Source: a virus. Taken from it: 64,000 bases of DNA. The position numbers were made by a program, and so were the translations under genes. Shown here one piece after another: positions 1-64,000 of this stretch. The first letter of the stretch is position 1. Each line of letters starts with the position of its first letter. The stretch covers positions 62,001 to 126,000 of the IMG/VR virus record IMGVR_UViG_3300033182_000769; one strand, written 5' to 3'. Below the pieces are notes generated by a model. It saw only the letters and a program-made list of their open reading frames with translations. It was not told the origin of the DNA and did no database searches.

Positions 1-1931
1 ATCAAATTAACGATATTTTTACAGCCGCTGAAACAGGCCAAACAAACGCAGGCAATAATAGAACCGCAATCGGCAAAGGTAAAGACGCAGCAGACTTTAT
101 TAATAACAAAATGAAAGAGTTAACCAAAGCAGTGGCTAACTCGGGTCCAGTACAAAACATGGATCAAAAGTTTGAAGAACTAAAAACAAAAATTACAGCA
201 GAAAATCCAAAAGTAGCAGGAGCAATTCAGCAAGTAAGCGACTGGGCAAAAGCAAACCCCGGTAAGGCTTCAATTGCGGTTATGATATTAACTACTGCCG
301 CCGGTATGGTAGGCGGACCACTCGGTGGTGCTATTGGTGGTTTCCTTGCAAGAGCAACTAAAGACCTACTAAAAGGCGACAAACTTTCAACAGCAGTTGG
401 TAAGAGTGCTAAGACAGCAATGATTGGTGCGTTAATTGGTATGGCATCAGACTACATCGCTAAAGATGAAATTGAAGCAATTGCTACTGCCGGTAACGAT
501 GAGATTGCTGACATTAAAGCAGCGATGTCAGACGCAAACTTTGGCGATGCTGTTGATAATATGCCACCTGATCTAAAGGCAGCATGGGAAGCAAATCCTA
601 ATTTAGATCTTTATGATACAACCTACCGTCAAAGTATTACATTTGGCACAGGGTATGGTGCAAGTTACGACGGTGTACTAATGCCTGATCAAAAAGATAT
701 GTTGTATTCGCTAAGTAAAACAATGGATGCAGCATGGGATGTTGATCCATTCAGTGTTGAAACACGCCAGGCAGCAATTAAGTATGTCGAATATCTTCGT
801 AGTTTAAAAGATACAAACGCAACATTAAATGATGTGTCGGGTTGGTTGGCAGGTGCTAAAGATTTAACACCTGCACAATTGGAAATTGTAAGAACACACG
901 AAGGTAGTTTAAAAAGTCTTGTTGACAACTTGAAAGCAGCATCAGATGCAGGTAGTGCGGCAGCACAAGGTGTTGCCACTGGAGCACTTGGTAATAAAAA
1001 GAAACCACAAGAAAGTTTTGTACCAGGTAAGAAACTATCAGAAGGACAAATCTACTTATTATTCAAAAGGTTAGCAACGGTAAACCAACAATGGTTAGAC
1101 GAAGGTATTATTTTTGAAAGTGTATTTGATGCTGTTAGAAAACAACAAATAAATGAAGAAGATTGGTTAGATACAATTAAAAAGACTGTAGGCGGTACAA
1201 TATCAAATATTAAAACAGCACGAGATATTGCACCTGACTGGGATGCTGCAATAAAAAGTAAAGACCCTGCACAAATCGAAAAAGGCATTTCTAACATGGC
1301 CGATAAGATGGGTATAGATAAAAATGATCCGGGATACAAAAACTGGGCAGGCAGCCAGAGATATAAAGCATATAAAGCCGCTGACATTATGCACGACGTA
1401 ACAAGTGCAGCCGAAAAGAAAGTTGCCCCAATGTCTACTATAGAAGTACCTGGAGTAAAAGACGACGAGTGGGTTAAATTTGGTGAACATTCTATTGAAG
1501 AAGGTCCTATGGACGCTATCAAAAAAGGTGTTGGTGCAGTTAAAGGTGCAGTCAAAGGAGCGGCAGGATTTGTCGGAGACAAATTAAAAACAGCAGGAAA
1601 AAATTTAACTACTAAAGTTACCGCTGACAAATTAAAGAAAGCATGGAAGAAAGCAGGATCTCCAACAGATTCAAATGCTGTTGCTGCTATTTTAGCACAA
1701 GCAGGTGTTAACGCAGAAGTTGTTAACACTGTTTATAAAGACATGGGTATTGAAGCACCTAAAGCCGTTCCGTCAAAACAACCTGCATCAGATGCACAAG
1801 GTGCAAGTGATACAGGTTCTCCACAAGGTTCAGAAGTAGCGAGCAGCGGAATTAATATTCAAGATTTGGCAGATACTATTAAACGTAAAGGTTATACTGC
1901 ACAGGTAAAAGCATATCTTGGCGCTGCTTAA
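1..1931 (+). CDS. Virion-associated protein with glycine-zipper segment, 5'-truncated
   Basis: The reading frame is open from the first full codon at position 3, so the ATG at 111 is internal and the gene begins upstream of the window. The visible part is about 640 residues. It holds a hydrophobic glycine-rich segment (nt about 280-460, including GGPLGGAIGGF) that could insert in or contact a membrane, a central helical region, a lysine/alanine-rich stretch (nt 1500-1640) and a C-terminal GSPTDSNAV-type helical motif of a kind I associate with structural proteins of marine T4-like phages. Its stop overlaps the converging gene at 1928 by 4 nt. The place next to tail genes suggests a tail or internal virion protein. 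No specific function can be named. Confidence 0.6.
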   Translation, partial: QINDIFTAAETGQTNAGNNRTAIGKGKDAADFINNKMKELTKAVANSGPVQNMDQKFEELKTKITAENPKVAGAIQQVSDWAKANPGKASIAVMILTTAAGMVGGPLGGAIGGFLARATKDLLKGDKLSTAVGKSAKTAMIGALIGMASDYIAKDEIEAIATAGNDEIADIKAAMSDANFGDAVDNMPPDLKAAWEANPNLDLYDTTYRQSITFGTGYGASYDGVLMPDQKDMLYSLSKTMDAAWDVDPFSVETRQAAIKYVEYLRSLKDTNATLNDVSGWLAGAKDLTPAQLEIVRTHEGSLKSLVDNLKAASDAGSAAAQGVATGALGNKKKPQESFVPGKKLSEGQIYLLFKRLATVNQQWLDEGIIFESVFDAVRKQQINEEDWLDTIKKTVGGTISNIKTARDIAPDWDAAIKSKDPAQIEKGISNMADKMGIDKNDPGYKNWAGSQRYKAYKAADIMHDVTSAAEKKVAPMSTIEVPGVKDDEWVKFGEHSIEEGPMDAIKKGVGAVKGAVKGAAGFVGDKLKTAGKNLTTKVTADKLKKAWKKAGSPTDSNAVAAILAQAGVNAEVVNTVYKDMGIEAPKAVPSKQPASDAQGASDTGSPQGSEVASSGINIQDLADTIKRKGYTAQVKAYLGAA

Positions 1932-2155
1932 AAGAACGGTAAGTTTGTTTTCTTAGTAGTTTCTATATTATCTTTAATAATCTCACCAATAATTTCTCTT
2001 TCCTCAAAACTCATATTCACAAGTTCACTGTAAGAAAGACCTCTCATGTACCAACACATTCTGAGTAATTCTTTCTTCAGTTCTCGTGCCTGTTTATCAA
2101 GTTTCTCGGTAAACTGCAAGATCTCCGGCGTTGAGAGGGTTAAGATCTTGCTGCG
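1928..2155 (-). CDS. C-terminal extension of the hub assembly protein, read by -1 frameshift
   Basis: This -1 frame is open from the slippery heptamer at 2155-2161 to the stop at 1928 and encodes 75 residues. The only independent start is a TTG at 2119 whose GGAG is just 3 nt away and lies inside a hairpin, so separate initiation looks poor. The peptide is helical and charged with a conserved-looking core (CWYMRGLSYSEL). A shift at T-TTT-TTC would fuse it to residue 283 of the upstream protein, giving about 358 residues. This matches the G/GT tail-chaperone logic of long-tailed phages. That it is expressed only as a fusion is inferred. Confidence 0.65.
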   Translation of the reverse strand, partial: RSKILTLSTPEILQFTEKLDKQARELKKELLRMCWYMRGLSYSELVNMSFEEREIIGEIIKDNIETTKKTNLPFF

Positions 2156-2161
2156 AAAAAA
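2116..2161 (-). promoter_or_regulatory. Programmed -1 ribosomal frameshift signal (slippery heptamer plus hairpin)
   Basis: On the minus strand the 287-codon gene contains T-TTT-TTC in frame (2155-2161), a canonical X-XXY-YYZ heptamer. Three bases later a perfect 9-bp stem follows, GCAAGATCT with AGATCTTGC (2143-2151 and 2116-2124), around an 18-nt loop that contains the zero-frame stop. The -1 frame is open through the stem into the 63-codon downstream ORF. The spacer is short compared with the usual 5-9 nt. Confidence 0.75.
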
Positions 2162-3003
2162 TTTGATTGATCTAAAGTAATATTGACGTCAAACTTACTA
2201 TGACATTCTGCACATTCAACTTGACGGATTTTAAAATCTAAATCTGTTTTCATTTGTTCTAAACGTCCGTAGATTGCATCAAAAATTTCTTTAGGTGCAT
2301 TACTAATAAATTCTTTAATTGTATTACTATCTTTTTCACTTCCTTCAGGAGTTTCAATTTCAGTAATACAACCTGCAATCATATCAATGCTTAATTCTGT
2401 TAGTTTAACAAAACTTGCACCAAATCGTTCAAGTTTCTCTTCGTCACTCATAGATTCACTATTCACAATGTCAAAGATTTTTTGTTGTTCGATATTCTTA
2501 ATTGCTGTTTTTGTAATTTCCCTATAGGAATATGGACGTATATGTACAGTAAGATCATCAATAACAATTGTATCTTTATAGTCAAATTGTGAGATATTAC
2601 CTAAGTAAGCAGTAAGACTTAAATTATATTCGTTTTCGTGTCCACAAGAAGTACAATTGGCCGTAACTTCTAACTCTTCGCCGTATGTTGCAATTCTAAT
2701 AGCAACAAGACACGCATCTAAGTCAATACTTGGCATCTTCCATGCATCTTTAATTGACGGAATACAACTTTGAATAACTTCAACAGTTGATTGGCCGCTC
2801 ATTAACGCATCTGGAGTTTTATACATCAATTCATCTTTAGCAGTCATAGCATAAACAGCATATTTCCCATCTTCAGAACGATCTAATGCTCCATCTGCAT
2901 AGAAGTTACCTTTACTTGGCAACTCTAAATATACTTTAGGCTGTCTATAGTACTTCTGTAAAACACTACCTTTTGGTTGTTCGGCAGTTTGATTTTGATC
3001 CAT
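2140..3003 (-). CDS. 26: Baseplate hub assembly protein, gp26/gp51 family
   Basis: This 287-residue protein resembles the T4 baseplate family (PF12322 type, gp26/gp51) of marine T4-like phages. It has the early LELPSKGNFY motif, a CxxC pair near residue 173 (CTSCGH) and a second pair near 267 (CAECH) that could bind one zinc ion. T4 gp51 is an assembly catalyst rather than a virion component, which suits a chaperone role for this protein in hub or tape-measure assembly. It has GGAG 7 nt before the ATG and a perfect TATAAATA promoter at 3046-3053. It is divergent from the tape-measure candidate and ends in a frameshift signal. Whether it corresponds to gp26 or gp51 is uncertain. Confidence 0.75.
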   Translation of the reverse strand: MDQNQTAEQPKGSVLQKYYRQPKVYLELPSKGNFYADGALDRSEDGKYAVYAMTAKDELMYKTPDALMSGQSTVEVIQSCIPSIKDAWKMPSIDLDACLVAIRIATYGEELEVTANCTSCGHENEYNLSLTAYLGNISQFDYKDTIVIDDLTVHIRPYSYREITKTAIKNIEQQKIFDIVNSESMSDEEKLERFGASFVKLTELSIDMIAGCITEIETPEGSEKDSNTIKEFISNAPKEIFDAIYGRLEQMKTDLDFKIRQVECAECHSKFDVNITLDQSNFFAARS

Positions 3004-3014
3004 TTTTTATCTCC

Positions 3015-3022
3015 GATAAATA
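3015..3022 (+). promoter_or_regulatory. Late promoter GATAAATA (plus), divergent
   Basis: GATAAATA (7 of 8 to the T4 late octamer) lies 59 nt before the ATG at 3082. It forms a divergent pair with the minus-strand octamer at 3046-3053. Confidence 0.5.
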
Positions 3023-3045
3023 AACTTATAAAGTTTTCAGCATTG

Positions 3046-3053
3046 TATTTATA
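3046..3053 (-). promoter_or_regulatory. Late promoter TATAAATA (minus)
   Basis: This is an exact match to the T4 late -10 octamer on the minus strand. The predicted start is about 3040, giving a leader of about 37 nt with GGAG before the hub assembly gene. Confidence 0.8.
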
Positions 3054-3081
3054 TGCGCACTTTACTGGGATAAAATAAAAT

Positions 3082-5775
3082 ATGGCAGAAGTTACAGGCG
3101 ACATTGGTGGTAGTTCGGTACAACTAAACAATGCCGCAACTGAATCAACACTAAGAGAACTCCTCGCAGCAATTAATAGTATGTCAGCCAAAATGGGTGG
3201 CAGTGGCGCCGGTGCGGCTGGTGTTGACAAACTTAGTAAAGAAGCAATAAAGGCAGCACAAGCAGGTCATCGCTTTGGCCGAGAAATGGACCGTTTAGAA
3301 GATGGTGCTGGACGATTAAAAGATGAGTTTGACGATGCTCAAGATTCGCTTGAGTCGTTTAATGCTAAAGCCAATATGGCTAAGAATGCTCTTGGAACAC
3401 TTAGTAAAGGGTTAATTGGAGCAGTTGGCATAATTGGTAACGTTGCTGGAACAGTAAGCCAGTTAGGAAATAGTTTCTCAGGCGTTGCTGATGCATTTAG
3501 TCAATTACCATTAGGTATTGGCGATGTTGTTGGAGCGGTATTTAAACCAGTTGCAGCAGCGGCTGAATCAAGTTACAAAGCATTTACTACTGGAGCATCA
3601 GTTGGTGCTAACTTCAACGGTAGTGTAAGTCAAATGATTCGTTCTGCTTCAGAAGCAGGATTAACAATAGACGATTACAGTACTATAATTTCGCAAAGCG
3701 GAGAAGCTCTACGTTACTTGGGCGGTTCTACAGAAGACGGTGCTAAAAACATGGCTCGTTTAACTGGCATTTTGCGCAAAGGCGAACAGGGATTTGGAAC
3801 ACTGAATGCCCAACTTGCAAACTTAGGTTATACAACAGCAGATACCGCTAAAGCAATGGCTACGCAAGCCAGACACAACGCTATTCTTAATAGAGGTAGA
3901 CAACTTTCTGATAAAGAATTAATTGCTTCAACAGGTTCTTATTTGAAATCGTTGGATGCTGTTTCCAAGTTAACTGGTAAGAGTAAAGAAGCACTTGAAT
4001 CTGAATTAGAACAACGAATGACCGATGCACAATTCCAGGTAGCAACTCGTGGAATGCAGGCAGAAGATGCTAAACGGTTAAGTTTGTATATGAGTACCCT
4101 TGGTCCTGAAATGGGCGATGCATTTAAAGAAATGATTGCAAGGGGTAACTTGTCCGGAGAGGCAACTCAAAAGTTGATGGAAACTAATCCTCAACTTGCA
4201 AGAGAGATGCTCGCTGCGGCAAAACAAACAAAAGCAAGCGGACAGTTTACAGCAGACGGAATGGCTGCTTTAGATGCGCAAGTTGTATCACACTCCAAGG
4301 CAATGGTTGACAATCAGAAAGTTGTTACCCAAGCAACATATATGACAGACCGTTACGGCCAGGTTTACGTTGATCAAACATTAGCAGCAAGTCGTAATGC
4401 AGACGACTTACGGAAAATTAACGAATCAGTAAGCAAAGTTCCTGATACGCTGAAAGACGGCAGCGATCGAATGGGTGCAAGTTTTAAAACAGCTCAAGAA
4501 ACAATTGCTCAAGAATCAAATAAGATGCTTGCAACACTTGTTGAAAGTGACGCATTTGATCAAATGATTGATGCATATAAAGCAGCAGCCACATTTATTA
4601 ACGAACACATGGGCGACGCCCTTAAACTTGTAACAGATAATCTTAAAGAACTTGCCCTTGCTGCTGCTGGACTATCTGCTGCAACAATGTTATTATCTGG
4701 CGTACAAGGATTTAAAGGTCTTAGAAGCGCAATTGCAGGATTTAAATCTACAAAAGCAGCCGCAGCCGCTGCTAAGACAGCACCTAAAGTAGCAGGTGCT
4801 GGTACAAGTAGAGTAACCAGCGCCGCTGGTGTAGCAGATGATGTAGCAGGAGCAGCAACTAAAGGTGCTACTTCCGCAGCAGATGATGTAGCAAGAGCAG
4901 CAGCAAACTCGGTAGACGATGTAGCAAGAGCCGGATCAAACGTTGCAGGTGCGTTAAATAAAACAGTAAAAGTGTTAGGACCTGTTGCAACTGTTGCTGC
5001 TGGAGTATATGAAGGATACACAGGATTTACAGATGCTGAAGCAAAACTTCAAGCAGGTGAAATCACTGAAAAACAAGCAAACATAGAAAAGACCGAAGCC
5101 ATAGCCGGTGCTGCAGGTGGCGCTGCCGGTGGTTGGGGCGGAGCATCAGCAGGTGCTGCCCTTGGAACATTGATATTACCGGGTGTAGGTACAGTAGTTG
5201 GCGGTATTGTTGGCGGCTTAGCAGGATACTTTGCAGGTAGTGAAGGAGCAAAAGCAATATCAGGACCAATTGCCGATGCTTTAACTGGCCCTGATACATT
5301 AAAAGATCTTGAAAACAAAGCAGCAAAATTAAGAGAAACAATAGCCGAAGGCACTGGAATTACAAATTGGTCAATTGAAGATGAACAAGCAGAGTTAGCA
5401 GAATTACAAAAACAAATTGAACGTATTAAGTTAGAGCAACTTAAAGCAGAAGCAAGACAGAATTCAAGCCCTGTTGTAAACCCAAATGCTCCAAAAATGT
5501 CTCCAGTAGATAGCGAAGTTAAAAAATTGCAAGCCGAAAAAGAAGCCGCACAAAAAGAAAAAGAAAAATTAGAAAAAGAAAAGCAAGAACAAGAAGAATT
5601 ATCAAAAGACGATCACTTAGGAGCAAGCCTTCAGAAAGACCAAACAACCTTGCTTACTAAGTTAAATAGTAACATAGAAGAATTAGTACGATTAGCAAAT
5701 ACGCAATTAACAGTTGATAAACAACAACTTAGTGCAATTCAAGGTAATTCAATGGATCTGTTTAGTACTGTATAA
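3082..5775 (+). CDS. Probable tail tape-measure protein
   Basis: This 897-residue protein has the composition of a tape measure. It has an N-terminal coiled-coil region (about 45-110), alternating helical and hydrophobic alanine/glycine segments, a long Ala/Gly-rich zone (about 550-650), a glycine-zipper hydrophobic stretch (about 674-735) able to insert in membranes, and a Lys/Glu coiled coil (about 810-850). It sits beside the frameshifting hub assembly gene, the usual neighbourhood of a tape measure. It is longer than T4 gp29 (590 residues), and no gp29-specific motif was recognised, so an internal virion protein remains possible. The ATG lacks a strong ribosome binding site (weak GGGA 11 nt upstream). 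Confidence 0.55.
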   Translation: MAEVTGDIGGSSVQLNNAATESTLRELLAAINSMSAKMGGSGAGAAGVDKLSKEAIKAAQAGHRFGREMDRLEDGAGRLKDEFDDAQDSLESFNAKANMAKNALGTLSKGLIGAVGIIGNVAGTVSQLGNSFSGVADAFSQLPLGIGDVVGAVFKPVAAAAESSYKAFTTGASVGANFNGSVSQMIRSASEAGLTIDDYSTIISQSGEALRYLGGSTEDGAKNMARLTGILRKGEQGFGTLNAQLANLGYTTADTAKAMATQARHNAILNRGRQLSDKELIASTGSYLKSLDAVSKLTGKSKEALESELEQRMTDAQFQVATRGMQAEDAKRLSLYMSTLGPEMGDAFKEMIARGNLSGEATQKLMETNPQLAREMLAAAKQTKASGQFTADGMAALDAQVVSHSKAMVDNQKVVTQATYMTDRYGQVYVDQTLAASRNADDLRKINESVSKVPDTLKDGSDRMGASFKTAQETIAQESNKMLATLVESDAFDQMIDAYKAAATFINEHMGDALKLVTDNLKELALAAAGLSAATMLLSGVQGFKGLRSAIAGFKSTKAAAAAAKTAPKVAGAGTSRVTSAAGVADDVAGAATKGATSAADDVARAAANSVDDVARAGSNVAGALNKTVKVLGPVATVAAGVYEGYTGFTDAEAKLQAGEITEKQANIEKTEAIAGAAGGAAGGWGGASAGAALGTLILPGVGTVVGGIVGGLAGYFAGSEGAKAISGPIADALTGPDTLKDLENKAAKLRETIAEGTGITNWSIEDEQAELAELQKQIERIKLEQLKAEARQNSSPVVNPNAPKMSPVDSEVKKLQAEKEAAQKEKEKLEKEKQEQEELSKDDHLGASLQKDQTTLLTKLNSNIEELVRLANTQLTVDKQQLSAIQGNSMDLFSTV

Positions 5776-5785
5776 GAGAATTTAA

Positions 5786-7492
5786 ATGAGTTGGAAAAAA
5801 TATTTTACACCTGTAAACGTAGGTAACTCTCCAGGAGCAATGAGCCCAATTAATGGCGCAGGCCGTCCGGGTCCTGCACGTTCGAACTATTCAAGTTATC
5901 TACCTGATGTTTATGCTGGTGCTCCAAACCGCATTGAGCGTTATATGCAATACGATACTATGGATATGGATTCAGAAGTAAATGCTGCACTTGATATTCT
6001 TGCTGAATTTTGTACTGGAAAAGATAAAGAAAACGCTACACCTTTCCATTTTTATTTCCGTAAGCAAGCAACCGGAACAGAGACAAAACTCTTAAAGGAA
6101 GGTTTGCAAAAATGGGTTAAACAGCAGCAATTTGAAAATCGAATTTTTCGAGTTGTAAGAAATACATTTAAGTATGGCGATCAGTTTTTCTTAAGAGATC
6201 CTGAAACTAAGAAGTTATATCACATTGACCCGTCAAAGGTAACAAAAATTATTGTAAATGAAAGTGACGGCAAAAAACCTGAGCAATATGTAATTAAAGA
6301 TATTAATTTTAATTTTAAAGATTTAATTGCTACTACCCCAAGAAACACAGCCAACACTGCCCCAAGCGGAACTTCGAGCTACACGTCAGGTGGAGGCTTT
6401 GGAAGAGGTATGGTTGGCGATGTTGCTCAGACAACCGGAACACGTTTTAGCAATGAGCAAAACGAAGTTACAGTTGACGCAGCACATATTGTACACTTAT
6501 CATTATCGGAAGGTTTAGACAATAACTATCCTTTTGGTACCTCGTTACTCGAGAGTGTTTTTAAAGTTTATAAGCAGAAAGAATTACTTGAAGATGCTAT
6601 CATCATCTACCGTATTCAAAGAGCTCCTGAAAGAAGAATTTTCTATGTTGACGTGGGTAATATGCCTGCTCACATGGCCATGAGCTTTGTTGAAAAAGTT
6701 AAAAACGAAATACAACAAAGACGTATCCCAAGTGCAACAGGCGGTGGCGCAAGTGTTGTTGATGCCAGTTACAATCCACTTTCAACTAACGAAGATTACT
6801 TCTTCCCACAAACAGCAGAAGGTCGTGGTAGTAAAGTTGAGACACTACCAGGCGGTACTAACTTAGGTGAAATCACAGACTTACGTTATTTTACAAACAA
6901 ACTATTCCGTGCTTTAAGAATTCCAAGTTCTTATTTGCCAACTGCTATTGACGAAACACCTAATACCGTTGCAGATGGTAAAGTAGGTACAGCATATATT
7001 CAAGAACTACGTTTCAACAAATACTGCGAAAGATTACAAAGCAACATTGTTGAATCGTTTGATAAAGAATTTAAGTTATGGTTATACCAGAATGGTTATA
7101 ATATTGACAACGGCTTGTTTGAATTAAAATTCAATCCTCCACAGAACTTTGCTGCTTATAGACAAGCAGAACTTGATACTACTCGTGTTGCTCTTTTTGC
7201 ACAAGTTATGCAAATTCCACACTTATCGAAACGATTTGCTATGAAACGTTTCTTAGGTATGTCTCAAGAAGAGATTAAAGAAAACGAACGTATGTGGATG
7301 GAAGAAAATGCAGGAAACTTACAACCTCCTGTAGAAGATATAGAAGGTGCTATGCGTGGCATTGGTATTAGTCCAGAAGGCATGAACGCCGAAATAGAAA
7401 CTCAAGATGCAACTGCTACTGACGATATGGCTGCACAAGCAGAAGCACCACCACAAGATGAAGTTCCGGCTGCTCCGGAACCTACAGCATAG
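5786..7492 (+). CDS. 20: Portal vertex protein gp20
   Basis: This 568-residue protein is recognised as T4-type portal by its N-terminal RYMQYDTMDMDSEVNAALDI and central IYRIQRAPERRIFYVDVGNM segments and by the DLRYFTNKLFRALRIPSSYL region. The portal forms the dodecameric DNA entry ring of the head, nucleates prohead assembly, and docks the terminase and later the neck. The length is typical of marine T4-like gp20. The acidic, Ala/Pro-rich C-terminus is probably flexible. It starts 10 nt after the tape-measure candidate and is followed by the core-protein gene, as in T4. Confidence 0.97.
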   Translation: MSWKKYFTPVNVGNSPGAMSPINGAGRPGPARSNYSSYLPDVYAGAPNRIERYMQYDTMDMDSEVNAALDILAEFCTGKDKENATPFHFYFRKQATGTETKLLKEGLQKWVKQQQFENRIFRVVRNTFKYGDQFFLRDPETKKLYHIDPSKVTKIIVNESDGKKPEQYVIKDINFNFKDLIATTPRNTANTAPSGTSSYTSGGGFGRGMVGDVAQTTGTRFSNEQNEVTVDAAHIVHLSLSEGLDNNYPFGTSLLESVFKVYKQKELLEDAIIIYRIQRAPERRIFYVDVGNMPAHMAMSFVEKVKNEIQQRRIPSATGGGASVVDASYNPLSTNEDYFFPQTAEGRGSKVETLPGGTNLGEITDLRYFTNKLFRALRIPSSYLPTAIDETPNTVADGKVGTAYIQELRFNKYCERLQSNIVESFDKEFKLWLYQNGYNIDNGLFELKFNPPQNFAAYRQAELDTTRVALFAQVMQIPHLSKRFAMKRFLGMSQEEIKENERMWMEENAGNLQPPVEDIEGAMRGIGISPEGMNAEIETQDATATDDMAAQAEAPPQDEVPAAPEPTA

Positions 7493-7493
7493 G

Positions 7494-7501
7494 TATAAAT
7501 A
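7494..7501 (+). promoter_or_regulatory. Late promoter TATAAATA, 4 nt before ATG
   Basis: This exact late octamer straddles the end of gp20. Only CGTT separates it from the ATG at 7506, so the predicted transcript would start at or near the start codon. Confidence 0.75.
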
Positions 7502-7505
7502 CGTT

Positions 7506-7751
7506 ATGCTTCTAAGAGAGTTTTTTTATTTTAACGATAACACAAACGACTTTTCAAAAGATCGTAGGTACGACAGTGAGCGTGATTCTTCTGTTGTCGA
7601 AAAGAGCGACACACGAAAGATTCGTCTAACCCTACGCCAGATTAATCAATTAAGAATGCAAGCAGAAGCTCACAATGCCGAAAGAGAATCCGAACTGGGC
7701 TTCATTAGACAAATGTACGGTACCCCAGTTGCAGCAGAAGCCGAAGCATAA
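7506..7751 (+). CDS. 67: Prohead core protein, gp67-like
   Basis: This 81-residue protein begins MLLREFFYFN and has a charged, helical C-terminal half. Size, place directly after gp20 and the start sequence fit the small prohead core protein of T4-like phages (T4 gp67, 80 residues), which acts in core assembly and is processed by gp21. The ATG at 7506 is preferred to the start at 7407, which lies inside gp20 in another frame. The gene has a late promoter only 4 nt upstream and no Shine-Dalgarno. Its 3' end overlaps the next gene by 77 nt. Confidence 0.7.
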   Translation: MLLREFFYFNDNTNDFSKDRRYDSERDSSVVEKSDTRKIRLTLRQINQLRMQAEAHNAERESELGFIRQMYGTPVAAEAEA

Positions 7752-8349
7752 AGAGATAGCATTCGTTTTAGGAAACGGAAATAGTAGACTTCATGTGAAT
7801 CATGATAGTTTATTTGATATTGGAACTGTTTACGGATGCAACGCTCAGTATAGAGAATTTTCCCCTGACTACTTAATATGTGTTGACGTGAAAATGGTCA
7901 ACGAAGTCATTGCATCTGGCTATAATAAAGAACACACAGTATGGACAAATCCTAATAAAGGTGTGTCAAATAAGAAGAATTTGAGCTTTTTTAACCCACA
8001 TAAAGGGTGGTCGAGTGGACCTACAGCACTATGGCTTGCTGCAACAAACGGACACAGAGAGATCTTTATTCATGGTTTTGACTATCAAGGTCTTAACGGA
8101 AAGTTTAATAACATTTATGCTGATACATTTAACTATAAAAAATCAACAGATTCGGCAACTTTTTTTGGAAATTGGCTTAATCAAACTGAAAAAGTAATAA
8201 AGGAATTTCCACATACACGCTTCTATCGTGTAATAGAAACCGGTTCTTTTATACCAGATAAGTTAGGAAAACATTTAGCGAATTTAAAACATCTTGATTA
8301 CAAAGAATTTGAAAATCGCTTCAATGGCACTACTTATTTGGCAAAATGA
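7675..8349 (+). CDS. Conserved protein with GNGxSR motif, possible Rossmann/glycosyltransferase-like
   Basis: This 224-residue protein has a conserved-looking body beginning at residue 27 (AFVLGNGNSR, then YGCNAQYREF and CVDVKMV, then GWSSGPTALWLA and HGFDYQGL). The glycine loop followed by a GCN segment recalls DUF115/MAF-type and sialyltransferase-like folds, which is inference only. I associate similar proteins with the region between portal and protease in T4-like cyanophages. The ATG at 7675 lies inside the gp67-like gene (77 nt overlap); a TTG at 7729 would remove most of the overlap. It ends before a hairpin at 8360. The substrate is unknown. Confidence 0.55.
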   Translation: MPKENPNWASLDKCTVPQLQQKPKHKEIAFVLGNGNSRLHVNHDSLFDIGTVYGCNAQYREFSPDYLICVDVKMVNEVIASGYNKEHTVWTNPNKGVSNKKNLSFFNPHKGWSSGPTALWLAATNGHREIFIHGFDYQGLNGKFNNIYADTFNYKKSTDSATFFGNWLNQTEKVIKEFPHTRFYRVIETGSFIPDKLGKHLANLKHLDYKEFENRFNGTTYLAK

Positions 8350-8359
8350 ATCAAAAAAA

Positions 8360-8378
8360 CACCATTTAATGGTGATTT
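8360..8378 (+). terminator. Weak hairpin terminator candidate
   Basis: CACCAT-TTA-ATGGTG forms a 6-bp stem preceded by seven As and followed by ATTTTG. The tract of Ts is short, so read-through into the core gene is likely. Confidence 0.4.
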
Positions 8379-8389
8379 TGTAACTATTA

Positions 8390-8397
8390 TGTAAATA
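8390..8397 (+). promoter_or_regulatory. Late promoter-like TGTAAATA
   Basis: This octamer lies 36 nt before the acidic core gene, which also has a good GGAG 9 nt upstream of its ATG. Confidence 0.45.
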
Positions 8398-8433
8398 ATA
8401 CTGACGCCCTTATCATATATAGGAGATTTAGAC

Positions 8434-9288
8434 ATGGCAGATAAAGAATTACTATCTCAAATGCTTGAGCATTTGGTAAACGAAAATCAAGAGAAAGCAG
8501 AAGAGCTTTTCCACGAGTACGTGGTTAGCAAATCACGTGAAATCTACGAGTCATTAATTGAAGAAGAATTAGATGATGAAGTTTCAGAAGAAGTCGAAGA
8601 AGAAGTAGACGAAGCAACTGACGAAGAAGTAGATGAGTCAAGTGACGACGAAAAAGTAGACGAGTCAAGTGACGAAGAAGTAGACGAAGAATTTGAAGAT
8701 ATCGCTATCGAAGCAGACGATGAAATGGATGCTGACATGGGTGGCGATGCTACTGATGATCTTGCTGGCGAAATCGAAGACGGCGAAGAAGGTGACGACG
8801 AAGGTGACAAGTCTGAAGAAGAATTATTCCAAGACTTAGACGCTATTGTTGATGAGCTTCAAGCAAAATTTGACGAGCTAAAAGGCGAAGAAGAAGGTGA
8901 AATGGACGACATGGAAGGCGAAGAAGAAGCATTCGCACCTGAGTCAGATGAAATGTCTTTTGAAGATGAACTTGCAACTGTACGTGAGTATGTTGAAAAA
9001 GTTAGCGGCGGCGCAGCATCATCAGAAACTACAGCAGACAATAAAAAGAGTGTTGTTGATAACATGAAAAACGATATGGGCGGTACTAACGCAAACATCG
9101 TTAAAAGCAGCAGCGAAGAAAAAGGTCGCACTGCACCTTCTGCAAAAGAAGATAACGCAGGCAACGTAAATACTCCAGGTTCAAAGAACGCTACTAAGAT
9201 GTCAAACGAGCCAGGACACGGTGCTGAGAAAAAAGGTAAAGCAGAAGAAGCAGACAACACTGACTCACTTTTCCGTGGCCGTAGATAA
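8434..9288 (+). CDS. 68: Acidic prohead core protein, gp68-like
   Basis: This 284-residue protein has an N-terminal helix (residues 1-45, ending ESLIEEE), a long Glu/Asp-dominated middle (45-180), and a Ser/Asn/Lys-rich tail ending RGRR. Position between the gp67-like gene and gp21, the acidity and the helical start fit a prohead core protein of the T4 gp68 class, which co-assembles with gp22 and is degraded by gp21. It is about twice the length of T4 gp68, mainly because of the acidic repeats. The assignment rests on context and composition. A clear GGAG precedes the ATG. Confidence 0.6.
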   Translation: MADKELLSQMLEHLVNENQEKAEELFHEYVVSKSREIYESLIEEELDDEVSEEVEEEVDEATDEEVDESSDDEKVDESSDEEVDEEFEDIAIEADDEMDADMGGDATDDLAGEIEDGEEGDDEGDKSEEELFQDLDAIVDELQAKFDELKGEEEGEMDDMEGEEEAFAPESDEMSFEDELATVREYVEKVSGGAASSETTADNKKSVVDNMKNDMGGTNANIVKSSSEEKGRTAPSAKEDNAGNVNTPGSKNATKMSNEPGHGAEKKGKAEEADNTDSLFRGRR

Positions 9289-9305
9289 TTAGAGAGGAAA
9301 CTAAG

Positions 9306-9932
9306 GTGAATACTACTCTAACAGAACATCTGAGTTTTGACCAGGCTAAGATCGTCCTTGAGCAAGAAGAAGGTGAAAACGGTAAGTCAATGTACTTGAA
9401 TGGAATTTGCATTCAAGGTGACATCCGTAACCAAAACCAACGTGTTTATTCTTCTAAGGAAATTGATAGGGCTGTCAAGACACTCAACGAACAGATCTCT
9501 GGCGGATACTCTGTGTTAGGGGAAGTTGACCACCCTGAAGATTTACGTATCAACTTGGACCGCGTCAGTCACATGATTACTAAAATGTGGATGGACGGTC
9601 CAAACGGCTACGGAAAACTTAAATTACTACCGACTCCAATGGGCCAATTAGTAGAAACAATGCTAAAAAGCGGAGTCAAATTAGGTGTAAGTTCGAGAGG
9701 TTCAGGTGAAGTTGACGAAAGCGGTAATGTTCATGGATTTGAAATTATTACTGTTGACGTTGTAGCTCAACCATCTGCACCTGGCGCTTACCCAACACCA
9801 GTATATGAACACCTTATGAACAATAAAGGTGGCTATCAGGCTTATAAATTAGCACAAGAAGTCAAAGGCGACCCACAGGCACAACGATACATAGCAGAAA
9901 GCCTTAAGAAAATTATTTCAAGGCTTAAGTAA
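9306..9932 (+). CDS. 21: Prohead core scaffold and protease gp21
   Basis: This 208-residue T4 prohead protease is of the herpesvirus-assemblin-like serine protease class. Catalytic His is at residue 76 in GEVDHPEDL and the nucleophile Ser is in GVSSRGSG (129-130); the VDVVAQPSAPGA segment follows at about 150-161. It activates inside the prohead and cleaves core and shell proteins after a Leu/Ile-x-Glu type site. The start is GTG at 9306 with AGAGG upstream. It sits just before its substrates gp22 and gp23, the order seen in T4. Confidence 0.95.
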   Translation: MNTTLTEHLSFDQAKIVLEQEEGENGKSMYLNGICIQGDIRNQNQRVYSSKEIDRAVKTLNEQISGGYSVLGEVDHPEDLRINLDRVSHMITKMWMDGPNGYGKLKLLPTPMGQLVETMLKSGVKLGVSSRGSGEVDESGNVHGFEIITVDVVAQPSAPGAYPTPVYEHLMNNKGGYQAYKLAQEVKGDPQAQRYIAESLKKIISRLK

Positions 9933-9947
9933 CAAGGAGAATCACAA

Positions 9948-11045
9948 ATGCTTGAATTAGTAAAACAATTGTTTGAAAACAATGTGATTTCCGAAGAAAC
10001 CATGTCGGAAATAGAAACCGCTTGGGAAACAAAAATTAACGAAGCAAAAGAAGAAGTTACTACTTCACTTCGTGAAGAATACGCTCAAAAGTATGAGCAT
10101 GATAAGACTGCGATGGTCGAGGCTGTGGAGTCAATGTTAGCAGACCGCATTGAAGCGGAACTAACAGAGTTTGCAGAAGATCGCCAAGGACTTATCGATA
10201 TGAAAACTAAGTATGCTCTTAAGATGAAAGACGATGCAGTGGCTCTTGAGTCATTTGTAATGCAGAATCTTAAGAAAGAACTTGGTGAACTTCACGAAGA
10301 TCGTAAAAGTGTAGCAAACAATGTTGCTAAATTAGAATCTTTCATTGTAGATGCTCTTGCAAAAGAGATTGCTGAATTCCACGCTGATAAGAAAGATCTT
10401 GCAGAAACTAAGGTTAAATTAGTTCGCGAAAGCAAGGCAAAATTCGAAGCGTTTAAGAAAGATTTTGTTGCAAAAACAACTGCAATTATTTCAGAAACAG
10501 TCACAAAAGGCTTACGTTCTGAGATGACTCAGTTGAAAGAAGACATTGAAGATGCACGTAGAAACGACTTTGGACGCAGAATTTTTGAAAGTTTTGCAAG
10601 TGAATATGCGACAAGTTACCTTAACGAGAAAAGCGAAACTGCTAAACTTCTACAAGTTGTTAAGCAGAAAGAACTTGAACTTGAAGAGGCAGCAAAAATT
10701 GTTGCAGACACAAAAGAATTGGTCGAGTCAAAAGAAGCAGAAATTAAAGTGGTCAAGGAATCTGCACAACGTAAAGACGTTATGGCAGAACTACTTGGTC
10801 CTTTAAGTGGCGACAAGCGCGAAGTAATGAGCGACTTGTTAGAATCTGTTAAGACTGATAAACTACACGCGGCATTCGACAAGTACTTACCGGCCGTTAT
10901 GGACGGTGGTAGACCAGCGAAGCAAGCGTTGACAGAAGGCAAAGAAATTACAGGCGATAAACAAATTAAGGCACCACAAACCAGCGGAGAAGAAAAAACC
11001 GCTGAGATTTTTGACATCCGCAGGCTTGCGGGCTTAAAAGTTTAA
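9948..11045 (+). CDS. 22: Prohead core scaffold protein gp22
   Basis: This 365-residue protein is almost wholly alpha-helical and Glu/Lys-rich, with an N-terminal LVKQLFENNVISEE motif typical of T4-like gp22. It is the major internal scaffold around which gp23 assembles, and gp21 later cuts it to small peptides. The C-terminal part (about 270-365) is less charged and ends in a basic tail that could contact the shell or portal. An AAGGAG site precedes the ATG by 8 nt. It lies between protease and capsid genes with 13-15 nt spacing. Confidence 0.93.
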   Translation: MLELVKQLFENNVISEETMSEIETAWETKINEAKEEVTTSLREEYAQKYEHDKTAMVEAVESMLADRIEAELTEFAEDRQGLIDMKTKYALKMKDDAVALESFVMQNLKKELGELHEDRKSVANNVAKLESFIVDALAKEIAEFHADKKDLAETKVKLVRESKAKFEAFKKDFVAKTTAIISETVTKGLRSEMTQLKEDIEDARRNDFGRRIFESFASEYATSYLNEKSETAKLLQVVKQKELELEEAAKIVADTKELVESKEAEIKVVKESAQRKDVMAELLGPLSGDKREVMSDLLESVKTDKLHAAFDKYLPAVMDGGRPAKQALTEGKEITGDKQIKAPQTSGEEKTAEIFDIRRLAGLKV

Positions 11046-11058
11046 GGAGAATATTAAA

Positions 11059-12228
11059 ATGTCACAACTACTTGAAAGTCGCTGGTCAGAAACCAAAGAT
11101 GCCCTTTTAGAAGGTCTTCAAGGTAACAAGCGTTCAGTAATGGATACTACTCTTGAAAATACTCGCAAGTATTTGTCAGAGAGTGCTACTGCTGGTGCTA
11201 CTTCTGCCGGTAACGTTGCAACTTTAAATCGCGTCATCCTTCCAGTGATTAGACGTGTAATGCCAACCGTTATTGCTAACGAGTTGGTTGGCGTACAGCC
11301 AATGACTGGTCCAGTAGGTCAAATCCACACCTTGCGTGTACGTTATGCAGATGACTTTACTTCTGCAAGCGGTACTGATACTACTGCTGGTGATGAAGCA
11401 TTATCACCATTCAAGATTGCAGAAGGATATTCTGGTAACGACGTAACTGCTGCTTCTACTGCGGCACTTGAAGGTAACGCTGGTAACAGATTATCAATTC
11501 AAATCTTGAAACAAACTGTTGAAGCAAAGACTCGTAAGTTATCAGCTCGCTGGACTTTCGAAGCAGCGCAAGACGCACAAGCTCAACAGGGTATTGACGT
11601 TGAAGCAGAAATTATGGCTGCTTTGGCTCAAGAGATTACCGCTGAAATTGATCAGGAGATCTTAGCATCTCTATCAACTTTAGCAGGTACTGCTGCACTA
11701 ACTTATGATCAGGCTGCTGTTAGCGGTACTGCTACTTTCGTTGGTGACGAACACGCAGCTCTTGCAGTTCAAATCAACCGTGTTTCTAACTTGATTGCAC
11801 AGCGTACACGTCGTGGTGCAGGTAACTGGGCTGTTGTTTCACCAACAGTATTAACTTTGTTACAATCTGCTACTACTTCTGCGTTTGCACGTACTACAGA
11901 AGGTACTTTTGAAGCACCAACTAACACTAAGTTCGTTGGTACATTGAACAGTGCTATGCGTGTTTACGTTAACGGTTATGCAACAAGCGATGACGTACTT
12001 GTTGGTTACAAAGGTTCTTCAGAATCAGATGCAGCAGCATTCTACTGCCCATACATTCCATTGATGAGCAGCGGTGTTGTACTTGATCCTGCTACCTTCG
12101 AGCCAGTAGTATCGTTCATGACAAGATATGGTTATGTTGAGTTAACTAACACAGCATCATCTCTTGGTAACGCTGCTGACTACTTAGGTAAAGTAGAAGT
12201 TACTTCTGCAAACCTACGTTTCGCATAA
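11059..12228 (+). CDS. 23: Major capsid protein gp23
   Basis: This 389-residue T4-type HK97-fold capsid protein is recognised by LPVIRRVMPTVIANELVGVQ (about 58-77) and the GPVGQIHTLRVRY segment. It is much shorter than T4 gp23 (521), so little of the T4 insertion domain can be present. A gp21-type cleavage site is likely at Leu39-Ser40-Glu41, just before SATAG; this is predicted from the consensus. The gene has an ideal AAGGAG ribosome site and is closed by a strong terminator, consistent with the most abundant virion protein. Confidence 0.97.
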   Translation: MSQLLESRWSETKDALLEGLQGNKRSVMDTTLENTRKYLSESATAGATSAGNVATLNRVILPVIRRVMPTVIANELVGVQPMTGPVGQIHTLRVRYADDFTSASGTDTTAGDEALSPFKIAEGYSGNDVTAASTAALEGNAGNRLSIQILKQTVEAKTRKLSARWTFEAAQDAQAQQGIDVEAEIMAALAQEITAEIDQEILASLSTLAGTAALTYDQAAVSGTATFVGDEHAALAVQINRVSNLIAQRTRRGAGNWAVVSPTVLTLLQSATTSAFARTTEGTFEAPTNTKFVGTLNSAMRVYVNGYATSDDVLVGYKGSSESDAAAFYCPYIPLMSSGVVLDPATFEPVVSFMTRYGYVELTNTASSLGNAADYLGKVEVTSANLRFA

Positions 12229-12253
12229 GAAGCAAACACTTTATAAGTGTACT

Positions 12254-12284
12254 AAAAAGGGTGGATTTAATCCACCCTTTTTTT
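12254..12284 (+). terminator. Rho-independent terminator after gp23
   Basis: AAAAAGGGTGGAT-TTA-ATCCACCC followed by seven Ts forms a GC-rich stem of at least 8 bp extended by an A/T tract. It closes the portal-to-capsid unit. Confidence 0.92.
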
Positions 12285-12290
12285 ATGTCT

Positions 12291-12298
12291 GTTAAATA
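12291..12298 (+). promoter_or_regulatory. Late promoter-like GTTAAATA, 5 nt before ATG
   Basis: The motif follows the gp23 terminator directly. CGTGT separates it from the ATG at 12304, and there is no Shine-Dalgarno. Confidence 0.6.
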
Positions 12299-12303
12299 CG
12301 TGT

Positions 12304-12573
12304 ATGGAAATACGTAGCGACAAAGACTTTCCCGCTCTAAGACAGTATCTTAGAGATATGGCTATTCGTCATTCTATTTTCAAAAAAGATGTACAGAGAA
12401 TTGAAAAATCTATTGAAGATCATATAACACGTTATAGTAAGCATCTTGTAAAATATAGACAGACTAAAAGCGAGCGGTATGTTGAACATGCATACGTCGA
12501 AATAGATGAAATTAATAGAATATTAAAAACTGTAGAAAAGATCGAATTAATGGCATTGTTAAGTAGAAGATAA
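12304..12573 (+). CDS. Small helical protein of unknown function
   Basis: This 89-residue basic protein is predicted almost wholly helical (two long heptad-like helices between about 8 and 85). I do not recognise it. It stands alone between the capsid terminator and a new promoter, with the promoter hexamer exactly 5 nt before the ATG and no ribosome binding site, so it is predicted to be translated from a leaderless late mRNA. Possible roles are head assembly factor or small regulator; neither is shown. Confidence 0.7.
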   Translation: MEIRSDKDFPALRQYLRDMAIRHSIFKKDVQRIEKSIEDHITRYSKHLVKYRQTKSERYVEHAYVEIDEINRILKTVEKIELMALLSRR

Positions 12574-12576
12574 ATA
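12569..12576 (+). promoter_or_regulatory. Late promoter GATAAATA
   Basis: The octamer overlaps the stop of the preceding gene. Transcription would begin near 12582 and give a structured leader of about 95 nt before the gene at 12677. Confidence 0.6.
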
Positions 12577-12584
12577 CAATGTCA

Positions 12585-12662
12585 GATAGTGTGCCGCAAC
12601 GGAGTGGCGGACTTATGGGGAATCCAACCCCGTAGCGGATAGAACCCGCATCGGACTTCTAT
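12585..12662 (+). ncRNA. Structured 5' leader with three consecutive hairpins
   Basis: CCGC/GCGG around a 9-nt loop, then TTATGGGG/CCCCGTAG (8 bp with wobbles) around AATCCAA, then GCGG/CCGC around ATAGAAC occur in immediate succession ahead of an AAGGAG site. The CGGACTT heptamer occurs twice. The region codes only for an 18-codon ORF from an ATG at 12579. It does not fold as a tRNA by eye. The function is unknown; it could protect the transcript or control translation. Confidence 0.4.
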
Positions 12663-12676
12663 TAAGGAGAAAACAA

Positions 12677-13123
12677 ATGGGAAGACCACTAAACAAGAGA
12701 TATTTCGGCGAACCTACTGCCGGAGGCAACGAAATTAAATGCGATTTTCACAACGGTACAGCAGTTGTTGAAGGTCATATTGTTCGTCAAAAAGGTAGCA
12801 AGAAATTTATTGTAGCAGAGATTGGCGCCGATGATACTGAGTATACTTGCTACTTAACTACTGGTAAATTAACTTCATCATTAGCCGCAGGCGAAATGGC
12901 TATTACAATGTTAATGGACGATAGTGAAACATACCAAGTTTCAAAAATCACCGGACGCAGAGCTACATTAATTGCTCCAGACGGTACAGGTTCAAACGCA
13001 TATGACGGACAGTCAGTGGCATGGAACTTTACAGTATCTGCTACTGATGGCGCAGCACAAGTTGAAGAGGCCGGTGACGACGATACTGCTGGCGTTGATG
13101 ACGACGATTTTGCTAATGCGTAA
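12677..13123 (+). CDS. Small virion protein candidate with acidic tail
   Basis: This 148-residue protein has a beta-rich body (MGRPLNKRYFG start, then a VVEGHIVRQKGSKKFIV core) and an Asp-rich C-terminus from about 128. The start sequence resembles small conserved structural proteins that precede fibre genes in marine T4-like phages. It is the first gene of the adhesion block, behind the structured leader and a strong AAGGAG. A structural adaptor role is likely from context, but no specific family was recognised. Confidence 0.6.
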   Translation: MGRPLNKRYFGEPTAGGNEIKCDFHNGTAVVEGHIVRQKGSKKFIVAEIGADDTEYTCYLTTGKLTSSLAAGEMAITMLMDDSETYQVSKITGRRATLIAPDGTGSNAYDGQSVAWNFTVSATDGAAQVEEAGDDDTAGVDDDDFANA

Positions 13124-13140
13124 TTGATGAGAGTTAGTTA

Positions 13141-14178
13141 ATGGGACAGTTTATTCAGACAAGCGGCGACTACACCATTAAAACAGGTGAAGGTAACCAA
13201 ATAAAATTTGATACCGGTGCCGGTATCGGTGAAGTTCGTGTAACAGGCAACTTAGTTGTTGAAGGTGATACACTTACTGTTTCGGCTGAAAACTTAAACG
13301 TTAACGATAACATTATCATTCTTAACTACGGTGAAACACAACCCGGAGTATCTTTAAGGTACTCCGGTATTCAAATCGATCGTGGTATTGGTAATGTTTC
13401 AAACTCAGGAGCAGATGGTCCTGCTTCTGTCGTATACGATGAAAATGATGATACGTGGAACTTTGCACACGGATCTCCCGAGAGTATCTGGAATTATGCA
13501 GAAAGTAAAATTCGAACCAGATCAATTTTAACGAATGCAGATACTGACGGCGGAGACTTAACATTAATCGGTTATGGTACCGGTGTAGTTAAGGTTTCAG
13601 GAACAACAAATTATCATTTGCAAGTAACAGAAAACGATCATATTCCAAATAAAAAATATGTTGACGACGCTATCCAGTTAAGTCCAACATATCAAATTAA
13701 ATCGCCAGACGGTGCAGGTACCAATTCTGGAGATTCAAGAGTTATTATTGCTGATAAAGATGTTTTTCCTAATATTGTTACTCAACCAGGATCGTTGGCT
13801 GCGTTTGCTAATCAAACAGGGTATTCAACTTTTGGCGATAGTGCTATTTCTGTATTAATTGATGGTATTCTAAATACACAATTCTATTCAAACAGGGTAG
13901 TAATGCAAGGCTTAGAATACACAGGTAATGAGATTACCAATAACGATACTAATGCAAACATTTTTATTAGAACACAAGGCACTGGTAGATTACAAACTAA
14001 CTACGCTTTAGAGTTAGAAGAAATTGCAGTTACACCTGCCTATGTAGGAAATTCAACTATTATTCATGCTCGCACTCCTAACTTAGGTGGCTCAGGAATT
14101 TACTTTGTAGGTTCAAATGGAAAAAATGACGAATTGATAAGTAAAAATAAAGCAGTTCTTTATAGCATGATATTTTAA
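13141..14178 (+). CDS. Tail fibre-like structural protein
   Basis: This 345-residue protein is rich in beta strands and Asn/Gly/Thr. It has a GNLVVEGDTLTVSAENLNV segment, a pattern of short beta repeats typical of phage fibres, and a YVDDAIQ motif (about 175) often seen in fibre shaft joints. It is followed closely by a small beta-sandwich gene, a pairing repeated elsewhere in this block. It is probably a short fibre or a connector in the adhesion apparatus. No receptor-binding tip or chaperone is visible. Confidence 0.6.
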   Translation: MGQFIQTSGDYTIKTGEGNQIKFDTGAGIGEVRVTGNLVVEGDTLTVSAENLNVNDNIIILNYGETQPGVSLRYSGIQIDRGIGNVSNSGADGPASVVYDENDDTWNFAHGSPESIWNYAESKIRTRSILTNADTDGGDLTLIGYGTGVVKVSGTTNYHLQVTENDHIPNKKYVDDAIQLSPTYQIKSPDGAGTNSGDSRVIIADKDVFPNIVTQPGSLAAFANQTGYSTFGDSAISVLIDGILNTQFYSNRVVMQGLEYTGNEITNNDTNANIFIRTQGTGRLQTNYALELEEIAVTPAYVGNSTIIHARTPNLGGSGIYFVGSNGKNDELISKNKAVLYSMIF

Positions 14179-14189
14179 GAGAAAAACAA

Positions 14190-14573
14190 ATGATTTATAG
14201 TAAATTAATTACATCAACAGATATTACAGTTCCAGTAGAAGCGTTTACGAGCTCGTCTACAGGAGATCCAATCGGCGGCGCAGTAGTAGGTCAGACTAAT
14301 GCAATTACAACAATGATTTTATGTAATACAGGAACAGTTGACATTGCGGATGAAAGCGTTAACACTGTAAATGTAAATGTTTATCTTGTAAAGCAAGGTG
14401 CAGTTGCATCAGCAGCAAACACTATTGTAAGTCATTTAACTATTCCAGCAGGGGAAACTGTATTCTTTAGCGACGAAAAAATTATTTTAGATTCAGGCGA
14501 TGAGATTTGGGTCAGTACAAATGATAGCACAGGAGCGTTAATTGCATTTACAGTGAGTGCATTACCGGTATAA
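14190..14573 (+). CDS. Small beta-sandwich fibre-associated protein, copy 1
   Basis: This 127-residue protein has alternating hydrophobic strands (TTMILCNTGTVDIADESVNTV, then VNVYLVKQG, then a LTIPAGETVFF turn and ILDSGDEIWV). The same strand plan, with the N-terminal ATVxxCN, central VNVxVV and a late LDxGDxI-type turn, recurs in the proteins at 18443 and 33601. They look like one small paralogous family of fibre decorations or adaptors. Function is inferred from neighbours only. Confidence 0.55.
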   Translation: MIYSKLITSTDITVPVEAFTSSSTGDPIGGAVVGQTNAITTMILCNTGTVDIADESVNTVNVNVYLVKQGAVASAANTIVSHLTIPAGETVFFSDEKIILDSGDEIWVSTNDSTGALIAFTVSALPV

Positions 14574-14576
14574 AAA

Positions 14577-15119
14577 ATGAAATTTTTAAAATCTCAAAAC
14601 ACATCAAAGTATAGTCCAAGCGATAATGCATTCCATGTTAATCCATACGGAAGAGCTGTAATGGATATTAACGGTGCTGTAATGGTTCCAAAGGGAACAG
14701 AAGCAGAAAGACCGGATATTACTGGTGTTAGACAACCAGGAGAAGGTAATGCAACATACCCAGCAAATGGCTATTTAAGATTTAATACCGATACCAACTC
14801 GTTTGAAGGCTACATCAACGGCATCTGGGAAGTTATTCGTGCTCCGGGAGCAAATTCTATTACAAAGCAAACACTTGGGCCAGGTGATTACTCTGAACTA
14901 ATCTTTGGACCATTGTTAACTGACGATATTTTTGTAAATGCTTATTCAGCAAGTGCCGATAATCTTATTGTTTTAGTTGAAAACGTAATGCAGGTTTCGA
15001 GTACAAACTTCACTATCGTTCAAAATCCATCAGGCTACGCTGCAGGCTGGTACATTCAATTTACATCACCTGTACCCTTAGACAAATACGTAACCGTTTA
15101 CTACGGTTTTGCAAACTAA
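14577..15119 (+). CDS. Fibre-associated structural protein
   Basis: This 180-residue protein has a central GYLRFNTDTNSFEGYINGIW motif, the common 'W-terminated' module found near fibre C-termini (compare MTRYNTNSKSLEVWDGLTW in the 17383 gene), followed by a beta-rich domain ending in an YVTVYYGFAN type strand. It starts 3 nt after the preceding gene and is probably co-translated. A likely role is fibre tip or connector. Confidence 0.5.
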   Translation: MKFLKSQNTSKYSPSDNAFHVNPYGRAVMDINGAVMVPKGTEAERPDITGVRQPGEGNATYPANGYLRFNTDTNSFEGYINGIWEVIRAPGANSITKQTLGPGDYSELIFGPLLTDDIFVNAYSASADNLIVLVENVMQVSSTNFTIVQNPSGYAAGWYIQFTSPVPLDKYVTVYYGFAN

Positions 15120-15130
15120 TACCAAAAAAC

Positions 15131-15138
15131 AATAAATA
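15131..15138 (+). promoter_or_regulatory. Late promoter AATAAATA
   Basis: It lies 23 nt before the ATG at 15162, which also has TAGGAG at normal spacing. Confidence 0.6.
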
Positions 15139-15161
15139 CTGTTGTATTAGGAGAGCGACAA

Positions 15162-17252
15162 ATGCCCGCATCACCCGCACTTGGCCGAATAGGCGGTCAT
15201 TTATTAAAAGAGAATCTCGAAAGACACGGTATTGACTTAGCGTTCCGTAATACACCTACGGATGATGCTACTTTATATCTTCGTGTTGATCCTAACGTAC
15301 AAGTAATTGTTGCATCAACTAATTTAAAAGAAAAGAGTTGGTATAAAATTAGAACTTTAGACGGTTCAGATTTTACACTTGCTGGATCACCTGCTAATGT
15401 TGTTGGTACAGTTTTCCAAGCAACAGGTCCTGTTCCGCCAAAGAGTTACGACTTAACACAAGTTGTTAACGGAACATTTGACACAGACATTTCAAACTGG
15501 ACCGCAGGCGGTGGCGGAACTTTATCTTGGAATCCGTTAGGTTACTTAACAGTTGATGCATCGGGCGGTGTGAGCTCATACGCACAACAAATTATCAATG
15601 TCGATGCTGGCGGTGATTATAGATTTATTGCTACACACATTACCGGCGGTATCGATAGCCCAACAACAGATTTTAGTATTCAGATTTTTGACGACACGTT
15701 TACTATTAACTATGCAAATATTTCAAAAACAGACTTAGCAGGGTTAGGAACTCCAGGAACAATAGTTTTTGATTTTGTACCAACAACGGCTGCTGTTGCT
15801 ATTAGATTTTCTGCTTTTAACTGCGCACCAAATTGGGATAACGTTTCTTTAAGAAAAATTACTGATTCAAACGGTACAGTATTTGAAATTATGGATGCTG
15901 GAGATCCAAATCCGTTCTCTTCCGGAGTCAACGGAGTCGGTGTTAACACTGACGATCCTGCATATATGTTTGATGTTAATTCAAATATAAATTCTGTTAA
16001 CGTATCTGTAACTAATCGAATAAATGTTGACAACATTATTATTGATGCTCCTGGTAATTATTTTACAACTTCAGTTGGCCCAATAAATATCGTACCATCC
16101 GGAGCCGACCCAGTTATCTTTATGGACAGACTTGCTACCGACGGGTTGTTTTTTACAGATAACATCATTGGAACAAATGGTACTGACGAGTCTTTAATTC
16201 TACAGCCAAACGGAGCCGGAACAAATCAACTGCAAGCAAATACTAACCTTACTGGAGAATTATTTGTAGAGCGCGATATTTTAATTACTGGCGATTTGTC
16301 TTTTACAGAAAACTTAGTGCTTGGAGATTCAACATTAGCAACAGTTAAAGTCAATGCTGATTTATCACAAGGACTTATTCCAGGACAAGACAATGCATTT
16401 GATTTAGGACAAGATGCGAGAGATTCAAGTCCTCGACGCTGGAGCGAGATTCACGTTCCTGATTTAACAAACATTAATAATTTAGTCCCATTGGCTATTG
16501 AATATAGTTCGCAAACACGTATTGACGGTGTAACTAAAACAATCTCAGCATTGCAATCAAATGACGATATTGAGTTACTTCCTGATACTGGTATTAACTA
16601 TATCGAAGATATTAAGATTGAAGGCAATTTCTTAACTAACTTAATTAATATGCCAGCACTTGACGCAACTGCTGTTGCTAACGGTATGAATGCTGCTCTT
16701 GCAGGAACAATCCCAGAAGCGGTAGCATTTTGGAGTAACACACAAGTTGACGCAATACAAATAATAGTTACAGGCCCTGGCTCAACTGAAACCACAAATA
16801 GAATTGGCCCAGCAGGCGATGTATATGCAGACCCAGGTAACCCAGGTTTTAATGCAGACGACGTTACTCGAGTAACTAACATTATAAACGGAACAGGCGG
16901 CACATATAACGAGCAACTGTACTTTGAAGAAGTAAAAGATTTAATTTATGGTGATGCTACACTTTATGCAGAATACGGTAATGGCGCAGACTTAAATGCA
17001 ACGCCAATAACGATTGGCAGCACAAATAACGGATATGTAAAGTACACAGGTACTAACGGTGTAGTAATACCAGCAGGCACAACTGCTGAAAGAGCATACT
17101 CTGAAGTAGGCGAAACAAGATGGAACACAGACCTTCAATACTTAGAATGTTTTGACGGAAGTGTTTATTACATTTCCACTGGCGCAGGTGAAGTTGTAAG
17201 TGCAGACTTAATGACAGAATTAGCCATCTCAAGAGCCCTTATGTTGGGCTAA
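15162..17252 (+). CDS. Tail fibre protein with GRIGG N-terminus
   Basis: This 696-residue protein has an N-terminal motif (LGRIGGHLLKENLERHGIDL) shared with the 17383 gene and probably used for attachment. A carbohydrate-binding-like beta-sandwich follows (about 105-240, starting at VVNGTFDTDISNWTAG), then shaft repeats and the C-terminal module GETRWNTDLQYLECFDGSVY with a last ALMLG pentapeptide also shared with the paralogue. It has its own late promoter and GGAG. It is likely a medium-length fibre subunit. The sugar-binding idea for residues 105-240 rests on fold pattern only. Confidence 0.65.
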   Translation: MPASPALGRIGGHLLKENLERHGIDLAFRNTPTDDATLYLRVDPNVQVIVASTNLKEKSWYKIRTLDGSDFTLAGSPANVVGTVFQATGPVPPKSYDLTQVVNGTFDTDISNWTAGGGGTLSWNPLGYLTVDASGGVSSYAQQIINVDAGGDYRFIATHITGGIDSPTTDFSIQIFDDTFTINYANISKTDLAGLGTPGTIVFDFVPTTAAVAIRFSAFNCAPNWDNVSLRKITDSNGTVFEIMDAGDPNPFSSGVNGVGVNTDDPAYMFDVNSNINSVNVSVTNRINVDNIIIDAPGNYFTTSVGPINIVPSGADPVIFMDRLATDGLFFTDNIIGTNGTDESLILQPNGAGTNQLQANTNLTGELFVERDILITGDLSFTENLVLGDSTLATVKVNADLSQGLIPGQDNAFDLGQDARDSSPRRWSEIHVPDLTNINNLVPLAIEYSSQTRIDGVTKTISALQSNDDIELLPDTGINYIEDIKIEGNFLTNLINMPALDATAVANGMNAALAGTIPEAVAFWSNTQVDAIQIIVTGPGSTETTNRIGPAGDVYADPGNPGFNADDVTRVTNIINGTGGTYNEQLYFEEVKDLIYGDATLYAEYGNGADLNATPITIGSTNNGYVKYTGTNGVVIPAGTTAERAYSEVGETRWNTDLQYLECFDGSVYYISTGAGEVVSADLMTELAISRALMLG

Positions 17253-17264
17253 TTTCCTTTTTGA

Positions 17265-17272
17265 CATAAATA
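17265..17272 (+). promoter_or_regulatory. Late promoter CATAAATA
   Basis: It lies 13 nt after the preceding stop codon and opens a leader of about 105 nt. Confidence 0.6.
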
Positions 17273-17277
17273 CATTT

Positions 17278-17376
17278 GTTATAAGATTTGACCGTCTATA
17301 ACAAAATAAACTGTGGTAAACCAGCAAAGAGCTTCGGCTGAAAATTCGGTTATCGGTGAAACACCGTGGATAAGGA
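17278..17376 (+). ncRNA. Structured 5' leader with several hairpins
   Basis: GTTATA/TATAAC forms one stem around a 13-nt loop (17278-17302). AGC-TTCG-GCT forms a UUCG tetraloop hairpin (about 17330-17339), and CGGTG-AAA-CACCG forms a third (about 17354-17366) just ahead of AAGGAG. No ORF of note lies inside. It resembles in arrangement the leader at 12585, though the sequences differ. Confidence 0.4.
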
Positions 17377-17382
17377 GAGCGC

Positions 17383-18435
17383 ATGGCTGTAGGTCGCATT
17401 AGTGGTCCGCTCTTAAAAGCAAACCTCATTCGTGATGGGGTTAATCTCGCTTTTGAGACTGATCTGCTATACTTAGATGTAAACAACAATCGCATCGGCG
17501 TTAATAAAGTCGCTCCGACGACAGATTTAGACGTCAACGGCACCACACGTTCAACTGATCTTTTAGTCCATAATCAAATCAATGTAGGCGATCTACATAT
17601 TACCGGTAACACTATTAGTAGTGACACTAATACAATATCTTTCCAACCATCGGGCGGTGATCCTACAGTTTATCATTCAAGATTGCATATTGATGACTTT
17701 GAGCTTCAAGGCAATACTATTTCGACTACAGTTTCAAGTTCAAACATTGAACTTAGACCAAACGGGTCAGGAACTATTGAATTAATTAATGACACTTATG
17801 TTACTGGTGACTTATTTGTTTCCGGTAATGTTAACTCAGGTGGAAATGTTGTAATTGGTGGCGATATTGTTATTGGTGATTCGCTTACTGATTCTATAGA
17901 AATTAACGCCAGCATACAAAGTGATCTAATCCCTGAAACCGATAACACATACGATATTGGTTCTGTAACCCATCGTTGGAGAAGTGTGTATGCAGATAAC
18001 GTATATGCAGATAATTTAACACTTCCTACACTTGACATTGGGGATTTAGTTTTTAGAAATAACGAAATTACAACCACTCCAGGTAATGATGTTTACATCG
18101 ACGGTAACGGAACTGGCGGTGTAAGATTAGGAAACTTTCGCTTTGCTGACAATAAAATTACAAACGTTGTTAGTAACGCAATTACAGAAATTGCACAAAC
18201 AGGAACAGGATATTTTAAAATCCAAGGAACAAACGGGTTTGTTCCTCCTGTAGGGTCAACAGCAGAACGTCCAACGTCATACGCAGTTTTAGGTATGACA
18301 CGATACAACACAAATTCTAAATCTTTAGAAGTATGGGACGGGCTTACATGGGCATCTCCAGCAGGTGCGTCAGGTGCTGTTAGTGAAACAGATGCAAACG
18401 AGATTTCGGCAATTTTCTCGTTAATGTTAGGATAA
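17383..18435 (+). CDS. Tail fibre protein, paralogue of the 15162 gene
   Basis: This 350-residue protein has the shared VGRISGPLLKANLIRDGVNL N-terminus and a C-terminal AIFSLMLG. The middle is a beta-helical shaft of short repeats (TDLLVHNQINVGDLHITGN and similar). The MTRYNTNSKSLEVWDGLTW module precedes the end. It is half the length of its paralogue and lacks the N-terminal sandwich domain. It is preceded by a structured leader and strong GGAGAGC. It is probably a second fibre subunit attaching at the same or an equivalent site. Confidence 0.65.
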   Translation: MAVGRISGPLLKANLIRDGVNLAFETDLLYLDVNNNRIGVNKVAPTTDLDVNGTTRSTDLLVHNQINVGDLHITGNTISSDTNTISFQPSGGDPTVYHSRLHIDDFELQGNTISTTVSSSNIELRPNGSGTIELINDTYVTGDLFVSGNVNSGGNVVIGGDIVIGDSLTDSIEINASIQSDLIPETDNTYDIGSVTHRWRSVYADNVYADNLTLPTLDIGDLVFRNNEITTTPGNDVYIDGNGTGGVRLGNFRFADNKITNVVSNAITEIAQTGTGYFKIQGTNGFVPPVGSTAERPTSYAVLGMTRYNTNSKSLEVWDGLTWASPAGASGAVSETDANEISAIFSLMLG

Positions 18436-18442
18436 GAGAACT

Positions 18443-18775
18443 ATGCCTACAGTATTTAAAAATATTACAGCAACACAAGTTGGAACTACCCCGGTAGACG
18501 TACTACAGATTGAACCTGGTGTCCGTGCTACTGTAATTGGTTGCAACTTAGCAAATACAACAACATTCGATACAGTTAATGTAAATGTTTTTGTTGTTGA
18601 CGAAAATAGTACAGCGGCACTATATGGCAGGAATGTTATTTTGCCGCCAAATACATCAATGAAACTAATTACCGCCGGTGAGAAATTAATTCTTCCGGAA
18701 ACTGCGGGTCTGCGTATTGTATCAAACGTAGATGACAGTTTAGACGTTGTTGTAAGTTACGTTGAGATTTCATAA
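18443..18775 (+). CDS. Small beta-sandwich fibre-associated protein, copy 2
   Basis: This 110-residue protein has the ATVIGCNLANTTTFDTVNVN segment and an LITAGEKLILPETAGLRIV turn and strand that align by eye with the proteins at 14190 and 33601. It starts 7 nt after the fibre gene. It is probably an adaptor or decoration for the fibre encoded before it. Confidence 0.55.
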   Translation: MPTVFKNITATQVGTTPVDVLQIEPGVRATVIGCNLANTTTFDTVNVNVFVVDENSTAALYGRNVILPPNTSMKLITAGEKLILPETAGLRIVSNVDDSLDVVVSYVEIS

Positions 18776-18786
18776 GGAGAGCGACT

Positions 18787-19149
18787 ATGTCTACATACTA
18801 CTTAGGAAGAACACCAAGCGAAATTTTAGGAGATAGTCCTCAGTATTTTTATGCATTACGCAGAAATAAAGACGGTGAATTATTTTTTGTAAGAAGTGAT
18901 CAGTTAGTAGATAACGACACTATTGAATTAAACGCTCCTGGTGCACCAAAAGATAACTTTGAAGACTTTGAACCAGGAGTTGACTTCTTAGAAGGCATTG
19001 ATGATGATCATGTTGTTCAACATAAAAATATGATTTATCCACAATATCGTTGGGATAACAGAGCAATGCTATATTATGTTGATGACGAAGGTCGATTAGT
19101 ACAACGCATCAACCAAGGTTATGATTACCCTGATGGGGTTTCGAGTTAA
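18787..19149 (+). CDS. Small conserved virion protein candidate
   Basis: This 120-residue acidic, aromatic-rich protein has an LGRTPSEILGDSPQYFYALR start and a YPQYRWDNRAMLYYVDDEGR C-terminal motif. It is located directly before the giant fibre gene with a GGAGAGCG site. It may connect fibre to baseplate. I do not recognise a named family. Confidence 0.5.
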   Translation: MSTYYLGRTPSEILGDSPQYFYALRRNKDGELFFVRSDQLVDNDTIELNAPGAPKDNFEDFEPGVDFLEGIDDDHVVQHKNMIYPQYRWDNRAMLYYVDDEGRLVQRINQGYDYPDGVSS

Positions 19150-19163
19150 AACGGAAATAGAAA

Positions 19164-22100
19164 ATGGCAGAATTTAAGATAAGTCGAATTAGATATACCT
19201 GGAAAGGTGCATGGAACACCTCTACGGCATATATCGCAGACGATGTCGTTAGATTCGGTGGCAGCACTTGGGTGTGTATGAGAAATCATATTTCTTCTAC
19301 ATTCCAAGGAGACCAAGAATTTTTAGCGAATCCACAAGATACTGATTACAGTCCAGCATGGTTTAAAATGATGGACGGCTATGCATTTGTAGGTAACTGG
19401 GAAGAAGACACACTTTACAGTCCGGGCGATGTAGCATTATACGGCGGTAGACTTTATGTTTGTACAGAAAGTCACACTTCAAATATTACCTTTGAAGAAA
19501 ATAATCTTAAATGGTTTGTGTTTACAAACTTGCATAATTGGGTTAACGATTGGGCTGCTGAAACAAGATACGGTATTGGCGATTTAGCAAAGTATGGCGG
19601 CGTTGTTTATAGATGTATTCTCGAGCACACATCAGCAGATGTTGCAGGCGGATTAGAAGAAAACCAGTTAAATTGGTCTGCTTATTATAGCGGTATTGAA
19701 TTTGTAGGTGCATGGACAGCAGACGAGAGATATCGCCCAGACGATTTAGTAAAATATGGCGGTAGTATACTACGTTGTGTTTCTGGACACACTGCAACTA
19801 CTTTTGAACCGTCAGCATTTATTACAGAATTTCCTGGATTTAAATTCCAAGGAGAGTGGGATGTAGCAGAATTTTATGCTGTTGGAGATATTGTAAGACA
19901 CGGCGGATACCTATATAAATCTATTTCAAATAATACAGGCGAAACTCCAGACAATTTAAATTACGGCGATAATACTAACTGGCAATTTTTATCAAAAGCA
20001 ATTAACTTCCGCGGTGCATATGATAAAGACACAGCATACCACACTGGTGATTTAGTTAGACGCGGCGGAACTTTATACGTTGCATTAACAGATAGAACAC
20101 CTGATGGAAGTTCTATCGATTATTTAAACACGTCGGATTGGAAAGAAGTTGCACCAGGTGTTAACTGGAAAAATGGATGGAAAGTTGACGAGCTGTATGG
20201 CCCGGGTGACGTTGTAAATTATAGAGGCGTAACATGGGCTTGTAATTACGGACACGTTGCAAGTTATCAAAACTTCCCATCAGACGATAACGGTTCTGGA
20301 AACAATTACTGGGATAGAGTTGTTGACACTGGTATTCCAGCAGGTTTATCAAACCGAGGCGATTTATTAACATACGATTTCTTTAGAGAAGACATCGGCG
20401 ATGAAAGTTCTTTAGGTGTTACTCGTGTAGCCGTTGGTCAAAATACAGAATATCTTACAATTGATGATCAAGATAGTTTAACTTATTCTACATGGGGCAA
20501 CAATGAGAAATTTATTCATGTTGCACCAAATGGTATTGATAGTACAGACGATCCTGAGCAAGGTAAAAACTGGAATAAACCATTTAAAACTATTCAATTT
20601 GCTGCACAAGAAATTGAAAGTTGGGGCGAAGCAGGATGGCATACCACCATTAACTTAAGAACTGGTATGTATCACGAGGTACTTCCAATTGTACTACCTG
20701 AAAAAGTTTCAATTGTAGGCGACGAACTGCGCGGTGTTCAAGTCGCACCAATGCCGGCAGTTGCTGAATTGGCGAACGATTTAAGTTACTCGACTGCTGC
20801 ATTAGAACATATTTCGTCACTCTTACCGGCATTAATGAAAGGAGAAACTGTTAATCCTACTCCGGGAAATACAGCGGTACTTCCGCCGTTAGTATCAACA
20901 GTCGAAGAAGAAGTTACAGTTGAAGTCGGCGGCGAAATTATAGTAGAGACACAAATAAGCACTACTTTCTACTTCGCTACTGATGAAACTATTAATTTTG
21001 TTCAAGGATTAATTGATGACATAATTGCTTACGCAACTTATTACATCGATGGCACTGGAAATCTTCCAACAATGACTGGTTCAAATAACACCAGAACCGA
21101 TGGTTATTACGGTGAAGGACAGGAATGGCCCGATAGTATTCAAATTTTACATTTGTTAAAAACTTGGATTGCTGAAGAGGCAAGCGCATTCATTGCGTAC
21201 ACATTCCCAGATTATGAATTTAATCCAGATCGTTGTAAAAGAGATATGCGCAAGTACGTCGAGGCGTGGACATATGATGTTGATTGGAATGGAAACTATA
21301 AATCGTTAGTCGCTGCACGTTTATATAAAAATGCAGTGTTGGGTTCAGAAACAGAAGATATGTTCTATATGCGTAACTCAACAGGTCTTCGTAATATGAC
21401 GCTAACAGGATTATCTGGTACGTTGAGCCCCCCAGCAGTTAACGAATTATATCGTAGACCAACAGGTGGAGCATTTACTTCACTTGATCCAGGCTGGGGA
21501 CCAGATGACGAGAAAGTATGGATTCATACACGTTCTCCGTTTATGTCGAACGTTACAACATTTGGTGAAAACTGTACAGGTCAAAAAGTTGATGGTTCGT
21601 TACACAACGGCGGTTATAAGTCATTTGTATCAAACGACTACACACAGATTATTTCAGACGGTATTGGTGCGTGGATTACTAACAGTGGTAGAGCAGAGCT
21701 TGTATCTGTGTTTACTTACTATGCGCAAATTGGTATGTTCTCAGAGAACGGTGGTATTATTCGTGCTACAAACGGTAACTCATCATACGGTGATTACGGA
21801 GCAATTGCAGAAGGTAACGATCCAGAAGAAACACCACGTTACGGCACAGTTAATGGTAGAACACAGCAAGCACAAGTTGCCGCTGCGTTTGCTGGTGAGA
21901 TTAACGACTACATTCTTATTTTAGAATATAGCAATGCTGGACAAGAGTACACTCGAGCAGGATACAATTTTGTTGGATCTGGCTATAATGCACAAGCAGT
22001 ACAAGAAGAATTTAGAGATAACGCAATTTTTGAAATTCAAGTTAAGAACGCCCCGGGTCTTGAAGGTAACTTACCAGGTGGTTCTAACTATTCATTAATT

Positions 22101-24800
22101 GGTAACAATGCGCAAACTGGTAATTCTACAGGTATTACAATTGCGTCAAACGATGATCACACAGAAGAAGAATTATTAGGTTTAAGAATACTTATTACAT
22201 CGGGTGACGGTACTGGACAATACGGATACGTTACAGCATACAATCCATTAACAAAGAGGGTTGAAGTATCAAGAGAATCAGACGATAGACCAGGCTGGGA
22301 TCATGTTATCCCAGGAACACCTCCAGTTGCATCAATGACAACAAATGCAACTTATAAATTTGAACCAAGATTAGAATTCGAAAAGCCACCATTTAGTGCA
22401 AACAGCGCAGACATGGTTATTGGCGCACAATGGCATAGTCTTGCTTACGGTGAAACTTATGAAGTTTATAACGGCGTACAAGGTTCAGAAGGTGAAGGCG
22501 AAACTATTGATATTATTCCTTACGTAGCAACATGGAATGTTGTTAAAAATGGACGCAACTATGAAGTTGAAATGTTACAAGGTGGCGCAGGATACGAAGC
22601 AGGACAAACTGTAACTATCCTTGCTGCTCAAGTAGGCGGCCAAGATAACGAAAACGACATTACAATTACTGTTTTATCAGTGTCGGACGATAGTACAAAT
22701 TCTATTATGACTTTTGCACACAACGGCGTTGCTCAGAGCGGCCGTTGGGTTGCTATGCCTGCTGTAAGTGATAAAACAGTTTCAGCAATTGACGGAGAGC
22801 AATGGGTTGAGAATAGTTTACCATCGGCTGGTAAGTGGTATGTTACTTCCGGAACTGTTCCAAATGGACAAAACGGAGAGACTAAACCGATTTTTGTTGC
22901 TGTTAAAAACAACAGTTCGCAATCAACATATAGTTATGATGGCAAAACATGGGTAGAAAAAACATTACCTGCTGCAAGACAATGGGTAGGGATTACATAC
23001 GGTAACGGTGTATTTTTAGCAATATCTCAAAACCTAAACGCAGGAGCATACTCTACAAATGGTTTGAACTGGACGGAAGTTAATTTACCAGATTCAGTAG
23101 ACTCAACTATTGCTGAATGGGTCGATGTTACATACGGTCAAGGCAAGTTTGTTGCATTAGCAAGCAGTGATAACCAGGTTGGTGTTGGTACATATAATGC
23201 AGACACAGATACGTGGACTTGGACTGCGTATGTTATGGACTCTGTTGCAGATTCATCGCAATTAAATTGGATTAGTATTGCATACGGTAACAATAGATTT
23301 GTTGCTATCTCTAATGATGGTAACATTTCATATAGTTTTGACGCAATCGATTGGATGGATCCAACTATGATGGCTGCCGGTTACGACGGAATGCCAACAC
23401 AGGACGGTTCGACATTACACGAATGGCGTCAAATTAGATACGGACAAGGTCTGTTTATGGCTGTTGGTAATACAGCAGGACGAACTGTTGGAGCAGATCC
23501 TACTATAGGACCTACTACGTGGATTGTTACTTCTGAAGACGGTCTTGTATGGGAAGGCCACGATATGCCAGTAGAAGGCTCGTGGGGCGCTTGCGCATTT
23601 GGTAATCCAGATATTTCATTAGGCGATAGTACTATTTCGAATAGCACACCTATGTGGGTAATCACACCAGACGATAACGGTTACATAAGTTGCACTGTCA
23701 AATACGGTAAACGTGCTCAAGGTAGAATGATGGTTACCACTGGACGTATTACAGACGTTAGAATTTGGGATCCAGGCTCAGGATATAGTGATCCTCCTGC
23801 TTATACCATTACAGATCCTGTTAACACACTTGATGCATATCTTGAAACACGTATCGGCGACGGCGTATTGTGTCAACCAAGTTGGGTTAACAGAGGTACA
23901 AACTATAAAACAAGCTCTACAACAGTTACCGCATACGGTGATGGTTATGCTGACCAAATCACTATCGGACAATTTGTTACAATTGACGGCTTGACAGTAT
24001 TACCTGGACCAGGTGCACAGTTCCGCTTTAGAGGTGAAACAGACTACTTTACAGTTGCTACTGTTGAACTTGATCAACAAAATCCAGACGGTACGTTCAC
24101 AGGTTACTTCAGAGTAGGTCCAAAGTTCTCAGTAGATTATAATTTAGAGCACGGAACTGAAGTTGAAATACGAGAGCAGTATTCACAGGTGCGTATCACA
24201 GGACACGACTTCCTTGATGTTGGTACTGGTAACTTTATACAAACAAACTATCCAGAGTTGTACACAAGTGCTTCTTTCTATCAAGCAGCACCAGAAAACG
24301 AAGTATATGAAGCAAATGGTGGTCGTGTATTCTACACAAGTACAGACCAAGATGGTAACTTTAGAACTGGTGAGTTGTTTGCTGTAGAACAAGCAACGGG
24401 TATTGTTACTATTAGTGCTGACTTCTTTGACTTAGACGGTTTGACAGAGTTAGCACTTGGTGGTGTTAGACTTGGCGGATCTGGTGCTGTTATTAGAGAG
24501 TTCTCAACTGATAGCGCATTTACAGCAGATTCAAATAACGTAGTTCCAACTCAACGTGCAATCAAAGCATACTTGCAGAATAGATTAAACGTTGGCGGTT
24601 CGGACTTGTTAACAGCGAGCTTTATCGCTGGTACAATATTAGTTGGTCCTAATCAAATTAAGAACTCGGCGAGCTTAAAAGTTAAGTTCCCAGTTAAAGT
24701 TAATATAGAAGGCGCTGAAGCAGGAATTAGAGGCAGCATACTTGCACAGAATATGTTCTACTACTCATTTGGTAGACAAACAGGTAAATTGGGGATATAA
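19164..24800 (+). CDS. Giant tail fibre/adhesin with CBM repeats, beta-helix and BNR-like repeats (1878 aa)
   Basis: Domains in order: seven modules of the W-x-G-x-W...GD-x-V-x-x-G-G type (about residues 10-375), resembling carbohydrate-binding family 5/12 modules; a short RGDLLTYDF linker; the start of a right-handed beta-helix (about 445, HVAPNGIDSTDDPEQGKNWN); one helical C-x-R-D module (Cys691); more helix strands (YMRNSTGLRNMTLTGLSG); a sialidase/BNR-like repeat zone (about 1190-1490, units ending W-x-x-I/V-x-Y-G-x-G-x-F-V/L-A); and a shared C-terminal domain (VFYTSTDQDGNFRTGELF). It probably binds host surface glycan. No hydrolase active site was identified. It is a paralogue of the next gene. 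Confidence 0.75.
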   Translation: MAEFKISRIRYTWKGAWNTSTAYIADDVVRFGGSTWVCMRNHISSTFQGDQEFLANPQDTDYSPAWFKMMDGYAFVGNWEEDTLYSPGDVALYGGRLYVCTESHTSNITFEENNLKWFVFTNLHNWVNDWAAETRYGIGDLAKYGGVVYRCILEHTSADVAGGLEENQLNWSAYYSGIEFVGAWTADERYRPDDLVKYGGSILRCVSGHTATTFEPSAFITEFPGFKFQGEWDVAEFYAVGDIVRHGGYLYKSISNNTGETPDNLNYGDNTNWQFLSKAINFRGAYDKDTAYHTGDLVRRGGTLYVALTDRTPDGSSIDYLNTSDWKEVAPGVNWKNGWKVDELYGPGDVVNYRGVTWACNYGHVASYQNFPSDDNGSGNNYWDRVVDTGIPAGLSNRGDLLTYDFFREDIGDESSLGVTRVAVGQNTEYLTIDDQDSLTYSTWGNNEKFIHVAPNGIDSTDDPEQGKNWNKPFKTIQFAAQEIESWGEAGWHTTINLRTGMYHEVLPIVLPEKVSIVGDELRGVQVAPMPAVAELANDLSYSTAALEHISSLLPALMKGETVNPTPGNTAVLPPLVSTVEEEVTVEVGGEIIVETQISTTFYFATDETINFVQGLIDDIIAYATYYIDGTGNLPTMTGSNNTRTDGYYGEGQEWPDSIQILHLLKTWIAEEASAFIAYTFPDYEFNPDRCKRDMRKYVEAWTYDVDWNGNYKSLVAARLYKNAVLGSETEDMFYMRNSTGLRNMTLTGLSGTLSPPAVNELYRRPTGGAFTSLDPGWGPDDEKVWIHTRSPFMSNVTTFGENCTGQKVDGSLHNGGYKSFVSNDYTQIISDGIGAWITNSGRAELVSVFTYYAQIGMFSENGGIIRATNGNSSYGDYGAIAEGNDPEETPRYGTVNGRTQQAQVAAAFAGEINDYILILEYSNAGQEYTRAGYNFVGSGYNAQAVQEEFRDNAIFEIQVKNAPGLEGNLPGGSNYSLIGNNAQTGNSTGITIASNDDHTEEELLGLRILITSGDGTGQYGYVTAYNPLTKRVEVSRESDDRPGWDHVIPGTPPVASMTTNATYKFEPRLEFEKPPFSANSADMVIGAQWHSLAYGETYEVYNGVQGSEGEGETIDIIPYVATWNVVKNGRNYEVEMLQGGAGYEAGQTVTILAAQVGGQDNENDITITVLSVSDDSTNSIMTFAHNGVAQSGRWVAMPAVSDKTVSAIDGEQWVENSLPSAGKWYVTSGTVPNGQNGETKPIFVAVKNNSSQSTYSYDGKTWVEKTLPAARQWVGITYGNGVFLAISQNLNAGAYSTNGLNWTEVNLPDSVDSTIAEWVDVTYGQGKFVALASSDNQVGVGTYNADTDTWTWTAYVMDSVADSSQLNWISIAYGNNRFVAISNDGNISYSFDAIDWMDPTMMAAGYDGMPTQDGSTLHEWRQIRYGQGLFMAVGNTAGRTVGADPTIGPTTWIVTSEDGLVWEGHDMPVEGSWGACAFGNPDISLGDSTISNSTPMWVITPDDNGYISCTVKYGKRAQGRMMVTTGRITDVRIWDPGSGYSDPPAYTITDPVNTLDAYLETRIGDGVLCQPSWVNRGTNYKTSSTTVTAYGDGYADQITIGQFVTIDGLTVLPGPGAQFRFRGETDYFTVATVELDQQNPDGTFTGYFRVGPKFSVDYNLEHGTEVEIREQYSQVRITGHDFLDVGTGNFIQTNYPELYTSASFYQAAPENEVYEANGGRVFYTSTDQDGNFRTGELFAVEQATGIVTISADFFDLDGLTELALGGVRLGGSGAVIREFSTDSAFTADSNNVVPTQRAIKAYLQNRLNVGGSDLLTASFIAGTILVGPNQIKNSASLKVKFPVKVNIEGAEAGIRGSILAQNMFYYSFGRQTGKLGI

Positions 24801-24809
24801 AAAATGGGT

Positions 24810-24817
24810 GATAAATA
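24810..24817 (+). promoter_or_regulatory. Late promoter GATAAATA
   Basis: It lies between the two giant fibre genes, 29 nt before the ATG at 24847, which has GGAGTAAACA as ribosome site. Confidence 0.65.
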
Positions 24818-24846
24818 CACTGACTTCATGTTAATCGGAGTAAACA

Positions 24847-27800
24847 ATGGCAGAGTTTAAACTTGGAAGAATTAGATTTGTGTGGAAAGGTCCTTGGACC
24901 GGAGCCACAACTTACTACGTAGACGACGTTGTTCGTTACGGGGGTAAGACATTTATATGTGTTGACGGACACACGTCAGACGCCGACTTTAATGTTGACT
25001 TAAACTACAATCCAACTAAATGGAATCAAATGTCGGACGGTCATGAATGGAAAGGTCCTTGGCAGACAAACACATTTTATAAAATAAATGACGTGGTAAA
25101 ATATGGCGGTTTGTTATATATTGCAAATACTGCTCACACATCAGCATTGACAGATGCACTTGGCTTAGAAGCAAACCAAGCACACTGGACGCTTTATGCA
25201 GAAGGTCTCGAATGGAAAGGCAACTGGGCTACAAACACACGTTATAAATTAAATGACCAAGTACGCTATGGTGGTTATACTTACGTTTGTAACACAGGGC
25301 ATACTTCTGCTGTTACCACTGCCAATGGCTTAGAAGCAGATCAAGGTAAATGGGACTCATTTAACGAAGGTTTGCAATACAAAGGTGCATGGACTACTGC
25401 CACAAGATATAAATTAAATGATGTTGTTAAATACGGCTCATCAGTTTATATTTGTACAACCCCACATACTTCCGATGCATCAACCTTCTTAACAGATACT
25501 GCAAACTGGGCAGTTATGGTTGAAGGTGCCGAGTTTGAAACCACTGATTGGAGTGATGCAAGTGTAACTTACCAATTAGGTGATATTGTACGCTACGGTG
25601 GTAATCAGTACGTTTGTGTTCAATCACACGTTTCGGATTCTACTTCACCTGCTGCAGGTGGTGCAAATTGGACCGTAATGTCCTACGGCTTACGTTATCA
25701 AAACGACTGGGCTAATAATGTTTCATACAAACCAGGCGAAGTTGTAAGTGTAAATGGTTTAACTTATCTTGCTAAACAAGATTCGCCAACAACTACTATT
25801 ACAGTTACAGCGTCAAGCTCAGTTAACAACCGTTTAACTTATTCAGGAAGTACTGTTATTGCAGACGGTATGAGTATTCGCTTTACTGGTACTACGTTTG
25901 GCGGTATTATGTCAGGCGCAAAATACTATGTTAAACAGGTTATTTCACCAACCGAATTAACAATTACTACAGAGTTCGGCGGCGCTGTTAAAACATTAAC
26001 AACAGCATCGGGCTCAATGACTGGTACTTCATCGTTTGAACCACCACACGCAACTTACTGGACCGCATTAACACACGGCATGAAGTGGGCAGGTGAATGG
26101 ATGGATGACACCGAATATGAGATCGGTGACATTATTAGATTTGGATCTAATGCATACGTTTGTGTAGGTGGACACCGCTCAGAAGCAGACGACGGATCAT
26201 CTATTGGACCATTGGGCGGCGGCACAGCAAATTCTCGCCCAGACCAAGATGCAACTGGTGATTATTGGAACGTTCTTGCAATTGGTAACGAAACTGAGGT
26301 ATTAACTACACGTGGTGACATGGTTTACTACGGTGGTGCAGGTCCTACTCGTTTACCAGTAGGCATTGAAGGCCAAGTACTTGTTTCAGATGGCACAGAT
26401 CCAGTATGGACTTCATTAGGCCATGTAAATCATGTTTATTACGTTTCTCCATTAGGTAAGGATGGACACTATCCTGTTAACGGTGGAACTATTGACAGAC
26501 CGTGGAAAACTATTAGACACGCTTGTCAAGAAATTGAAAGAGGCTGTCGCAATCCAAACGCAGCAAAACTATTAGAAATGAACAGAGTATTCATTCAGCG
26601 AGAAGTGACTGAATGGATCCAATATCAAATTGCTAATGCTCCGGCTGGCGGCGATTGGGAAAACTTTGTATACGACGATTTCAAATGCGAAAGAGACACA
26701 GGCTTTATTGTTGATAGAGTTATCTGGGACTTAACGCATGGCGGTAACTTAAAAATGAGAGCTGCTGCCCAAACTTACTTAAATCAGTTAGCAAACGGTC
26801 CTTACTCAACAGAAGAGTTTGGCACAGGCGAATATACTAAGTTGAGTGAGCAAGGTGCACACGATGTTTTAGCATTTAACTATATGTTAGAGGTTGTTGC
26901 ATCGGTACTTGCTAATGAAGCACCTGCTACTGTATATCAAACAGTAAACGGTGACAACTCAACAGCAACAGTTGATCAGTGGATCAACACCGAGTATCAA
27001 GCAGAGAACGTAATGGCTGAGATTACGTCGTTGGTTGGTATTGTTACTACAGCATTAACAGACGGAACTATTCCTGCACGTTATGTTCCAAACGCAACAT
27101 TATATGTTAAAAGTGGAACATATCATGAAACATTACCAATCATTGTTCCCGCAGAAGTTGCACTTGTCGGTGATGAGACACGTTCAGTACACATTGCTCC
27201 GGCAGATAGTTTAGTAGATATTTCAGATGCTTATTATTCAAGTGCAAACTTAGATAGATTAGCAGAAGTTGTTTCAGATGTTGTACAAGGTAATGCGGTT
27301 ACTCCTACTACAGGTAACACTGAAGCACAACACATAGAGTGGCCATTTGGCGGCGCTGATCAAGCAGCAGTTGGTACCAAGTTAGCTCGTACTATGAAGT
27401 ACGATATGGATAATAGATTAAATCTTACACACAGTTTTGATTATCCTAATCCACCTGGATATAACTTCTCTTACATGGCCGGATACGGTGATGCAAGAGA
27501 GTTGTTAATGAAGAATAGAACATTCTTCAAACACGAAGTTAAGCAATATATTGATAACAATTACCCACTTCTAAAGTATAGCAGAACTAAGTGTCTACGA
27601 GATGTAGGACATATTACTGATGCAATTATGTATGATTTAACATACGGCGGTAACGCACAATCTGTTGTAGCAGGTTTGGCTTACTATGAAGGAGTTGGTA
27701 GCGATTTATATATCGATAGCACTGAAAAATTAGCAACCATTGCGTCATATGAATATTTAAGAAGCATGATGGAAGATGTAGTTGCTAATACTCCTATCGT

Positions 27801-30800
27801 TCCGTTGCAAACTGACGTAGTTCAATATACTGACGGCAACTTAGATGGTTCAAATGCAGTATCGTTTATCGGTGCAAACATCAATGAAATGATTGATATT
27901 GTTGATAACGGTCCGGGTGCAGTAACATTAACAGATCCAAGTACTACGTGGGTTGCTTCAGCGTTAACTACTGACAATTCGGCAATGAACGCAATTGTTG
28001 GCCAACTTCAAATTGATACAATTGATTATATCAATACTAACTTTGGCGACTTTACATATAACTCTGCACTATGTCGTAGAGATTCTCATTACATGGTACA
28101 AGCAGGTTACTGGGATGCAGCATTTGGTTCTAACTTCTGGGGTGTACAAAACGGTCTTGCATACCATCGTCCACAAGCAGATAAAGTTACATCTGAGCAA
28201 CGTGCTCAAGAGTTAGGTTCTGTTTTACACATTAAAGGAGAAGTTGCAACATCATTAACCGGTAATGCTACTGCAATTAGTAGAGCGAGAGCAACGTATG
28301 ATGAGATTGTTGATATCATTTCACATGGTGTTTCAAACGCAGATGCATTAGTGTTTACAGATACTGGCACAGCAAACTTTACAAACGCAAGAACTCAACT
28401 ACAAACAAACCGTCAGTTTATTATTGACGAAATGAGTGCTTGGATGAATACTAACCACAACGCAGTGTGGGTTGGCTTAGGCACCGAAGGACAAAATCTA
28501 TGTAAACGTGACGTTGGCTACACTGTTGACGCTTTATCATACGACGTTAACTACGGCGGCAACATGGCAACACGCAATGCTGCAAGAGCATTATTCAGCG
28601 CAATTACTGGATTATCTGTTTATCCAGATGCAGCGATGAAAACTGCTGCTGCTGCAATGTACACACAATTAGGCAGTGTATGTAGTGACGTTGTTCAAGA
28701 GTTGTATGCAGGTCAGGATACTTCAGGTACTGCTGCTTCGGCAACTGAAGGCGCAAGAATGGTAACACTTGCTGGCAACATTAACGCAGTTATTGTTGCT
28801 GATACTATTAGTGGTCTTGTTGCAGAAAGCACTCCAAGCATTACTTGGGTTGATGCCGGCATTCAAACAGTACTTGGTACACTTGCTACAGACGAAGATG
28901 CTATTGTTGCAAGTACACTACAATATATTACTGATAACTTTAGCAGTTTAAAATATAACCATGCTAAGTGTTCAAGAGATATCGCTACAATTGTTAAGGC
29001 AGTTGGTTACGATATGATGTTTAATTCTAACTTCCAGACACTTAAATCAGGTTATGCTTATTTGAGATCAAGTGCAAACGAAGTATTCAGTTTAGGTCAA
29101 AAGACAGTTACTCGCAGAGCATTAGACTTTGTACGTGATGCAGTACTTGCTGAATGTAGTGATTCTACTGCAATTGCAAGAGTAACAAACTTAATGTTAA
29201 CATTAGATGATGTCATCTACAGCGGTAGTACAGAAGGTCAAGTTTGTCAAACTGAAGACCGCAATGTTGATTGGGCTATTTTGCAATTAGAACGTAACAG
29301 AGACTTTATTGTTGAAGAAGTTCGTGCATGGATGGAATACAACTTTGTTGATTTTGATACATATTACGATTCAGTAACTTGCTCACGTGACGTAGGCATG
29401 ATTATTGATGCTGTAAGTAATGATTTAATTACAGGCTCTAATTTCCCTTCAAGTGTAGCAGGAATGGCTTACTACAGAGCAAATGCTTCTGTTGTTACAA
29501 GCGGACAAATGATGCAGACTGTAGATGTTATGCATCAAGTTAGAGATGCTGGCTTGAGAGTTGTTACAGATCCAACATTGTACACAGCAGTTGAAGCATC
29601 ATTTGACAACATTATTAACATTTTGGAAAACGGAATGAGCGCAGTACCTGCTTATACATTCCCAGATAACGGCACAAGTACTGCTTATGATAGTACTACC
29701 GCTGCTGATTTCCAAACAAACAGAGCAACTTACATTTCAAACTTAACATCTTGGATTACAACTACGTATCCAGCGTTAACTTATGATACTGCTAAGTGTG
29801 AGCGTGATGTTGGATATATTGTTGATGCAGCAACATTTGATATTTTATATGGTGGTAATTATCAATCAGTAATCGCAGGCGATGCTTACTATTCATTTGG
29901 TACTTTACAATTAGGCGCAAGCGAGAAAACAGAAACTATTGCAGCGTACGGACAATTGAAATCATACTTAGTTGCAGATGCTGATCCAAGCTCACAAGCA
30001 GCAGTTGGCAGCAACATGGACGATGTTATTGCTATTGTCACTAACGGTGCAGGAACAGTTGCTACAACAATGCCAGTAGCAACAGGTGAAACTGCTGCTA
30101 TACAAGCAACATACTCTGCAATGCAAAGTGCAAAAGCAACTGTTCAAAGTAATATGACACAGTATATTACTGATACGTACAGTTCATATGTTTATAATCA
30201 AGCATTCTGCTTACGAGATGTAGGTTATATGATTGACGCTATGAAGTGGGATATGCGTTACGGTAGTAACTACGAATCACTTAAAGCAACTCAATTGTAT
30301 GCAAATGCAGTATTAGGAAACAAAGAAGAGAATATGTTCTTGTTACGCAACGGTACTGGTTTACGTAACTTAACACTTGAAGGATTGAGTGGAGACGTTA
30401 CTCCTGAAAACGAATACGGAACAAGCCGTGTTACAGCAGGTGCGTATGCATCACTTGATCCGGGTTGGGGACCAGATGACTTCCGTACTTGGATTATTCA
30501 TCGTTCTCCATACGTACAAAACGTTTGTACATTTGGTCATGCAGCAGTTGGTCAGAAGATTGACGGCTCGTTACACGCAGGAGGTTATGACTCTATTGTA
30601 TCAAACGACTTCACTCAGTTAATTAGTGACGGTATTGGTGCATGGGTTACTAACAACGGTAGAGCAGAGCTTGTATCTGTATTCACATACTACTCATACA
30701 TTGGTTACCTTGCAGAAAATGGTGGTAAGATCCGTGGCACAAACGGTAACAACTCTTATGGTCATTTTGGTTCAGTAGCAGAAGGCTTTGATAGCACAGA

Positions 30801-33579
30801 AGTTCCAGGAACTGGCTTAGTTGATAACCATAACTTTGCAGCAGTGGTCGGTGCAACATTTACTGATAGTGCGCAAGAAATCTTCCACGCAGAATTTGAT
30901 AATGCTGGTAACGAGTATACTGAAGCAACATGGATTGTGTCAGGCGCAGGCGCATACGGCGCAGCAGAGCAAGACGAATTCCGTGATGATGCAGTATTTG
31001 AAGTACGCTTATTAGATAACGTAGACGATTCAACAAATGCTCCAGAAGCAGACGGCAACTTCGGCGGATTTGGTTACATCACTAATAGTAACACAGCACA
31101 AGGTGGTACAAGTACTCAAATTACAATTGCTGCTACAGACGGTGAGATTAGTTCTGCTTATCCGGGTATGAAACTATACTTAGATGGCGGTACAGGTGCT
31201 GGACAGTTTGGTATTATTGATACATATAACTCAGGTACTAAAGTAGCAACTATTATTAAAGAAACTACAGGTGCACCAGGATGGGATCACGTTATTCCAG
31301 GTACTCCAATTGTATCTCCAGATGCTTCTACAACATACACTATTGAACCAAGAGCAGAATTTACTGCCCCAGGATTTGCATCTACTGCAACAACTGTTCC
31401 AAGTGGAACTTATGTTTCAGCGATATACGGTGACACAGCATTAGCCTATGCTGATGTTGAAGGTGTAACTAATGGCGGCGGCGAATTAGCAACATTCTTA
31501 GTATATAGAAACGGCTCAAAATACGATGTTGAAATTATCAACGCAGGATCCGGCTATCAAATAAATGACTCGATTGTAATTTCGGGTGCAGATGTTGGTG
31601 GTGTTGATGCAGTTAACGATATTACTATTAAAGTGCTTTCAGTTAATTCTGCAACAGGCGCAATAACTGTAATTGACTTCACAGGCTATGGCCCAGGTGG
31701 ACGCTATGTTGCTATCCAGGCCGGTTCAGCAGCAGGCGCAACATCAGAAGACGGTATTACTTGGACAGCACAAGCATCGCTAATGCCAACTACAGATACT
31801 TGGTCAGATCTTGCATGGGGATCATTTGAAGACGGATCAACATTCGGTGAAACAAATAGATTCGTTGCAGTTGCATCAGGTAATGATGTTGCTGCTTACT
31901 CAGAGACAGGAACAGCGTTTAATGTTTCAACAATGCCAATTACAGCGGCATGGTGTAGTGTAACATTTGGCGAAGGAAAGTTCCTTGCTATTGCAAGTGA
32001 TAGCACTACTGTTGCTATTTCATACGATGGTGAAGTTTGGGACGTAACTGGCACACTTAATTCAACAGGATTTACAAGTGTAACTTACGGACAAGGCGTG
32101 TTTGTTGCAATTAAATCGGGTGCAACTACTGCGTCTTACTCAACAGATGGTATTACTTGGACAGATTCAACTGCTGGATTGCCAGCAAGTTCTAACTGGA
32201 GTAGCATTGCATACGGTAACAACAGATTTGTTGCAGTTTCTGCTACAAGCGGAACAGCAGCAGCATACAGTGTTGACATGGGTGAGACATGGTACTCAAG
32301 TACATTACCTGCTACAGCAACATGGAATAGAGTTGTATACGGACAAGGTGTGTTTATGGCAGTAACAGGAAGTACACAAGCAGCATCGTCAGAAGATGGT
32401 GTAGTTTGGACTTCACGTACATTAAGTACTTCTGCAAGTGGTTACGATGCAATTGCATTTGGTAATCCAAACCATTATGGCTTGTTTGCAGGTATTCAAG
32501 ATGGCGCAGGAACTGTTGCAACATACATTAGAACTGGTGCTACAACAAGAGCTCGTGTATATGTTTCGCAGAATAAGATCTACTCAATTAAGTTAATTGA
32601 ACCAGGTTCGGGTTATGCAAGCACACCAACAATGACAATTACTGATCCTAACAATATCTACGAAGCACCGTTTACAGTAAGAACAGGCTGGGGCGTATTA
32701 GGTAACCCAAGTTGGAAGAACAGAGGAACTGGATACGTATCGGCAGGTATGGATATTGACACCGGCGACGGATATGCAAACTTCTACCAAAACGGTAGTT
32801 ACATTTCCGTTAAAGATATGTCTAAATTCCCAGTTCCGGGCTCAAACGTTGTATTTGGACACTTACCAAATACAACATATAAACTTGTAAACGTTCTAAC
32901 ACAACTTGGTTCAGAACCAGGAAGTTACAGAGCATTCTTCCAAGTTGCTCCGGATATGACTGTTTACAGTTCACCGGAACACGAAGTATCTGTAACAACA
33001 CGAATTCGTTACTCACAAGTACGTCTAACTGGACACGACTTCCTCGATGTTGGTACTGGTAACTTTGACCAGGCTAACTATCCTGAAGGTCCACCAGAAA
33101 TTGAACCTAACCAGTACAACGAAACAGTTAACACAAATGGCGGACGTGTGTTCTACACAAGTACTGACCAAGATGGTAACTTCAGAGTTGGCGAATTGTT
33201 CACAATTGAACAGTCCACTGGTGTTGCAACGTTGAACGCAGATGCATTTAACATTGCAGGCTTGTCAGAATTGACACTTGGCGAAGTATCGTTGGGTGGC
33301 GGCTCTGCTGCTATTAATGAGTTCTCAACGGATCCGTTCTTCACTGCAAACAGTGATAACATTGTTCCTACACAGAGAGCAATCAAAGCGTATATTGCAT
33401 CACAAATTGGTGGCGGTGGTGCATCATTGAACGTAAATAGCGTTACCGCAGGTTTCATTTACATTGCGGGACAACAGATCACTACTACAACAGGTGGAAC
33501 GATCCAAATGAAGGCTACTTTAGATTTCCAAGGCGGCGTAACAGGTTACCCGATGGCTTGGAACTTCTACTTTAACTAA
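24847..33579 (+). CDS. Giant tail fibre/adhesin with expanded helical C-x-R-D repeats (2910 aa)
   Basis: The architecture matches the 1878-residue paralogue: seven W-x-G-x-W carbohydrate-binding-type modules (about 10-430), an RGDMVYYGGAGPTRLPVG linker, beta-helix start (about 535), BNR-like repeats (about 2280-2550) and the shared C-terminal domain (from about 2723). The large difference is a chain of eight helical modules with the signature C-x-R-D-x-x-x-x-V-x-A...D...G-x-N, with Cys at 614, 916, 1076, 1219, 1375, 1512, 1651 and 1788. From the second on they recur every 137-160 residues. It is likely the longest fibre of the particle. The helical chain may act as spacer or binding surface; function is inferred. 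Confidence 0.75.
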   Translation: MAEFKLGRIRFVWKGPWTGATTYYVDDVVRYGGKTFICVDGHTSDADFNVDLNYNPTKWNQMSDGHEWKGPWQTNTFYKINDVVKYGGLLYIANTAHTSALTDALGLEANQAHWTLYAEGLEWKGNWATNTRYKLNDQVRYGGYTYVCNTGHTSAVTTANGLEADQGKWDSFNEGLQYKGAWTTATRYKLNDVVKYGSSVYICTTPHTSDASTFLTDTANWAVMVEGAEFETTDWSDASVTYQLGDIVRYGGNQYVCVQSHVSDSTSPAAGGANWTVMSYGLRYQNDWANNVSYKPGEVVSVNGLTYLAKQDSPTTTITVTASSSVNNRLTYSGSTVIADGMSIRFTGTTFGGIMSGAKYYVKQVISPTELTITTEFGGAVKTLTTASGSMTGTSSFEPPHATYWTALTHGMKWAGEWMDDTEYEIGDIIRFGSNAYVCVGGHRSEADDGSSIGPLGGGTANSRPDQDATGDYWNVLAIGNETEVLTTRGDMVYYGGAGPTRLPVGIEGQVLVSDGTDPVWTSLGHVNHVYYVSPLGKDGHYPVNGGTIDRPWKTIRHACQEIERGCRNPNAAKLLEMNRVFIQREVTEWIQYQIANAPAGGDWENFVYDDFKCERDTGFIVDRVIWDLTHGGNLKMRAAAQTYLNQLANGPYSTEEFGTGEYTKLSEQGAHDVLAFNYMLEVVASVLANEAPATVYQTVNGDNSTATVDQWINTEYQAENVMAEITSLVGIVTTALTDGTIPARYVPNATLYVKSGTYHETLPIIVPAEVALVGDETRSVHIAPADSLVDISDAYYSSANLDRLAEVVSDVVQGNAVTPTTGNTEAQHIEWPFGGADQAAVGTKLARTMKYDMDNRLNLTHSFDYPNPPGYNFSYMAGYGDARELLMKNRTFFKHEVKQYIDNNYPLLKYSRTKCLRDVGHITDAIMYDLTYGGNAQSVVAGLAYYEGVGSDLYIDSTEKLATIASYEYLRSMMEDVVANTPIVPLQTDVVQYTDGNLDGSNAVSFIGANINEMIDIVDNGPGAVTLTDPSTTWVASALTTDNSAMNAIVGQLQIDTIDYINTNFGDFTYNSALCRRDSHYMVQAGYWDAAFGSNFWGVQNGLAYHRPQADKVTSEQRAQELGSVLHIKGEVATSLTGNATAISRARATYDEIVDIISHGVSNADALVFTDTGTANFTNARTQLQTNRQFIIDEMSAWMNTNHNAVWVGLGTEGQNLCKRDVGYTVDALSYDVNYGGNMATRNAARALFSAITGLSVYPDAAMKTAAAAMYTQLGSVCSDVVQELYAGQDTSGTAASATEGARMVTLAGNINAVIVADTISGLVAESTPSITWVDAGIQTVLGTLATDEDAIVASTLQYITDNFSSLKYNHAKCSRDIATIVKAVGYDMMFNSNFQTLKSGYAYLRSSANEVFSLGQKTVTRRALDFVRDAVLAECSDSTAIARVTNLMLTLDDVIYSGSTEGQVCQTEDRNVDWAILQLERNRDFIVEEVRAWMEYNFVDFDTYYDSVTCSRDVGMIIDAVSNDLITGSNFPSSVAGMAYYRANASVVTSGQMMQTVDVMHQVRDAGLRVVTDPTLYTAVEASFDNIINILENGMSAVPAYTFPDNGTSTAYDSTTAADFQTNRATYISNLTSWITTTYPALTYDTAKCERDVGYIVDAATFDILYGGNYQSVIAGDAYYSFGTLQLGASEKTETIAAYGQLKSYLVADADPSSQAAVGSNMDDVIAIVTNGAGTVATTMPVATGETAAIQATYSAMQSAKATVQSNMTQYITDTYSSYVYNQAFCLRDVGYMIDAMKWDMRYGSNYESLKATQLYANAVLGNKEENMFLLRNGTGLRNLTLEGLSGDVTPENEYGTSRVTAGAYASLDPGWGPDDFRTWIIHRSPYVQNVCTFGHAAVGQKIDGSLHAGGYDSIVSNDFTQLISDGIGAWVTNNGRAELVSVFTYYSYIGYLAENGGKIRGTNGNNSYGHFGSVAEGFDSTEVPGTGLVDNHNFAAVVGATFTDSAQEIFHAEFDNAGNEYTEATWIVSGAGAYGAAEQDEFRDDAVFEVRLLDNVDDSTNAPEADGNFGGFGYITNSNTAQGGTSTQITIAATDGEISSAYPGMKLYLDGGTGAGQFGIIDTYNSGTKVATIIKETTGAPGWDHVIPGTPIVSPDASTTYTIEPRAEFTAPGFASTATTVPSGTYVSAIYGDTALAYADVEGVTNGGGELATFLVYRNGSKYDVEIINAGSGYQINDSIVISGADVGGVDAVNDITIKVLSVNSATGAITVIDFTGYGPGGRYVAIQAGSAAGATSEDGITWTAQASLMPTTDTWSDLAWGSFEDGSTFGETNRFVAVASGNDVAAYSETGTAFNVSTMPITAAWCSVTFGEGKFLAIASDSTTVAISYDGEVWDVTGTLNSTGFTSVTYGQGVFVAIKSGATTASYSTDGITWTDSTAGLPASSNWSSIAYGNNRFVAVSATSGTAAAYSVDMGETWYSSTLPATATWNRVVYGQGVFMAVTGSTQAASSEDGVVWTSRTLSTSASGYDAIAFGNPNHYGLFAGIQDGAGTVATYIRTGATTRARVYVSQNKIYSIKLIEPGSGYASTPTMTITDPNNIYEAPFTVRTGWGVLGNPSWKNRGTGYVSAGMDIDTGDGYANFYQNGSYISVKDMSKFPVPGSNVVFGHLPNTTYKLVNVLTQLGSEPGSYRAFFQVAPDMTVYSSPEHEVSVTTRIRYSQVRLTGHDFLDVGTGNFDQANYPEGPPEIEPNQYNETVNTNGGRVFYTSTDQDGNFRVGELFTIEQSTGVATLNADAFNIAGLSELTLGEVSLGGGSAAINEFSTDPFFTANSDNIVPTQRAIKAYIASQIGGGGASLNVNSVTAGFIYIAGQQITTTTGGTIQMKATLDFQGGVTGYPMAWNFYFN
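26650..30330 (+). repeat. Eight protein-level helical repeats in the giant fibre
   Basis: Eight diverged copies of a helical module with a C-x-R-D core (cysteine codons at 26686, 27592, 28072, 28501, 28969, 29380, 29797, 30208) followed by a G-G-N or G-S-N turn and an A-x-x-Y/L helix. Identity is seen in protein, not as long DNA repeats. The paralogous fibre has a single copy (cysteine codon 21234). Confidence 0.8.
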
Positions 33580-33582
33580 ATA
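33575..33582 (+). promoter_or_regulatory. Late promoter-like ACTAAATA
   Basis: It overlaps the stop of the giant fibre gene and lies 18 nt before the ATG at 33601, with a GGAG in between. Confidence 0.5.
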
Positions 33583-33600
33583 CTAATGGAGAAATAGAAA

Positions 33601-33921
33601 ATGGCAACAGGTAGATTAGGAACAGGAGACTTATCAGTAGGTACAGATACCGTACTTTATTCGGCTCCGTTAGACACTTTTACTGTGGCAACAGTAAACT
33701 TGTGTAACAGAGGTACGTCGGCTGCTACAGTTAGAATTGCAGTAACAACAAGCCCAAACCCAACGAACGACGAGTTTATTGAGTACGATACTTCGTTACT
33801 TGCGAAAGGTATCTTAGAAAGAACCGGTATTGTATTAACATACGGTCAACACATTGTGGTTAGAGCTAACTCAGCAGGCGTGGCGGCAGTATGTTACGGT
33901 ATCGAAACATCAACAGTATAA
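33601..33921 (+). CDS. Small beta-sandwich fibre-associated protein, copy 3
   Basis: This 106-residue protein is of the same plan as the 14190 and 18443 products: FTVATVNLCNRGTSAATVRI, then a LLAKGILERTGIVLTYGQHI turn, and a final strand. It follows the largest fibre and has its own late promoter. It is presumably a virion component associated with the fibres. Confidence 0.55.
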   Translation: MATGRLGTGDLSVGTDTVLYSAPLDTFTVATVNLCNRGTSAATVRIAVTTSPNPTNDEFIEYDTSLLAKGILERTGIVLTYGQHIVVRANSAGVAAVCYGIETSTV

Positions 33922-33936
33922 TAGGAATTTAGAACC

Positions 33937-34743
33937 ATGGGACGATTAGTAAAAACATCATTATCTGGCAACGAAATTACTATTGACGTTATTAATAACC
34001 AGTTTGTAAACGCAACTGTTGACGAAGATTTGGTTTTTGATGTTGTTGGTACCGGTAAAGTTTCAATGCCAGACACAACTGCTTCAACAAGTACAACAAC
34101 AGGTGCTTTAGTAATTGGCGGCGGCTTGGGTATGGGTGGAAACCACCACGTAGGTGGAAGTACCGTAATTGCTGGCTCTGCTACAGTTAACAGTACAACA
34201 AACTCAACAAACACGTCAAGCGGTGCCATAATCGTTACAGGCGGTGTAGGTGTTGGAGGTAATGGACACTTTGGCGGTTCAATAACCAGTGTAGGAATTA
34301 CATCTTCGGGTGCAGTAACTATTTCAAACGGTACTGCTGCGTCGAATTATACTTCGGGCGCATTGGTAGTTACAGGCGGTATTGGATGTAATAATAACTT
34401 ATATGTAAACGGTGTAGGTCGTTTTTCAAATGACGTTGTTGCACACTATTCATCAGACGAAAGGCTTAAAGAAAACATTAACCCTATCGAAGATGCGCTA
34501 AATAAGATTGATGCAATTAGCGGTGTAACGTTTGACTGGAACGAAACAGCATTAGAAATGTACCCAGAAAGAACAGGACGCGATGTCGGTGTTATTGCTC
34601 AACAAATTCAAAGTGTTGTACCTGAATTAGTTGTTGAGAGAGAAAACGGATACTTGGCCGTTAATTACGAAAAAATCACTGCTTTATTAATTCAAGGCAT
34701 CAAAGAGTTAAAAGCAGAAATTGAAGAACTTAAAAAAGGTTAA
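33937..34743 (+). CDS. Tail fibre with C-terminal S74 intramolecular chaperone
   Basis: This 268-residue protein has an N-terminal two-thirds of glycine/serine/threonine beta repeats (GALVIGGGLGMGGN, GAIIVTGGVGVGGN, GALVVTGGIGCNNN), typical of a trimeric shaft. The C-terminal 100 residues form a peptidase S74 autoprocessing chaperone with the signature SDERLKENI. Ser173 and Lys178 have the spacing of the catalytic Ser and Lys of phage endosialidase chaperones, so self-cleavage just before Ser173 is expected, releasing the DVGVIAQQIQ/coiled-coil part. It is located directly before three adhesin-like genes, so it may be the distal shaft that carries them. Confidence 0.85.
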   Translation: MGRLVKTSLSGNEITIDVINNQFVNATVDEDLVFDVVGTGKVSMPDTTASTSTTTGALVIGGGLGMGGNHHVGGSTVIAGSATVNSTTNSTNTSSGAIIVTGGVGVGGNGHFGGSITSVGITSSGAVTISNGTAASNYTSGALVVTGGIGCNNNLYVNGVGRFSNDVVAHYSSDERLKENINPIEDALNKIDAISGVTFDWNETALEMYPERTGRDVGVIAQQIQSVVPELVVERENGYLAVNYEKITALLIQGIKELKAEIEELKKG

Positions 34744-34749
34744 TTAAAG

Positions 34750-35421
34750 ATGGCATTTACGTTAACTTCTACAGGAATAACTTTCCATAACGGAACCACA
34801 CAGTCAACAAAATTTGACAGCGATGACGATAGAGGAAAGTTAATTAGCGTTAGTACATTTGGCGGTGGCTCTTCAGGTGGCGGATCATACACTTGGAATA
34901 AGCCGGCAGGATGTACTAAAGTGCGTGTTATCTGCGTAGGAGGTGGCGGTGGCGCTTCGGGACACTGCGAAGGCGGTGGCTCCGGCGGTTATGCAGAGAA
35001 ATGGGTCGATGTTTCCGGTGTTAGCTCAGTATCAGTAACAGTAGGTGGCGGTGGTTCTGGAGGTGGTTACCACTCTAATAGACCAGATGGTGGCACAAGT
35101 TCATTTGGTGGCTACTGCTCAGCATCAGGCGGATACGGAGCAAATCGTAACTGGAGACATTCAGGCGGACATGGCGGCATTGGACACGGCGGTGATATTA
35201 ACCTAAGAGGCGGTGGCGGTGGCGGCCACGAAAACGAAGCGGGCGGCAAGTCTGCAGATAGTTATTGGGGAGGAGGCGGCCCTGCTACACACCATAACTA
35301 TCACGGTAACAATTCAGAAAACCATTGCGCACCTGGCGCTGGCGGACAAGGTACTTGGACAGGCCACGGTCGTGGAAGATACGGTAAAGCGGGAATGGTT
35401 GTAGTTTGGAATTTCAAGTAA
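34750..35421 (+). CDS. Glycine-rich adhesin-like fibre tip, copy 1
   Basis: This 223-residue protein has an N-terminal SSGIxFPDGTTQ-type attachment motif (here STGITFHNGTTQ), a YTWNKPAGCTKVRVICVGGG strand, then a long Gly/His/Asn/Ser-rich region (about 70-205) built of GGxGG runs, closing with a MVVVWNF strand. Long polyglycine runs with an aromatic end recall the polyglycine-II sandwich of gp38-type distal adhesins of T4-like enterophages, which bind receptors. That relation is by composition and context, not by alignment. It is the first of three tandem paralogues. Confidence 0.6.
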   Translation: MAFTLTSTGITFHNGTTQSTKFDSDDDRGKLISVSTFGGGSSGGGSYTWNKPAGCTKVRVICVGGGGGASGHCEGGGSGGYAEKWVDVSGVSSVSVTVGGGGSGGGYHSNRPDGGTSSFGGYCSASGGYGANRNWRHSGGHGGIGHGGDINLRGGGGGGHENEAGGKSADSYWGGGGPATHHNYHGNNSENHCAPGAGGQGTWTGHGRGRYGKAGMVVVWNFK

Positions 35422-35440
35422 TAGGAAGTAGGTAAAACAC

Positions 35441-36112
35441 ATGGCAGAAATTACTATTAATAGTTCAGGCATAGTAATGCCAGATGGCAACACACAAACA
35501 ACTGCTATGAATGCCTCTCTTGATAGAGGTAAGTTAATTAGTGTAAACACATATACAGGCAACAGCACCTGGAATAGGCCATCTAATTGTAAAAAGATTT
35601 TGGTTATTTGTGTAGGTGGTGGCGGCGGTGGCTGCGGACACAATGAATCGGGCGGCGCCGGCGGCTATGTAGAAAAGTTATTAGATGTTTCATCTGGACC
35701 TACATCAGTATCAGTAACAATTGGCGGCGGCGGAGATGGCCGTACATATCACAGAGGTTGTGGTGATGGCGGACAAACATCATTTGGTAGTTATTGTTAC
35801 GCTACAGGCGGACGTGGAGCAAATCGTGACTGGAGCCACACAGGCGGACGTGGCGGACACGGCGGAAACGGTAATGTAAATTTATGGGGTGGCGGTGGCC
35901 GCTCACATGGAGACCAAGGTCAAGACGACGGTGGACAATCATTCTTTGGTGGTTCTCAAGTTGCAGGACACCACGGCGGTTATTACTACAGACACTGGTC
36001 AGAAGGACTTAATCACAATCCACCAGGATCAGGCGGAAACGGCGAATGGTCTCAACACTCACGTGGCGGGTATGGTACCAGTGGTATTTGTATCGTATAT
36101 AACTATTCATAA
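35441..36112 (+). CDS. Glycine-rich adhesin-like fibre tip, copy 2
   Basis: This 223-residue paralogue of its two neighbours is built from NSSGIVMPDGNTQ, then STWNRPSNCKKILVICVGGG, a Gly/His-rich region with GGDGRTYHRGCGDGGQTSFG, and ends in ICIVYNYS. The ends and the GANRDWSHTGG block are conserved while the loops between glycine runs differ, the pattern expected of receptor-facing loops. The ATG is preceded only by a weak AGGTAAAAC. Confidence 0.6.
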   Translation: MAEITINSSGIVMPDGNTQTTAMNASLDRGKLISVNTYTGNSTWNRPSNCKKILVICVGGGGGGCGHNESGGAGGYVEKLLDVSSGPTSVSVTIGGGGDGRTYHRGCGDGGQTSFGSYCYATGGRGANRDWSHTGGRGGHGGNGNVNLWGGGGRSHGDQGQDDGGQSFFGGSQVAGHHGGYYYRHWSEGLNHNPPGSGGNGEWSQHSRGGYGTSGICIVYNYS

Positions 36113-36125
36113 GGACGAGCGATAA

Positions 36126-36815
36126 ATGGCAACTACATTAAACAGTAACGGAATTAATTTTCCAGATGGCACTACACAAACCGTAAAGTTCCAAGAAGAA
36201 GATGGCGGTGGTGAATTAATTGCTATCAATACTTTTCCACCACATAATGACTTCCACAACGTAACACGTTCTGGAACATATACTTGGACTAAACCGTCTG
36301 GCTGTAAATATGTTAGAGTAATTGTAGTCGGAGGCGGTGGTGGCTCGTGCGCACACGGAGAGTCGGGTGCTGCTGGCGGCATGGCTGAAAAGTTTATTAA
36401 TGTTGAAGGTATTAGCTCAGTATCAGTAACAGTAGGCGGACGTGGGTCGGGCGGCGGCTACTATTCAAATAGACCAGACGGTGGCACAAGCTCGTTTGGT
36501 AGTTATTGTTCGGCAGGCGGCGGCTATGGTGCAAACCGTAACTGGGGCCACTCAGGCGGTCACGGCGGTGTAGGTCACGGCGGAGACATTAATGTTTGGG
36601 GCGGCGGCGGCAATGGCCACGATAACCGTGGCGGCAAAGGTGGCGGCTCATACTTTGGCGGATCAAAATTCCCAGGGTGGGGTAACAACTCACGTGGCGC
36701 TACTGGCGAAGATCACTATATGGCTCCGGGTGCAGGCGGTTCAAGTTGTCACTCAAGCCACGGTAGAGGTGGTTACGGCGCAACTGGAGCAGTAATTGTT
36801 TACTGCTATAAGTAG
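36126..36815 (+). CDS. Glycine-rich adhesin-like fibre tip, copy 3
   Basis: This 229-residue protein is closer to copy 1 than to copy 2 in the middle (SNRPDGGTSSFG, GANRNWGHSGGHGG and VGHGGDIN shared), with a small insertion after residue 40 (FPPHNDFHNVTRSG). It ends VIVYCYK. A GGACGAGCG ribosome site precedes it. It is the last gene of the adhesion block before the enzymatic island. Confidence 0.6.
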   Translation: MATTLNSNGINFPDGTTQTVKFQEEDGGGELIAINTFPPHNDFHNVTRSGTYTWTKPSGCKYVRVIVVGGGGGSCAHGESGAAGGMAEKFINVEGISSVSVTVGGRGSGGGYYSNRPDGGTSSFGSYCSAGGGYGANRNWGHSGGHGGVGHGGDINVWGGGGNGHDNRGGKGGGSYFGGSKFPGWGNNSRGATGEDHYMAPGAGGSSCHSSHGRGGYGATGAVIVYCYK

Positions 36816-36842
36816 CCACAAATATTATATTCAAACTATCTA

Positions 36843-36850
36843 TCTAAATA
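36843..36850 (+). promoter_or_regulatory. Late promoter-like TCTAAATA
   Basis: It lies 37 nt before the halogenase ATG at 36888, whose ribosome site is ACGAGGG. Confidence 0.5.
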
Positions 36851-36887
36851 AGTAAGTTAATAATATTAAGATTTACGAGGGTAATCA

Positions 36888-38522
36888 ATGCAAATTAACA
36901 GTGTTCTTATTGTCGGTGGCGGAAGTAGCGGATGGATGACTGCTGCTGCGTTAGTTAGACAACTTCCACAATTAAAAATAACATTAGTAGAAGCACCAGG
37001 AATTCCAACAATCGGTGTAGGCGAATCTACCATTGGACATATTAACAGTTATATGAATGCAGTTGGTCTCAAAGACGAAGATTGGATGAAGAACTGTAAT
37101 GCAACATATAAGACATCAATTAAATTTACGAATTTTAGAGATAATCCAGGAGAGATTGGAAAACATACCTTCCACTATCCGTTTGGGGTTATAGATATCA
37201 CTGACAAAGATGAAGGCCCAATGGAGTGGTTCTTACACAATCAAATAGATCCAGATAACTGGCCAGAAGAAACAATGGCAGAGTATTATCACCCTCACGT
37301 TATTATGGCTGATCATAATAAAATGACTAATAACGACGAGTTTCAGATAAGAGGATTTAATTTCCAATATGATACGGCATATCATATGGATGCTGCATTG
37401 TTTGGGGAATATTTAAAGAATGATGTGTGTATTCCAGAAGGCGTAACACATATTGTAGATACTGTATTAGATGCAGAAGTAGCAGAAGATGGTTCACTTG
37501 CAAATATTGTTACAGAAAATAATGGAAAGTTAACCGCAGATTTGTACATTGACTGTACTGGTTTTAAATCTATACTACTTGAAGGAAAAATGAAATCTGA
37601 ATTTGTTTCTTTCAAAGATACATTGTTAAATGACAGAGCTATTGCTACTATTATCCCGTATCTTGATAGAGAAAATGAAATGACTTCTGCTACTAATTGT
37701 ACAGCAATTGATGCAGGTTGGGTATGGAATATCCCATTATGGAATCGTATCGGAACTGGTTATGTATATTCGAGTGACTTTGCGACAGAAGAAGAAGCAG
37801 AAGAACAATTTAGAAAACACTTAGCCGGTGAATATATGGACTTCCAAGGCGATAAAGAAGCACTTAAAAAACGTGCAGAGGAAGCAGAATTTAGACATAT
37901 TAAGATCAAACACGGCTGTCATAGAGAAGCATGGGTTAAAAATGTAGTTGGTATTGGTTTAGCCAATGGATTTATTGAACCGCTTGAGTCGACAGGACTT
38001 ATGCTAACGCACGAAGGTATTATGAGATTAATTGATACCTTGCATAATAGAAAATGTTTTGTTACCGGCTATGATAGAGAAGCATTTAACTTTGCAGTAT
38101 TTGACGAAGTTATTGGTTTTAAAGATTTCATTTCAATGCACTATACATTAACAAGACGTAACGATACACCGTACTGGAAACATATCACAGAGGGAGGCAT
38201 TAAATGGTCTCCGGAAATGGCAAATAGTATTCCAAAATTACGTAATATTTACATGGATGTTGCTGGTAGGACTTTAAATTCGAGAGTTTACGATCTTGAT
38301 ATGGGAGGAATGCTTTATATCGTCGCAGGTCAGGGTTACAAACCAATGAATGATCGGTATATGAAAGACAAAAATGATAGGTATAATAGACGCAAGCAGT
38401 GGAAACAGGAAGAGTCAGCACACTTATGGTTCGATTACAAAGAAAACGTTTTAATGCCAATGATTGATAGTTTACCAACCCATTATGAGTATTTGAAGAT
38501 AAATATTCATACAGAAGAGTAA
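36888..38522 (+). CDS. Flavin-dependent tryptophan halogenase homologue
   Basis: This 544-residue protein has all hallmarks of PrnA-type halogenases: the FAD-binding GGGSSG (11-16), GVGESTI (43-49), the catalytic lysine Lys75 in YKTSIKF, the W-x-W-x-I-P motif (WVWNIP) that blocks monooxygenation, and EPLESTG holding the catalytic Glu. The length equals PrnA (about 538). Family members chlorinate or brominate tryptophan, free or in a larger substrate, with reduced FAD from a partner reductase, which is not seen here. The gene sits between fibre genes and an oxygenase array, so a protein or small-molecule substrate are both open. The key residues are intact, suggesting an active enzyme. Confidence 0.88.
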   Translation: MQINSVLIVGGGSSGWMTAAALVRQLPQLKITLVEAPGIPTIGVGESTIGHINSYMNAVGLKDEDWMKNCNATYKTSIKFTNFRDNPGEIGKHTFHYPFGVIDITDKDEGPMEWFLHNQIDPDNWPEETMAEYYHPHVIMADHNKMTNNDEFQIRGFNFQYDTAYHMDAALFGEYLKNDVCIPEGVTHIVDTVLDAEVAEDGSLANIVTENNGKLTADLYIDCTGFKSILLEGKMKSEFVSFKDTLLNDRAIATIIPYLDRENEMTSATNCTAIDAGWVWNIPLWNRIGTGYVYSSDFATEEEAEEQFRKHLAGEYMDFQGDKEALKKRAEEAEFRHIKIKHGCHREAWVKNVVGIGLANGFIEPLESTGLMLTHEGIMRLIDTLHNRKCFVTGYDREAFNFAVFDEVIGFKDFISMHYTLTRRNDTPYWKHITEGGIKWSPEMANSIPKLRNIYMDVAGRTLNSRVYDLDMGGMLYIVAGQGYKPMNDRYMKDKNDRYNRRKQWKQEESAHLWFDYKENVLMPMIDSLPTHYEYLKINIHTEE

Positions 38523-38535
38523 TAAGGAGTAATTA

Positions 38536-39051
38536 ATGGCAAAATATGCATTAGTACACAATTTTATGGAAACTCGTGTTCAGGCAGTTGCAACAACCGA
38601 GGCAGAAAAATTTGACATCCACTCAGATTTAAGTTGGATCCCTTGCAGTGATGACGTTGAGCAAGGATGGGAATATAATAAAGAAACTGGAACCTTCCAA
38701 CCTTGGCAGGATCCTCCAACACACTACACAGTAGCACGTAGGGTAGGCTATGGTGATGTAGGCGCACAATTAGGTGAAATTTTTGACGCAATACAGTCAG
38801 GTAATGCAAACGCATTAACATCGTGGGCTTCAAGAATTGAAAAGATTAAAATTTTATTACCTAAAGACAACGAAGCAGCAGTGATTGCAGTTCAAAATGA
38901 ATTAAATCAGCGTAACCAAACAATGGCTGATAAGGCAGAAGCAGGTGAAATTGATTTTCAAGATGCGCCTGATGTTGTCACTCAGTTAGCAGATGAATAT
39001 ATTAATGGTACTTGGATTTGTCCTGTAAGAGGTCAGTATACCGGTTCCTAA
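38536..39051 (+). CDS. Fibre-associated protein with YxxARRVGYGDVGAQLGEI motif
   Basis: This 171-residue protein has an N-terminal domain that ends in WEYNKETGTFQPW, a form common at phage fibre tips. The central VARRVGYGDVGAQLGEI motif recalls the 'YPxIGDQLD' module in many tail proteins, and the C-terminal half is helical with a final GTWICPVRGQY. It follows the halogenase by 13 nt with AAGGAG and ends at a strong terminator, so the two may be co-expressed. It could be a fibre tip, a fibre assembly factor or the halogenase's target. Confidence 0.5.
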   Translation: MAKYALVHNFMETRVQAVATTEAEKFDIHSDLSWIPCSDDVEQGWEYNKETGTFQPWQDPPTHYTVARRVGYGDVGAQLGEIFDAIQSGNANALTSWASRIEKIKILLPKDNEAAVIAVQNELNQRNQTMADKAEAGEIDFQDAPDVVTQLADEYINGTWICPVRGQYTGS

Positions 39052-39072
39052 ATTACTCTTGCTAATGCATAG

Positions 39073-39107
39073 AAAAGGTAAGTACTTAAAAGGTGCTTAC
39101 CTTTTTT
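39073..39107 (+). terminator. Rho-independent terminator after halogenase unit
   Basis: GGTAAGTAC pairs with GTGCTTACC (9 bp, one wobble) around TTAAAAG, extended by AAAA/TTTT and a run of six Ts. Confidence 0.92.
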
Positions 39108-39131
39108 CATCTATTTTAGAAAGGTATTTAA

Positions 39132-40421
39132 ATGAACGACTTTGATAAGTTATTTTCTTTTGGTTATCCATCATTTACTGAAGATCCTAACTTTTATTAT
39201 AACTGTTTAAAAAATTCGCATCCTCGTTTTAGAGAAGAAATTTTTGACATTTACTTTTCTGCTCCTTTTAAATATACATGGAACGGAGTAGATCGTCAAT
39301 ACGGTGATGTAATGGGTGCTCCTTTAAGTGATGCACACATTGAATCGTTACTAAAAATACAAAAAGAATTTGGGATTGAAGTTAGTTTAACATTTAACGA
39401 GACCTATCCTAATAGAGAACTGGTTGAAGATCTTAATATCATGAATCAGTTTGTGGATCATATTGGTAAGTATTACGACATGGGTGTTCGTTCTTGTACC
39501 ATTAGCCATGTTCATATGATGGCAACAAGTGTACTACAACGCAATTTTCCTGAAATGAGATGGAAAAATACTGTTAATCATATTATTACAAAGCCCCAGC
39601 AAGTTGTAGATTATCATACTATTGGCTACGATGTTATTAATCTTGATAGATCGTTGAATCGTGATATGGATATGCTTAATGCTATGCAACCGTTACGAAA
39701 AAAATATCCTAACTTAATTCTTTCGCTACTTGTTACAGAAGGTTGTATGCCTACTTGTCCATTTAAAGTAGAACATGATACAATGAATAAAGAAGTAGGA
39801 TGGAACTACTTTGCTAATCACGGTAACATGACTTGTAAACAATGGAGGCATTCTGTAATTAACGATCTTCCAAGAGTTGGAACTGAAATGATTTGGGGTG
39901 ACTTAGACACTTTTATGGAATACAGAGAAAAAGTTGATTACTTCAAGTTCTCCGGAAGAATGATGAATCTCCCATCTAACTCTACAGATCAAAAAATGTG
40001 TTGGACGAATACAACAGACATTAAAGGCCAACGTTGGAATACTGATTACGCAGATGCTAATGTTCCTATAGAACAAGGCAATACTGTTCTTGTTGCAAAT
40101 TATTTTGAAGAAATTATTAACAACAATCCGGGAGTTATTTCTAACTTTAGTCCTATACGATTTGTTGATAAGGATACACCGTCAAATTTGGAACTTGCTC
40201 CAGACGTTGACAGCAGATCTATATGGACAACAAAGAAAGGAAAATCTCTTAATTTAGTGTTAAAGAATTGTAAAAACGAGTGTTGGGATTGCCATGCCTG
40301 CGAACGTACTTTTAGCTCTGAGTTAGGTGATATTGATACACTTATTGAAGTAAACAGAGATACTGAAATTCTAAGAGGCCATGCTCAACATTTCCAAGGA
40401 ATTAAAATTAATCAGATTTAA
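39132..40421 (+). CDS. Putative Fe-S TIM-barrel protein, U32/UbiU-like
   Basis: This 429-residue protein has a barrel-like alternation of strands and helices. A TEGCMPTCPFKVEH motif (Cys205, Cys209, His215) is close in form to the cysteine signature of peptidase-U32/UbiU/RlhA proteins, followed by Cys235. A C-terminal cluster CKNECWDCHAC adds more cysteines. U32 relatives bind a [4Fe-4S] cluster and hydroxylate RNA or quinones with prephenate as oxygen-chain partner. It has the ATG in GGTATTTAAATG context after a terminator, and its end overlaps the converging oxygenase gene by 14 nt. Family placement is tentative; a radical-SAM-like or novel Fe-S enzyme is an alternative. Confidence 0.45.
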   Translation: MNDFDKLFSFGYPSFTEDPNFYYNCLKNSHPRFREEIFDIYFSAPFKYTWNGVDRQYGDVMGAPLSDAHIESLLKIQKEFGIEVSLTFNETYPNRELVEDLNIMNQFVDHIGKYYDMGVRSCTISHVHMMATSVLQRNFPEMRWKNTVNHIITKPQQVVDYHTIGYDVINLDRSLNRDMDMLNAMQPLRKKYPNLILSLLVTEGCMPTCPFKVEHDTMNKEVGWNYFANHGNMTCKQWRHSVINDLPRVGTEMIWGDLDTFMEYREKVDYFKFSGRMMNLPSNSTDQKMCWTNTTDIKGQRWNTDYADANVPIEQGNTVLVANYFEEIINNNPGVISNFSPIRFVDKDTPSNLELAPDVDSRSIWTTKKGKSLNLVLKNCKNECWDCHACERTFSSELGDIDTLIEVNRDTEILRGHAQHFQGIKINQI

Positions 40422-41037
40422 TATTTCTTTGCCAGTTTATATTTAAATTGTATCTGGCTTTTTGTTTACAAGGTCTGGAACCTGAATGGTAATATTCTCC
40501 AGGGAATACTAATAATCTATTACGTTTAGGAGGTATAGTTGTTAGTAGTTCGCACTTATTTTTATTTTCTTTATAATATTCCAATGCTTCGTCAGTAGTC
40601 TTTCCAATAGGGCATTTCATATCATATATGTATGTAGGGCCGTCGCTATCATTAAGATACAGTATAGCAGTTGTTGACGCCATGTCTGGTGTATCGACGT
40701 GCGGTTCGAACGGGTCTGAATTAATTGATGTTGTATTTAAATTGGCTTTAAATCGAATTAACTCGTCCATCTTGGTGCCAATTGTATACTCGCAGTGCAA
40801 CAAAAACGGAACAAACTCGTCATAATTTGGACAGGTAAACTTTGGCTCTGCATCTTCTACGTGTCTATAATAAATTAAAGACGAAAACCCTTCGTCCCAC
40901 AATGCTAAATCATCAGAGTACTTTGATCTGTATGTAGTGTCTTTTAAAAAAAACCACGGATAACTATCATCGAGCACCACAGAAGAAACTTGATCAAGTA
41001 TAATTTTAGGTAAAAAGTCGTCTATAATTTTAATCAT
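40408..41037 (-). CDS. 2-oxoglutarate/Fe(II) oxygenase, array member 8
   Basis: This protein has 209 residues from the ATG at 41037, chosen because it overlaps the stop of the preceding gene as ATGA. It is a double-stranded beta-helix oxygenase: HVD iron ligands at 113 and 115, distal His184 in YYHSGSRP, and 2-oxoglutarate-binding Arg195. Between them lies the YLNDSDG turn shared across the array. It is the last gene of an eight-gene operon, ending inside the 3' end of the converging gene at 40421. The substrate is unknown; a protein prolyl or lysyl hydroxylase is possible. Confidence 0.85.
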   Translation of the reverse strand: MIKIIDDFLPKIILDQVSSVVLDDSYPWFFLKDTTYRSKYSDDLALWDEGFSSLIYYRHVEDAEPKFTCPNYDEFVPFLLHCEYTIGTKMDELIRFKANLNTTSINSDPFEPHVDTPDMASTTAILYLNDSDGPTYIYDMKCPIGKTTDEALEYYKENKNKCELLTTIPPKRNRLLVFPGEYYHSGSRPCKQKARYNLNINWQRNIKSD

Positions 41038-41624
41038 TTTATTATTGCTGCCCATGTCGCTATTACGTATTTGTCATTTGAAAGTGGAGAGTTTCCTCTA
41101 TGTGTATGTGTAAACTCTGCAGGAAACATTAATAATCTTCCTTTCTTTGCTGCTACACGTCTTGGATAATAATGGAATTCTGTTTCACCGCCTTCGTCTA
41201 CATCATTAAGATAAAGTATGAATGCTAAAAAACGATTACTATGTTCAATGTCTCCACGCTCGTGGTGCCATACATGATAGCCGCCTCCGACTGGTGTTTT
41301 TTGCAATCTATATGAATATATTCCATAATTGTGTGCGTGTAATATATCGTATTCATTAAAATATAAATTAACGCAATCAACAACTGCACGGTTAACCTCA
41401 CCTAAAATTCGGCTGTTCATTAACTGTATGCTATCGTCCATTTCATCTTGAAAGAAGTAAGTATCATCTTTTTTCTTAAGACGCTCTACTCCTTCTAACT
41501 CTTGTCTGGAACTTGTTAATGTTGATGCTTTTACGTAATCAAAATGTTTAACAACATCATCACAGAAATCAAGAGGAACTGCATCGTCAAATACACCAAT
41601 AAAATCTTTTATATCTACTTTCAT
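41034..41624 (-). CDS. 2-oxoglutarate/Fe(II) oxygenase, prolyl-4-hydroxylase-like, array member 7
   Basis: This 196-residue protein belongs to a different subfamily from most of the array. Its metal site reads WHHERGD, with HxE (120, 122) instead of HxD. It has the P4H-like LYLNDVDEGGETEF strand, distal histidine within THTHRGNSP (His173/His175) and a late basic residue (Lys185) for 2-oxoglutarate. HxE sites are known in some 2OG enzymes and usually remain functional. It starts 8 nt after the preceding gene and overlaps the next by 4 nt. Confidence 0.8.
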   Translation of the reverse strand: MKVDIKDFIGVFDDAVPLDFCDDVVKHFDYVKASTLTSSRQELEGVERLKKKDDTYFFQDEMDDSIQLMNSRILGEVNRAVVDCVNLYFNEYDILHAHNYGIYSYRLQKTPVGGGYHVWHHERGDIEHSNRFLAFILYLNDVDEGGETEFHYYPRRVAAKKGRLLMFPAEFTHTHRGNSPLSNDKYVIATWAAIIK

Positions 41625-41632
41625 ATTAATAC

Positions 41633-42250
41633 TTACACAAAATTGATGTTCATAATGTATCGTCTTGGATGGAACATAGGGTTGCTTGGTGCGTGAAACC
41701 GAAGCCCGTTAAATGCAACCATTCTACCTAACTTTGGCGTAACACGCTGTTCTACCTTTACATCATACTCAAACTGTTCGGAATTCCAAATCTTATCGAA
41801 TAAAAATGTATCCCCATCACTATCATTGAGATAGTAAATTATTGTTTTATGTTCTTCAAAATTGTCAACATGAATTTCGTTGCAGCAGTTATCGTGCCAT
41901 CCTGGCAAATGATTCTTGGTTTGATTATTAACTTTGACACGCATTACTGCTTCGACTGTATCGCCTGACAATCGTTGATATTCGTCTAATACTGACAACG
42001 CTAATTGATAAAATGTATCATCAAAAATTTTAGATTCTTTAAAATTATTATAGTATACTAATTTAATTAATGAGTCTGATGGGACCTGCACGGTATCTAA
42101 CGGATTAACAGTTAACCCTTTAAAGTATGCCCCAGACGTTGCAACATGATTATAATCAACCCATCCAAAGTTTCCACCTTTTGTATACTCTGAAAACCGT
42201 TGCTCTGTTTGCTTAGGTAAAATGTTATCGTAAATTTGTGTTTCAATCAT
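41633..42250 (-). CDS. 2-oxoglutarate/Fe(II) oxygenase, array member 6
   Basis: This 205-residue protein has iron ligands HVD at 127 and 129, distal His186 in RFHAPS, and Arg196 or Arg197 for 2-oxoglutarate. It has the IIYYLNDSDGDTFLF core shared with other members and a small Cys pair before the metal site (NCCNE). It overlaps the degenerate member upstream by 8 nt (ATGATTGA), indicating coupled translation. Confidence 0.85.
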   Translation of the reverse strand: MIETQIYDNILPKQTEQRFSEYTKGGNFGWVDYNHVATSGAYFKGLTVNPLDTVQVPSDSLIKLVYYNNFKESKIFDDTFYQLALSVLDEYQRLSGDTVEAVMRVKVNNQTKNHLPGWHDNCCNEIHVDNFEEHKTIIYYLNDSDGDTFLFDKIWNSEQFEYDVKVEQRVTPKLGRMVAFNGLRFHAPSNPMFHPRRYIMNINFV

Positions 42251-42725
42251 GGAATTTAAACTCTACTGTTAGTGTTTTAAAAGACTGTACAGGATTTGTG
42301 ATAGCATACAGTCTGTTATCTACATGAATTATAGATCCTTTTTTAGTTTTTATTCTTTCAACTTCGTTGCAACAGTCGTCAAAGAAAATTACTTCACTAT
42401 CATTATCATTAATGATATACAATACTCCATTTAATTTAGTTGGCCGGTTACAGTTAACACTTGTAATATTTGGATTTTGATATTGTAATTTAAATTTTAC
42501 ATTTTGTAATTCAAAAGGACCGATCTCAGTTTTATCCATAACATTATCTAATATATGCCAAACCCATGCAGCAAATATTTGGTCATCTTTGTCAAAAGTT
42601 AATTCATTAACAAACTCAACACTAACTTCTCCTTTAGTGTAGACCCATTTAAATTCTCTCCCGTTTACAGTGTTTTCTAAACGATCCTGTGAGTACGGAT
42701 TAATAATGCTATTAAAAATTTTCAT
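42243..42725 (-). CDS. Degenerate 2OG-oxygenase paralogue lacking metal ligands, array member 5
   Basis: This 160-residue protein is about 40-50 shorter than its neighbours. It keeps the frame of the fold (IINPYS start, VLYIINDNDSEVIFFDD core, KKGSIIHVDNRLYAITNP end), but the iron site is Asn91-Cys92-Asn93 where H-x-D belongs. The distal His is replaced in the LYA segment, and the late Arg is absent. It is an intact ORF with start and stop overlaps to both neighbours, so it is maintained. A pseudoenzyme, binding partner or scaffold is the likely role. Confidence 0.65.
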   Translation of the reverse strand: MKIFNSIINPYSQDRLENTVNGREFKWVYTKGEVSVEFVNELTFDKDDQIFAAWVWHILDNVMDKTEIGPFELQNVKFKLQYQNPNITSVNCNRPTKLNGVLYIINDNDSEVIFFDDCCNEVERIKTKKGSIIHVDNRLYAITNPVQSFKTLTVEFKFHD

Positions 42726-43330
42726 ACTATATTGATATTCAAAATTATACGTTTGTCGTTTTCTTTAGGACTTTGAGAAGTGTGAAAGTGTAGTCCGTCA
42801 AACAGTACAATTCTGCCTTTCTTTGGTTTAATTCGTTGTTTAATAGTTAAAGGTACCGGCTGCTCAGCATCTTCGCTCCAACGCTCATTAAAAATAACGG
42901 TATCACCGTCTGAATCGTTTACATAATACACCATTACTAAATGTTCATTATACACATCGAGGTGCGGATAATGAATAGCATTATCGTGTGTTGCTCCAGA
43001 TGCAGGATTAGGTGTCAGCATATTTGCTTTAACTCTAATAATACCGTGTAAATCTATATTTTCTTCCTCACAAACATAATCTATAATCATTCGAGACATC
43101 ATGTATGCATCATGAGGATCGTACCATAAACTGTCCATAAACAACGGCTTTGTCATTCCTGACGACTCTATATGTTTATAATTGTCTGGAAATGTGAATT
43201 CGTTTTTAGGTGTTTGTGTACCTAATGATAAATTATCCATTGCAAACCAATAGAAGTTATCAGAAGTTAATCTTTCTTCTAATCTGTCCACTAATGCAGG
43301 AGGTAGTAAATTATCAAAGACCTTAATCAT
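42722..43330 (-). CDS. 2-oxoglutarate/Fe(II) oxygenase, array member 4
   Basis: This 202-residue protein has an HLD metal pair at 123 and 125, distal His183 in HFHTSQSP, and Arg194 in KRIILNINI. It shares MVYYVNDSDGDTVIF with the array. The start overlaps the preceding stop as TAATG. All residues needed for catalysis are visible. Confidence 0.85.
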   Translation of the reverse strand: MIKVFDNLLPPALVDRLEERLTSDNFYWFAMDNLSLGTQTPKNEFTFPDNYKHIESSGMTKPLFMDSLWYDPHDAYMMSRMIIDYVCEEENIDLHGIIRVKANMLTPNPASGATHDNAIHYPHLDVYNEHLVMVYYVNDSDGDTVIFNERWSEDAEQPVPLTIKQRIKPKKGRIVLFDGLHFHTSQSPKENDKRIILNINIV

Positions 43331-43968
43331 TAATCATCCCATTCTATAGCAAACGAAACAGAAATACGATCTTCTTCGCTGGTTTTATTTACACCAATTT
43401 CGTGATCCATCCAACCCGGCCAAATTAATAAGTCTCCTTCTCCTGGAGCAAATGTATACGACGATAGTAACAGACTCTTTGAAGATTCTGTTTGATTTAG
43501 GTAGTACGCAAATTGATTTGGGTCAGTGAATGTTATATTTCCTGAATATTTAGGCACTGAAATATAATATGTTCCGGCTAATAAATCCGGAGCATGGTGG
43601 TGTCTGCCTTGAAAACCACCAGGAGGATTAATATTAAACCACATTGTTCTTAATCTAATATTACTATGTGAACGGGTCCACGGAGCATTGAGCTCTCTCA
43701 TCTTTTCTATAATATTATTAACATACTCTGTTGATCTTTCTAAAATTAAGTCTTTAAGATGTTTAAAAACATCAACTTCAAATAACTGAGATGTAAAGTC
43801 ATCATAAAAATAAGTTGTAAAGCCAGTATTATAAAAGTTTCCTTGTCCTTTTACCGGAGATTCATTGTAGATGGATTTAATCCAAGTTAGTATCTCATCG
43901 TGGTTAGAAACTTTACTTTCTGTATCCAACAGTATTTTTGGAGAAAACGGTGTAAAATATTCTTTCAT
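43330..43968 (-). CDS. 2-oxoglutarate/Fe(II) oxygenase, TIGR02466-like, array member 3
   Basis: This 212-residue protein is of a subfamily distinct from its neighbours. It has NINPPGGFQGRHHHAPDLLA (113-132) with histidines 123-125, then GTYYISVP and NITFTDP strands, LLIWPGWMDHEIG with distal His189, and Arg201 in RISVSFAI. This order is that of putative 2OG-Fe(II) oxygenases grouped as TIGR02466 and common in marine phages. It starts 1 nt after the stop of the previous gene. Confidence 0.8.
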   Translation of the reverse strand: MKEYFTPFSPKILLDTESKVSNHDEILTWIKSIYNESPVKGQGNFYNTGFTTYFYDDFTSQLFEVDVFKHLKDLILERSTEYVNNIIEKMRELNAPWTRSHSNIRLRTMWFNINPPGGFQGRHHHAPDLLAGTYYISVPKYSGNITFTDPNQFAYYLNQTESSKSLLLSSYTFAPGEGDLLIWPGWMDHEIGVNKTSEEDRISVSFAIEWDD

Positions 43969-43969
43969 G

Positions 43970-44560
43970 TTATAATCTTCCTACTGATTCCTTTGTTATT
44001 AAATCTACATTTAATATAGTTCTAACGCCGTTAGTTGGCCGACTGCTACTATGATAGTGTTTTCCATTAAAAATTACACATCTTCCTTTTTTAGGTTTGA
44101 TTGTTTTTTTAATTGTATAATTATCTGATTTTTCTGTTTCGTTATAAATGATAGTATCTCCGTCAGTATCTGTTAGATAATATAAAACAACAGTGTGTCC
44201 AATAGGCAAATCTACGTGAGGATTGTTAACTCTATCATCGTCACTTCCTCTAACTGGAAACTGCAAAAATGCTCGCATCCGTAACATTGTTTCAACTTCG
44301 TCGTCAATATGTTCTAATGCTCTGTACACTATTGGTAAGATATTAAAAAAATCAGGGTGTACACTATCAGGCTTATTTTGTCTATCAAAAATTAACTTAG
44401 CGAACCCGTAGTGATTAACTCTTTTTTCACTTTCCTGTCCGTCGTCAAATGTAATATCTTTTTGAAAATACCATTCGGTATCTCCTCTCATAAAATACCA
44501 AGTAATAAAATCTTGATGCTGCTTAGGTAATAAATCGTCAATAATTACAATATCATCCAT
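43970..44560 (-). CDS. 2-oxoglutarate/Fe(II) oxygenase, array member 2
   Basis: The ATG at 44560 overlaps the previous stop by 8 nt (ATGGATGA); the GTG at 44572 is a less likely start. The 196-residue protein has HVD at 115 and 117, distal His170 in KHYHSSSRP and Arg180 in VRTILNVDL. It has the VVLYYLTDTDGDTIIYNE core. A complete active site is visible. Confidence 0.85.
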   Translation of the reverse strand: MDDIVIIDDLLPKQHQDFITWYFMRGDTEWYFQKDITFDDGQESEKRVNHYGFAKLIFDRQNKPDSVHPDFFNILPIVYRALEHIDDEVETMLRMRAFLQFPVRGSDDDRVNNPHVDLPIGHTVVLYYLTDTDGDTIIYNETEKSDNYTIKKTIKPKKGRCVIFNGKHYHSSSRPTNGVRTILNVDLITKESVGRL

Positions 44561-45152
44561 CGACAAATTCACCTAAAAGATTAAAATTGATAATACATCG
44601 TAACCCATCTTGTGGCTGCTCTGCTGTATGATAAACATCTCCATCAAACACTACACATTTATTTTTTTGTGGAGTAACTCGGATCATTTCTTCAAAATCT
44701 TCAGCCTCTAAATCAAACCGTGCTTCGCCTTCTCTTATATGATCAACTAAAATAGTATCACCGTCCGAGTCCATTACGTAATATAACACAACTAAATGTG
44801 TGTATGGTTGATCTGTGTGTAACGCATCAACTTTGGTATTTGTAAAGTTTTCGTGTAATGGCATCTGTAAAAAAGACCGTGCTTTTTGAATATTATGGTA
44901 TTTGTAATTTATCTTCTTACAGGCCTCATCAATAATAGGTCTTACTAACTCTAAAAAATCGTCATCATTTTTGTTCCACTCGGTATTCACAAAAACGTGC
45001 CCGACTGCCGGTGTGGCTCTTTCATTAGACCCTGTTCCGTAAGTAATGTCCGTGATCAAGTGCCATGGCGCATTATGGAGTAAAACGTCCTCGATTTCAT
45101 CGGCAACGTTTTGATCCAGCAAGTTTTCAATAATCGTTGGTTTTATAATCAT
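44553..45152 (-). CDS. 2-oxoglutarate/Fe(II) oxygenase, array member 1
   Basis: The start at ATG 45152 is chosen because the longer frame to 45191 runs through the promoter. The 199-residue protein has HTD at 112 and 114, distal His175 in VYHTAEQP and Arg185 in LRCIINFNL. It has the LYYVMDSDGDTILVD core. It is the first gene of the operon, about 20 nt after the predicted transcription start. Confidence 0.85.
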   Translation of the reverse strand: MIIKPTIIENLLDQNVADEIEDVLLHNAPWHLITDITYGTGSNERATPAVGHVFVNTEWNKNDDDFLELVRPIIDEACKKINYKYHNIQKARSFLQMPLHENFTNTKVDALHTDQPYTHLVVLYYVMDSDGDTILVDHIREGEARFDLEAEDFEEMIRVTPQKNKCVVFDGDVYHTAEQPQDGLRCIINFNLLGEFVDG

Positions 45153-45177
45153 TATTTTACACGTACTCTTAACAAGG

Positions 45178-45185
45178 TATTTAGT
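45178..45185 (-). promoter_or_regulatory. Late promoter-like ACTAAATA (minus) for oxygenase array
   Basis: This minus-strand octamer lies 25 nt before the first oxygenase ATG. It is back to back with the plus-strand octamer at 45214, forming a divergent late promoter pair. It is the only such motif seen ahead of the eight-gene array. Confidence 0.55.
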
Positions 45186-45213
45186 GAGCATTTTTGCAGG
45201 TCTAAGAAATATT

Positions 45214-45221
45214 GATAAATA
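45214..45221 (+). promoter_or_regulatory. Late promoter GATAAATA
   Basis: It lies 26 nt before the ATG at 45248 of the cupredoxin-bearing fibre. A TTG at 45212 that would extend that frame overlaps this motif. Confidence 0.6.
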
Positions 45222-45247
45222 TAAAAAAGAATTTAGGATTTAAATCT

Positions 45248-47329
45248 ATGGCACTTCCACAGACGTTAACAAATTTACGAATTATCCCAAGAGAGGGTAG
45301 TTTTCTTGATCGAAAAGTAGGATCACGAGGCGAGATTTTTTACGATCAAGATACAAATACATTAAGACTTTACGATAGCATTGTTAAAGGCGGATTTCCT
45401 ATTGTTACGAAATCAAACCTTATTAGAGATCTTGAAAGTGAGAACGTTGCTAACGTAAAATATACTGTAGTAATTGTTAACAATGGTGAAGGAAACAAAT
45501 ATGTTCTTAATAACGAATATTGGCCAGAATTAACATTTGTTGTAGGCTATACTTACACATTTATTCAAGACAATCCTACAAACGTTTATTATCCTAATCC
45601 TAATGGAACTACTAATAATCAACATCCTTTAAACTTTAGTGCTGACCAGTTAAATGGTGAATTAGAGGATGGTACAAGTTATCTTGACGGAGTTACATAT
45701 AGATTAGACGGACTTGAAGTAACACAAGCGGATTATTTTAACGGGTTTGAAATTGCAACACAAAGAAGCGTAAGTATTCATGTTACATCATCAACTCCTA
45801 CTACTCTTTATTACTGGTGTCAAAAGCACCTAAATATGGGTCGGCCTATTACTGTTTCAAATCCCGGAACAGGCGGCGGTGTATTGGATTATAACGAACT
45901 TGAAAACTTACCTACGTTGTTTGATGGAGATTATAACAGTTTAACTAATCTGCCTTCTATTCCAACAAGTATTTTAAACCTTGGAATTAGTGACGGAAGT
46001 AACAATCAAGTATTAACAACAAACGGAAACGGTGTATTTACATTTAAAACCGTAGCCGGTGGCGGTGGTGGTGATATCACTGTTGTTTCAGACGATGGCC
46101 AATTTACTATATCTGGCGGGACAATGACTGTTGTCGGTGGCACAAACATCGACACTGAAGTCGTAACAGGAAGCGGACAATTAACAATTAATCTAACTCC
46201 GTTTGGAATAAACTACTTAACTGATGTTGACACTTCAACAACAGCCCCCGAAGCAGGGCAAGTATTAAAATGGGATGGTGCCAAGTGGGCTCCTGCTACT
46301 GATGCTACTGAAGGCGGTGCAGGTCTCGATGCTCAATTCTTAAACGGTCAGCCGGGCCCATATTATTTAAATTATAATAATTTAACAAATACTCCTTCTA
46401 CATTAACACTTGCAAATTTAAGTGTTGGCAATGAACGTGCAGCAGCAGGCGACGGCGGCATTGAGTACGACAACACAACAGGCGTATTTCGATACACTCC
46501 GCCGGATCTGACAAGTTTTGTAACATCGGGCGAATTAGCGCCAGTTGCTTATACTGGGGACTATGCTAATATATCTAACACTCCTACATACGCAACAGTA
46601 GCAACATCGGGTGCTTACGGTGACTTATCCGGCACTCCTACAATTCCAAGTGCGTTAACTGATTTGGGCATTACTGACGGTACTAACGGTCAAGTATTAA
46701 CAACTAATGGTGCTGGCGGATTTACATTTACAAGTGTATCATCCGGAGGAAACGCATTTACTACTATTAGCATTTCGGGTGCCGACAGCATTTTAGCAGA
46801 TTCAAGTTCAGACACACTAACATTTGCAGCAGGAAGCGGAATTACATTAAGTACTGATGCTAATAACGACACTATTACTATTTCAAGTTCGTCTACCGGC
46901 GCTTCAAACTTTAGTGGGTTGAGTGATGTTACAACAGCAAACACAACTATTGATAAAGTTTACCTACCGGCAATTACACAATTAGTTGTTGTAAACAATG
47001 GTGCTACATCTTATAGATTTGATCAATACGGGTCCGCTAACAATCCGTCAATTTATGCTCTAAGTGGAACTACTATTGCGTTTGATATTGACGGCATTGG
47101 AGCACACCCATTCTTAATTCAAGATGCAATGGGTACTAATTACGATACTGGATTGGTACACGTTACTTCAAACGGTAATGTATCTACTGCGTCAAATGCT
47201 CAAGGTAAAACATCCGGCACGTTGTATTGGAAGATTCCGGGTGATGTATCGGGAACATACAGATACCAGTGTTCACTGCATCCGGCAATGGTTGGATCTA
47301 TTTACGTTAAGAACTTTGGATCTATTTAA
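45248..47329 (+). CDS. Tail fibre with two cupredoxin-like domains
   Basis: The ATG at 45248 starts MALPQTLTNLRIIPREGSF; the earlier TTG at 45212 is upstream of the expected transcript start. The 693-residue protein has an N-terminal attachment region, then a cupredoxin-like domain with ligands in type-1 copper order, His126, Cys191, His194 and Met197 (WCQKHLNMG). Fibre repeats follow (NLGISDGSNNQVLTTNGNG and LGITDGTNGQVLTTNGAGG). A second domain at the C-terminus has His620, Cys675, His678 and Met681 (CSLHPAM). It is probably a fibre. Copper binding is inferred from ligand spacing; the folds could be metal-free. Confidence 0.65.
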   Translation: MALPQTLTNLRIIPREGSFLDRKVGSRGEIFYDQDTNTLRLYDSIVKGGFPIVTKSNLIRDLESENVANVKYTVVIVNNGEGNKYVLNNEYWPELTFVVGYTYTFIQDNPTNVYYPNPNGTTNNQHPLNFSADQLNGELEDGTSYLDGVTYRLDGLEVTQADYFNGFEIATQRSVSIHVTSSTPTTLYYWCQKHLNMGRPITVSNPGTGGGVLDYNELENLPTLFDGDYNSLTNLPSIPTSILNLGISDGSNNQVLTTNGNGVFTFKTVAGGGGGDITVVSDDGQFTISGGTMTVVGGTNIDTEVVTGSGQLTINLTPFGINYLTDVDTSTTAPEAGQVLKWDGAKWAPATDATEGGAGLDAQFLNGQPGPYYLNYNNLTNTPSTLTLANLSVGNERAAAGDGGIEYDNTTGVFRYTPPDLTSFVTSGELAPVAYTGDYANISNTPTYATVATSGAYGDLSGTPTIPSALTDLGITDGTNGQVLTTNGAGGFTFTSVSSGGNAFTTISISGADSILADSSSDTLTFAAGSGITLSTDANNDTITISSSSTGASNFSGLSDVTTANTTIDKVYLPAITQLVVVNNGATSYRFDQYGSANNPSIYALSGTTIAFDIDGIGAHPFLIQDAMGTNYDTGLVHVTSNGNVSTASNAQGKTSGTLYWKIPGDVSGTYRYQCSLHPAMVGSIYVKNFGSI

Positions 47330-47583
47330 AGGTAACTGTGAAGTTTTTCTTCTAAGGATTTTCTTGTATCTAAGATGTCATCCTTTAAATCTGCACCGGC
47401 AGTAGGTAGTTTCTTTTCATAAGCCATTTCAACAATTGATTCGTCCAAACGTTTTACTAAAGCAACTAACTTGCCTAACAGCATTTGTGCATCTTCCTGT
47501 TTCTTTCCTTCCATTTTAGCGATAGCAGCATTAAAGCGATCGTAATCTGCCTGGAACCGTGACGACTTAAATAATTTTTGCAT
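47326..47583 (-). CDS. Small helical protein of unknown function
   Basis: This 85-residue charged, wholly helical protein has a MEGKKQEDAQMLLGKLVALV helix and a C-terminal LDTRKSLEEKL helix. It is the last gene of the minus-strand neck operon, overlapping the preceding gene by 17 nt and the converging fibre stop by 4 nt. It is not recognised. Its place suggests a neck or tail assembly accessory. Confidence 0.6.
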   Translation of the reverse strand: MQKLFKSSRFQADYDRFNAAIAKMEGKKQEDAQMLLGKLVALVKRLDESIVEMAYEKKLPTAGADLKDDILDTRKSLEEKLHSYL

Positions 47584-47953
47584 TTTCTAACTCCAAAATA
47601 GTTTCAATCTTTGTTCTAATTAGATTGTTATTTAACGTAATTCTTAAACCGGTATGTAAATTTCGTGGAAGATTATTTAGCGTACTCCAGCATATTGTGT
47701 CTGATGTAGTAGTTAAGAATTCGTTATTAACCAAACACACGTATGTTCCGTATTCAAACCCCTCATCATCTGATTTATAAAGCTCAATAGGAACAATTCT
47801 TCCTTTTGCGTAATCGTTAAGTAGTTGTTCTGCATCGTCTAACAAGTTACTTGAACGCTCAAACGTTGGAACTGTCCATTTTTGTTCTTCAAGGACCAAT
47901 AATACTCGAGATGTATTTAAAGATAAGAAAAGTAATCCGGCACGTTTTTGCAT
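47567..47953 (-). CDS. Nudix-fold-like protein with degenerate catalytic box
   Basis: This 128-residue protein opens with AGLLFLSLNTSRVLLVLEE and KWTVPTFE, the first two strands and the W-x-x-P turn of Nudix hydrolases. The following segment lacks the G-x5-E-x7-R-E-x2-E-E box; it reads LLDDAEQLLNDY. If the fold is right, nucleotide diphosphate hydrolysis is probably lost and the domain serves in binding or assembly. It lies 11 nt after gp15. Placement in the Nudix family is by strand pattern only. Confidence 0.45.
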   Translation of the reverse strand: MQKRAGLLFLSLNTSRVLLVLEEQKWTVPTFERSSNLLDDAEQLLNDYAKGRIVPIELYKSDDEGFEYGTYVCLVNNEFLTTTSDTICWSTLNNLPRNLHTGLRITLNNNLIRTKIETILELENAKII

Positions 47954-47964
47954 AAACGTACTTA

Positions 47965-49431
47965 TTATCCGTTCAAGTCAAAGCGCCACGAACCGGCTGC
48001 GTATTCCCCTTCAAATGACTTGAGCCATTGGACACCGTCCCATTTATATTGTATTCCTGTTCTTAGGTTTTTAATATATGTAGGAGTAGCAATTGGATCT
48101 GCAGGATCAAACACCTCTGACCAGACAGTGCCAGTCCATTCAACTATTGAATTAGCATAGATCACTGTATCATCGCCGTTAGCATCTTTCCACGCATCCG
48201 GACCGTCGTAACCAGTTTCGCCAACGTTTTTACTAACGTTAACATCATCAAGCATAAGATAGCGTGTTCCTGCGGGTATATTATTAATGCCGTTCCATAA
48301 ATTTATTGGATCAAACTTATAAGGATCTATAATAGCATCAATTGTTGTCAGTGACGATGCAGATCTGTAAATAGAAGGTATTGACGTATTAGTTGGAATA
48401 GTATCCTGGTCAAACGTAACAACCATAACAGACTCGTCTAATGGATTAATAGCAAACGTTCCTACCATTTCAGTTCCATTTGGCTGCATGAAGTAAATCT
48501 TACTACTTGGAGTGTTAGCACCGTACTTCTCAATAACAACATTCCAGTCATGTGGCTTGCCTGTTTTAGCAGGAACTTCTTCGAGATCTACGTCTAAACC
48601 TGCATCTGTATCGCCAATAATGGTTACATCGTAATCGTATGGCTGACCGTTGTTTGATTTGAATATTAGTACGGGAACACGAGGAGAAATAATCTCTTGT
48701 GCTTCGCCATCTGCTTCATTATAAATGATCTGATCTATTTCTTTAATATTGCCTTCTTCTGTAAAAATATTAGCAATAATAGTTTGAATAATACCAAGTT
48801 TCTTAACTTTAGCAGGCGGTGATAACCATACAGGCATTTCAAATTCTACAGATGCAATGTCAATGTCTGTGTCTGTTCCTGCAGGTATAGTACGAGAACT
48901 AAACTGTAAGTTTTGTAGATATACTGCACTTAAACTGGTCCAATCGATGTAATTGTCAGTAGTTTGAATTTCCAGTGCTGGATTAAACAATACCAGTATT
49001 TGTTCTAACAACTGTAATTTTTGATCTGTGTTTGAAGTCCAAATGTCTGCCTTCATACGCATTTTAAATGGAGTAGGCATTAAGCGTTCTACAGTATATC
49101 CTGCGCCTTGTGCACCTGTATATGCAGGGTCGCCTGTTGAGTCAAACTCATAATTTCTTTCACGTATATGCATTTTACTTGTAAAGGTTGCATCGCTTAA
49201 ACGTGATGCATCCAACTCTAAATTAGTAATATAACAAGCAATGCGCGGAACATTAGGAAGTTTGTTTTCGCTGTTTTCACGAATAATGTTTGCAACCTGT
49301 CTGGTCATGTCGCCATACATAACAGGAACACTCGTTTGTGTACCGTCACCCGCTTCGTATTTAAAACCGATAAAGATACGCATAAACTGAGTAACGTACC
49401 TTCTTACTTGACCGTCGTAAAAGAAATCCAT
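47965..49431 (-). CDS. 15: Tail sheath stabiliser/completion protein gp15, C-terminally extended
   Basis: This 488-residue protein has an N-terminal 230 residues that match T4-like gp15: DFFYDGQVRRYVTQFMRIF, RIACYITNLELDASR, then TPFKMRMKADIWTSNTDQK and EFEMPVWLSPPAKVKK. The protein caps the tail after sheath polymerisation and joins it to the neck. T4 gp15 has 272 residues. The extra region (about 250-488) holds beta-rich segments and a W-x-x-x-F...G-x-x-Y-K-W-D-G-x-x-W C-terminal module like those in fibre proteins. The ATG overlaps the preceding stop as TAATG. Confidence 0.85.
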   Translation of the reverse strand: MDFFYDGQVRRYVTQFMRIFIGFKYEAGDGTQTSVPVMYGDMTRQVANIIRENSENKLPNVPRIACYITNLELDASRLSDATFTSKMHIRERNYEFDSTGDPAYTGAQGAGYTVERLMPTPFKMRMKADIWTSNTDQKLQLLEQILVLFNPALEIQTTDNYIDWTSLSAVYLQNLQFSSRTIPAGTDTDIDIASVEFEMPVWLSPPAKVKKLGIIQTIIANIFTEEGNIKEIDQIIYNEADGEAQEIISPRVPVLIFKSNNGQPYDYDVTIIGDTDAGLDVDLEEVPAKTGKPHDWNVVIEKYGANTPSSKIYFMQPNGTEMVGTFAINPLDESVMVVTFDQDTIPTNTSIPSIYRSASSLTTIDAIIDPYKFDPINLWNGINNIPAGTRYLMLDDVNVSKNVGETGYDGPDAWKDANGDDTVIYANSIVEWTGTVWSEVFDPADPIATPTYIKNLRTGIQYKWDGVQWLKSFEGEYAAGSWRFDLNG

Positions 49432-49583
49432 TATTTTTCCTGCTTGCTCGCTGTTCTATATTGTTTTAACTTATCCTGCACCTTTTGATTTAAATTCTTA
49501 TCATCTTTTGCAGGAGGACGCTTCTTAACTGTATGCGTCTTAGGACGCTTGGTAGCAAAACCAAATATCTCATCTATACGCAT
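49431..49583 (-). CDS. Small basic protein between gp14 and gp15
   Basis: This 50-codon frame is linked to both neighbours by TAATG overlaps at 49583 and 49431. The product starts MRIDEIFGFATKRPK and is Lys/Arg/Gln-rich and probably disordered then helical. The double stop-start coupling inside a structural operon is good evidence that it is translated. The function is unknown; a basic peptide at the neck may touch DNA or acidic proteins. Confidence 0.65.
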   Translation of the reverse strand: MRIDEIFGFATKRPKTHTVKKRPPAKDDKNLNQKVQDKLKQYRTASKQEK

Positions 49584-50962
49584 TACTCGTCTGCCTCTGG
49601 ACGCAATGCCTTATGTAAACTTTGCTTCTCTTTAACTTGCTTACCGTTAATATTATTAACCTTGTCGTTATTAATAAATGAAGTTTTCTGAGTTTGTCTT
49701 TCGTCCTTATCTTCAAATGGTGCACCAGTTGCAACATCGTCACCGCCTAAGTTACTCATAGTCATTCTTATGTTATCTTCTATTTTAACCCATCGAGTTC
49801 CGTCAAATCTAAACAATCTATTTGGCATATAATCTGTTCTTAAACAATATTGTCCTTGTATTGCATTTAATGGATAAGCGATACCTTGCGTAAATGGAGC
49901 ACCGTTTGACGGTAGCCCATCCCCTACGATGTAGCCCGGATATGCATTACCTTCCGGAGTTTGGTATGCTGTATCTGCTGTGATAGCCATATACACTTCA
50001 TTGCCTTGATCGTCATATAGTGTATTGCCATCTTCATCTGTTGACGGAATTAATAAATCGTCGCTATCTGCTGTAACAAGTTGTGCTTTACCGTTTTCAT
50101 CTGGTTGTAATGTGTAGAACATTGTTGTATCAAAACCAGACTTAGGAGCATCTTCCTCTGCTTGATCAAGAACTGCTTGTGTAATCTGCATTTCTTTTTC
50201 GTATGTTGACATTATATCGCGTAACGAATCAGCAATACGATAGTATTCGTCATTGGGCGGAGTAATACCTGTAACTTGTTTTATAACAGTATATTTGATG
50301 CCATCATACTCAATAACATCATTAGGGAAGTATGTACTTTGTACGTTCCACGCACCTTTATAATTCTCTGTATCTGCAATCCCATCAAGTATTTGTTTGA
50401 ACTCTTGAGAGTCTACTAAAGGAACACATTTAGCACGATACAGATGCGGGTACCAAGTTACACTAAAACCTTCTGCTGCACGATTTACTTCTTCTACAAC
50501 ATAGAATCGTTTTAATGCAAACTGTAAATCATTAAGAGCATATTCGTCTTTTAAGTGAGGCAATTCAATTACATCTCCTGACATAATTTTTCTGCCTAAT
50601 TTTTCTACTGTATCGTTGATGTGGAAAGTAATAAAAATAGTGTCGTTTTGTAAAAACAGGCCAAATTGACTAAGATTAAAGTCAATGTCTTGTATATGGT
50701 ACACACCTCTCAATATGTACACGTCAGGATCATATTTTCGATCTCTGTTTTCTAAAAACAGCATATCTTGAATATTAAATGGGTTATCACCGCCGGTATA
50801 TTCTGGTGTGCTTGGAGTATTTCCCTGCGCAGCAGAATCCGGCCCAATATACTTGTGAACTAACACATCGACACCACCGACCTGGAACATTTCCCAGGCA
50901 GTTCTGTCCATAAATTTAAAATCGTTGCCCTTTTCAGGACGGTATAAACTCAGTCTCGGCAT
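49583..50962 (-). CDS. 14: Neck protein gp14 with inserted CBM-like module
   Basis: The ATG at 50962 gives the conserved start MPRLSLYRPEKGNDFKF; an upstream TTG at 50989 lies before the promoter. The 459-residue protein has typical gp14 motifs FQVGGVDVLVHKYIGP and LFLENRDRKYDPDVY. With gp13 it forms the head-tail neck collar. Residues about 201-241 carry a W-x-x-x-x-Y-x-x-x-D-V-I-x-Y-x-G unit like the carbohydrate-binding-type modules of the giant fibres, followed by a second variable region to about 400. T4 gp14 has 256 residues, so this one is nearly doubled. Leader of only about 3 nt is predicted. Confidence 0.9.
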   Translation of the reverse strand: MPRLSLYRPEKGNDFKFMDRTAWEMFQVGGVDVLVHKYIGPDSAAQGNTPSTPEYTGGDNPFNIQDMLFLENRDRKYDPDVYILRGVYHIQDIDFNLSQFGLFLQNDTIFITFHINDTVEKLGRKIMSGDVIELPHLKDEYALNDLQFALKRFYVVEEVNRAAEGFSVTWYPHLYRAKCVPLVDSQEFKQILDGIADTENYKGAWNVQSTYFPNDVIEYDGIKYTVIKQVTGITPPNDEYYRIADSLRDIMSTYEKEMQITQAVLDQAEEDAPKSGFDTTMFYTLQPDENGKAQLVTADSDDLLIPSTDEDGNTLYDDQGNEVYMAITADTAYQTPEGNAYPGYIVGDGLPSNGAPFTQGIAYPLNAIQGQYCLRTDYMPNRLFRFDGTRWVKIEDNIRMTMSNLGGDDVATGAPFEDKDERQTQKTSFINNDKVNNINGKQVKEKQSLHKALRPEADE

Positions 50963-50970
50963 AGTACTTG

Positions 50971-50978
50971 TATTTACC
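50971..50978 (-). promoter_or_regulatory. Late promoter GGTAAATA (minus) for gp14 operon
   Basis: The minus-strand octamer ends 8 nt before the gp14 ATG (50962). It is part of a divergent pair with the gp13 promoter at 50994, 15 bp away. Confidence 0.6.
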
Positions 50979-50993
50979 GTTTCTTGCACAAGG

Positions 50994-51001
50994 CATAAAT
51001 A
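50994..51001 (+). promoter_or_regulatory. Late promoter CATAAATA, 5 nt before gp13 ATG
   Basis: CATAAATA, then GTTAT, then ATG at 51007. It matches the late octamer at 7 of 8 positions. Confidence 0.75.
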
Positions 51002-51006
51002 GTTAT

Positions 51007-51765
51007 ATGAGTAATATTGATACTGCCAAGCAAGAAGTTTTTGATTACTGTCGCACTATGTTAGGCGACGGAATGATCGATGTTGAGCTTGATCCTGAAC
51101 ATTACGAAGCAGCATTAAAACGCTCTTTAGGAGTATTCCGTCAAAGATCAGAAAATTCTGTAGAAGAGAGTTTTGCGTTTTTAACATTAGAACCTGATCG
51201 TAATGAATATATCATGCCTAAAGAAATTCAAACCGTTAGACAAGTTTTCCGTCGTAGCGTTGGATCAAGAACAGGTGGAGGCCAGGGCGGCACAGTATTT
51301 GAACCTTTCAACTTAGCATATACAAATACGTACCTATTAAGTTCAACTAATATGGGCGGTCTTGCTACATACGAACTATTTGCTCAATATCAAGAACTTG
51401 TAGGAAAGATGTTTGGTTCGTTTATTAATTTTGTGTGGAACCCACAAAGTAAAAAATTAGTTATTCAACAACGTCCAAGAGCAACGGAACAAGTTATGCT
51501 TCATGTTTATAATGAAAAGCCTGATTTTGCTATTCTTGATGATGTGTATTCCGGACAGTGGATTAGAGATTATACCCTTGCAAATTGCAAAGTAATGTTA
51601 GGTCAAGCACGTGAAAAGTTTGCAAGTATCGCAGGCCCACAAGGTGGTACTGCTCTAAACGGTACAAGCATGAAACAAGAAGGTCAAGCAGACATCGAAA
51701 GACTCACTATAGAATTAACCACGCAAGTTCCGGGCGGCAGCGGCTATGGATGGTTAATAGGCTAA
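51007..51765 (+). CDS. 13: Neck protein gp13
   Basis: This 252-residue protein, MSNIDTAKQEVFDYCRTMLG, has GDGMIDVELDPEHYEAALKR and a C-terminal MKQEGQADIERLTIELTTQV as in T4-like gp13. The protein joins the filled head, seals DNA and recruits gp14 and the tail. The ATG at 51007 is chosen from the conserved start and its promoter; a frame extension to 50968 would run through the promoter. It is divergent from gp14, whereas T4 has 13-14-15 in line. A leaderless transcript is predicted. Confidence 0.9.
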   Translation: MSNIDTAKQEVFDYCRTMLGDGMIDVELDPEHYEAALKRSLGVFRQRSENSVEESFAFLTLEPDRNEYIMPKEIQTVRQVFRRSVGSRTGGGQGGTVFEPFNLAYTNTYLLSSTNMGGLATYELFAQYQELVGKMFGSFINFVWNPQSKKLVIQQRPRATEQVMLHVYNEKPDFAILDDVYSGQWIRDYTLANCKVMLGQAREKFASIAGPQGGTALNGTSMKQEGQADIERLTIELTTQVPGGSGYGWLIG

Positions 51766-52244
51766 TGAGATTTGACGAATTTAAAATTGACGAAGTGGTT
51801 ACTCGTGTTGAGTTTGCAGATGGCCAGAAGAAATTCTTGCGCACATACGGCAAAATGAGCAACGACGAAATTATCGCTTACTTTAAAAAGATGGGCAAGG
51901 AAGTAGTTTGTATTCAAGGTGATTGCGATCTAAATGATGAATACTACAACGAAACTGCTAAAATGGTTTGGGGTGTAGGCAAGCATAATGCTCGTAGCGG
52001 CCAAACAAAACTCCGCTTCCGTTGCTCAGCAGGACCACGCAGCGGCAGACAGGTGAGCCATCCTTCAAAATGTGTTCAACAGTATGACTTCGCTAAGTCA
52101 CAACAAATGAAACGCACCCGTGCAAGAACAGCACCTACACAAGCAAGACGCCAAAAGCGTACCAAAGCAATCAATACAGCAAGCACACTTGCTCGTAAAA
52201 TGAATAATCCAGGAAAGGTTATTCGTCCAAAACCTTGGTATTAA
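51765..52244 (+). CDS. Basic, Cys-containing protein of unknown function
   Basis: The ATG at 51765 overlaps the gp13 stop (TAATG), so translation is coupled. The 159-residue protein has an N-terminal half with a VVTRVEFADGQKKFLRTYGK segment and three cysteines around 90-110 (RCSAGPRSG, HPSKCV). The last 50 residues are extremely Lys/Arg-rich (RTRARTAPTQARRQKRTK) and likely to bind nucleic acid. It may be a virion-packaged DNA-binding or head-closure factor. No named family was recognised. Confidence 0.6.
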   Translation: MRFDEFKIDEVVTRVEFADGQKKFLRTYGKMSNDEIIAYFKKMGKEVVCIQGDCDLNDEYYNETAKMVWGVGKHNARSGQTKLRFRCSAGPRSGRQVSHPSKCVQQYDFAKSQQMKRTRARTAPTQARRQKRTKAINTASTLARKMNNPGKVIRPKPWY

Positions 52245-52247
52245 AGG

Positions 52248-52275
52248 TTGACTTTCAAAATCAATATGTTATAAT
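52248..52275 (+). promoter_or_regulatory. Sigma70-type promoter TTGACT-16-TATAAT
   Basis: A -35 box TTGACT (52248-52253) and a perfect -10 box TATAAT (52270-52275) with a 16-bp spacer lie just upstream of the 52299 gene. It is the only host-type promoter noticed in a window dominated by late octamers. Confidence 0.8.
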
Positions 52276-52298
52276 ATAGTTCTATTAAGGAGTATATT

Positions 52299-52538
52299 GT
52301 GGCAAAGAAAGAAGTAAGCGACGGCTCAACCGCTAACTATTATGAATTACCTAAAGATGCTAAAGAACTACAGCATCTAATTTCCTATAAAAACATGAAC
52401 GGACAGATGGCCGAGATCTTTCGTGCTGTTTATCGTTACGGACAAGTAGAGCATTCACCAAGATTGCGTGATGCTAAAAAGATCAAATACTATATTGACG
52501 CAGAGATTGAGCGTTTAGAAAAATATGGAGACTGTTAA
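52299..52538 (+). CDS. DUF3310 (SaV-like) protein
   Basis: The start is GTG with AAGGAG 6 nt upstream. The 79-residue protein has the family pattern ANYYELPKDAKELQHLI then YKNMNGQMAEIFRAVYRYG and a closing helix. DUF3310 includes T7 gp1.7, a nucleotide kinase, but most members are uncharacterised. The sigma70-type promoter suggests early or constitutive expression, unlike its late structural neighbours. It converges on the HNH gene with a 4-nt overlap. Confidence 0.7.
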   Translation: MAKKEVSDGSTANYYELPKDAKELQHLISYKNMNGQMAEIFRAVYRYGQVEHSPRLRDAKKIKYYIDAEIERLEKYGDC

Positions 52539-52873
52539 AAGTCCGGAAGCAGATCTCCCTGTTTCCAGGTAGTCTCAGTAGTTGATAGAATAACAGCACA
52601 ATTAGAGCATAACGTTTTTAGATTTGACGGCCGGCAGTTATTAAGATTACCGTCAACATGGAACACTTTAAAGACTCCTTTGTGTTGCGATTTATATCCG
52701 CACTTGTCACAAACATTCTTCTTTTTATAACCTGCACGTTTCCATCTTGGTATACCGTGGTTAGGACCTTTAGTTAAACACGACTCGCACTGACTTCTAT
52801 AGTAGACTTTCTTTCCTTTTTTATAGTTCACTGCTCGCGGGCGTTCATTACAGGTCTTACAAAGCGGTCTCAT
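52535..52873 (-). CDS. HNH/endonuclease VII-like zinc-finger protein
   Basis: This 112-residue protein has two Cys pairs near the start (CKTCNERPRA and CESCL), then CDKCG, VFHVDGNLNNCRPSNLKTLC and SNC. The order matches HNH nucleases: zinc knuckle, H-V-D-G-N, N-L, C-x-x-C. The usual His of the first H-H pair is Phe, and the last Cys-x-x-Cys-His ends CAV, so nuclease activity is uncertain. It could be a homing-type or DNA-repair enzyme or a structural zinc protein. Promoter TGTAAATA ends 5 nt before the ATG. Confidence 0.65.
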   Translation of the reverse strand: MRPLCKTCNERPRAVNYKKGKKVYYRSQCESCLTKGPNHGIPRWKRAGYKKKNVCDKCGYKSQHKGVFKVFHVDGNLNNCRPSNLKTLCSNCAVILSTTETTWKQGDLLPDF

Positions 52874-52878
52874 ATTAT

Positions 52879-52886
52879 TATTTACA
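52879..52886 (-). promoter_or_regulatory. Late promoter-like TGTAAATA (minus), 5 nt before ATG
   Basis: The minus strand reads TGTAAATA, ATAAT, ATG. The spacing equals that of the gp13, gp17 and other promoters. Confidence 0.6.
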
Positions 52887-52938
52887 CCTTTTCTGCCCCT
52901 TTTTCGTATGCTATAACGCCTACTTTTTTGTCTTAACC

Positions 52939-52946
52939 GCTAAATA
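52939..52946 (+). promoter_or_regulatory. Late promoter-like GCTAAATA for gp18
   Basis: It lies 40 nt before the sheath ATG. The leader of about 35 nt contains CCAGGAG, in contrast to the leaderless genes nearby. Confidence 0.55.
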
Positions 52947-52986
52947 CACATAGTAACAAAACTACTATTACCAGGAGATTAAAGGT

Positions 52987-55900
52987 ATGGCACTAACATC
53001 ACCAGGCGTAGAAGTTACAGTAATTGACGAGAGCTTTTACACACCGGCTGCACCCGGAACAGTTCCGTTAATCGTTGTAGCAACAGCCGAGAATAAAATG
53101 AACGGCGCTGGCACTGGCACAGCGGCTGCAACTACAGCAGCAAATGTAGGCAACGCCTATAAAGTAACAAGTCAGAAAGAATTAATTGATCTTTTCGGAG
53201 TACCATTCTTTGAGAAGACAGCAAGTAGCACACCAATTCATGGATCAGAAAGAAACGAATATGGACTTTTAGCAGCATACAGTTTGTTAGGTGTTTCAAA
53301 CTCAGCATTTATTGTTCGTGCAAACGTAGACCTTGCAGAATTAGAAGGAAAATCAGAGGCTCCAGGAGCGAATCCGGACGATGGCACATGGTGGGTAGAC
53401 ACAAGAGCTACAGCATGGGGCATCCAAGAGTGGAATGGCGCAGCCATTAGCACCACAGGCGGTCAAAAATTTGCCGCAAAAACCCCAATTGTTTTAACAG
53501 ACGACGATACAACTAAGATTGACAACGGTATGCCTGTAATGGCAGTAGGTGCTATTGGTGATTACGCAGTTGTATTCCAAACTGTAGGAACAGATGGCAC
53601 GTTCTCAGCAACAAAAGAGAATGCAAAAGTTTACTATAAGTCAGCAGGTAACACTCAAGCAGGCGTTGCAGCAGGACAGTGGACATTAGTTGGAAGTCAA
53701 GCATGGGCTTCAAGTCATCCAACTGTAATGGGAGGGGTTGTTACAGTAGCAACCTTAACAGCAGGTAACTTTACACTAAATGGAACCACTATTACTATCT
53801 CAGGCGGCGACGTACTTGACGACTTAGTAGCCACAATTAACGGCTTAACAGAAACACAAGGTATTACTGCTAAAAATGTAAACAGTAAATTATACTTGTT
53901 CACTGATGGCGGTTTAGACGACAATGTAGGTGATAGTTCTTTAGCAAATGCTATTGTTGTTGGTGCAGGTACAGCAGACTTAAATGAAATTGGCATTATT
54001 GCTAAAACATACTATGGTCCAGAACTTTATCAGGCTCCACATACACAAGTGCCAGAGTGGAAAGCCAATGATACAGCACCACGCCCAACAGGCAGTGTAT
54101 GGATCAAAACTACAGAACCAAACAACGGAGCACGTTGGAGAGTTAAGCGTTGGGACAGCAACATTTTAAGTTGGGTTTCATACGAGGCTCCGATTTATGC
54201 TTCAACAAACGCAGCGTTATACTATTTAGATAGAGCAGGCGCAGGCGCAAACATTGCAACAGACAGTTTATTTGTTCAGTCAAATGCAACTGAAAACTCT
54301 GGATTTGACGACAGTCCGGCTACTGCTGCATTCCGTGTATGGCGCAGAGCAGCAACTGGTGCAACTACAATTACATCAGCAATTATTGCTTCTGGATCAT
54401 TTACAGCGGGTGCTAACTCATTCACAATTGAAGAGAGTTTAAAAGGACGTATTGATTTAGGTACGTCAGACGAAGCAGCAACTCCTACTTATGCAGGTAT
54501 TGAAGTTTCATTCACAGCAGCAGGCAATACATCTGCAGATGCATTTACTATTGCTGGAGCAATTAACTCAGCAGGATTTACTAACATTGAAGCAACAGTT
54601 AGTGATGACAACGAAGTTGTTATTTCTCACAGATTAGGCGGCGATTTCCGTATTACGGACGGAACTAACACTCCTATTTCAGCAGTATTCACAACTTATA
54701 ACATTGACACACAAGGCGGAACAAGCAACTTGTACGCATTACCAGCAGGTGCAAGCCAAGACATGGTTGCTACTAACTGGATGCCTTTAGCAGCAAGCGA
54801 CTTCCATGCTGGTGCTAATGACCCAACTAACGAACCTACTGATGGTACACTTTGGTATAACCCAGAGTTTAGTGACGTAGATATGATGATTCATAACGGT
54901 AGTGATTGGGTAGGATACCAAAACTACAGTGCAGCATATCAGAGTACTGATCCGGCAGGCCCGCAAGTTACTGCAAGTAAACCAAGATTACAAAGTAACG
55001 GTGATCCATTAGTTGATGGAGATCTTTGGATTAGCACCGCTGATTTAGAGAACTTCCCAACTATCTACAGATACAACGGCGATTTGTTAGAATGGATCAT
55101 GCTTGATAAAGCAGACCAAGTAACTGAAGAAGGTGTGTTGTTTGCAGATGCACGTTACGGTACTTCAGGCGCAACAGGCGACACTGCGGCATCTATTGTA
55201 GACTTGTTAACAAGTAACTACTTAGACCCAGACGCACCAGATCCAGCACTATATCCAAAAGGTATGTTGTTATGGAATACACGTAGAAGCGGCGGCAACG
55301 TTAAGCGTTACGTTAACAATTATATTGACGTAAATAGTGACAATCCACGCTTTGGTGACCAAGCAATGAGTGGTTACGCAACTGACCGTTGGGTTACTGC
55401 TTCTCCAAATGCTGAAGATGGTTCAGGACAGTTTGGTCGTAAGGCACAACGTTCTGTTGTTATCCAAGCAATGAAGAGCATTGTTGATACAAGTGATCAA
55501 GCACGTGATGAAGAGCGTCGCAACTTTAACTTAATTGCTGCTCCTGGTTATCCGGAACTAATGAGCAACTTGGTTAACTTAAACATTGACAGAGGCTTAA
55601 CAGCATTTGTTATTGGTGACACTCCATTCCGCTTACCAGCAGACGCAACAAGTTTAACTACTTGGGGTACTAACGCTAACTTAGTAACTGATAACGGCGA
55701 CGACGGTATTGTTACATACGACGAATACATGGCTTGTTTCTATCCAAACGGTTTCACAACTGATTTGGGCGGTAGCAACGCAGTTGTTCCTGCTTCGCAC
55801 ATGATGCTAAGAACTATTGCACTAAGCGATAATGTCTCTTACCCATGGTTTGCTCCAGCAGGCACAAGACGTGGTGGTATTACTAACGCAACAGCAGTTG

Positions 55901-56370
55901 GATATCTTGATTCACTAAGCGGTGAATTCCAAACTGTAGCACTTAACGAAGGACAACGTGATACACTTTATGACTTAAAAGTTAACCCAATTACATTCTT
56001 TAATGGTGTTGGTCTTGTTAACTACGGTCAAAAGACTCGCGCAAGAAACGCAAGTGCATTAGATAGAATTAACGTGGCACGTTTAGTAGTTTACTTGCGT
56101 ACACAGTTAAACAGATTAGCTCGTCCTTATATCTTTGAACCAAATGATAAGATTACAAGAGATGAAGTTAAGCAGGCTGTCGAGAGCTTACTACTTGAAC
56201 TGGTAGGCTTAAGAGCACTATACGACTTCGCAGTTGTTTGTGATGAATCTAACAACACGCCAAGCAGAATTGATCGTAACGAACTTTGGGTAGACATTGC
56301 GATTGAACCTGTTAAAGCAGTTGAATTCATTTACATTCCACTAAGAGTTAAGAACACAGGAGAAATTTAA
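52987..56370 (+). CDS. 18: Tail sheath protein gp18 with large insertion
   Basis: This 1127-residue protein has the N-terminal sheath signature (LTSPGVEVTVIDESFYTPAA) and the conserved C-terminal half (IAAPGYPELMSNL; NPITFFNGVGLVNYGQKTR; YLRTQLNRLARPYIFEPND), the contractile core. T4 gp18 has 659 residues. The excess lies between about 130 and 720 and includes four loosely repeated units of the form DGTLW-x-n-W (near 131, 369, 618 and 676), likely surface domains. The sheath contracts around the gp19 tube on infection. The gene is strongly expressed, judging by its GGAG. It is followed 1 nt later by gp19. Confidence 0.95.
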   Translation: MALTSPGVEVTVIDESFYTPAAPGTVPLIVVATAENKMNGAGTGTAAATTAANVGNAYKVTSQKELIDLFGVPFFEKTASSTPIHGSERNEYGLLAAYSLLGVSNSAFIVRANVDLAELEGKSEAPGANPDDGTWWVDTRATAWGIQEWNGAAISTTGGQKFAAKTPIVLTDDDTTKIDNGMPVMAVGAIGDYAVVFQTVGTDGTFSATKENAKVYYKSAGNTQAGVAAGQWTLVGSQAWASSHPTVMGGVVTVATLTAGNFTLNGTTITISGGDVLDDLVATINGLTETQGITAKNVNSKLYLFTDGGLDDNVGDSSLANAIVVGAGTADLNEIGIIAKTYYGPELYQAPHTQVPEWKANDTAPRPTGSVWIKTTEPNNGARWRVKRWDSNILSWVSYEAPIYASTNAALYYLDRAGAGANIATDSLFVQSNATENSGFDDSPATAAFRVWRRAATGATTITSAIIASGSFTAGANSFTIEESLKGRIDLGTSDEAATPTYAGIEVSFTAAGNTSADAFTIAGAINSAGFTNIEATVSDDNEVVISHRLGGDFRITDGTNTPISAVFTTYNIDTQGGTSNLYALPAGASQDMVATNWMPLAASDFHAGANDPTNEPTDGTLWYNPEFSDVDMMIHNGSDWVGYQNYSAAYQSTDPAGPQVTASKPRLQSNGDPLVDGDLWISTADLENFPTIYRYNGDLLEWIMLDKADQVTEEGVLFADARYGTSGATGDTAASIVDLLTSNYLDPDAPDPALYPKGMLLWNTRRSGGNVKRYVNNYIDVNSDNPRFGDQAMSGYATDRWVTASPNAEDGSGQFGRKAQRSVVIQAMKSIVDTSDQARDEERRNFNLIAAPGYPELMSNLVNLNIDRGLTAFVIGDTPFRLPADATSLTTWGTNANLVTDNGDDGIVTYDEYMACFYPNGFTTDLGGSNAVVPASHMMLRTIALSDNVSYPWFAPAGTRRGGITNATAVGYLDSLSGEFQTVALNEGQRDTLYDLKVNPITFFNGVGLVNYGQKTRARNASALDRINVARLVVYLRTQLNRLARPYIFEPNDKITRDEVKQAVESLLLELVGLRALYDFAVVCDESNNTPSRIDRNELWVDIAIEPVKAVEFIYIPLRVKNTGEI

Positions 56371-56371
56371 A

Positions 56372-57001
56372 ATGCCTATTACTTCACTTAACAACTTTGG
56401 AGTTCCATTAGACGGCGGCAACCAAGTATTGTTAATGCCAAAACTCAAGTATCGTTTTAGGGTAACACTCCTGAACTTTGGTGCTGAGTCAGCAACAGAA
56501 TTAACAAAACAAGTGGTTGACGTAACTCGTCCTAAAGTGGGCTTTGAAGAAATTCAATTAGATGTTTACAACTCAAAGGTATTCTTAGCAGGTAAGTATA
56601 ACTTAGAGGCTGTAACATTGAACCTACGTGATGATGCAAGCGGTTTCGTACAGAAACTGGTTGGTCAACAGATTCAGAAACAATTCGATTTCATTGAGCA
56701 GGCATCTGCAAGATCAGGTATTGACTACAAGTTCACTACAAGAATCGAAGTATTAGACGGTGGAAACGCAGGTCATACGCCAAACATTTTAGAGACATTT
56801 AATATGTATGGTTGTTTCTTATCAAACACTGATTACGGTGACATGAACTATGCTACTAACGAAGCAGCAACAGTTGCACTAACTATCCGTTACGATAACT
56901 TAGAGCAATGGGCTGCTGGTGAAGCGCAAACAAGTATTGCAGGCGGTATTGGTGCAGCAGTTGCACGTACACTTGGCGAAACTACAACAGGCGCAAGTTA
57001 A
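56372..57001 (+). CDS. 19: Tail tube protein gp19
   Basis: This 209-residue protein, MPITSLNNFGVPLDGGNQVL, has KYRFRVTLLNFG, VTRPKVGFEEIQLDVYNS and GCFLSNTDYGDMNYATNEA segments of the T4-like tube. It polymerises as hexameric rings through which DNA passes, with the sheath around it. T4 gp19 has 163 residues; the C-terminal 30 here are extra and Ala/Gly-rich. Position after gp18 and before a strong terminator is as expected. Confidence 0.95.
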   Translation: MPITSLNNFGVPLDGGNQVLLMPKLKYRFRVTLLNFGAESATELTKQVVDVTRPKVGFEEIQLDVYNSKVFLAGKYNLEAVTLNLRDDASGFVQKLVGQQIQKQFDFIEQASARSGIDYKFTTRIEVLDGGNAGHTPNILETFNMYGCFLSNTDYGDMNYATNEAATVALTIRYDNLEQWAAGEAQTSIAGGIGAAVARTLGETTTGAS

Positions 57002-57024
57002 CAGTAAATTGTTTCATTTACTTC

Positions 57025-57057
57025 AAAAGGCCCGGACTAATAATCCGGGCTTTTTTT
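57025..57057 (+). terminator. Rho-independent terminator after gp18-gp19
   Basis: GCCCGGA-CTAATAA-TCCGGGC with flanking A and T tracts (seven Ts). Confidence 0.92.
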
Positions 57058-57060
57058 ATA

Positions 57061-57068
57061 GATAAATA
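57061..57068 (+). promoter_or_regulatory. Late promoter GATAAATA, 5 nt before ATG
   Basis: GATAAATA, TTATT, ATG at 57074, immediately after the terminator; no ribosome binding site. Confidence 0.75.
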
Positions 57069-57073
57069 TTATT

Positions 57074-58192
57074 ATGGCAAACAAATTCACAAGGTATCTC
57101 ACAGACTTTGCATCCGGTTTTATTAGCGGAGCAACTAATCCTAAAGGCCAAATGTCTAACTGGCGCCACGCCACACGATTGTTCGTAGACGATACGTTTA
57201 GATTAGCACCTAAGCATAAGTTTAATTATTATGTTAGGTTTGAAATTGACAAAACCGCAGTAAAAGCACCGTCATTTAATGATAAGCATATTGAAGAAGT
57301 TGGGCTTTTGGTTAAAAGTTGCGATTTGCCTAAATTTAGTTTTGAAACTTCTACTCTTAACCAGTATAACAGAAAGAAAATTGTTTATACAAATTACGGT
57401 TACGATCCTTTAAACTTCACAATGCACGACGACAATAATGCAGTCATTAACTCGTTATGGGCAATATATTGGGGACATTATGTAAAGGATAGACACAATC
57501 CTGTAACTGCATTTGACAATAATATGTATAGAGCAGCAGATGCAGATACTTTAAACTTTAGATATGGTTTAGACAATAATCGAAGTGCTGATATGTTTAA
57601 ATCTATTTCAATTTATACTATGGGGCGTAGAAGGTTTGTAGGTTATACATTAATCAATCCAAAGATTACAACCTGGCAACACGGTATACGAGATCACTCA
57701 GATTCACAAGGCATGGGTGAAAGTTCAATGACTGTACAATTTGAAAACGTAGTGTATAGTGCTGGTATGGTTGAGCCTGGCCAACCTAAAGGGTTTGCAA
57801 ATTTACACTACGACACCTCTCCAAGTCCGCTAAGTGTTGCAGGTGGTGGCATTGCATCTTTAACAGGTAGTGGCGGTGTACTTGACGGACTTGAACAAGT
57901 CTTTGGTGCAGTCGGCGACGGTTCTGCATTTAGTAGTCCTGGAAACTTTTTATCAACAGTTGCTAAAGGAATCAATACTTATAAAAATGCATCAAATCTA
58001 ACTGCAAGTAGTTTAATGTCTGAAGGCATGAATATATTATCCACGCCCGGCGCATTATCACAAATCAGCGGCGGCGTTACAAGTGTTGTTGGTGCAGTAT
58101 TTCCTAAAAGCGATACTAACAACACAGTAACACAAGCAACGGCGAAATCAATGGTTTCAAATAGCAATTGGGTTAATCCAAACGGTCCATAA
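57074..58192 (+). CDS. Baseplate tube-cap-like protein (gp48/gp54 class)
   Basis: This 372-residue protein has an N-terminal 250 residues with a tube-like pattern (VRFEIDKTAVKAPS, LLVKSCDLPKFSFETSTLNQ, PLNFTMHDDNNAVINSLW, MGRRRFVGYTLINPKITTWQ). The C-terminal part is Gly/Ser-rich. Its length is near that of T4 gp48 (364) and gp54 (320), which start the tube on the baseplate and are distantly related to gp19. The order sheath-tube-this gene supports the idea. It could be either gp48 or gp54, or a second tube-like protein. A leaderless start is predicted. Confidence 0.6.
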   Translation: MANKFTRYLTDFASGFISGATNPKGQMSNWRHATRLFVDDTFRLAPKHKFNYYVRFEIDKTAVKAPSFNDKHIEEVGLLVKSCDLPKFSFETSTLNQYNRKKIVYTNYGYDPLNFTMHDDNNAVINSLWAIYWGHYVKDRHNPVTAFDNNMYRAADADTLNFRYGLDNNRSADMFKSISIYTMGRRRFVGYTLINPKITTWQHGIRDHSDSQGMGESSMTVQFENVVYSAGMVEPGQPKGFANLHYDTSPSPLSVAGGGIASLTGSGGVLDGLEQVFGAVGDGSAFSSPGNFLSTVAKGINTYKNASNLTASSLMSEGMNILSTPGALSQISGGVTSVVGAVFPKSDTNNTVTQATAKSMVSNSNWVNPNGP

Positions 58193-58557
58193 TGAAAACT
58201 AATTTACCTCCCCAGATAGAAACAGACAGTGCTGCGGCAACTAAGTTATACTTTGGTACCTATGGCCAGGTTCCACTTTCGTTTAATGCTACCGATGTTG
58301 CAGTTGCCGTTAACTTTTTTGAAAAAAGAGGGTTTGACAGTTTAGCAGCCCAAGTTACTGCTATGGCTCTTTTACGCCAGGCTAAGATGGAAGATGTTAG
58401 TATCAGTTCTGTCTTAGATCAACTTAAAGGTTATGACGACCTTCAGGTTACTGGAATTGTTGCTCAAATACTTAATAATAGTAGAACAGCAACATCTACA
58501 TTAGGCTATAAAAAAGAAGCACAAGACCTTACTAAATCAAGGAACATCTATCCATAA
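58192..58557 (+). CDS. Small conserved protein of the tail/head completion unit
   Basis: This 121-residue protein has a TAATG overlap with both neighbours. It is helical, with VAVAVNFFEKRGFDSLAAQV and a LTKSRNIYP end. The VNFFEKRGF segment looks conserved in marine T4-like phages. It is probably structural or an assembly factor. It is not named. Confidence 0.6.
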   Translation: MKTNLPPQIETDSAAATKLYFGTYGQVPLSFNATDVAVAVNFFEKRGFDSLAAQVTAMALLRQAKMEDVSISSVLDQLKGYDDLQVTGIVAQILNNSRTATSTLGYKKEAQDLTKSRNIYP

Positions 58558-58997
58558 TGCCTAAGTTTGCTCAGGGAAAGTTTGAAATGAAAAACCCTGA
58601 CAAGTATGTCGGGAAGAAAACTCCACATTCGAGAAGTAGTTGGGAGTTTGTCTTTATGCGTATGCTCGACGAACATCAGGGTGTGCAGCATTGGGCAAGT
58701 GAAAGTATTCAGATACCGTACAGAGATCCGTTAACAGGCAAGCATACAATTTACGTTCCTGACTTTTTTATTGTATATCAAGATAAGAATGGTCAAAAAC
58801 GTGCAGAAGTAGTAGAAGTTAAACCACTGAATCAAACACTAAGAGAGAACGTCGGAAAAAGCAGATACAACCAAGAACAATATATCAAAAATTTAGCCAA
58901 ATGGGAAGCCGCAACTGCATGGTGTAAACAACAAGGAGTTAAATTTCGTGTTGTTACTGAAGATGATATTTTTCACAGCGGCGGCAAGAGAAAATAA
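58557..58997 (+). CDS. 4: Head completion protein gp4 (gp50/gp65 class)
   Basis: This 146-residue protein has FAQGKFEMKNPDKYVG and HSRSSWEFVFMRMLDEH motifs of T4-like gp4, and the core YVPDFFIVYQD...AEVVEVKP, a PD-(D/E)xK nuclease signature (D, E-x-K). The family completes DNA-filled heads, possibly trimming DNA ends before neck attachment. The length is typical (150 in T4). The start overlaps the preceding stop. Confidence 0.88.
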   Translation: MPKFAQGKFEMKNPDKYVGKKTPHSRSSWEFVFMRMLDEHQGVQHWASESIQIPYRDPLTGKHTIYVPDFFIVYQDKNGQKRAEVVEVKPLNQTLRENVGKSRYNQEQYIKNLAKWEAATAWCKQQGVKFRVVTEDDIFHSGGKRK

Positions 58998-59000
58998 ATA
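58993..59000 (+). promoter_or_regulatory. Late promoter AATAAATA
   Basis: It overlaps the gp4 stop and lies 24 nt before the gp16 ATG. The leader of about 19 nt has no Shine-Dalgarno. Confidence 0.55.
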
Positions 59001-59024
59001 TTAATAATATAGTTTGGTATTATT

Positions 59025-59504
59025 ATGACTAAAAAATTAGAAGAGTTGTTCAATTTAGAAGAACAAGAAAAACAGCAAATTACCCCAGAGGTAATTGAAG
59101 AAAAGCATCAGCAAGTTCGCAGTGTTGATGATAGTTATGCCGCGGTAAACGAAATCACAAAGAATTTACCTCAGGTTGCAGAACTCGATGACCTGGGAGA
59201 AGGTGATCTTGATAAACTTGCTGCCAAAGCAGAGCAAGCATATGACGATCTAATGGATCTTGGTATGAATGTTGAAGTACGCTACAGCGGACGTATTTTT
59301 GAAGTTGCTGGGGGTATGCTAAAAAGTGCCATCGACGCAAAAGCAGCCAAAGTAGAAAAGAAATTAAAAGCGGTTGATCTACAACTTAAGAAATATAAGA
59401 TTGACAAAGATAACAACGAAGATCCTAACAATATCATGAATGGTGAAGGTTACGTAATTACCGACAGAAATGAACTTATGAAGAAATTAGGTCAAAAGGA
59501 ATAA
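59025..59504 (+). CDS. 16: Small terminase subunit gp16
   Basis: This 159-residue protein (T4 gp16 has 164) has an acidic start (LEELFNLEEQEK) and a long central coiled coil. The RIFEVAGGMLKSAIDAKAAK segment corresponds to the conserved AYEVAGxLIKS of the family. The subunit forms rings that regulate the gp17 motor and recognise concatemer DNA. Here it is separated from gp17 by three genes, whereas T4 has 16-17 adjacent. Confidence 0.8.
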   Translation: MTKKLEELFNLEEQEKQQITPEVIEEKHQQVRSVDDSYAAVNEITKNLPQVAELDDLGEGDLDKLAAKAEQAYDDLMDLGMNVEVRYSGRIFEVAGGMLKSAIDAKAAKVEKKLKAVDLQLKKYKIDKDNNEDPNNIMNGEGYVITDRNELMKKLGQKE

Positions 59505-59507
59505 ATA
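59500..59507 (+). promoter_or_regulatory. Late promoter AATAAATA, 5 nt before ATG
   Basis: It overlaps the gp16 stop; CACAT separates it from the ATG at 59513. Confidence 0.7.
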
Positions 59508-59512
59508 CACAT

Positions 59513-60097
59513 ATGAAAACCTTTAGAGATTATTTAACAGAGAGTAAAAAGCCATACGCTTTTAGAGTGAAAATTGCGGGTGATGTTCCTGAAGGATTTA
59601 AGGAAAATCTTAAATCTAATTTAGAATCTTGTAATGCTACATTAACAGATGGAACAAAAACACCAGTACAAAAACTTCCTTTAGATTTTCCAGAATTATC
59701 AAATATGGAAGTTACTATTTTTGATCTTGTAACAGAGTATCCAATTACACCTGCAGCAATTACAAAACGTATTAGTGAAATGGGTTTAGACGAAAGTTAT
59801 TTCCGTGTTAGAGGAGTTGATGAGCCAACTGAAGTTGAACAAGAGCAGTTCCAGGCAGAAAAAAGCGGAGAATCTCTATTAGCATCTGAGTATGCAAACG
59901 AAAAAATCAAGCACAAAGACTATTTTGGTGACGACTTTAACAAGGGATTTTTACAGCAACTTTCTAAAGATGCTAAGGCACGCAAAAAAGAGTTAGGACA
60001 TAACGAATCAGCAATGAAAGATGTTGATGTATTAGGTACTAATAAAACTACTAAAGAAGATAAGGCAGGGTGTTGCAGTCCTGTAGGGAGTAAATAA
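59513..60097 (+). CDS. Putative internal head protein with capsid-targeting sequence
   Basis: This 194-residue protein starts MKTFRDYLTE-S, very close in form to the capsid-targeting sequence of T4 internal proteins (MKTYQEFIAE), which is cut by gp21 after Glu. Residues 8-10 are Leu-Thr-Glu, fitting the cleavage rule. The mature part would be 184 residues: an alpha/beta domain (about 15-110), a charged helix and a GCCSPVGSK tail. If so it is packed in the head and injected with DNA, perhaps acting on the host. Leaderless late expression is predicted. The role is inferred from the N-terminus. Confidence 0.55.
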   Translation: MKTFRDYLTESKKPYAFRVKIAGDVPEGFKENLKSNLESCNATLTDGTKTPVQKLPLDFPELSNMEVTIFDLVTEYPITPAAITKRISEMGLDESYFRVRGVDEPTEVEQEQFQAEKSGESLLASEYANEKIKHKDYFGDDFNKGFLQQLSKDAKARKKELGHNESAMKDVDVLGTNKTTKEDKAGCCSPVGSK

Positions 60098-61104
60098 TGG
60101 ATTTTAACCAACTACTATCAAGAATGCAAGAACTTGATTCACCTGCTTTAGAAGCAGATACAACTGAGTGCGGTATGAATATGCCAGCACCACCAGCAAA
60201 GCCTGATACACCAGAGCCAAGTATGACTGTTAATGTTAATGCACAAGGCATGGACAACATTGAGTCAATGCTATCTTTAATGGCAAAGATCAGTGGAGCG
60301 GGAAAAGCAGATATGCCGAGCATGGCTCCTATGCCAGCAATTATGCCATTAGATAAAATGATGGGTCCTGCACCAGACATGGATGCTGACAACGACGATA
60401 AAGTTGGCGGCGAAATGGACCTGCCAAAGGATCACGACAACGATCACGTTATTATCAAGACACTTGACAAAGACGGCGACAACGATCATGATATGGATGA
60501 TCACGAAAAAGAAGAAGCACCAACAGGAACTGGAATGGCAGCATCTATGAAAGGTGTTGACGAGAAAGATCCAGACGCAGCAGATAAAATGAAGCCAGGT
60601 GTAGCAAACGCACCAGATGCAGACGACGATGGCAAATTAGGAATGGGTAAGAACGTAGATCCTAAGCAAATTAAACTTGATGATATTGACATGGAAGAAT
60701 TATTAAAACTTGCAGGTCAAGAAACCGAAGGTGCAATGGATGATGCTGCAAAAGACTTTTCGGCTTATCATCAGGCACAAGCAGCATCAACAGAAAAAAC
60801 TATGGCTGCTATTAGAGATGCTATCAAGGCAGCACTAACTTCCGATCCAAAAGATCAAAACAATGATGACGACGGCGAAAAAAATGCCGACGAAGCATAC
60901 GCTAACGAGCCAAGCGAAAAGATGCGCGGCACAGATTACATGAACAATAAGATTGCAGGCGGCATGAACCGTCCTAAAGGTACATATCCTAAGGTTGCAG
61001 CCGCTGACAATCCAATGCAGAAAGTTAAAGAAGGCGACGATTTAAGAACACGCATTCATAACGAACTTGCTGCTAAATTAGCAGAAATTAAAGGAGCAGA
61101 ATAA
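60097..61104 (+). CDS. Acidic protein with Asp-rich repeats, probable virion or scaffold component
   Basis: This 335-residue protein has an N-terminal helix with Glu/Ala, a Met/Pro-rich linker (MPSMAPMPAIMPLD), an Asp/His-rich stretch (LDKDGDNDHDMDDHEKEE, about 127-145) with calcium-binding-like D-x-D-x-D spacing, a second acidic zone, and a final amphipathic helix (LRTRIHNELAAKLAEIKG). The start overlaps the preceding stop as TAATG. It could be a scaffold-like or decoration protein, or DNA-mimic cargo. No family was recognised. Confidence 0.55.
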   Translation: MDFNQLLSRMQELDSPALEADTTECGMNMPAPPAKPDTPEPSMTVNVNAQGMDNIESMLSLMAKISGAGKADMPSMAPMPAIMPLDKMMGPAPDMDADNDDKVGGEMDLPKDHDNDHVIIKTLDKDGDNDHDMDDHEKEEAPTGTGMAASMKGVDEKDPDAADKMKPGVANAPDADDDGKLGMGKNVDPKQIKLDDIDMEELLKLAGQETEGAMDDAAKDFSAYHQAQAASTEKTMAAIRDAIKAALTSDPKDQNNDDDGEKNADEAYANEPSEKMRGTDYMNNKIAGGMNRPKGTYPKVAAADNPMQKVKEGDDLRTRIHNELAAKLAEIKGAE

Positions 61105-61105
61105 A

Positions 61106-61534
61106 ATGGCAGACTTAACGACAGCAACAATTGGCGGCGGAAGTTCAATCCTTGTTGCAGAGAATCGTTTAAGTGTTGAAGATGCAACAGTTGTTGATTA
61201 CATGGGTAACAAAGATTTAACTATGTTTACAGTTGATTTTGATTCTGCTGCAAATGCAGAAACAGGTGCTAACGAAGCAATCCAAGCAGTAGTTGATATT
61301 ATTGGTAAGTATGCTACTATTGTTATTCGTGGTGCTTTATTTGACTCAAACACTCAAATGTGTTTTGCAGTAGAAACTCCAAACGATTCATTAGATTGGG
61401 ACGGCGCTGGCGCAGAAACTTTAGTTGAGCAAATTGAAGATGAAATTATTGCATTAGGTGCTTCATATGGTAACAACAACTTTGATATGACTGCTGTTAC
61501 TTGTACTGTTAAAACAACTTTCCAATTAGCATAA
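61106..61534 (+). CDS. Small virion protein candidate
   Basis: This 142-residue acidic beta/alpha protein has a LTMFTVDFDSAANAETGANE segment, a KYATIVIRGALFDSN strand, and a helix at about 103-115. It starts 1 nt after the acidic gene. A small head decoration or fibre adaptor is possible. It is not recognised. Confidence 0.55.
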   Translation: MADLTTATIGGGSSILVAENRLSVEDATVVDYMGNKDLTMFTVDFDSAANAETGANEAIQAVVDIIGKYATIVIRGALFDSNTQMCFAVETPNDSLDWDGAGAETLVEQIEDEIIALGASYGNNNFDMTAVTCTVKTTFQLA

Positions 61535-61552
61535 AATCTACCGGCTGAGCAA

Positions 61553-61586
61553 AAAAATCAATAGCGCCGCAAGGCGCTATTTTTTT
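61553..61586 (+). terminator. Bidirectional rho-independent terminator with GCAA tetraloop
   Basis: ATAGCGCC-GCAA-GGCGCTAT (8 bp, GNRA loop) is flanked by A7 on the left and T7 on the right, and lies immediately before the gp17 promoter. Confidence 0.93.
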
Positions 61587-61587
61587 G

Positions 61588-61595
61588 ATTAAATA
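61588..61595 (+). promoter_or_regulatory. Late promoter-like ATTAAATA, 5 nt before gp17 ATG
   Basis: ATTAAATA, GTGTT, ATG at 61601, starting 2 nt after the T tract of the terminator; no ribosome site. Confidence 0.7.
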
Positions 61596-61600
61596 GTGTT

Positions 61601-63196
61601 ATGGCAAAGAGTTTAGATGGCAATCTTGTTAAGAAAGCCCACGCACAACAAAAATATACTTTAGAACAAGTAAAGCACCTTGAAAAGTGTATGGATCCTG
61701 TTGACGGTCCGTTATACTTTGCTAAGAACTTTATTCAAATCCAACACCCAACTCGTGGTAGTATACCGTTTGATATGTATGAATATCAGGAAAGATTAAT
61801 ACATGCATACCACGATCATAAGCAATCTATTGCTATGCTACCAAGACAGATGGGTAAAACAACTTGTGCCGTAGCATACTTGTTATGGTACACAATGTTT
61901 GTTCCTGACAGTCAAGTGTTAATTGCAGCACACAAATATGAAGGTGCTAAAGACATTATGGATCGTTATCGCTTTGGTTATGAAAACTTACCTGACTTTA
62001 TCAGAGCAGGAGTGTATAGTTATAACCGTAACACTATTGAATATGATAATGGTTCAAGAATACAAGCAACTACTACAACAGAAAACACCGGACGTGGTAA
62101 GTCGCTTTCATTGATATACTGTGACGAGTTTGCGTTCGTGCAACCTCCTGAAAAAGCCAAAGAGTTCTGGACTGCACTATCACCAACATTAGCAACAGGC
62201 GGTAAGTGTATGATTACAAGTACACCAAACTCGGACGAAGACCAGTTTGCACTTATCTGGACAGAAGCACAGAAAAAGTTTGACGAGCACGGTAATGAGT
62301 ATGAAAACGGCGAAGGCATAAATGGATTTTTCAGTTACTTTGCACATTGGAGCGAACACCCAGACAGAGACGATGAGTGGGCACGACTTGAAATGGCAAA
62401 AATTGGCGAGCAACGCTTCCGTCGTGAGTTTGAGTGTGAGTTCTTAATCTTTGAAGAGACACTTATTAATTCGGTTAAACTCGCTGAACTTGAAGGCATT
62501 GATCCTAAATTTAATATGGGGCAAACACGCTGGTATAATGACATTGACGGATCGTCAACATACTTAATAAGCCTTGATCCAAGTTTAGGAACCGGAGGAG
62601 ACTATGCTGCTATTCAAGTGTTTGCTATGCCCGAAATGAAACAAATTGCAGAATGGCGGCACAATACAACACCTGTACAACAACAAGTAAGACACCTACG
62701 AGAAATTTTAAAATATATTTACGAAGAAGCAACAGCGAAAGGAAATCCTAATCCGCAAATTTATTACTCTGTTGAAAATAATACATTAGGCGAAGCAGCA
62801 CTGATTGTAATTGGAGATATAGGGGAAGAAAACTTTCATGGATTGTTCTTAAGTGAACCAATTAGAAAAGGGCACGTAAGACGATTCCGTAAAGGGTTTA
62901 ATACTACGCATAAAGCAAAAATTACTGCTTGTAGTAAATTTAAAAATCTATTAGAAACTAAGCAAATGGATATATTCTCCAAACCGCTTATTTCTGAATT
63001 AAAAACTTTCATCGCAAGTGGCGTGAGCTTTAAAGCAAAGCCGGGTGAACACGACGATTTAGTATCTGCACTTCTACTGGTAATTAGAATGGCAGACGTA
63101 TTGGCGGACTGGGATCCAAAAATATACGATAAAATGACAGAAAAGATAGCAGAAGAAGCGATGCCAATGCCTATCTTTGTAAGTACGGGATTTTGA
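61601..63196 (+). CDS. 17: Large terminase subunit gp17
   Basis: This 531-residue protein has the T4 terminase ATPase with Walker A LPRQMGKTT (80-88), Walker B LIYCDE (171-176), and coupling motif STPNS (207-211). The RNase-H-like nuclease carries Asp326 in LISLDPSLG, Asp334, Glu392 in SVENN and HDDLVSALLL near 488. It packages DNA through the portal and cuts the concatemer. The length is typical (T4 610). It has a strong terminator and a 5-nt-spaced promoter before it. Confidence 0.97.
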   Translation: MAKSLDGNLVKKAHAQQKYTLEQVKHLEKCMDPVDGPLYFAKNFIQIQHPTRGSIPFDMYEYQERLIHAYHDHKQSIAMLPRQMGKTTCAVAYLLWYTMFVPDSQVLIAAHKYEGAKDIMDRYRFGYENLPDFIRAGVYSYNRNTIEYDNGSRIQATTTTENTGRGKSLSLIYCDEFAFVQPPEKAKEFWTALSPTLATGGKCMITSTPNSDEDQFALIWTEAQKKFDEHGNEYENGEGINGFFSYFAHWSEHPDRDDEWARLEMAKIGEQRFRREFECEFLIFEETLINSVKLAELEGIDPKFNMGQTRWYNDIDGSSTYLISLDPSLGTGGDYAAIQVFAMPEMKQIAEWRHNTTPVQQQVRHLREILKYIYEEATAKGNPNPQIYYSVENNTLGEAALIVIGDIGEENFHGLFLSEPIRKGHVRRFRKGFNTTHKAKITACSKFKNLLETKQMDIFSKPLISELKTFIASGVSFKAKPGEHDDLVSALLLVIRMADVLADWDPKIYDKMTEKIAEEAMPMPIFVSTGF

Positions 63197-63202
63197 TAAA
63201 TA
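63195..63202 (+). promoter_or_regulatory. Late promoter GATAAATA, 5 nt before ATG
   Basis: It overlaps the gp17 stop; TAGTT separates it from the ATG at 63208. Confidence 0.75.
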
Positions 63203-63207
63203 TAGTT

Positions 63208-64000
63208 ATGGACGCAGCGAACAATATTGCAACAGATTTATTCTACAAGGTACGTAGCAGATTTCAAGGATTAAAATTAGGTGAAGCCACTGGGCAGATC
63301 ACAATAAATCCTGAAAGCGCACGATTCTTTGATTTTGACTATACAGAAGGTGACAATGCTATTGGCCATGTCAGCATTAGTTTAGCAGAACCAAATAGTA
63401 TGAAAGTTTACTTTTCAACAGGCATCACTGAAGGTATGGATGACGGGCAAAAAGAAAACTGGTATAAATTTTTAAAAGAATTAAGAGAATTTGCAAAGAG
63501 ACGTTTATTAGCATTTGATACACGTGATATCGCAAAGGACAATTTAGACAAAAGAGACTATACATTTTTAAGTCAAAACGCATTACAAAATAATCAAAAA
63601 ACTGAGGTCGGAGAGAGTATGATGAACGAAAGTAACTTATACGGTACAAAAACAATGAGTTACCAAAAATTAGAGGATACACGTCTTATTATTAAGCATA
63701 GTAAAGCAGTAATGGACGATACAACACCTGGTGCAAGAAGTAGAAATATTTCAGCACTGTTTGTTGAAAACCAAGACGGTGAAAGATTTAAGTATCCTTT
63801 TGTACATTTAGCAGGTGCTCGTGCAATGCAACGTCACGTTGCTAATGGCGGTTTGCCATACGATGCAGTAGGCGAAAGTATTATTAAAATGAGCGAAGAG
63901 ATTGCTCAGTTAAAAAGTTTTTCAAACTACGTTGTACGTAACGACTTAATGAACTCCGACACTAATGAAGTTGTTATGCGTGGTCAAATAAAACTTGATA
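63208..64000 (+). CDS. Conserved T4-like phage protein, 3'-truncated
   Basis: The frame from the ATG at 63208 is open to the last base (264 codons visible). It starts MDAANNIATDLFYKVRSRFQ and contains ITINPESARFFDFDY, a FVENQDGERFKYPFVHLAGA segment and ARAMQRHVANGG. I associate this pattern with a conserved gene next to gp17 in marine T4-like phages, probably a virion protein. It has its own late promoter at 5-nt spacing and no ribosome binding site. Confidence 0.8.
   Translation, partial: MDAANNIATDLFYKVRSRFQGLKLGEATGQITINPESARFFDFDYTEGDNAIGHVSISLAEPNSMKVYFSTGITEGMDDGQKENWYKFLKELREFAKRRLLAFDTRDIAKDNLDKRDYTFLSQNALQNNQKTEVGESMMNESNLYGTKTMSYQKLEDTRLIIKHSKAVMDDTTPGARSRNISALFVENQDGERFKYPFVHLAGARAMQRHVANGGLPYDAVGESIIKMSEEIAQLKSFSNYVVRNDLMNSDTNEVVMRGQIKLD

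Follow-up and report, generated by a model that had tools for sequence, protein, structure and literature searches.

Eight tandem 2-oxoglutarate/Fe(II) oxygenase-family genes in a T4-like phage lie beside a VirX1-type halogenase and glycine-rich fibre genes and may take part in fibre-tip modification

Of the “auxiliary metabolic genes” in marine phages, those for 2-oxoglutarate (2OG)/Fe(II) oxygenases are among the commonest, and host metabolism is their usual explanation. Large sets have been described in cyanophages, with 10 2OG oxygenases in S-CREM1, published in 2023 (PMC9964418), and 24 in S-SCSM1 (PMC9602691). In S-CREM1, a Gly_rich_2 fibre (collagen-like protein 67), a small protein and a VirX1-type halogenase (69) are followed by nine genes in a row with 2OG or JmjC annotations (SCREM1_72-80), and in Syn9 the region gp38-gp54 comprises Gly_rich_2 fibres, the phrog_1787 protein gp40, halogenases and then a run of 2OG/cupin genes. 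VirX1 itself, from cyanophage Syn10 (6qgm), has a large open active site and broad aromatic scope; its activity was reported on non-native aromatics, and the review names no native substrate or biosynthetic cluster for it (PMC8407142).

Here an array of this kind from a marine phage was analysed in a window of 64,000 nucleotides (positions 62,001 to 126,000 of IMG/VR virus record IMGVR_UViG_3300033182_000769). As stated in a preliminary description of this DNA, eight consecutive minus-strand genes, present as overlapping or adjacent ORFs and numbered w1 to w8 by position, occupy 40408-45152. Their junctions measure -22 to +8 nt and include ATGA, TAATG and 8-nt overlaps. The same description credited cyanophages with single or few 2OG oxygenases, which is out of date given the S-CREM1 and S-SCSM1 counts; cultured S-CREM1 and Syn9, with about nine genes in a row, refute an unprecedented array size. 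Its family assignment was borne out by Pfam, PHROG and NCBIfam profiles, which placed seven of the genes in 2OG families and separated at least three subfamilies. The PF13640 cut-off in the Pfam profile search was passed by w1 (40408..41055; phrog_274), the P4H-like w2 (41034..41624; phrog_61), w3 (41633..42250; phrog_274-type) and w5 (42722..43330; phrog_274-type). The phrog_274-type genes w7 (43970..44572; GTG start) and w8 (44553..45152; the first gene of the array) fell under this cut-off, yet matched phrog_274 at 1e-30 or better. The product of w6 (43330..43968) scored above the curated TIGR02466 cut-off and belongs to the TIGR02466/PF13759 family, and w4 (42243..42725) gave no Pfam match and a phrog_274 match at 5e-7. 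The w8 ORF can be extended to an ATG at 45191; ATG 45152 for w8 and ATG 44560 for w7 agreed better with the G003 orthologues described below than did the longest ORFs. FlmC-type 2OG matches were also seen (best 9e-6, far under the cut-off) and offer a lead only; the literature search found nothing on FlmC as an oxygenase.

The HxD/E...H iron triad with a distal R or K was found in six genes, w1 (PHVD...YH...R), w2 (HHE...H...K), w3 (IHVD...FH...R), w5 (PHLD...FH...R), w7 and w8, rather than in the seven first reported, with w6 carrying HxH...H...R in its place and w4 no triad. The H, D and H were invariant in 25 relatives of the phrog_274 type, HxE/D was present in 84/84 P4H-type relatives of w2, and the HxH...H of w6 was likewise invariant (34/34) in TIGR02466-type family members of the analysed loci. 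Seven array genes apparently encode working 2OG oxygenases. AF2 models of w5 (pLDDT 91.3) and w4 (pLDDT 83.8) are double-stranded beta-helices with 2OG oxygenases as best Foldseek matches; the other members are assigned to this fold by profile only. The nearest solved folds to w5 were PolD (top), PHD2, a P4H solved with EF-Tu (4iw3) and the PBCV-1 collagen hydroxylase; PolD acts on a small molecule, and from the modelled fold peptide and small-molecule substrates cannot be told apart. In w4 the H, D, H and R are all lost while the fold is kept in the model, and it is predicted to be a catalytically dead paralogue. It is the fastest-changing gene of the array, its orthologues in loci L015 and L013 are intact, and its pN is 0.45 vs a pS of 0.75, with synonymous divergence saturated. 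A decayed pseudogene is disfavoured by this pN below pS, by the 160 codons that remain open and by the kept junction overlaps.

Two other IMG/VR contigs, 3300043410_000871 (G003) and 3300047560_001299 (G002), have the eight genes in identical order with 1:1 orthologues, and both share the fibres, the halogenase, the small protein and the Cys-rich protein. They differ from the window in an intact fourth gene, one extra Gly-rich fibre and the lack of the fibre connector gene found upstream of the array in the window (45212-47329). Between the window and G003, aa identity was 50-68% for seven 2OG orthologues (58%, 68% and 57% for w1, w2 and w3) and 34% for w4, and purifying selection is evident. 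The paralogues within the array shared only about 20-33% identity, and most of them scatter among genes of other phages. Recent tandem duplication is therefore ruled out, because G003 shares the eight genes in order while the paralogues are so divergent, and the earlier view that the array reflects more than one recent duplication is strengthened by this 1:1 orthology. In the viral scan w5 as sole query recovered no relatives, whereas w7 and w2 did.

The first description of the surroundings, with tail fibres, a flavin halogenase and a Cys-rich protein, holds. The genes listed next are all on the plus strand. A Peptidase_S74 (endosialidase-type chaperone) fibre protein (33937..34743) lies just upstream of a cassette that opens with three Gly_rich_2 (PF21722) fibre tip proteins, A (34750..35421), B (35441..36112) and C (36126..36815). 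These are followed by a VirX1-type flavin-dependent halogenase (36888..38522), whose closest solved structure is 6qgm (E 1e-142, a full-length match over residues 2-541 with 480 bits; next best 279 bits), a small phrog_1787 protein of the Syn9 gp40 family (38536..39051) and a Cys-rich phrog_1458 protein (39132..40421) that converges with the array through a 14-nt tail overlap. By its size and position, the phrog_1787 protein is a candidate fibre chaperone. A comparable architecture occurs in Pam3, where gp24 has a glycine-rich receptor-binding tip and gp25 is a small two-domain chaperone (PMC9608196), but this likeness is one of architecture only, the PDB search giving no sequence match to gp24 or gp25. 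The Cys-rich protein was considered as a U32/UbiV-like hydroxylase, which is unsupported (hhalign probability 0.5% against E. coli UbiV, a weak test with a single-sequence template). Compared with the window, S-CREM1 has its array on the strand of the fibres, with DUF6445 and a JmjC_2 protein among the members, and shows no phrog_1458 at the corresponding position; Syn9 has two halogenases (gp41/gp42), phrog_7084 in place of phrog_1458 and another set of 2OG subfamilies.

The association of these genes extends beyond single loci. With related phages counted as independent, 14/15 records with a VirX1-type halogenase had a Gly_rich_2 fibre gene no more than 2 kb away from it (0.9 expected) and 12/15 had a 2OG gene no more than 2.5 kb away (3.3 expected), whereas none of nine other phage halogenases was near a Gly_rich_2 fibre. 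A second survey, anchored on phrog_1458 and covering 26 non-redundant loci that had 4 kb of sequence to either side, recovered the same cassette, with a fibre in 23, a halogenase in 22, the small protein in 21 and a 2OG gene in 13 within 3 kb; the five-gene cassette is legible in locus L131. Exceptions were cassettes without a nearby 2OG gene (L049/L050, 13 of the 26 phrog_1458 loci, and L047, where the nearest is 9 kb off) and phage S-B64, whose VirX1-type halogenase is in the replication region. In many phages 2OG genes are far from fibres, so not all of them serve a fibre role, and shared late expression likewise places genes side by side in phage genomes. The halogenase, 2OG genes and a particular Gly_rich_2 subfamily recur across phages with unrelated capsids. 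Among 48 cassette-linked fibres (numbered as window fibre B), a ring residue was present at position 67 in all 48, along with E69 (45), E78 (47), Y103 (44), N128 (47), H133 (47) and H156 (47). Unlinked fibres seldom had these residues (0-4 of 11 for those with a count given); they may be structural, the linked fibres being relatives of one another. The linkage of the array with halogenase and fibre tip appears unreported.

We consider it an even call that the array supplies the hydroxylases of a cassette by which the glycine-rich fibre tip is both hydroxylated and halogenated. Besides the 2OG oxygenases, numbering from one to about ten, this cassette comprises Gly_rich_2 fibres, phrog_1787, the VirX1-type halogenase and phrog_1458. 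Somewhat less probable, and put forward tentatively, is the wider claim that many T4-like marine phages possess dedicated tailoring of the receptor-binding tip, with multi-site hydroxylation by a 2OG array and VirX1-type halogenation of this Gly_rich_2 subfamily. We infer that the fibre-tip polypeptides would be made late in infection and that, before or during folding, side chains of the glycine-rich loops would be hydroxylated, different ones by different array members, while the halogenase would act on a ring residue of the tip. The length of the array may reflect a separate recognition site for every enzyme, with w4 a putative ex-member whose own reaction has been lost. Tip residues touching the host receptor would thus be chemically changed, with possible effects on binding, stability or resistance to decay. 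The preliminary description had proposed a modification system with ordered hydroxylation of fibre residues, host metabolites or cell-surface molecules. Fibre residues are now favoured, because the halogenase, 2OG genes and Gly_rich_2 fibres recur together in phages with unrelated capsids, but the ordering is unsupported. Also consistent with a fibre target are the peptidyl hydroxylases among the solved neighbours of w5 (PHD2, P4H with EF-Tu, PBCV-1 collagen hydroxylase) and the joint conservation of enzymes and cassette proteins between the window and G003 (fibres 68-78%, halogenase 70% and Cys-rich protein 72% identity), the long fibre being divergent (30-38%). The residues conserved in the linked fibres point the same way, as do the open active site and broad aromatic scope of VirX1 and its lack of a listed biosynthetic cluster.

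The pairing of halogenases with 2OG enzymes is characteristic of natural-product clusters, and the cassette could instead make or decorate a metabolite bearing halogen and hydroxyl groups, such as an antibiotic-like compound, its place in the late region being due to chance or timing. The published guess for cyanophage halogenases, free-tryptophan chlorination (PrnA, pyrrolnitrin), and PolD as best fold match of w5 agree with such a pathway, which is nevertheless rather unlikely: the halogenase is VirX1-like and not PrnA-like, fibre genes rather than biosynthetic genes stay linked to it, and no scaffold-making gene was recognised among annotated neighbours. Among ORFs of at least 60 aa, no scaffold-forming enzyme or precursor peptide was recognised near the array. 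Modification during infection of a host target (surface glycan, lipid, outer-membrane protein, ribosomal protein or EF-Tu) would fit the P4H-EF-Tu complex (4iw3) among the fold matches and the several cyanophage 2OG genes that adjoin sugar-epimerase and methyltransferase genes. The genes next to the array itself are fibre genes, however, and its relatives accompany one fibre subfamily across different capsid lineages, making a host target unlikely.

Consumption of 2-oxoglutarate to reset host nitrogen/carbon signalling through NtcA was proposed for cyanophages by Sullivan et al. 2010 (PMC3037559). As an explanation for this array it is improbable, as uncoupled turnover would not require eight enzymes that diverged long ago and have been retained 1:1 in a fixed order, and the capsid of the window phage is non-cyanophage. 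The PHROG label of phrog_274, “DNA endonuclease V”, and a literature guess of DNA repair would suggest DNA/RNA modification or repair, AlkB-like or by base hydroxylation. This is highly improbable: w1-w8 have no nuclease or glycosylase Pfam match and give 2OG matches instead, ligand residues and fold agree with a 2OG oxygenase, in S-CREM1 a pyrimidine-dimer glycosylase is encoded separately by SCREM1_91, and no nucleic-acid-modification partner was noted adjoining the array.

Fibre-tip tailoring, if correct, would give viral halogenases a natural substrate, VirX1 having been given none in the literature, and would amount to post-translational modification of fibres in a form for which the literature search found no report; no paper describing a modified fibre peptide was found either. 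Should a large part of both the 2OG oxygenases and the viral halogenases serve the phage's own fibre tip, two questions would have one testable answer, and “metabolic” gene counts in marine viruses would need correcting. The prediction is open to virion mass spectrometry of cultured Syn9, S-CREM1 and S-RIM44.

The single upstream late promoter first ascribed to the array was unsupported, with no exact TATAAATA ahead of it. The nearest promoter-like site is TATCAATA at 45217-45210 (-), and one-mismatch late-promoter sites occurred at chance frequency (141 found vs 137.6 expected), so that candidate sites before the array are not above chance. A tRNA search for host clues found none. The window phage is T4-like, its gp23 being closest to Phosso, Vibrio 2.275.O and GAP32-type jumbo phages (69-73%) and not to cyanophages.

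The window belongs to a 160,009-base virus record (positions 62001–126000) of a T4-like phage whose major capsid protein, 69–73% identical to those of jumbo T4-like phages (Phosso, Vibrio 2.275.O, CBB/GAP32), is nearer to these in sequence identity than to cyanophages. The array comprises eight overlapping minus-strand genes, from 45152 down to 40408, here numbered w1 to w8 in order of increasing coordinate. For seven of the genes, profile searches agreed with the families assigned in the preliminary description: w1, w3, w5, w7 and w8 are phrog_274-type (PF13640) 2OG oxygenases, w2 is P4H-like (phrog_61), w6 (43330–43968) matches TIGR02466/PF13759, and w4 convincingly matched phrog_274 only. 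The "DNA endonuclease V" label of phrog_274 is a misnomer spread through many cyanophage records, including genes named denV; phrog_274 proteins, such as those from 40408–45152 and the cyanophage denV-named genes, are 2OG oxygenases. Five further 2OG-type genes lie off the array (record coordinates 1793, 127420, 145448, 147490 and 155858), giving 13 in the 160-kb record. A fibre/baseplate connector-like gene (phrog_677; 45212–47329) separates the array from the minus-strand genes upstream of it; the related contig G003 (IMG/VR 3300043410_000871) lacks this gene at the corresponding place. Of the 15 exact ATAAATA cores in the window, 14 are on the plus strand, many just upstream of gene starts, a pattern in keeping with T4-type late promoters. 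The array itself has no such core ahead of it, and the single upstream late promoter that had been proposed for it is not supported.

Sequence comparison indicates that the eight-gene array is old and conserved. The same genes occur in the same order in G003 and G002 (3300047560_001299), whose proteins are identical to each other over the array; seven window proteins shared 50–68% identity with their G003 orthologues and w4 shared 34%, with about 20–33% identity among the window paralogues over their length. In the phylogenetic tree, each phrog_274-type window gene paired with its G003 orthologue (support 0.96–1.0), the w4 clade also including one long-branched S-CREM1 gene, and the paralogues, at weak deep nodes, were spread among genes of other phages except for w3, w4 and w5, which formed one group. 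Runs of eight were found only in the window and G002/G003, with all others ≤5, among about 200 viral loci that include some overlapping contigs and with profiles that miss JmjC- and DUF6445-type members. However, S-CREM1 has nine genes in a row annotated as 2OG or JmjC (seven with a Pfam match), and eight of the nine genes gp45–gp53 of Syn9 showed at least a weak one. Cyanophages had been credited with single or few 2OG oxygenases, yet ten are published for S-CREM1 (PMC9964418) and 24 for S-SCSM1 (PMC9602691). Because of these comparable runs and published counts, an array of such size is not, by itself, new.

Residues H123, D125, H183 and R194 (w5 numbering) were invariant across the 25 sequences of the phrog_274-type alignment. 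All four ligands (H, D, H, R) are lost in w4 and kept by its orthologues in viral loci L015 and L013, and w6 carries HxH...H, invariant in 34/34 family members, so that the HxD/E...H motif previously ascribed to seven genes holds for the others but not for these two. Because of this replacement, the metal site or chemistry of w6 and its PF13759-type relatives, an abundant phage family, may differ from that of ordinary 2OG hydroxylases. AlphaFold models of w5 (pLDDT 91) and w4 (pLDDT 84) both matched 2OG oxygenases in the PDB. Between the window and G003, non-synonymous change was below synonymous in every array gene, with synonymous sites saturated for most; as the lower non-synonymous change extends to w4, this gene is probably a pseudoenzyme that has been kept, not debris.

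The array converges on a gene for a Cys-rich phrog_1458 protein (39132–40421), preceded by a phrog_1787 small protein, a VirX1-type halogenase (E 1e-142 against VirX1 structure 6qgm) and three Gly_rich_2 (PF21722) fibres. The Cys-rich protein has an invariant CxxxCxxCxxC-type tail and gave no match in Pfam or the PDB; two contigs from proteobacterial MAGs (L221 and L222) encode relatives too, with none of the fibre, halogenase or 2OG genes beside them. In ten cultured cyanophages (S-CREM1, Sf-FP1, P-TIM40, Syn9, S-RIM44, S-SZBM1, Sf-FR1, Sf-CH11, P-RSM6 and S-WAM1), a VirX1-type halogenase is either flanked by or next to small fibre genes and 2OG genes; S-B64 does not fit this pattern. Among 15 records, a Gly_rich_2 fibre was found ≤2 kb from this halogenase in 14 (0.9 expected under random placement; the G003 fibre, missed by the profile search, was placed from our own annotation) and a 2OG gene ≤2.5 kb away in 12 (3.3 expected), compared with 0/9 and 5/9 near other phage halogenases. 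The naive probabilities (2e-17 for the fibre, 2e-6 for the 2OG gene) take no account of how the phages are related, and record choice depended on halogenase or 2OG hits, so these values serve as a ranking only. A second survey was anchored on phrog_1458, making selection independent of the halogenase; of 39 non-redundant loci, 26 had ≥4 kb on each side, and within 3 kb these showed a fibre (23/26), a halogenase (22/26), the small protein (21/26) and a 2OG gene (13/26). In its commonest form the cassette has one or more fibres, the small protein, the Cys-rich protein, in many cases a single 2OG gene, and the halogenase; the window carries an enlarged form of this set. An uncharacterised family, phrog_7084, recurs between halogenase and 2OG genes (Syn9 gp43, at 8577–9365 of locus L061; 4962–5762 of L026).

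The best supported reading, to which we give about an even chance, is that the cassette modifies the phage's own fibre tip, on which its 2OG oxygenases and halogenase would place several hydroxylations and a halogenation. Alternatively, the enzymes could serve a small-molecule pathway, act on host targets, take part in 2OG signalling or modify nucleic acids; P4H-type enzymes have both proteins and small molecules among their substrates, and the fold alone therefore cannot decide between such roles. The array enzymes belong to known families. What appears unreported in the open-access literature searched is the conserved set of eight genes in a capsid lineage other than that of cyanophages, the dead paralogue w4 and the fibre–halogenase–2OG linkage; nor was any report of fibre modification of the proposed kind found there. 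Fibre-tip modification, if true, would represent a new kind of system.

Cassette-linked Gly_rich_2 fibres carry a ring residue at position 67 in 48/48 cases (numbering of window fibre B, 35441–36112, plus strand), and E69, E78, Y103, N128, H133 and H156 each in 44–47 of the 48; these residues are mostly absent from 11 unlinked Gly_rich_2 fibres of seven phages. W44, conserved in linked and unlinked fibres alike, is probably structural. Since the linked fibres are mutual relatives, their common residues may reflect ancestry; they are the first to examine for modification. Between the window and G003, the fibres are 68–78% identical and the enzymes likewise conserved, whereas the long fibre shares just 30–38% identity.
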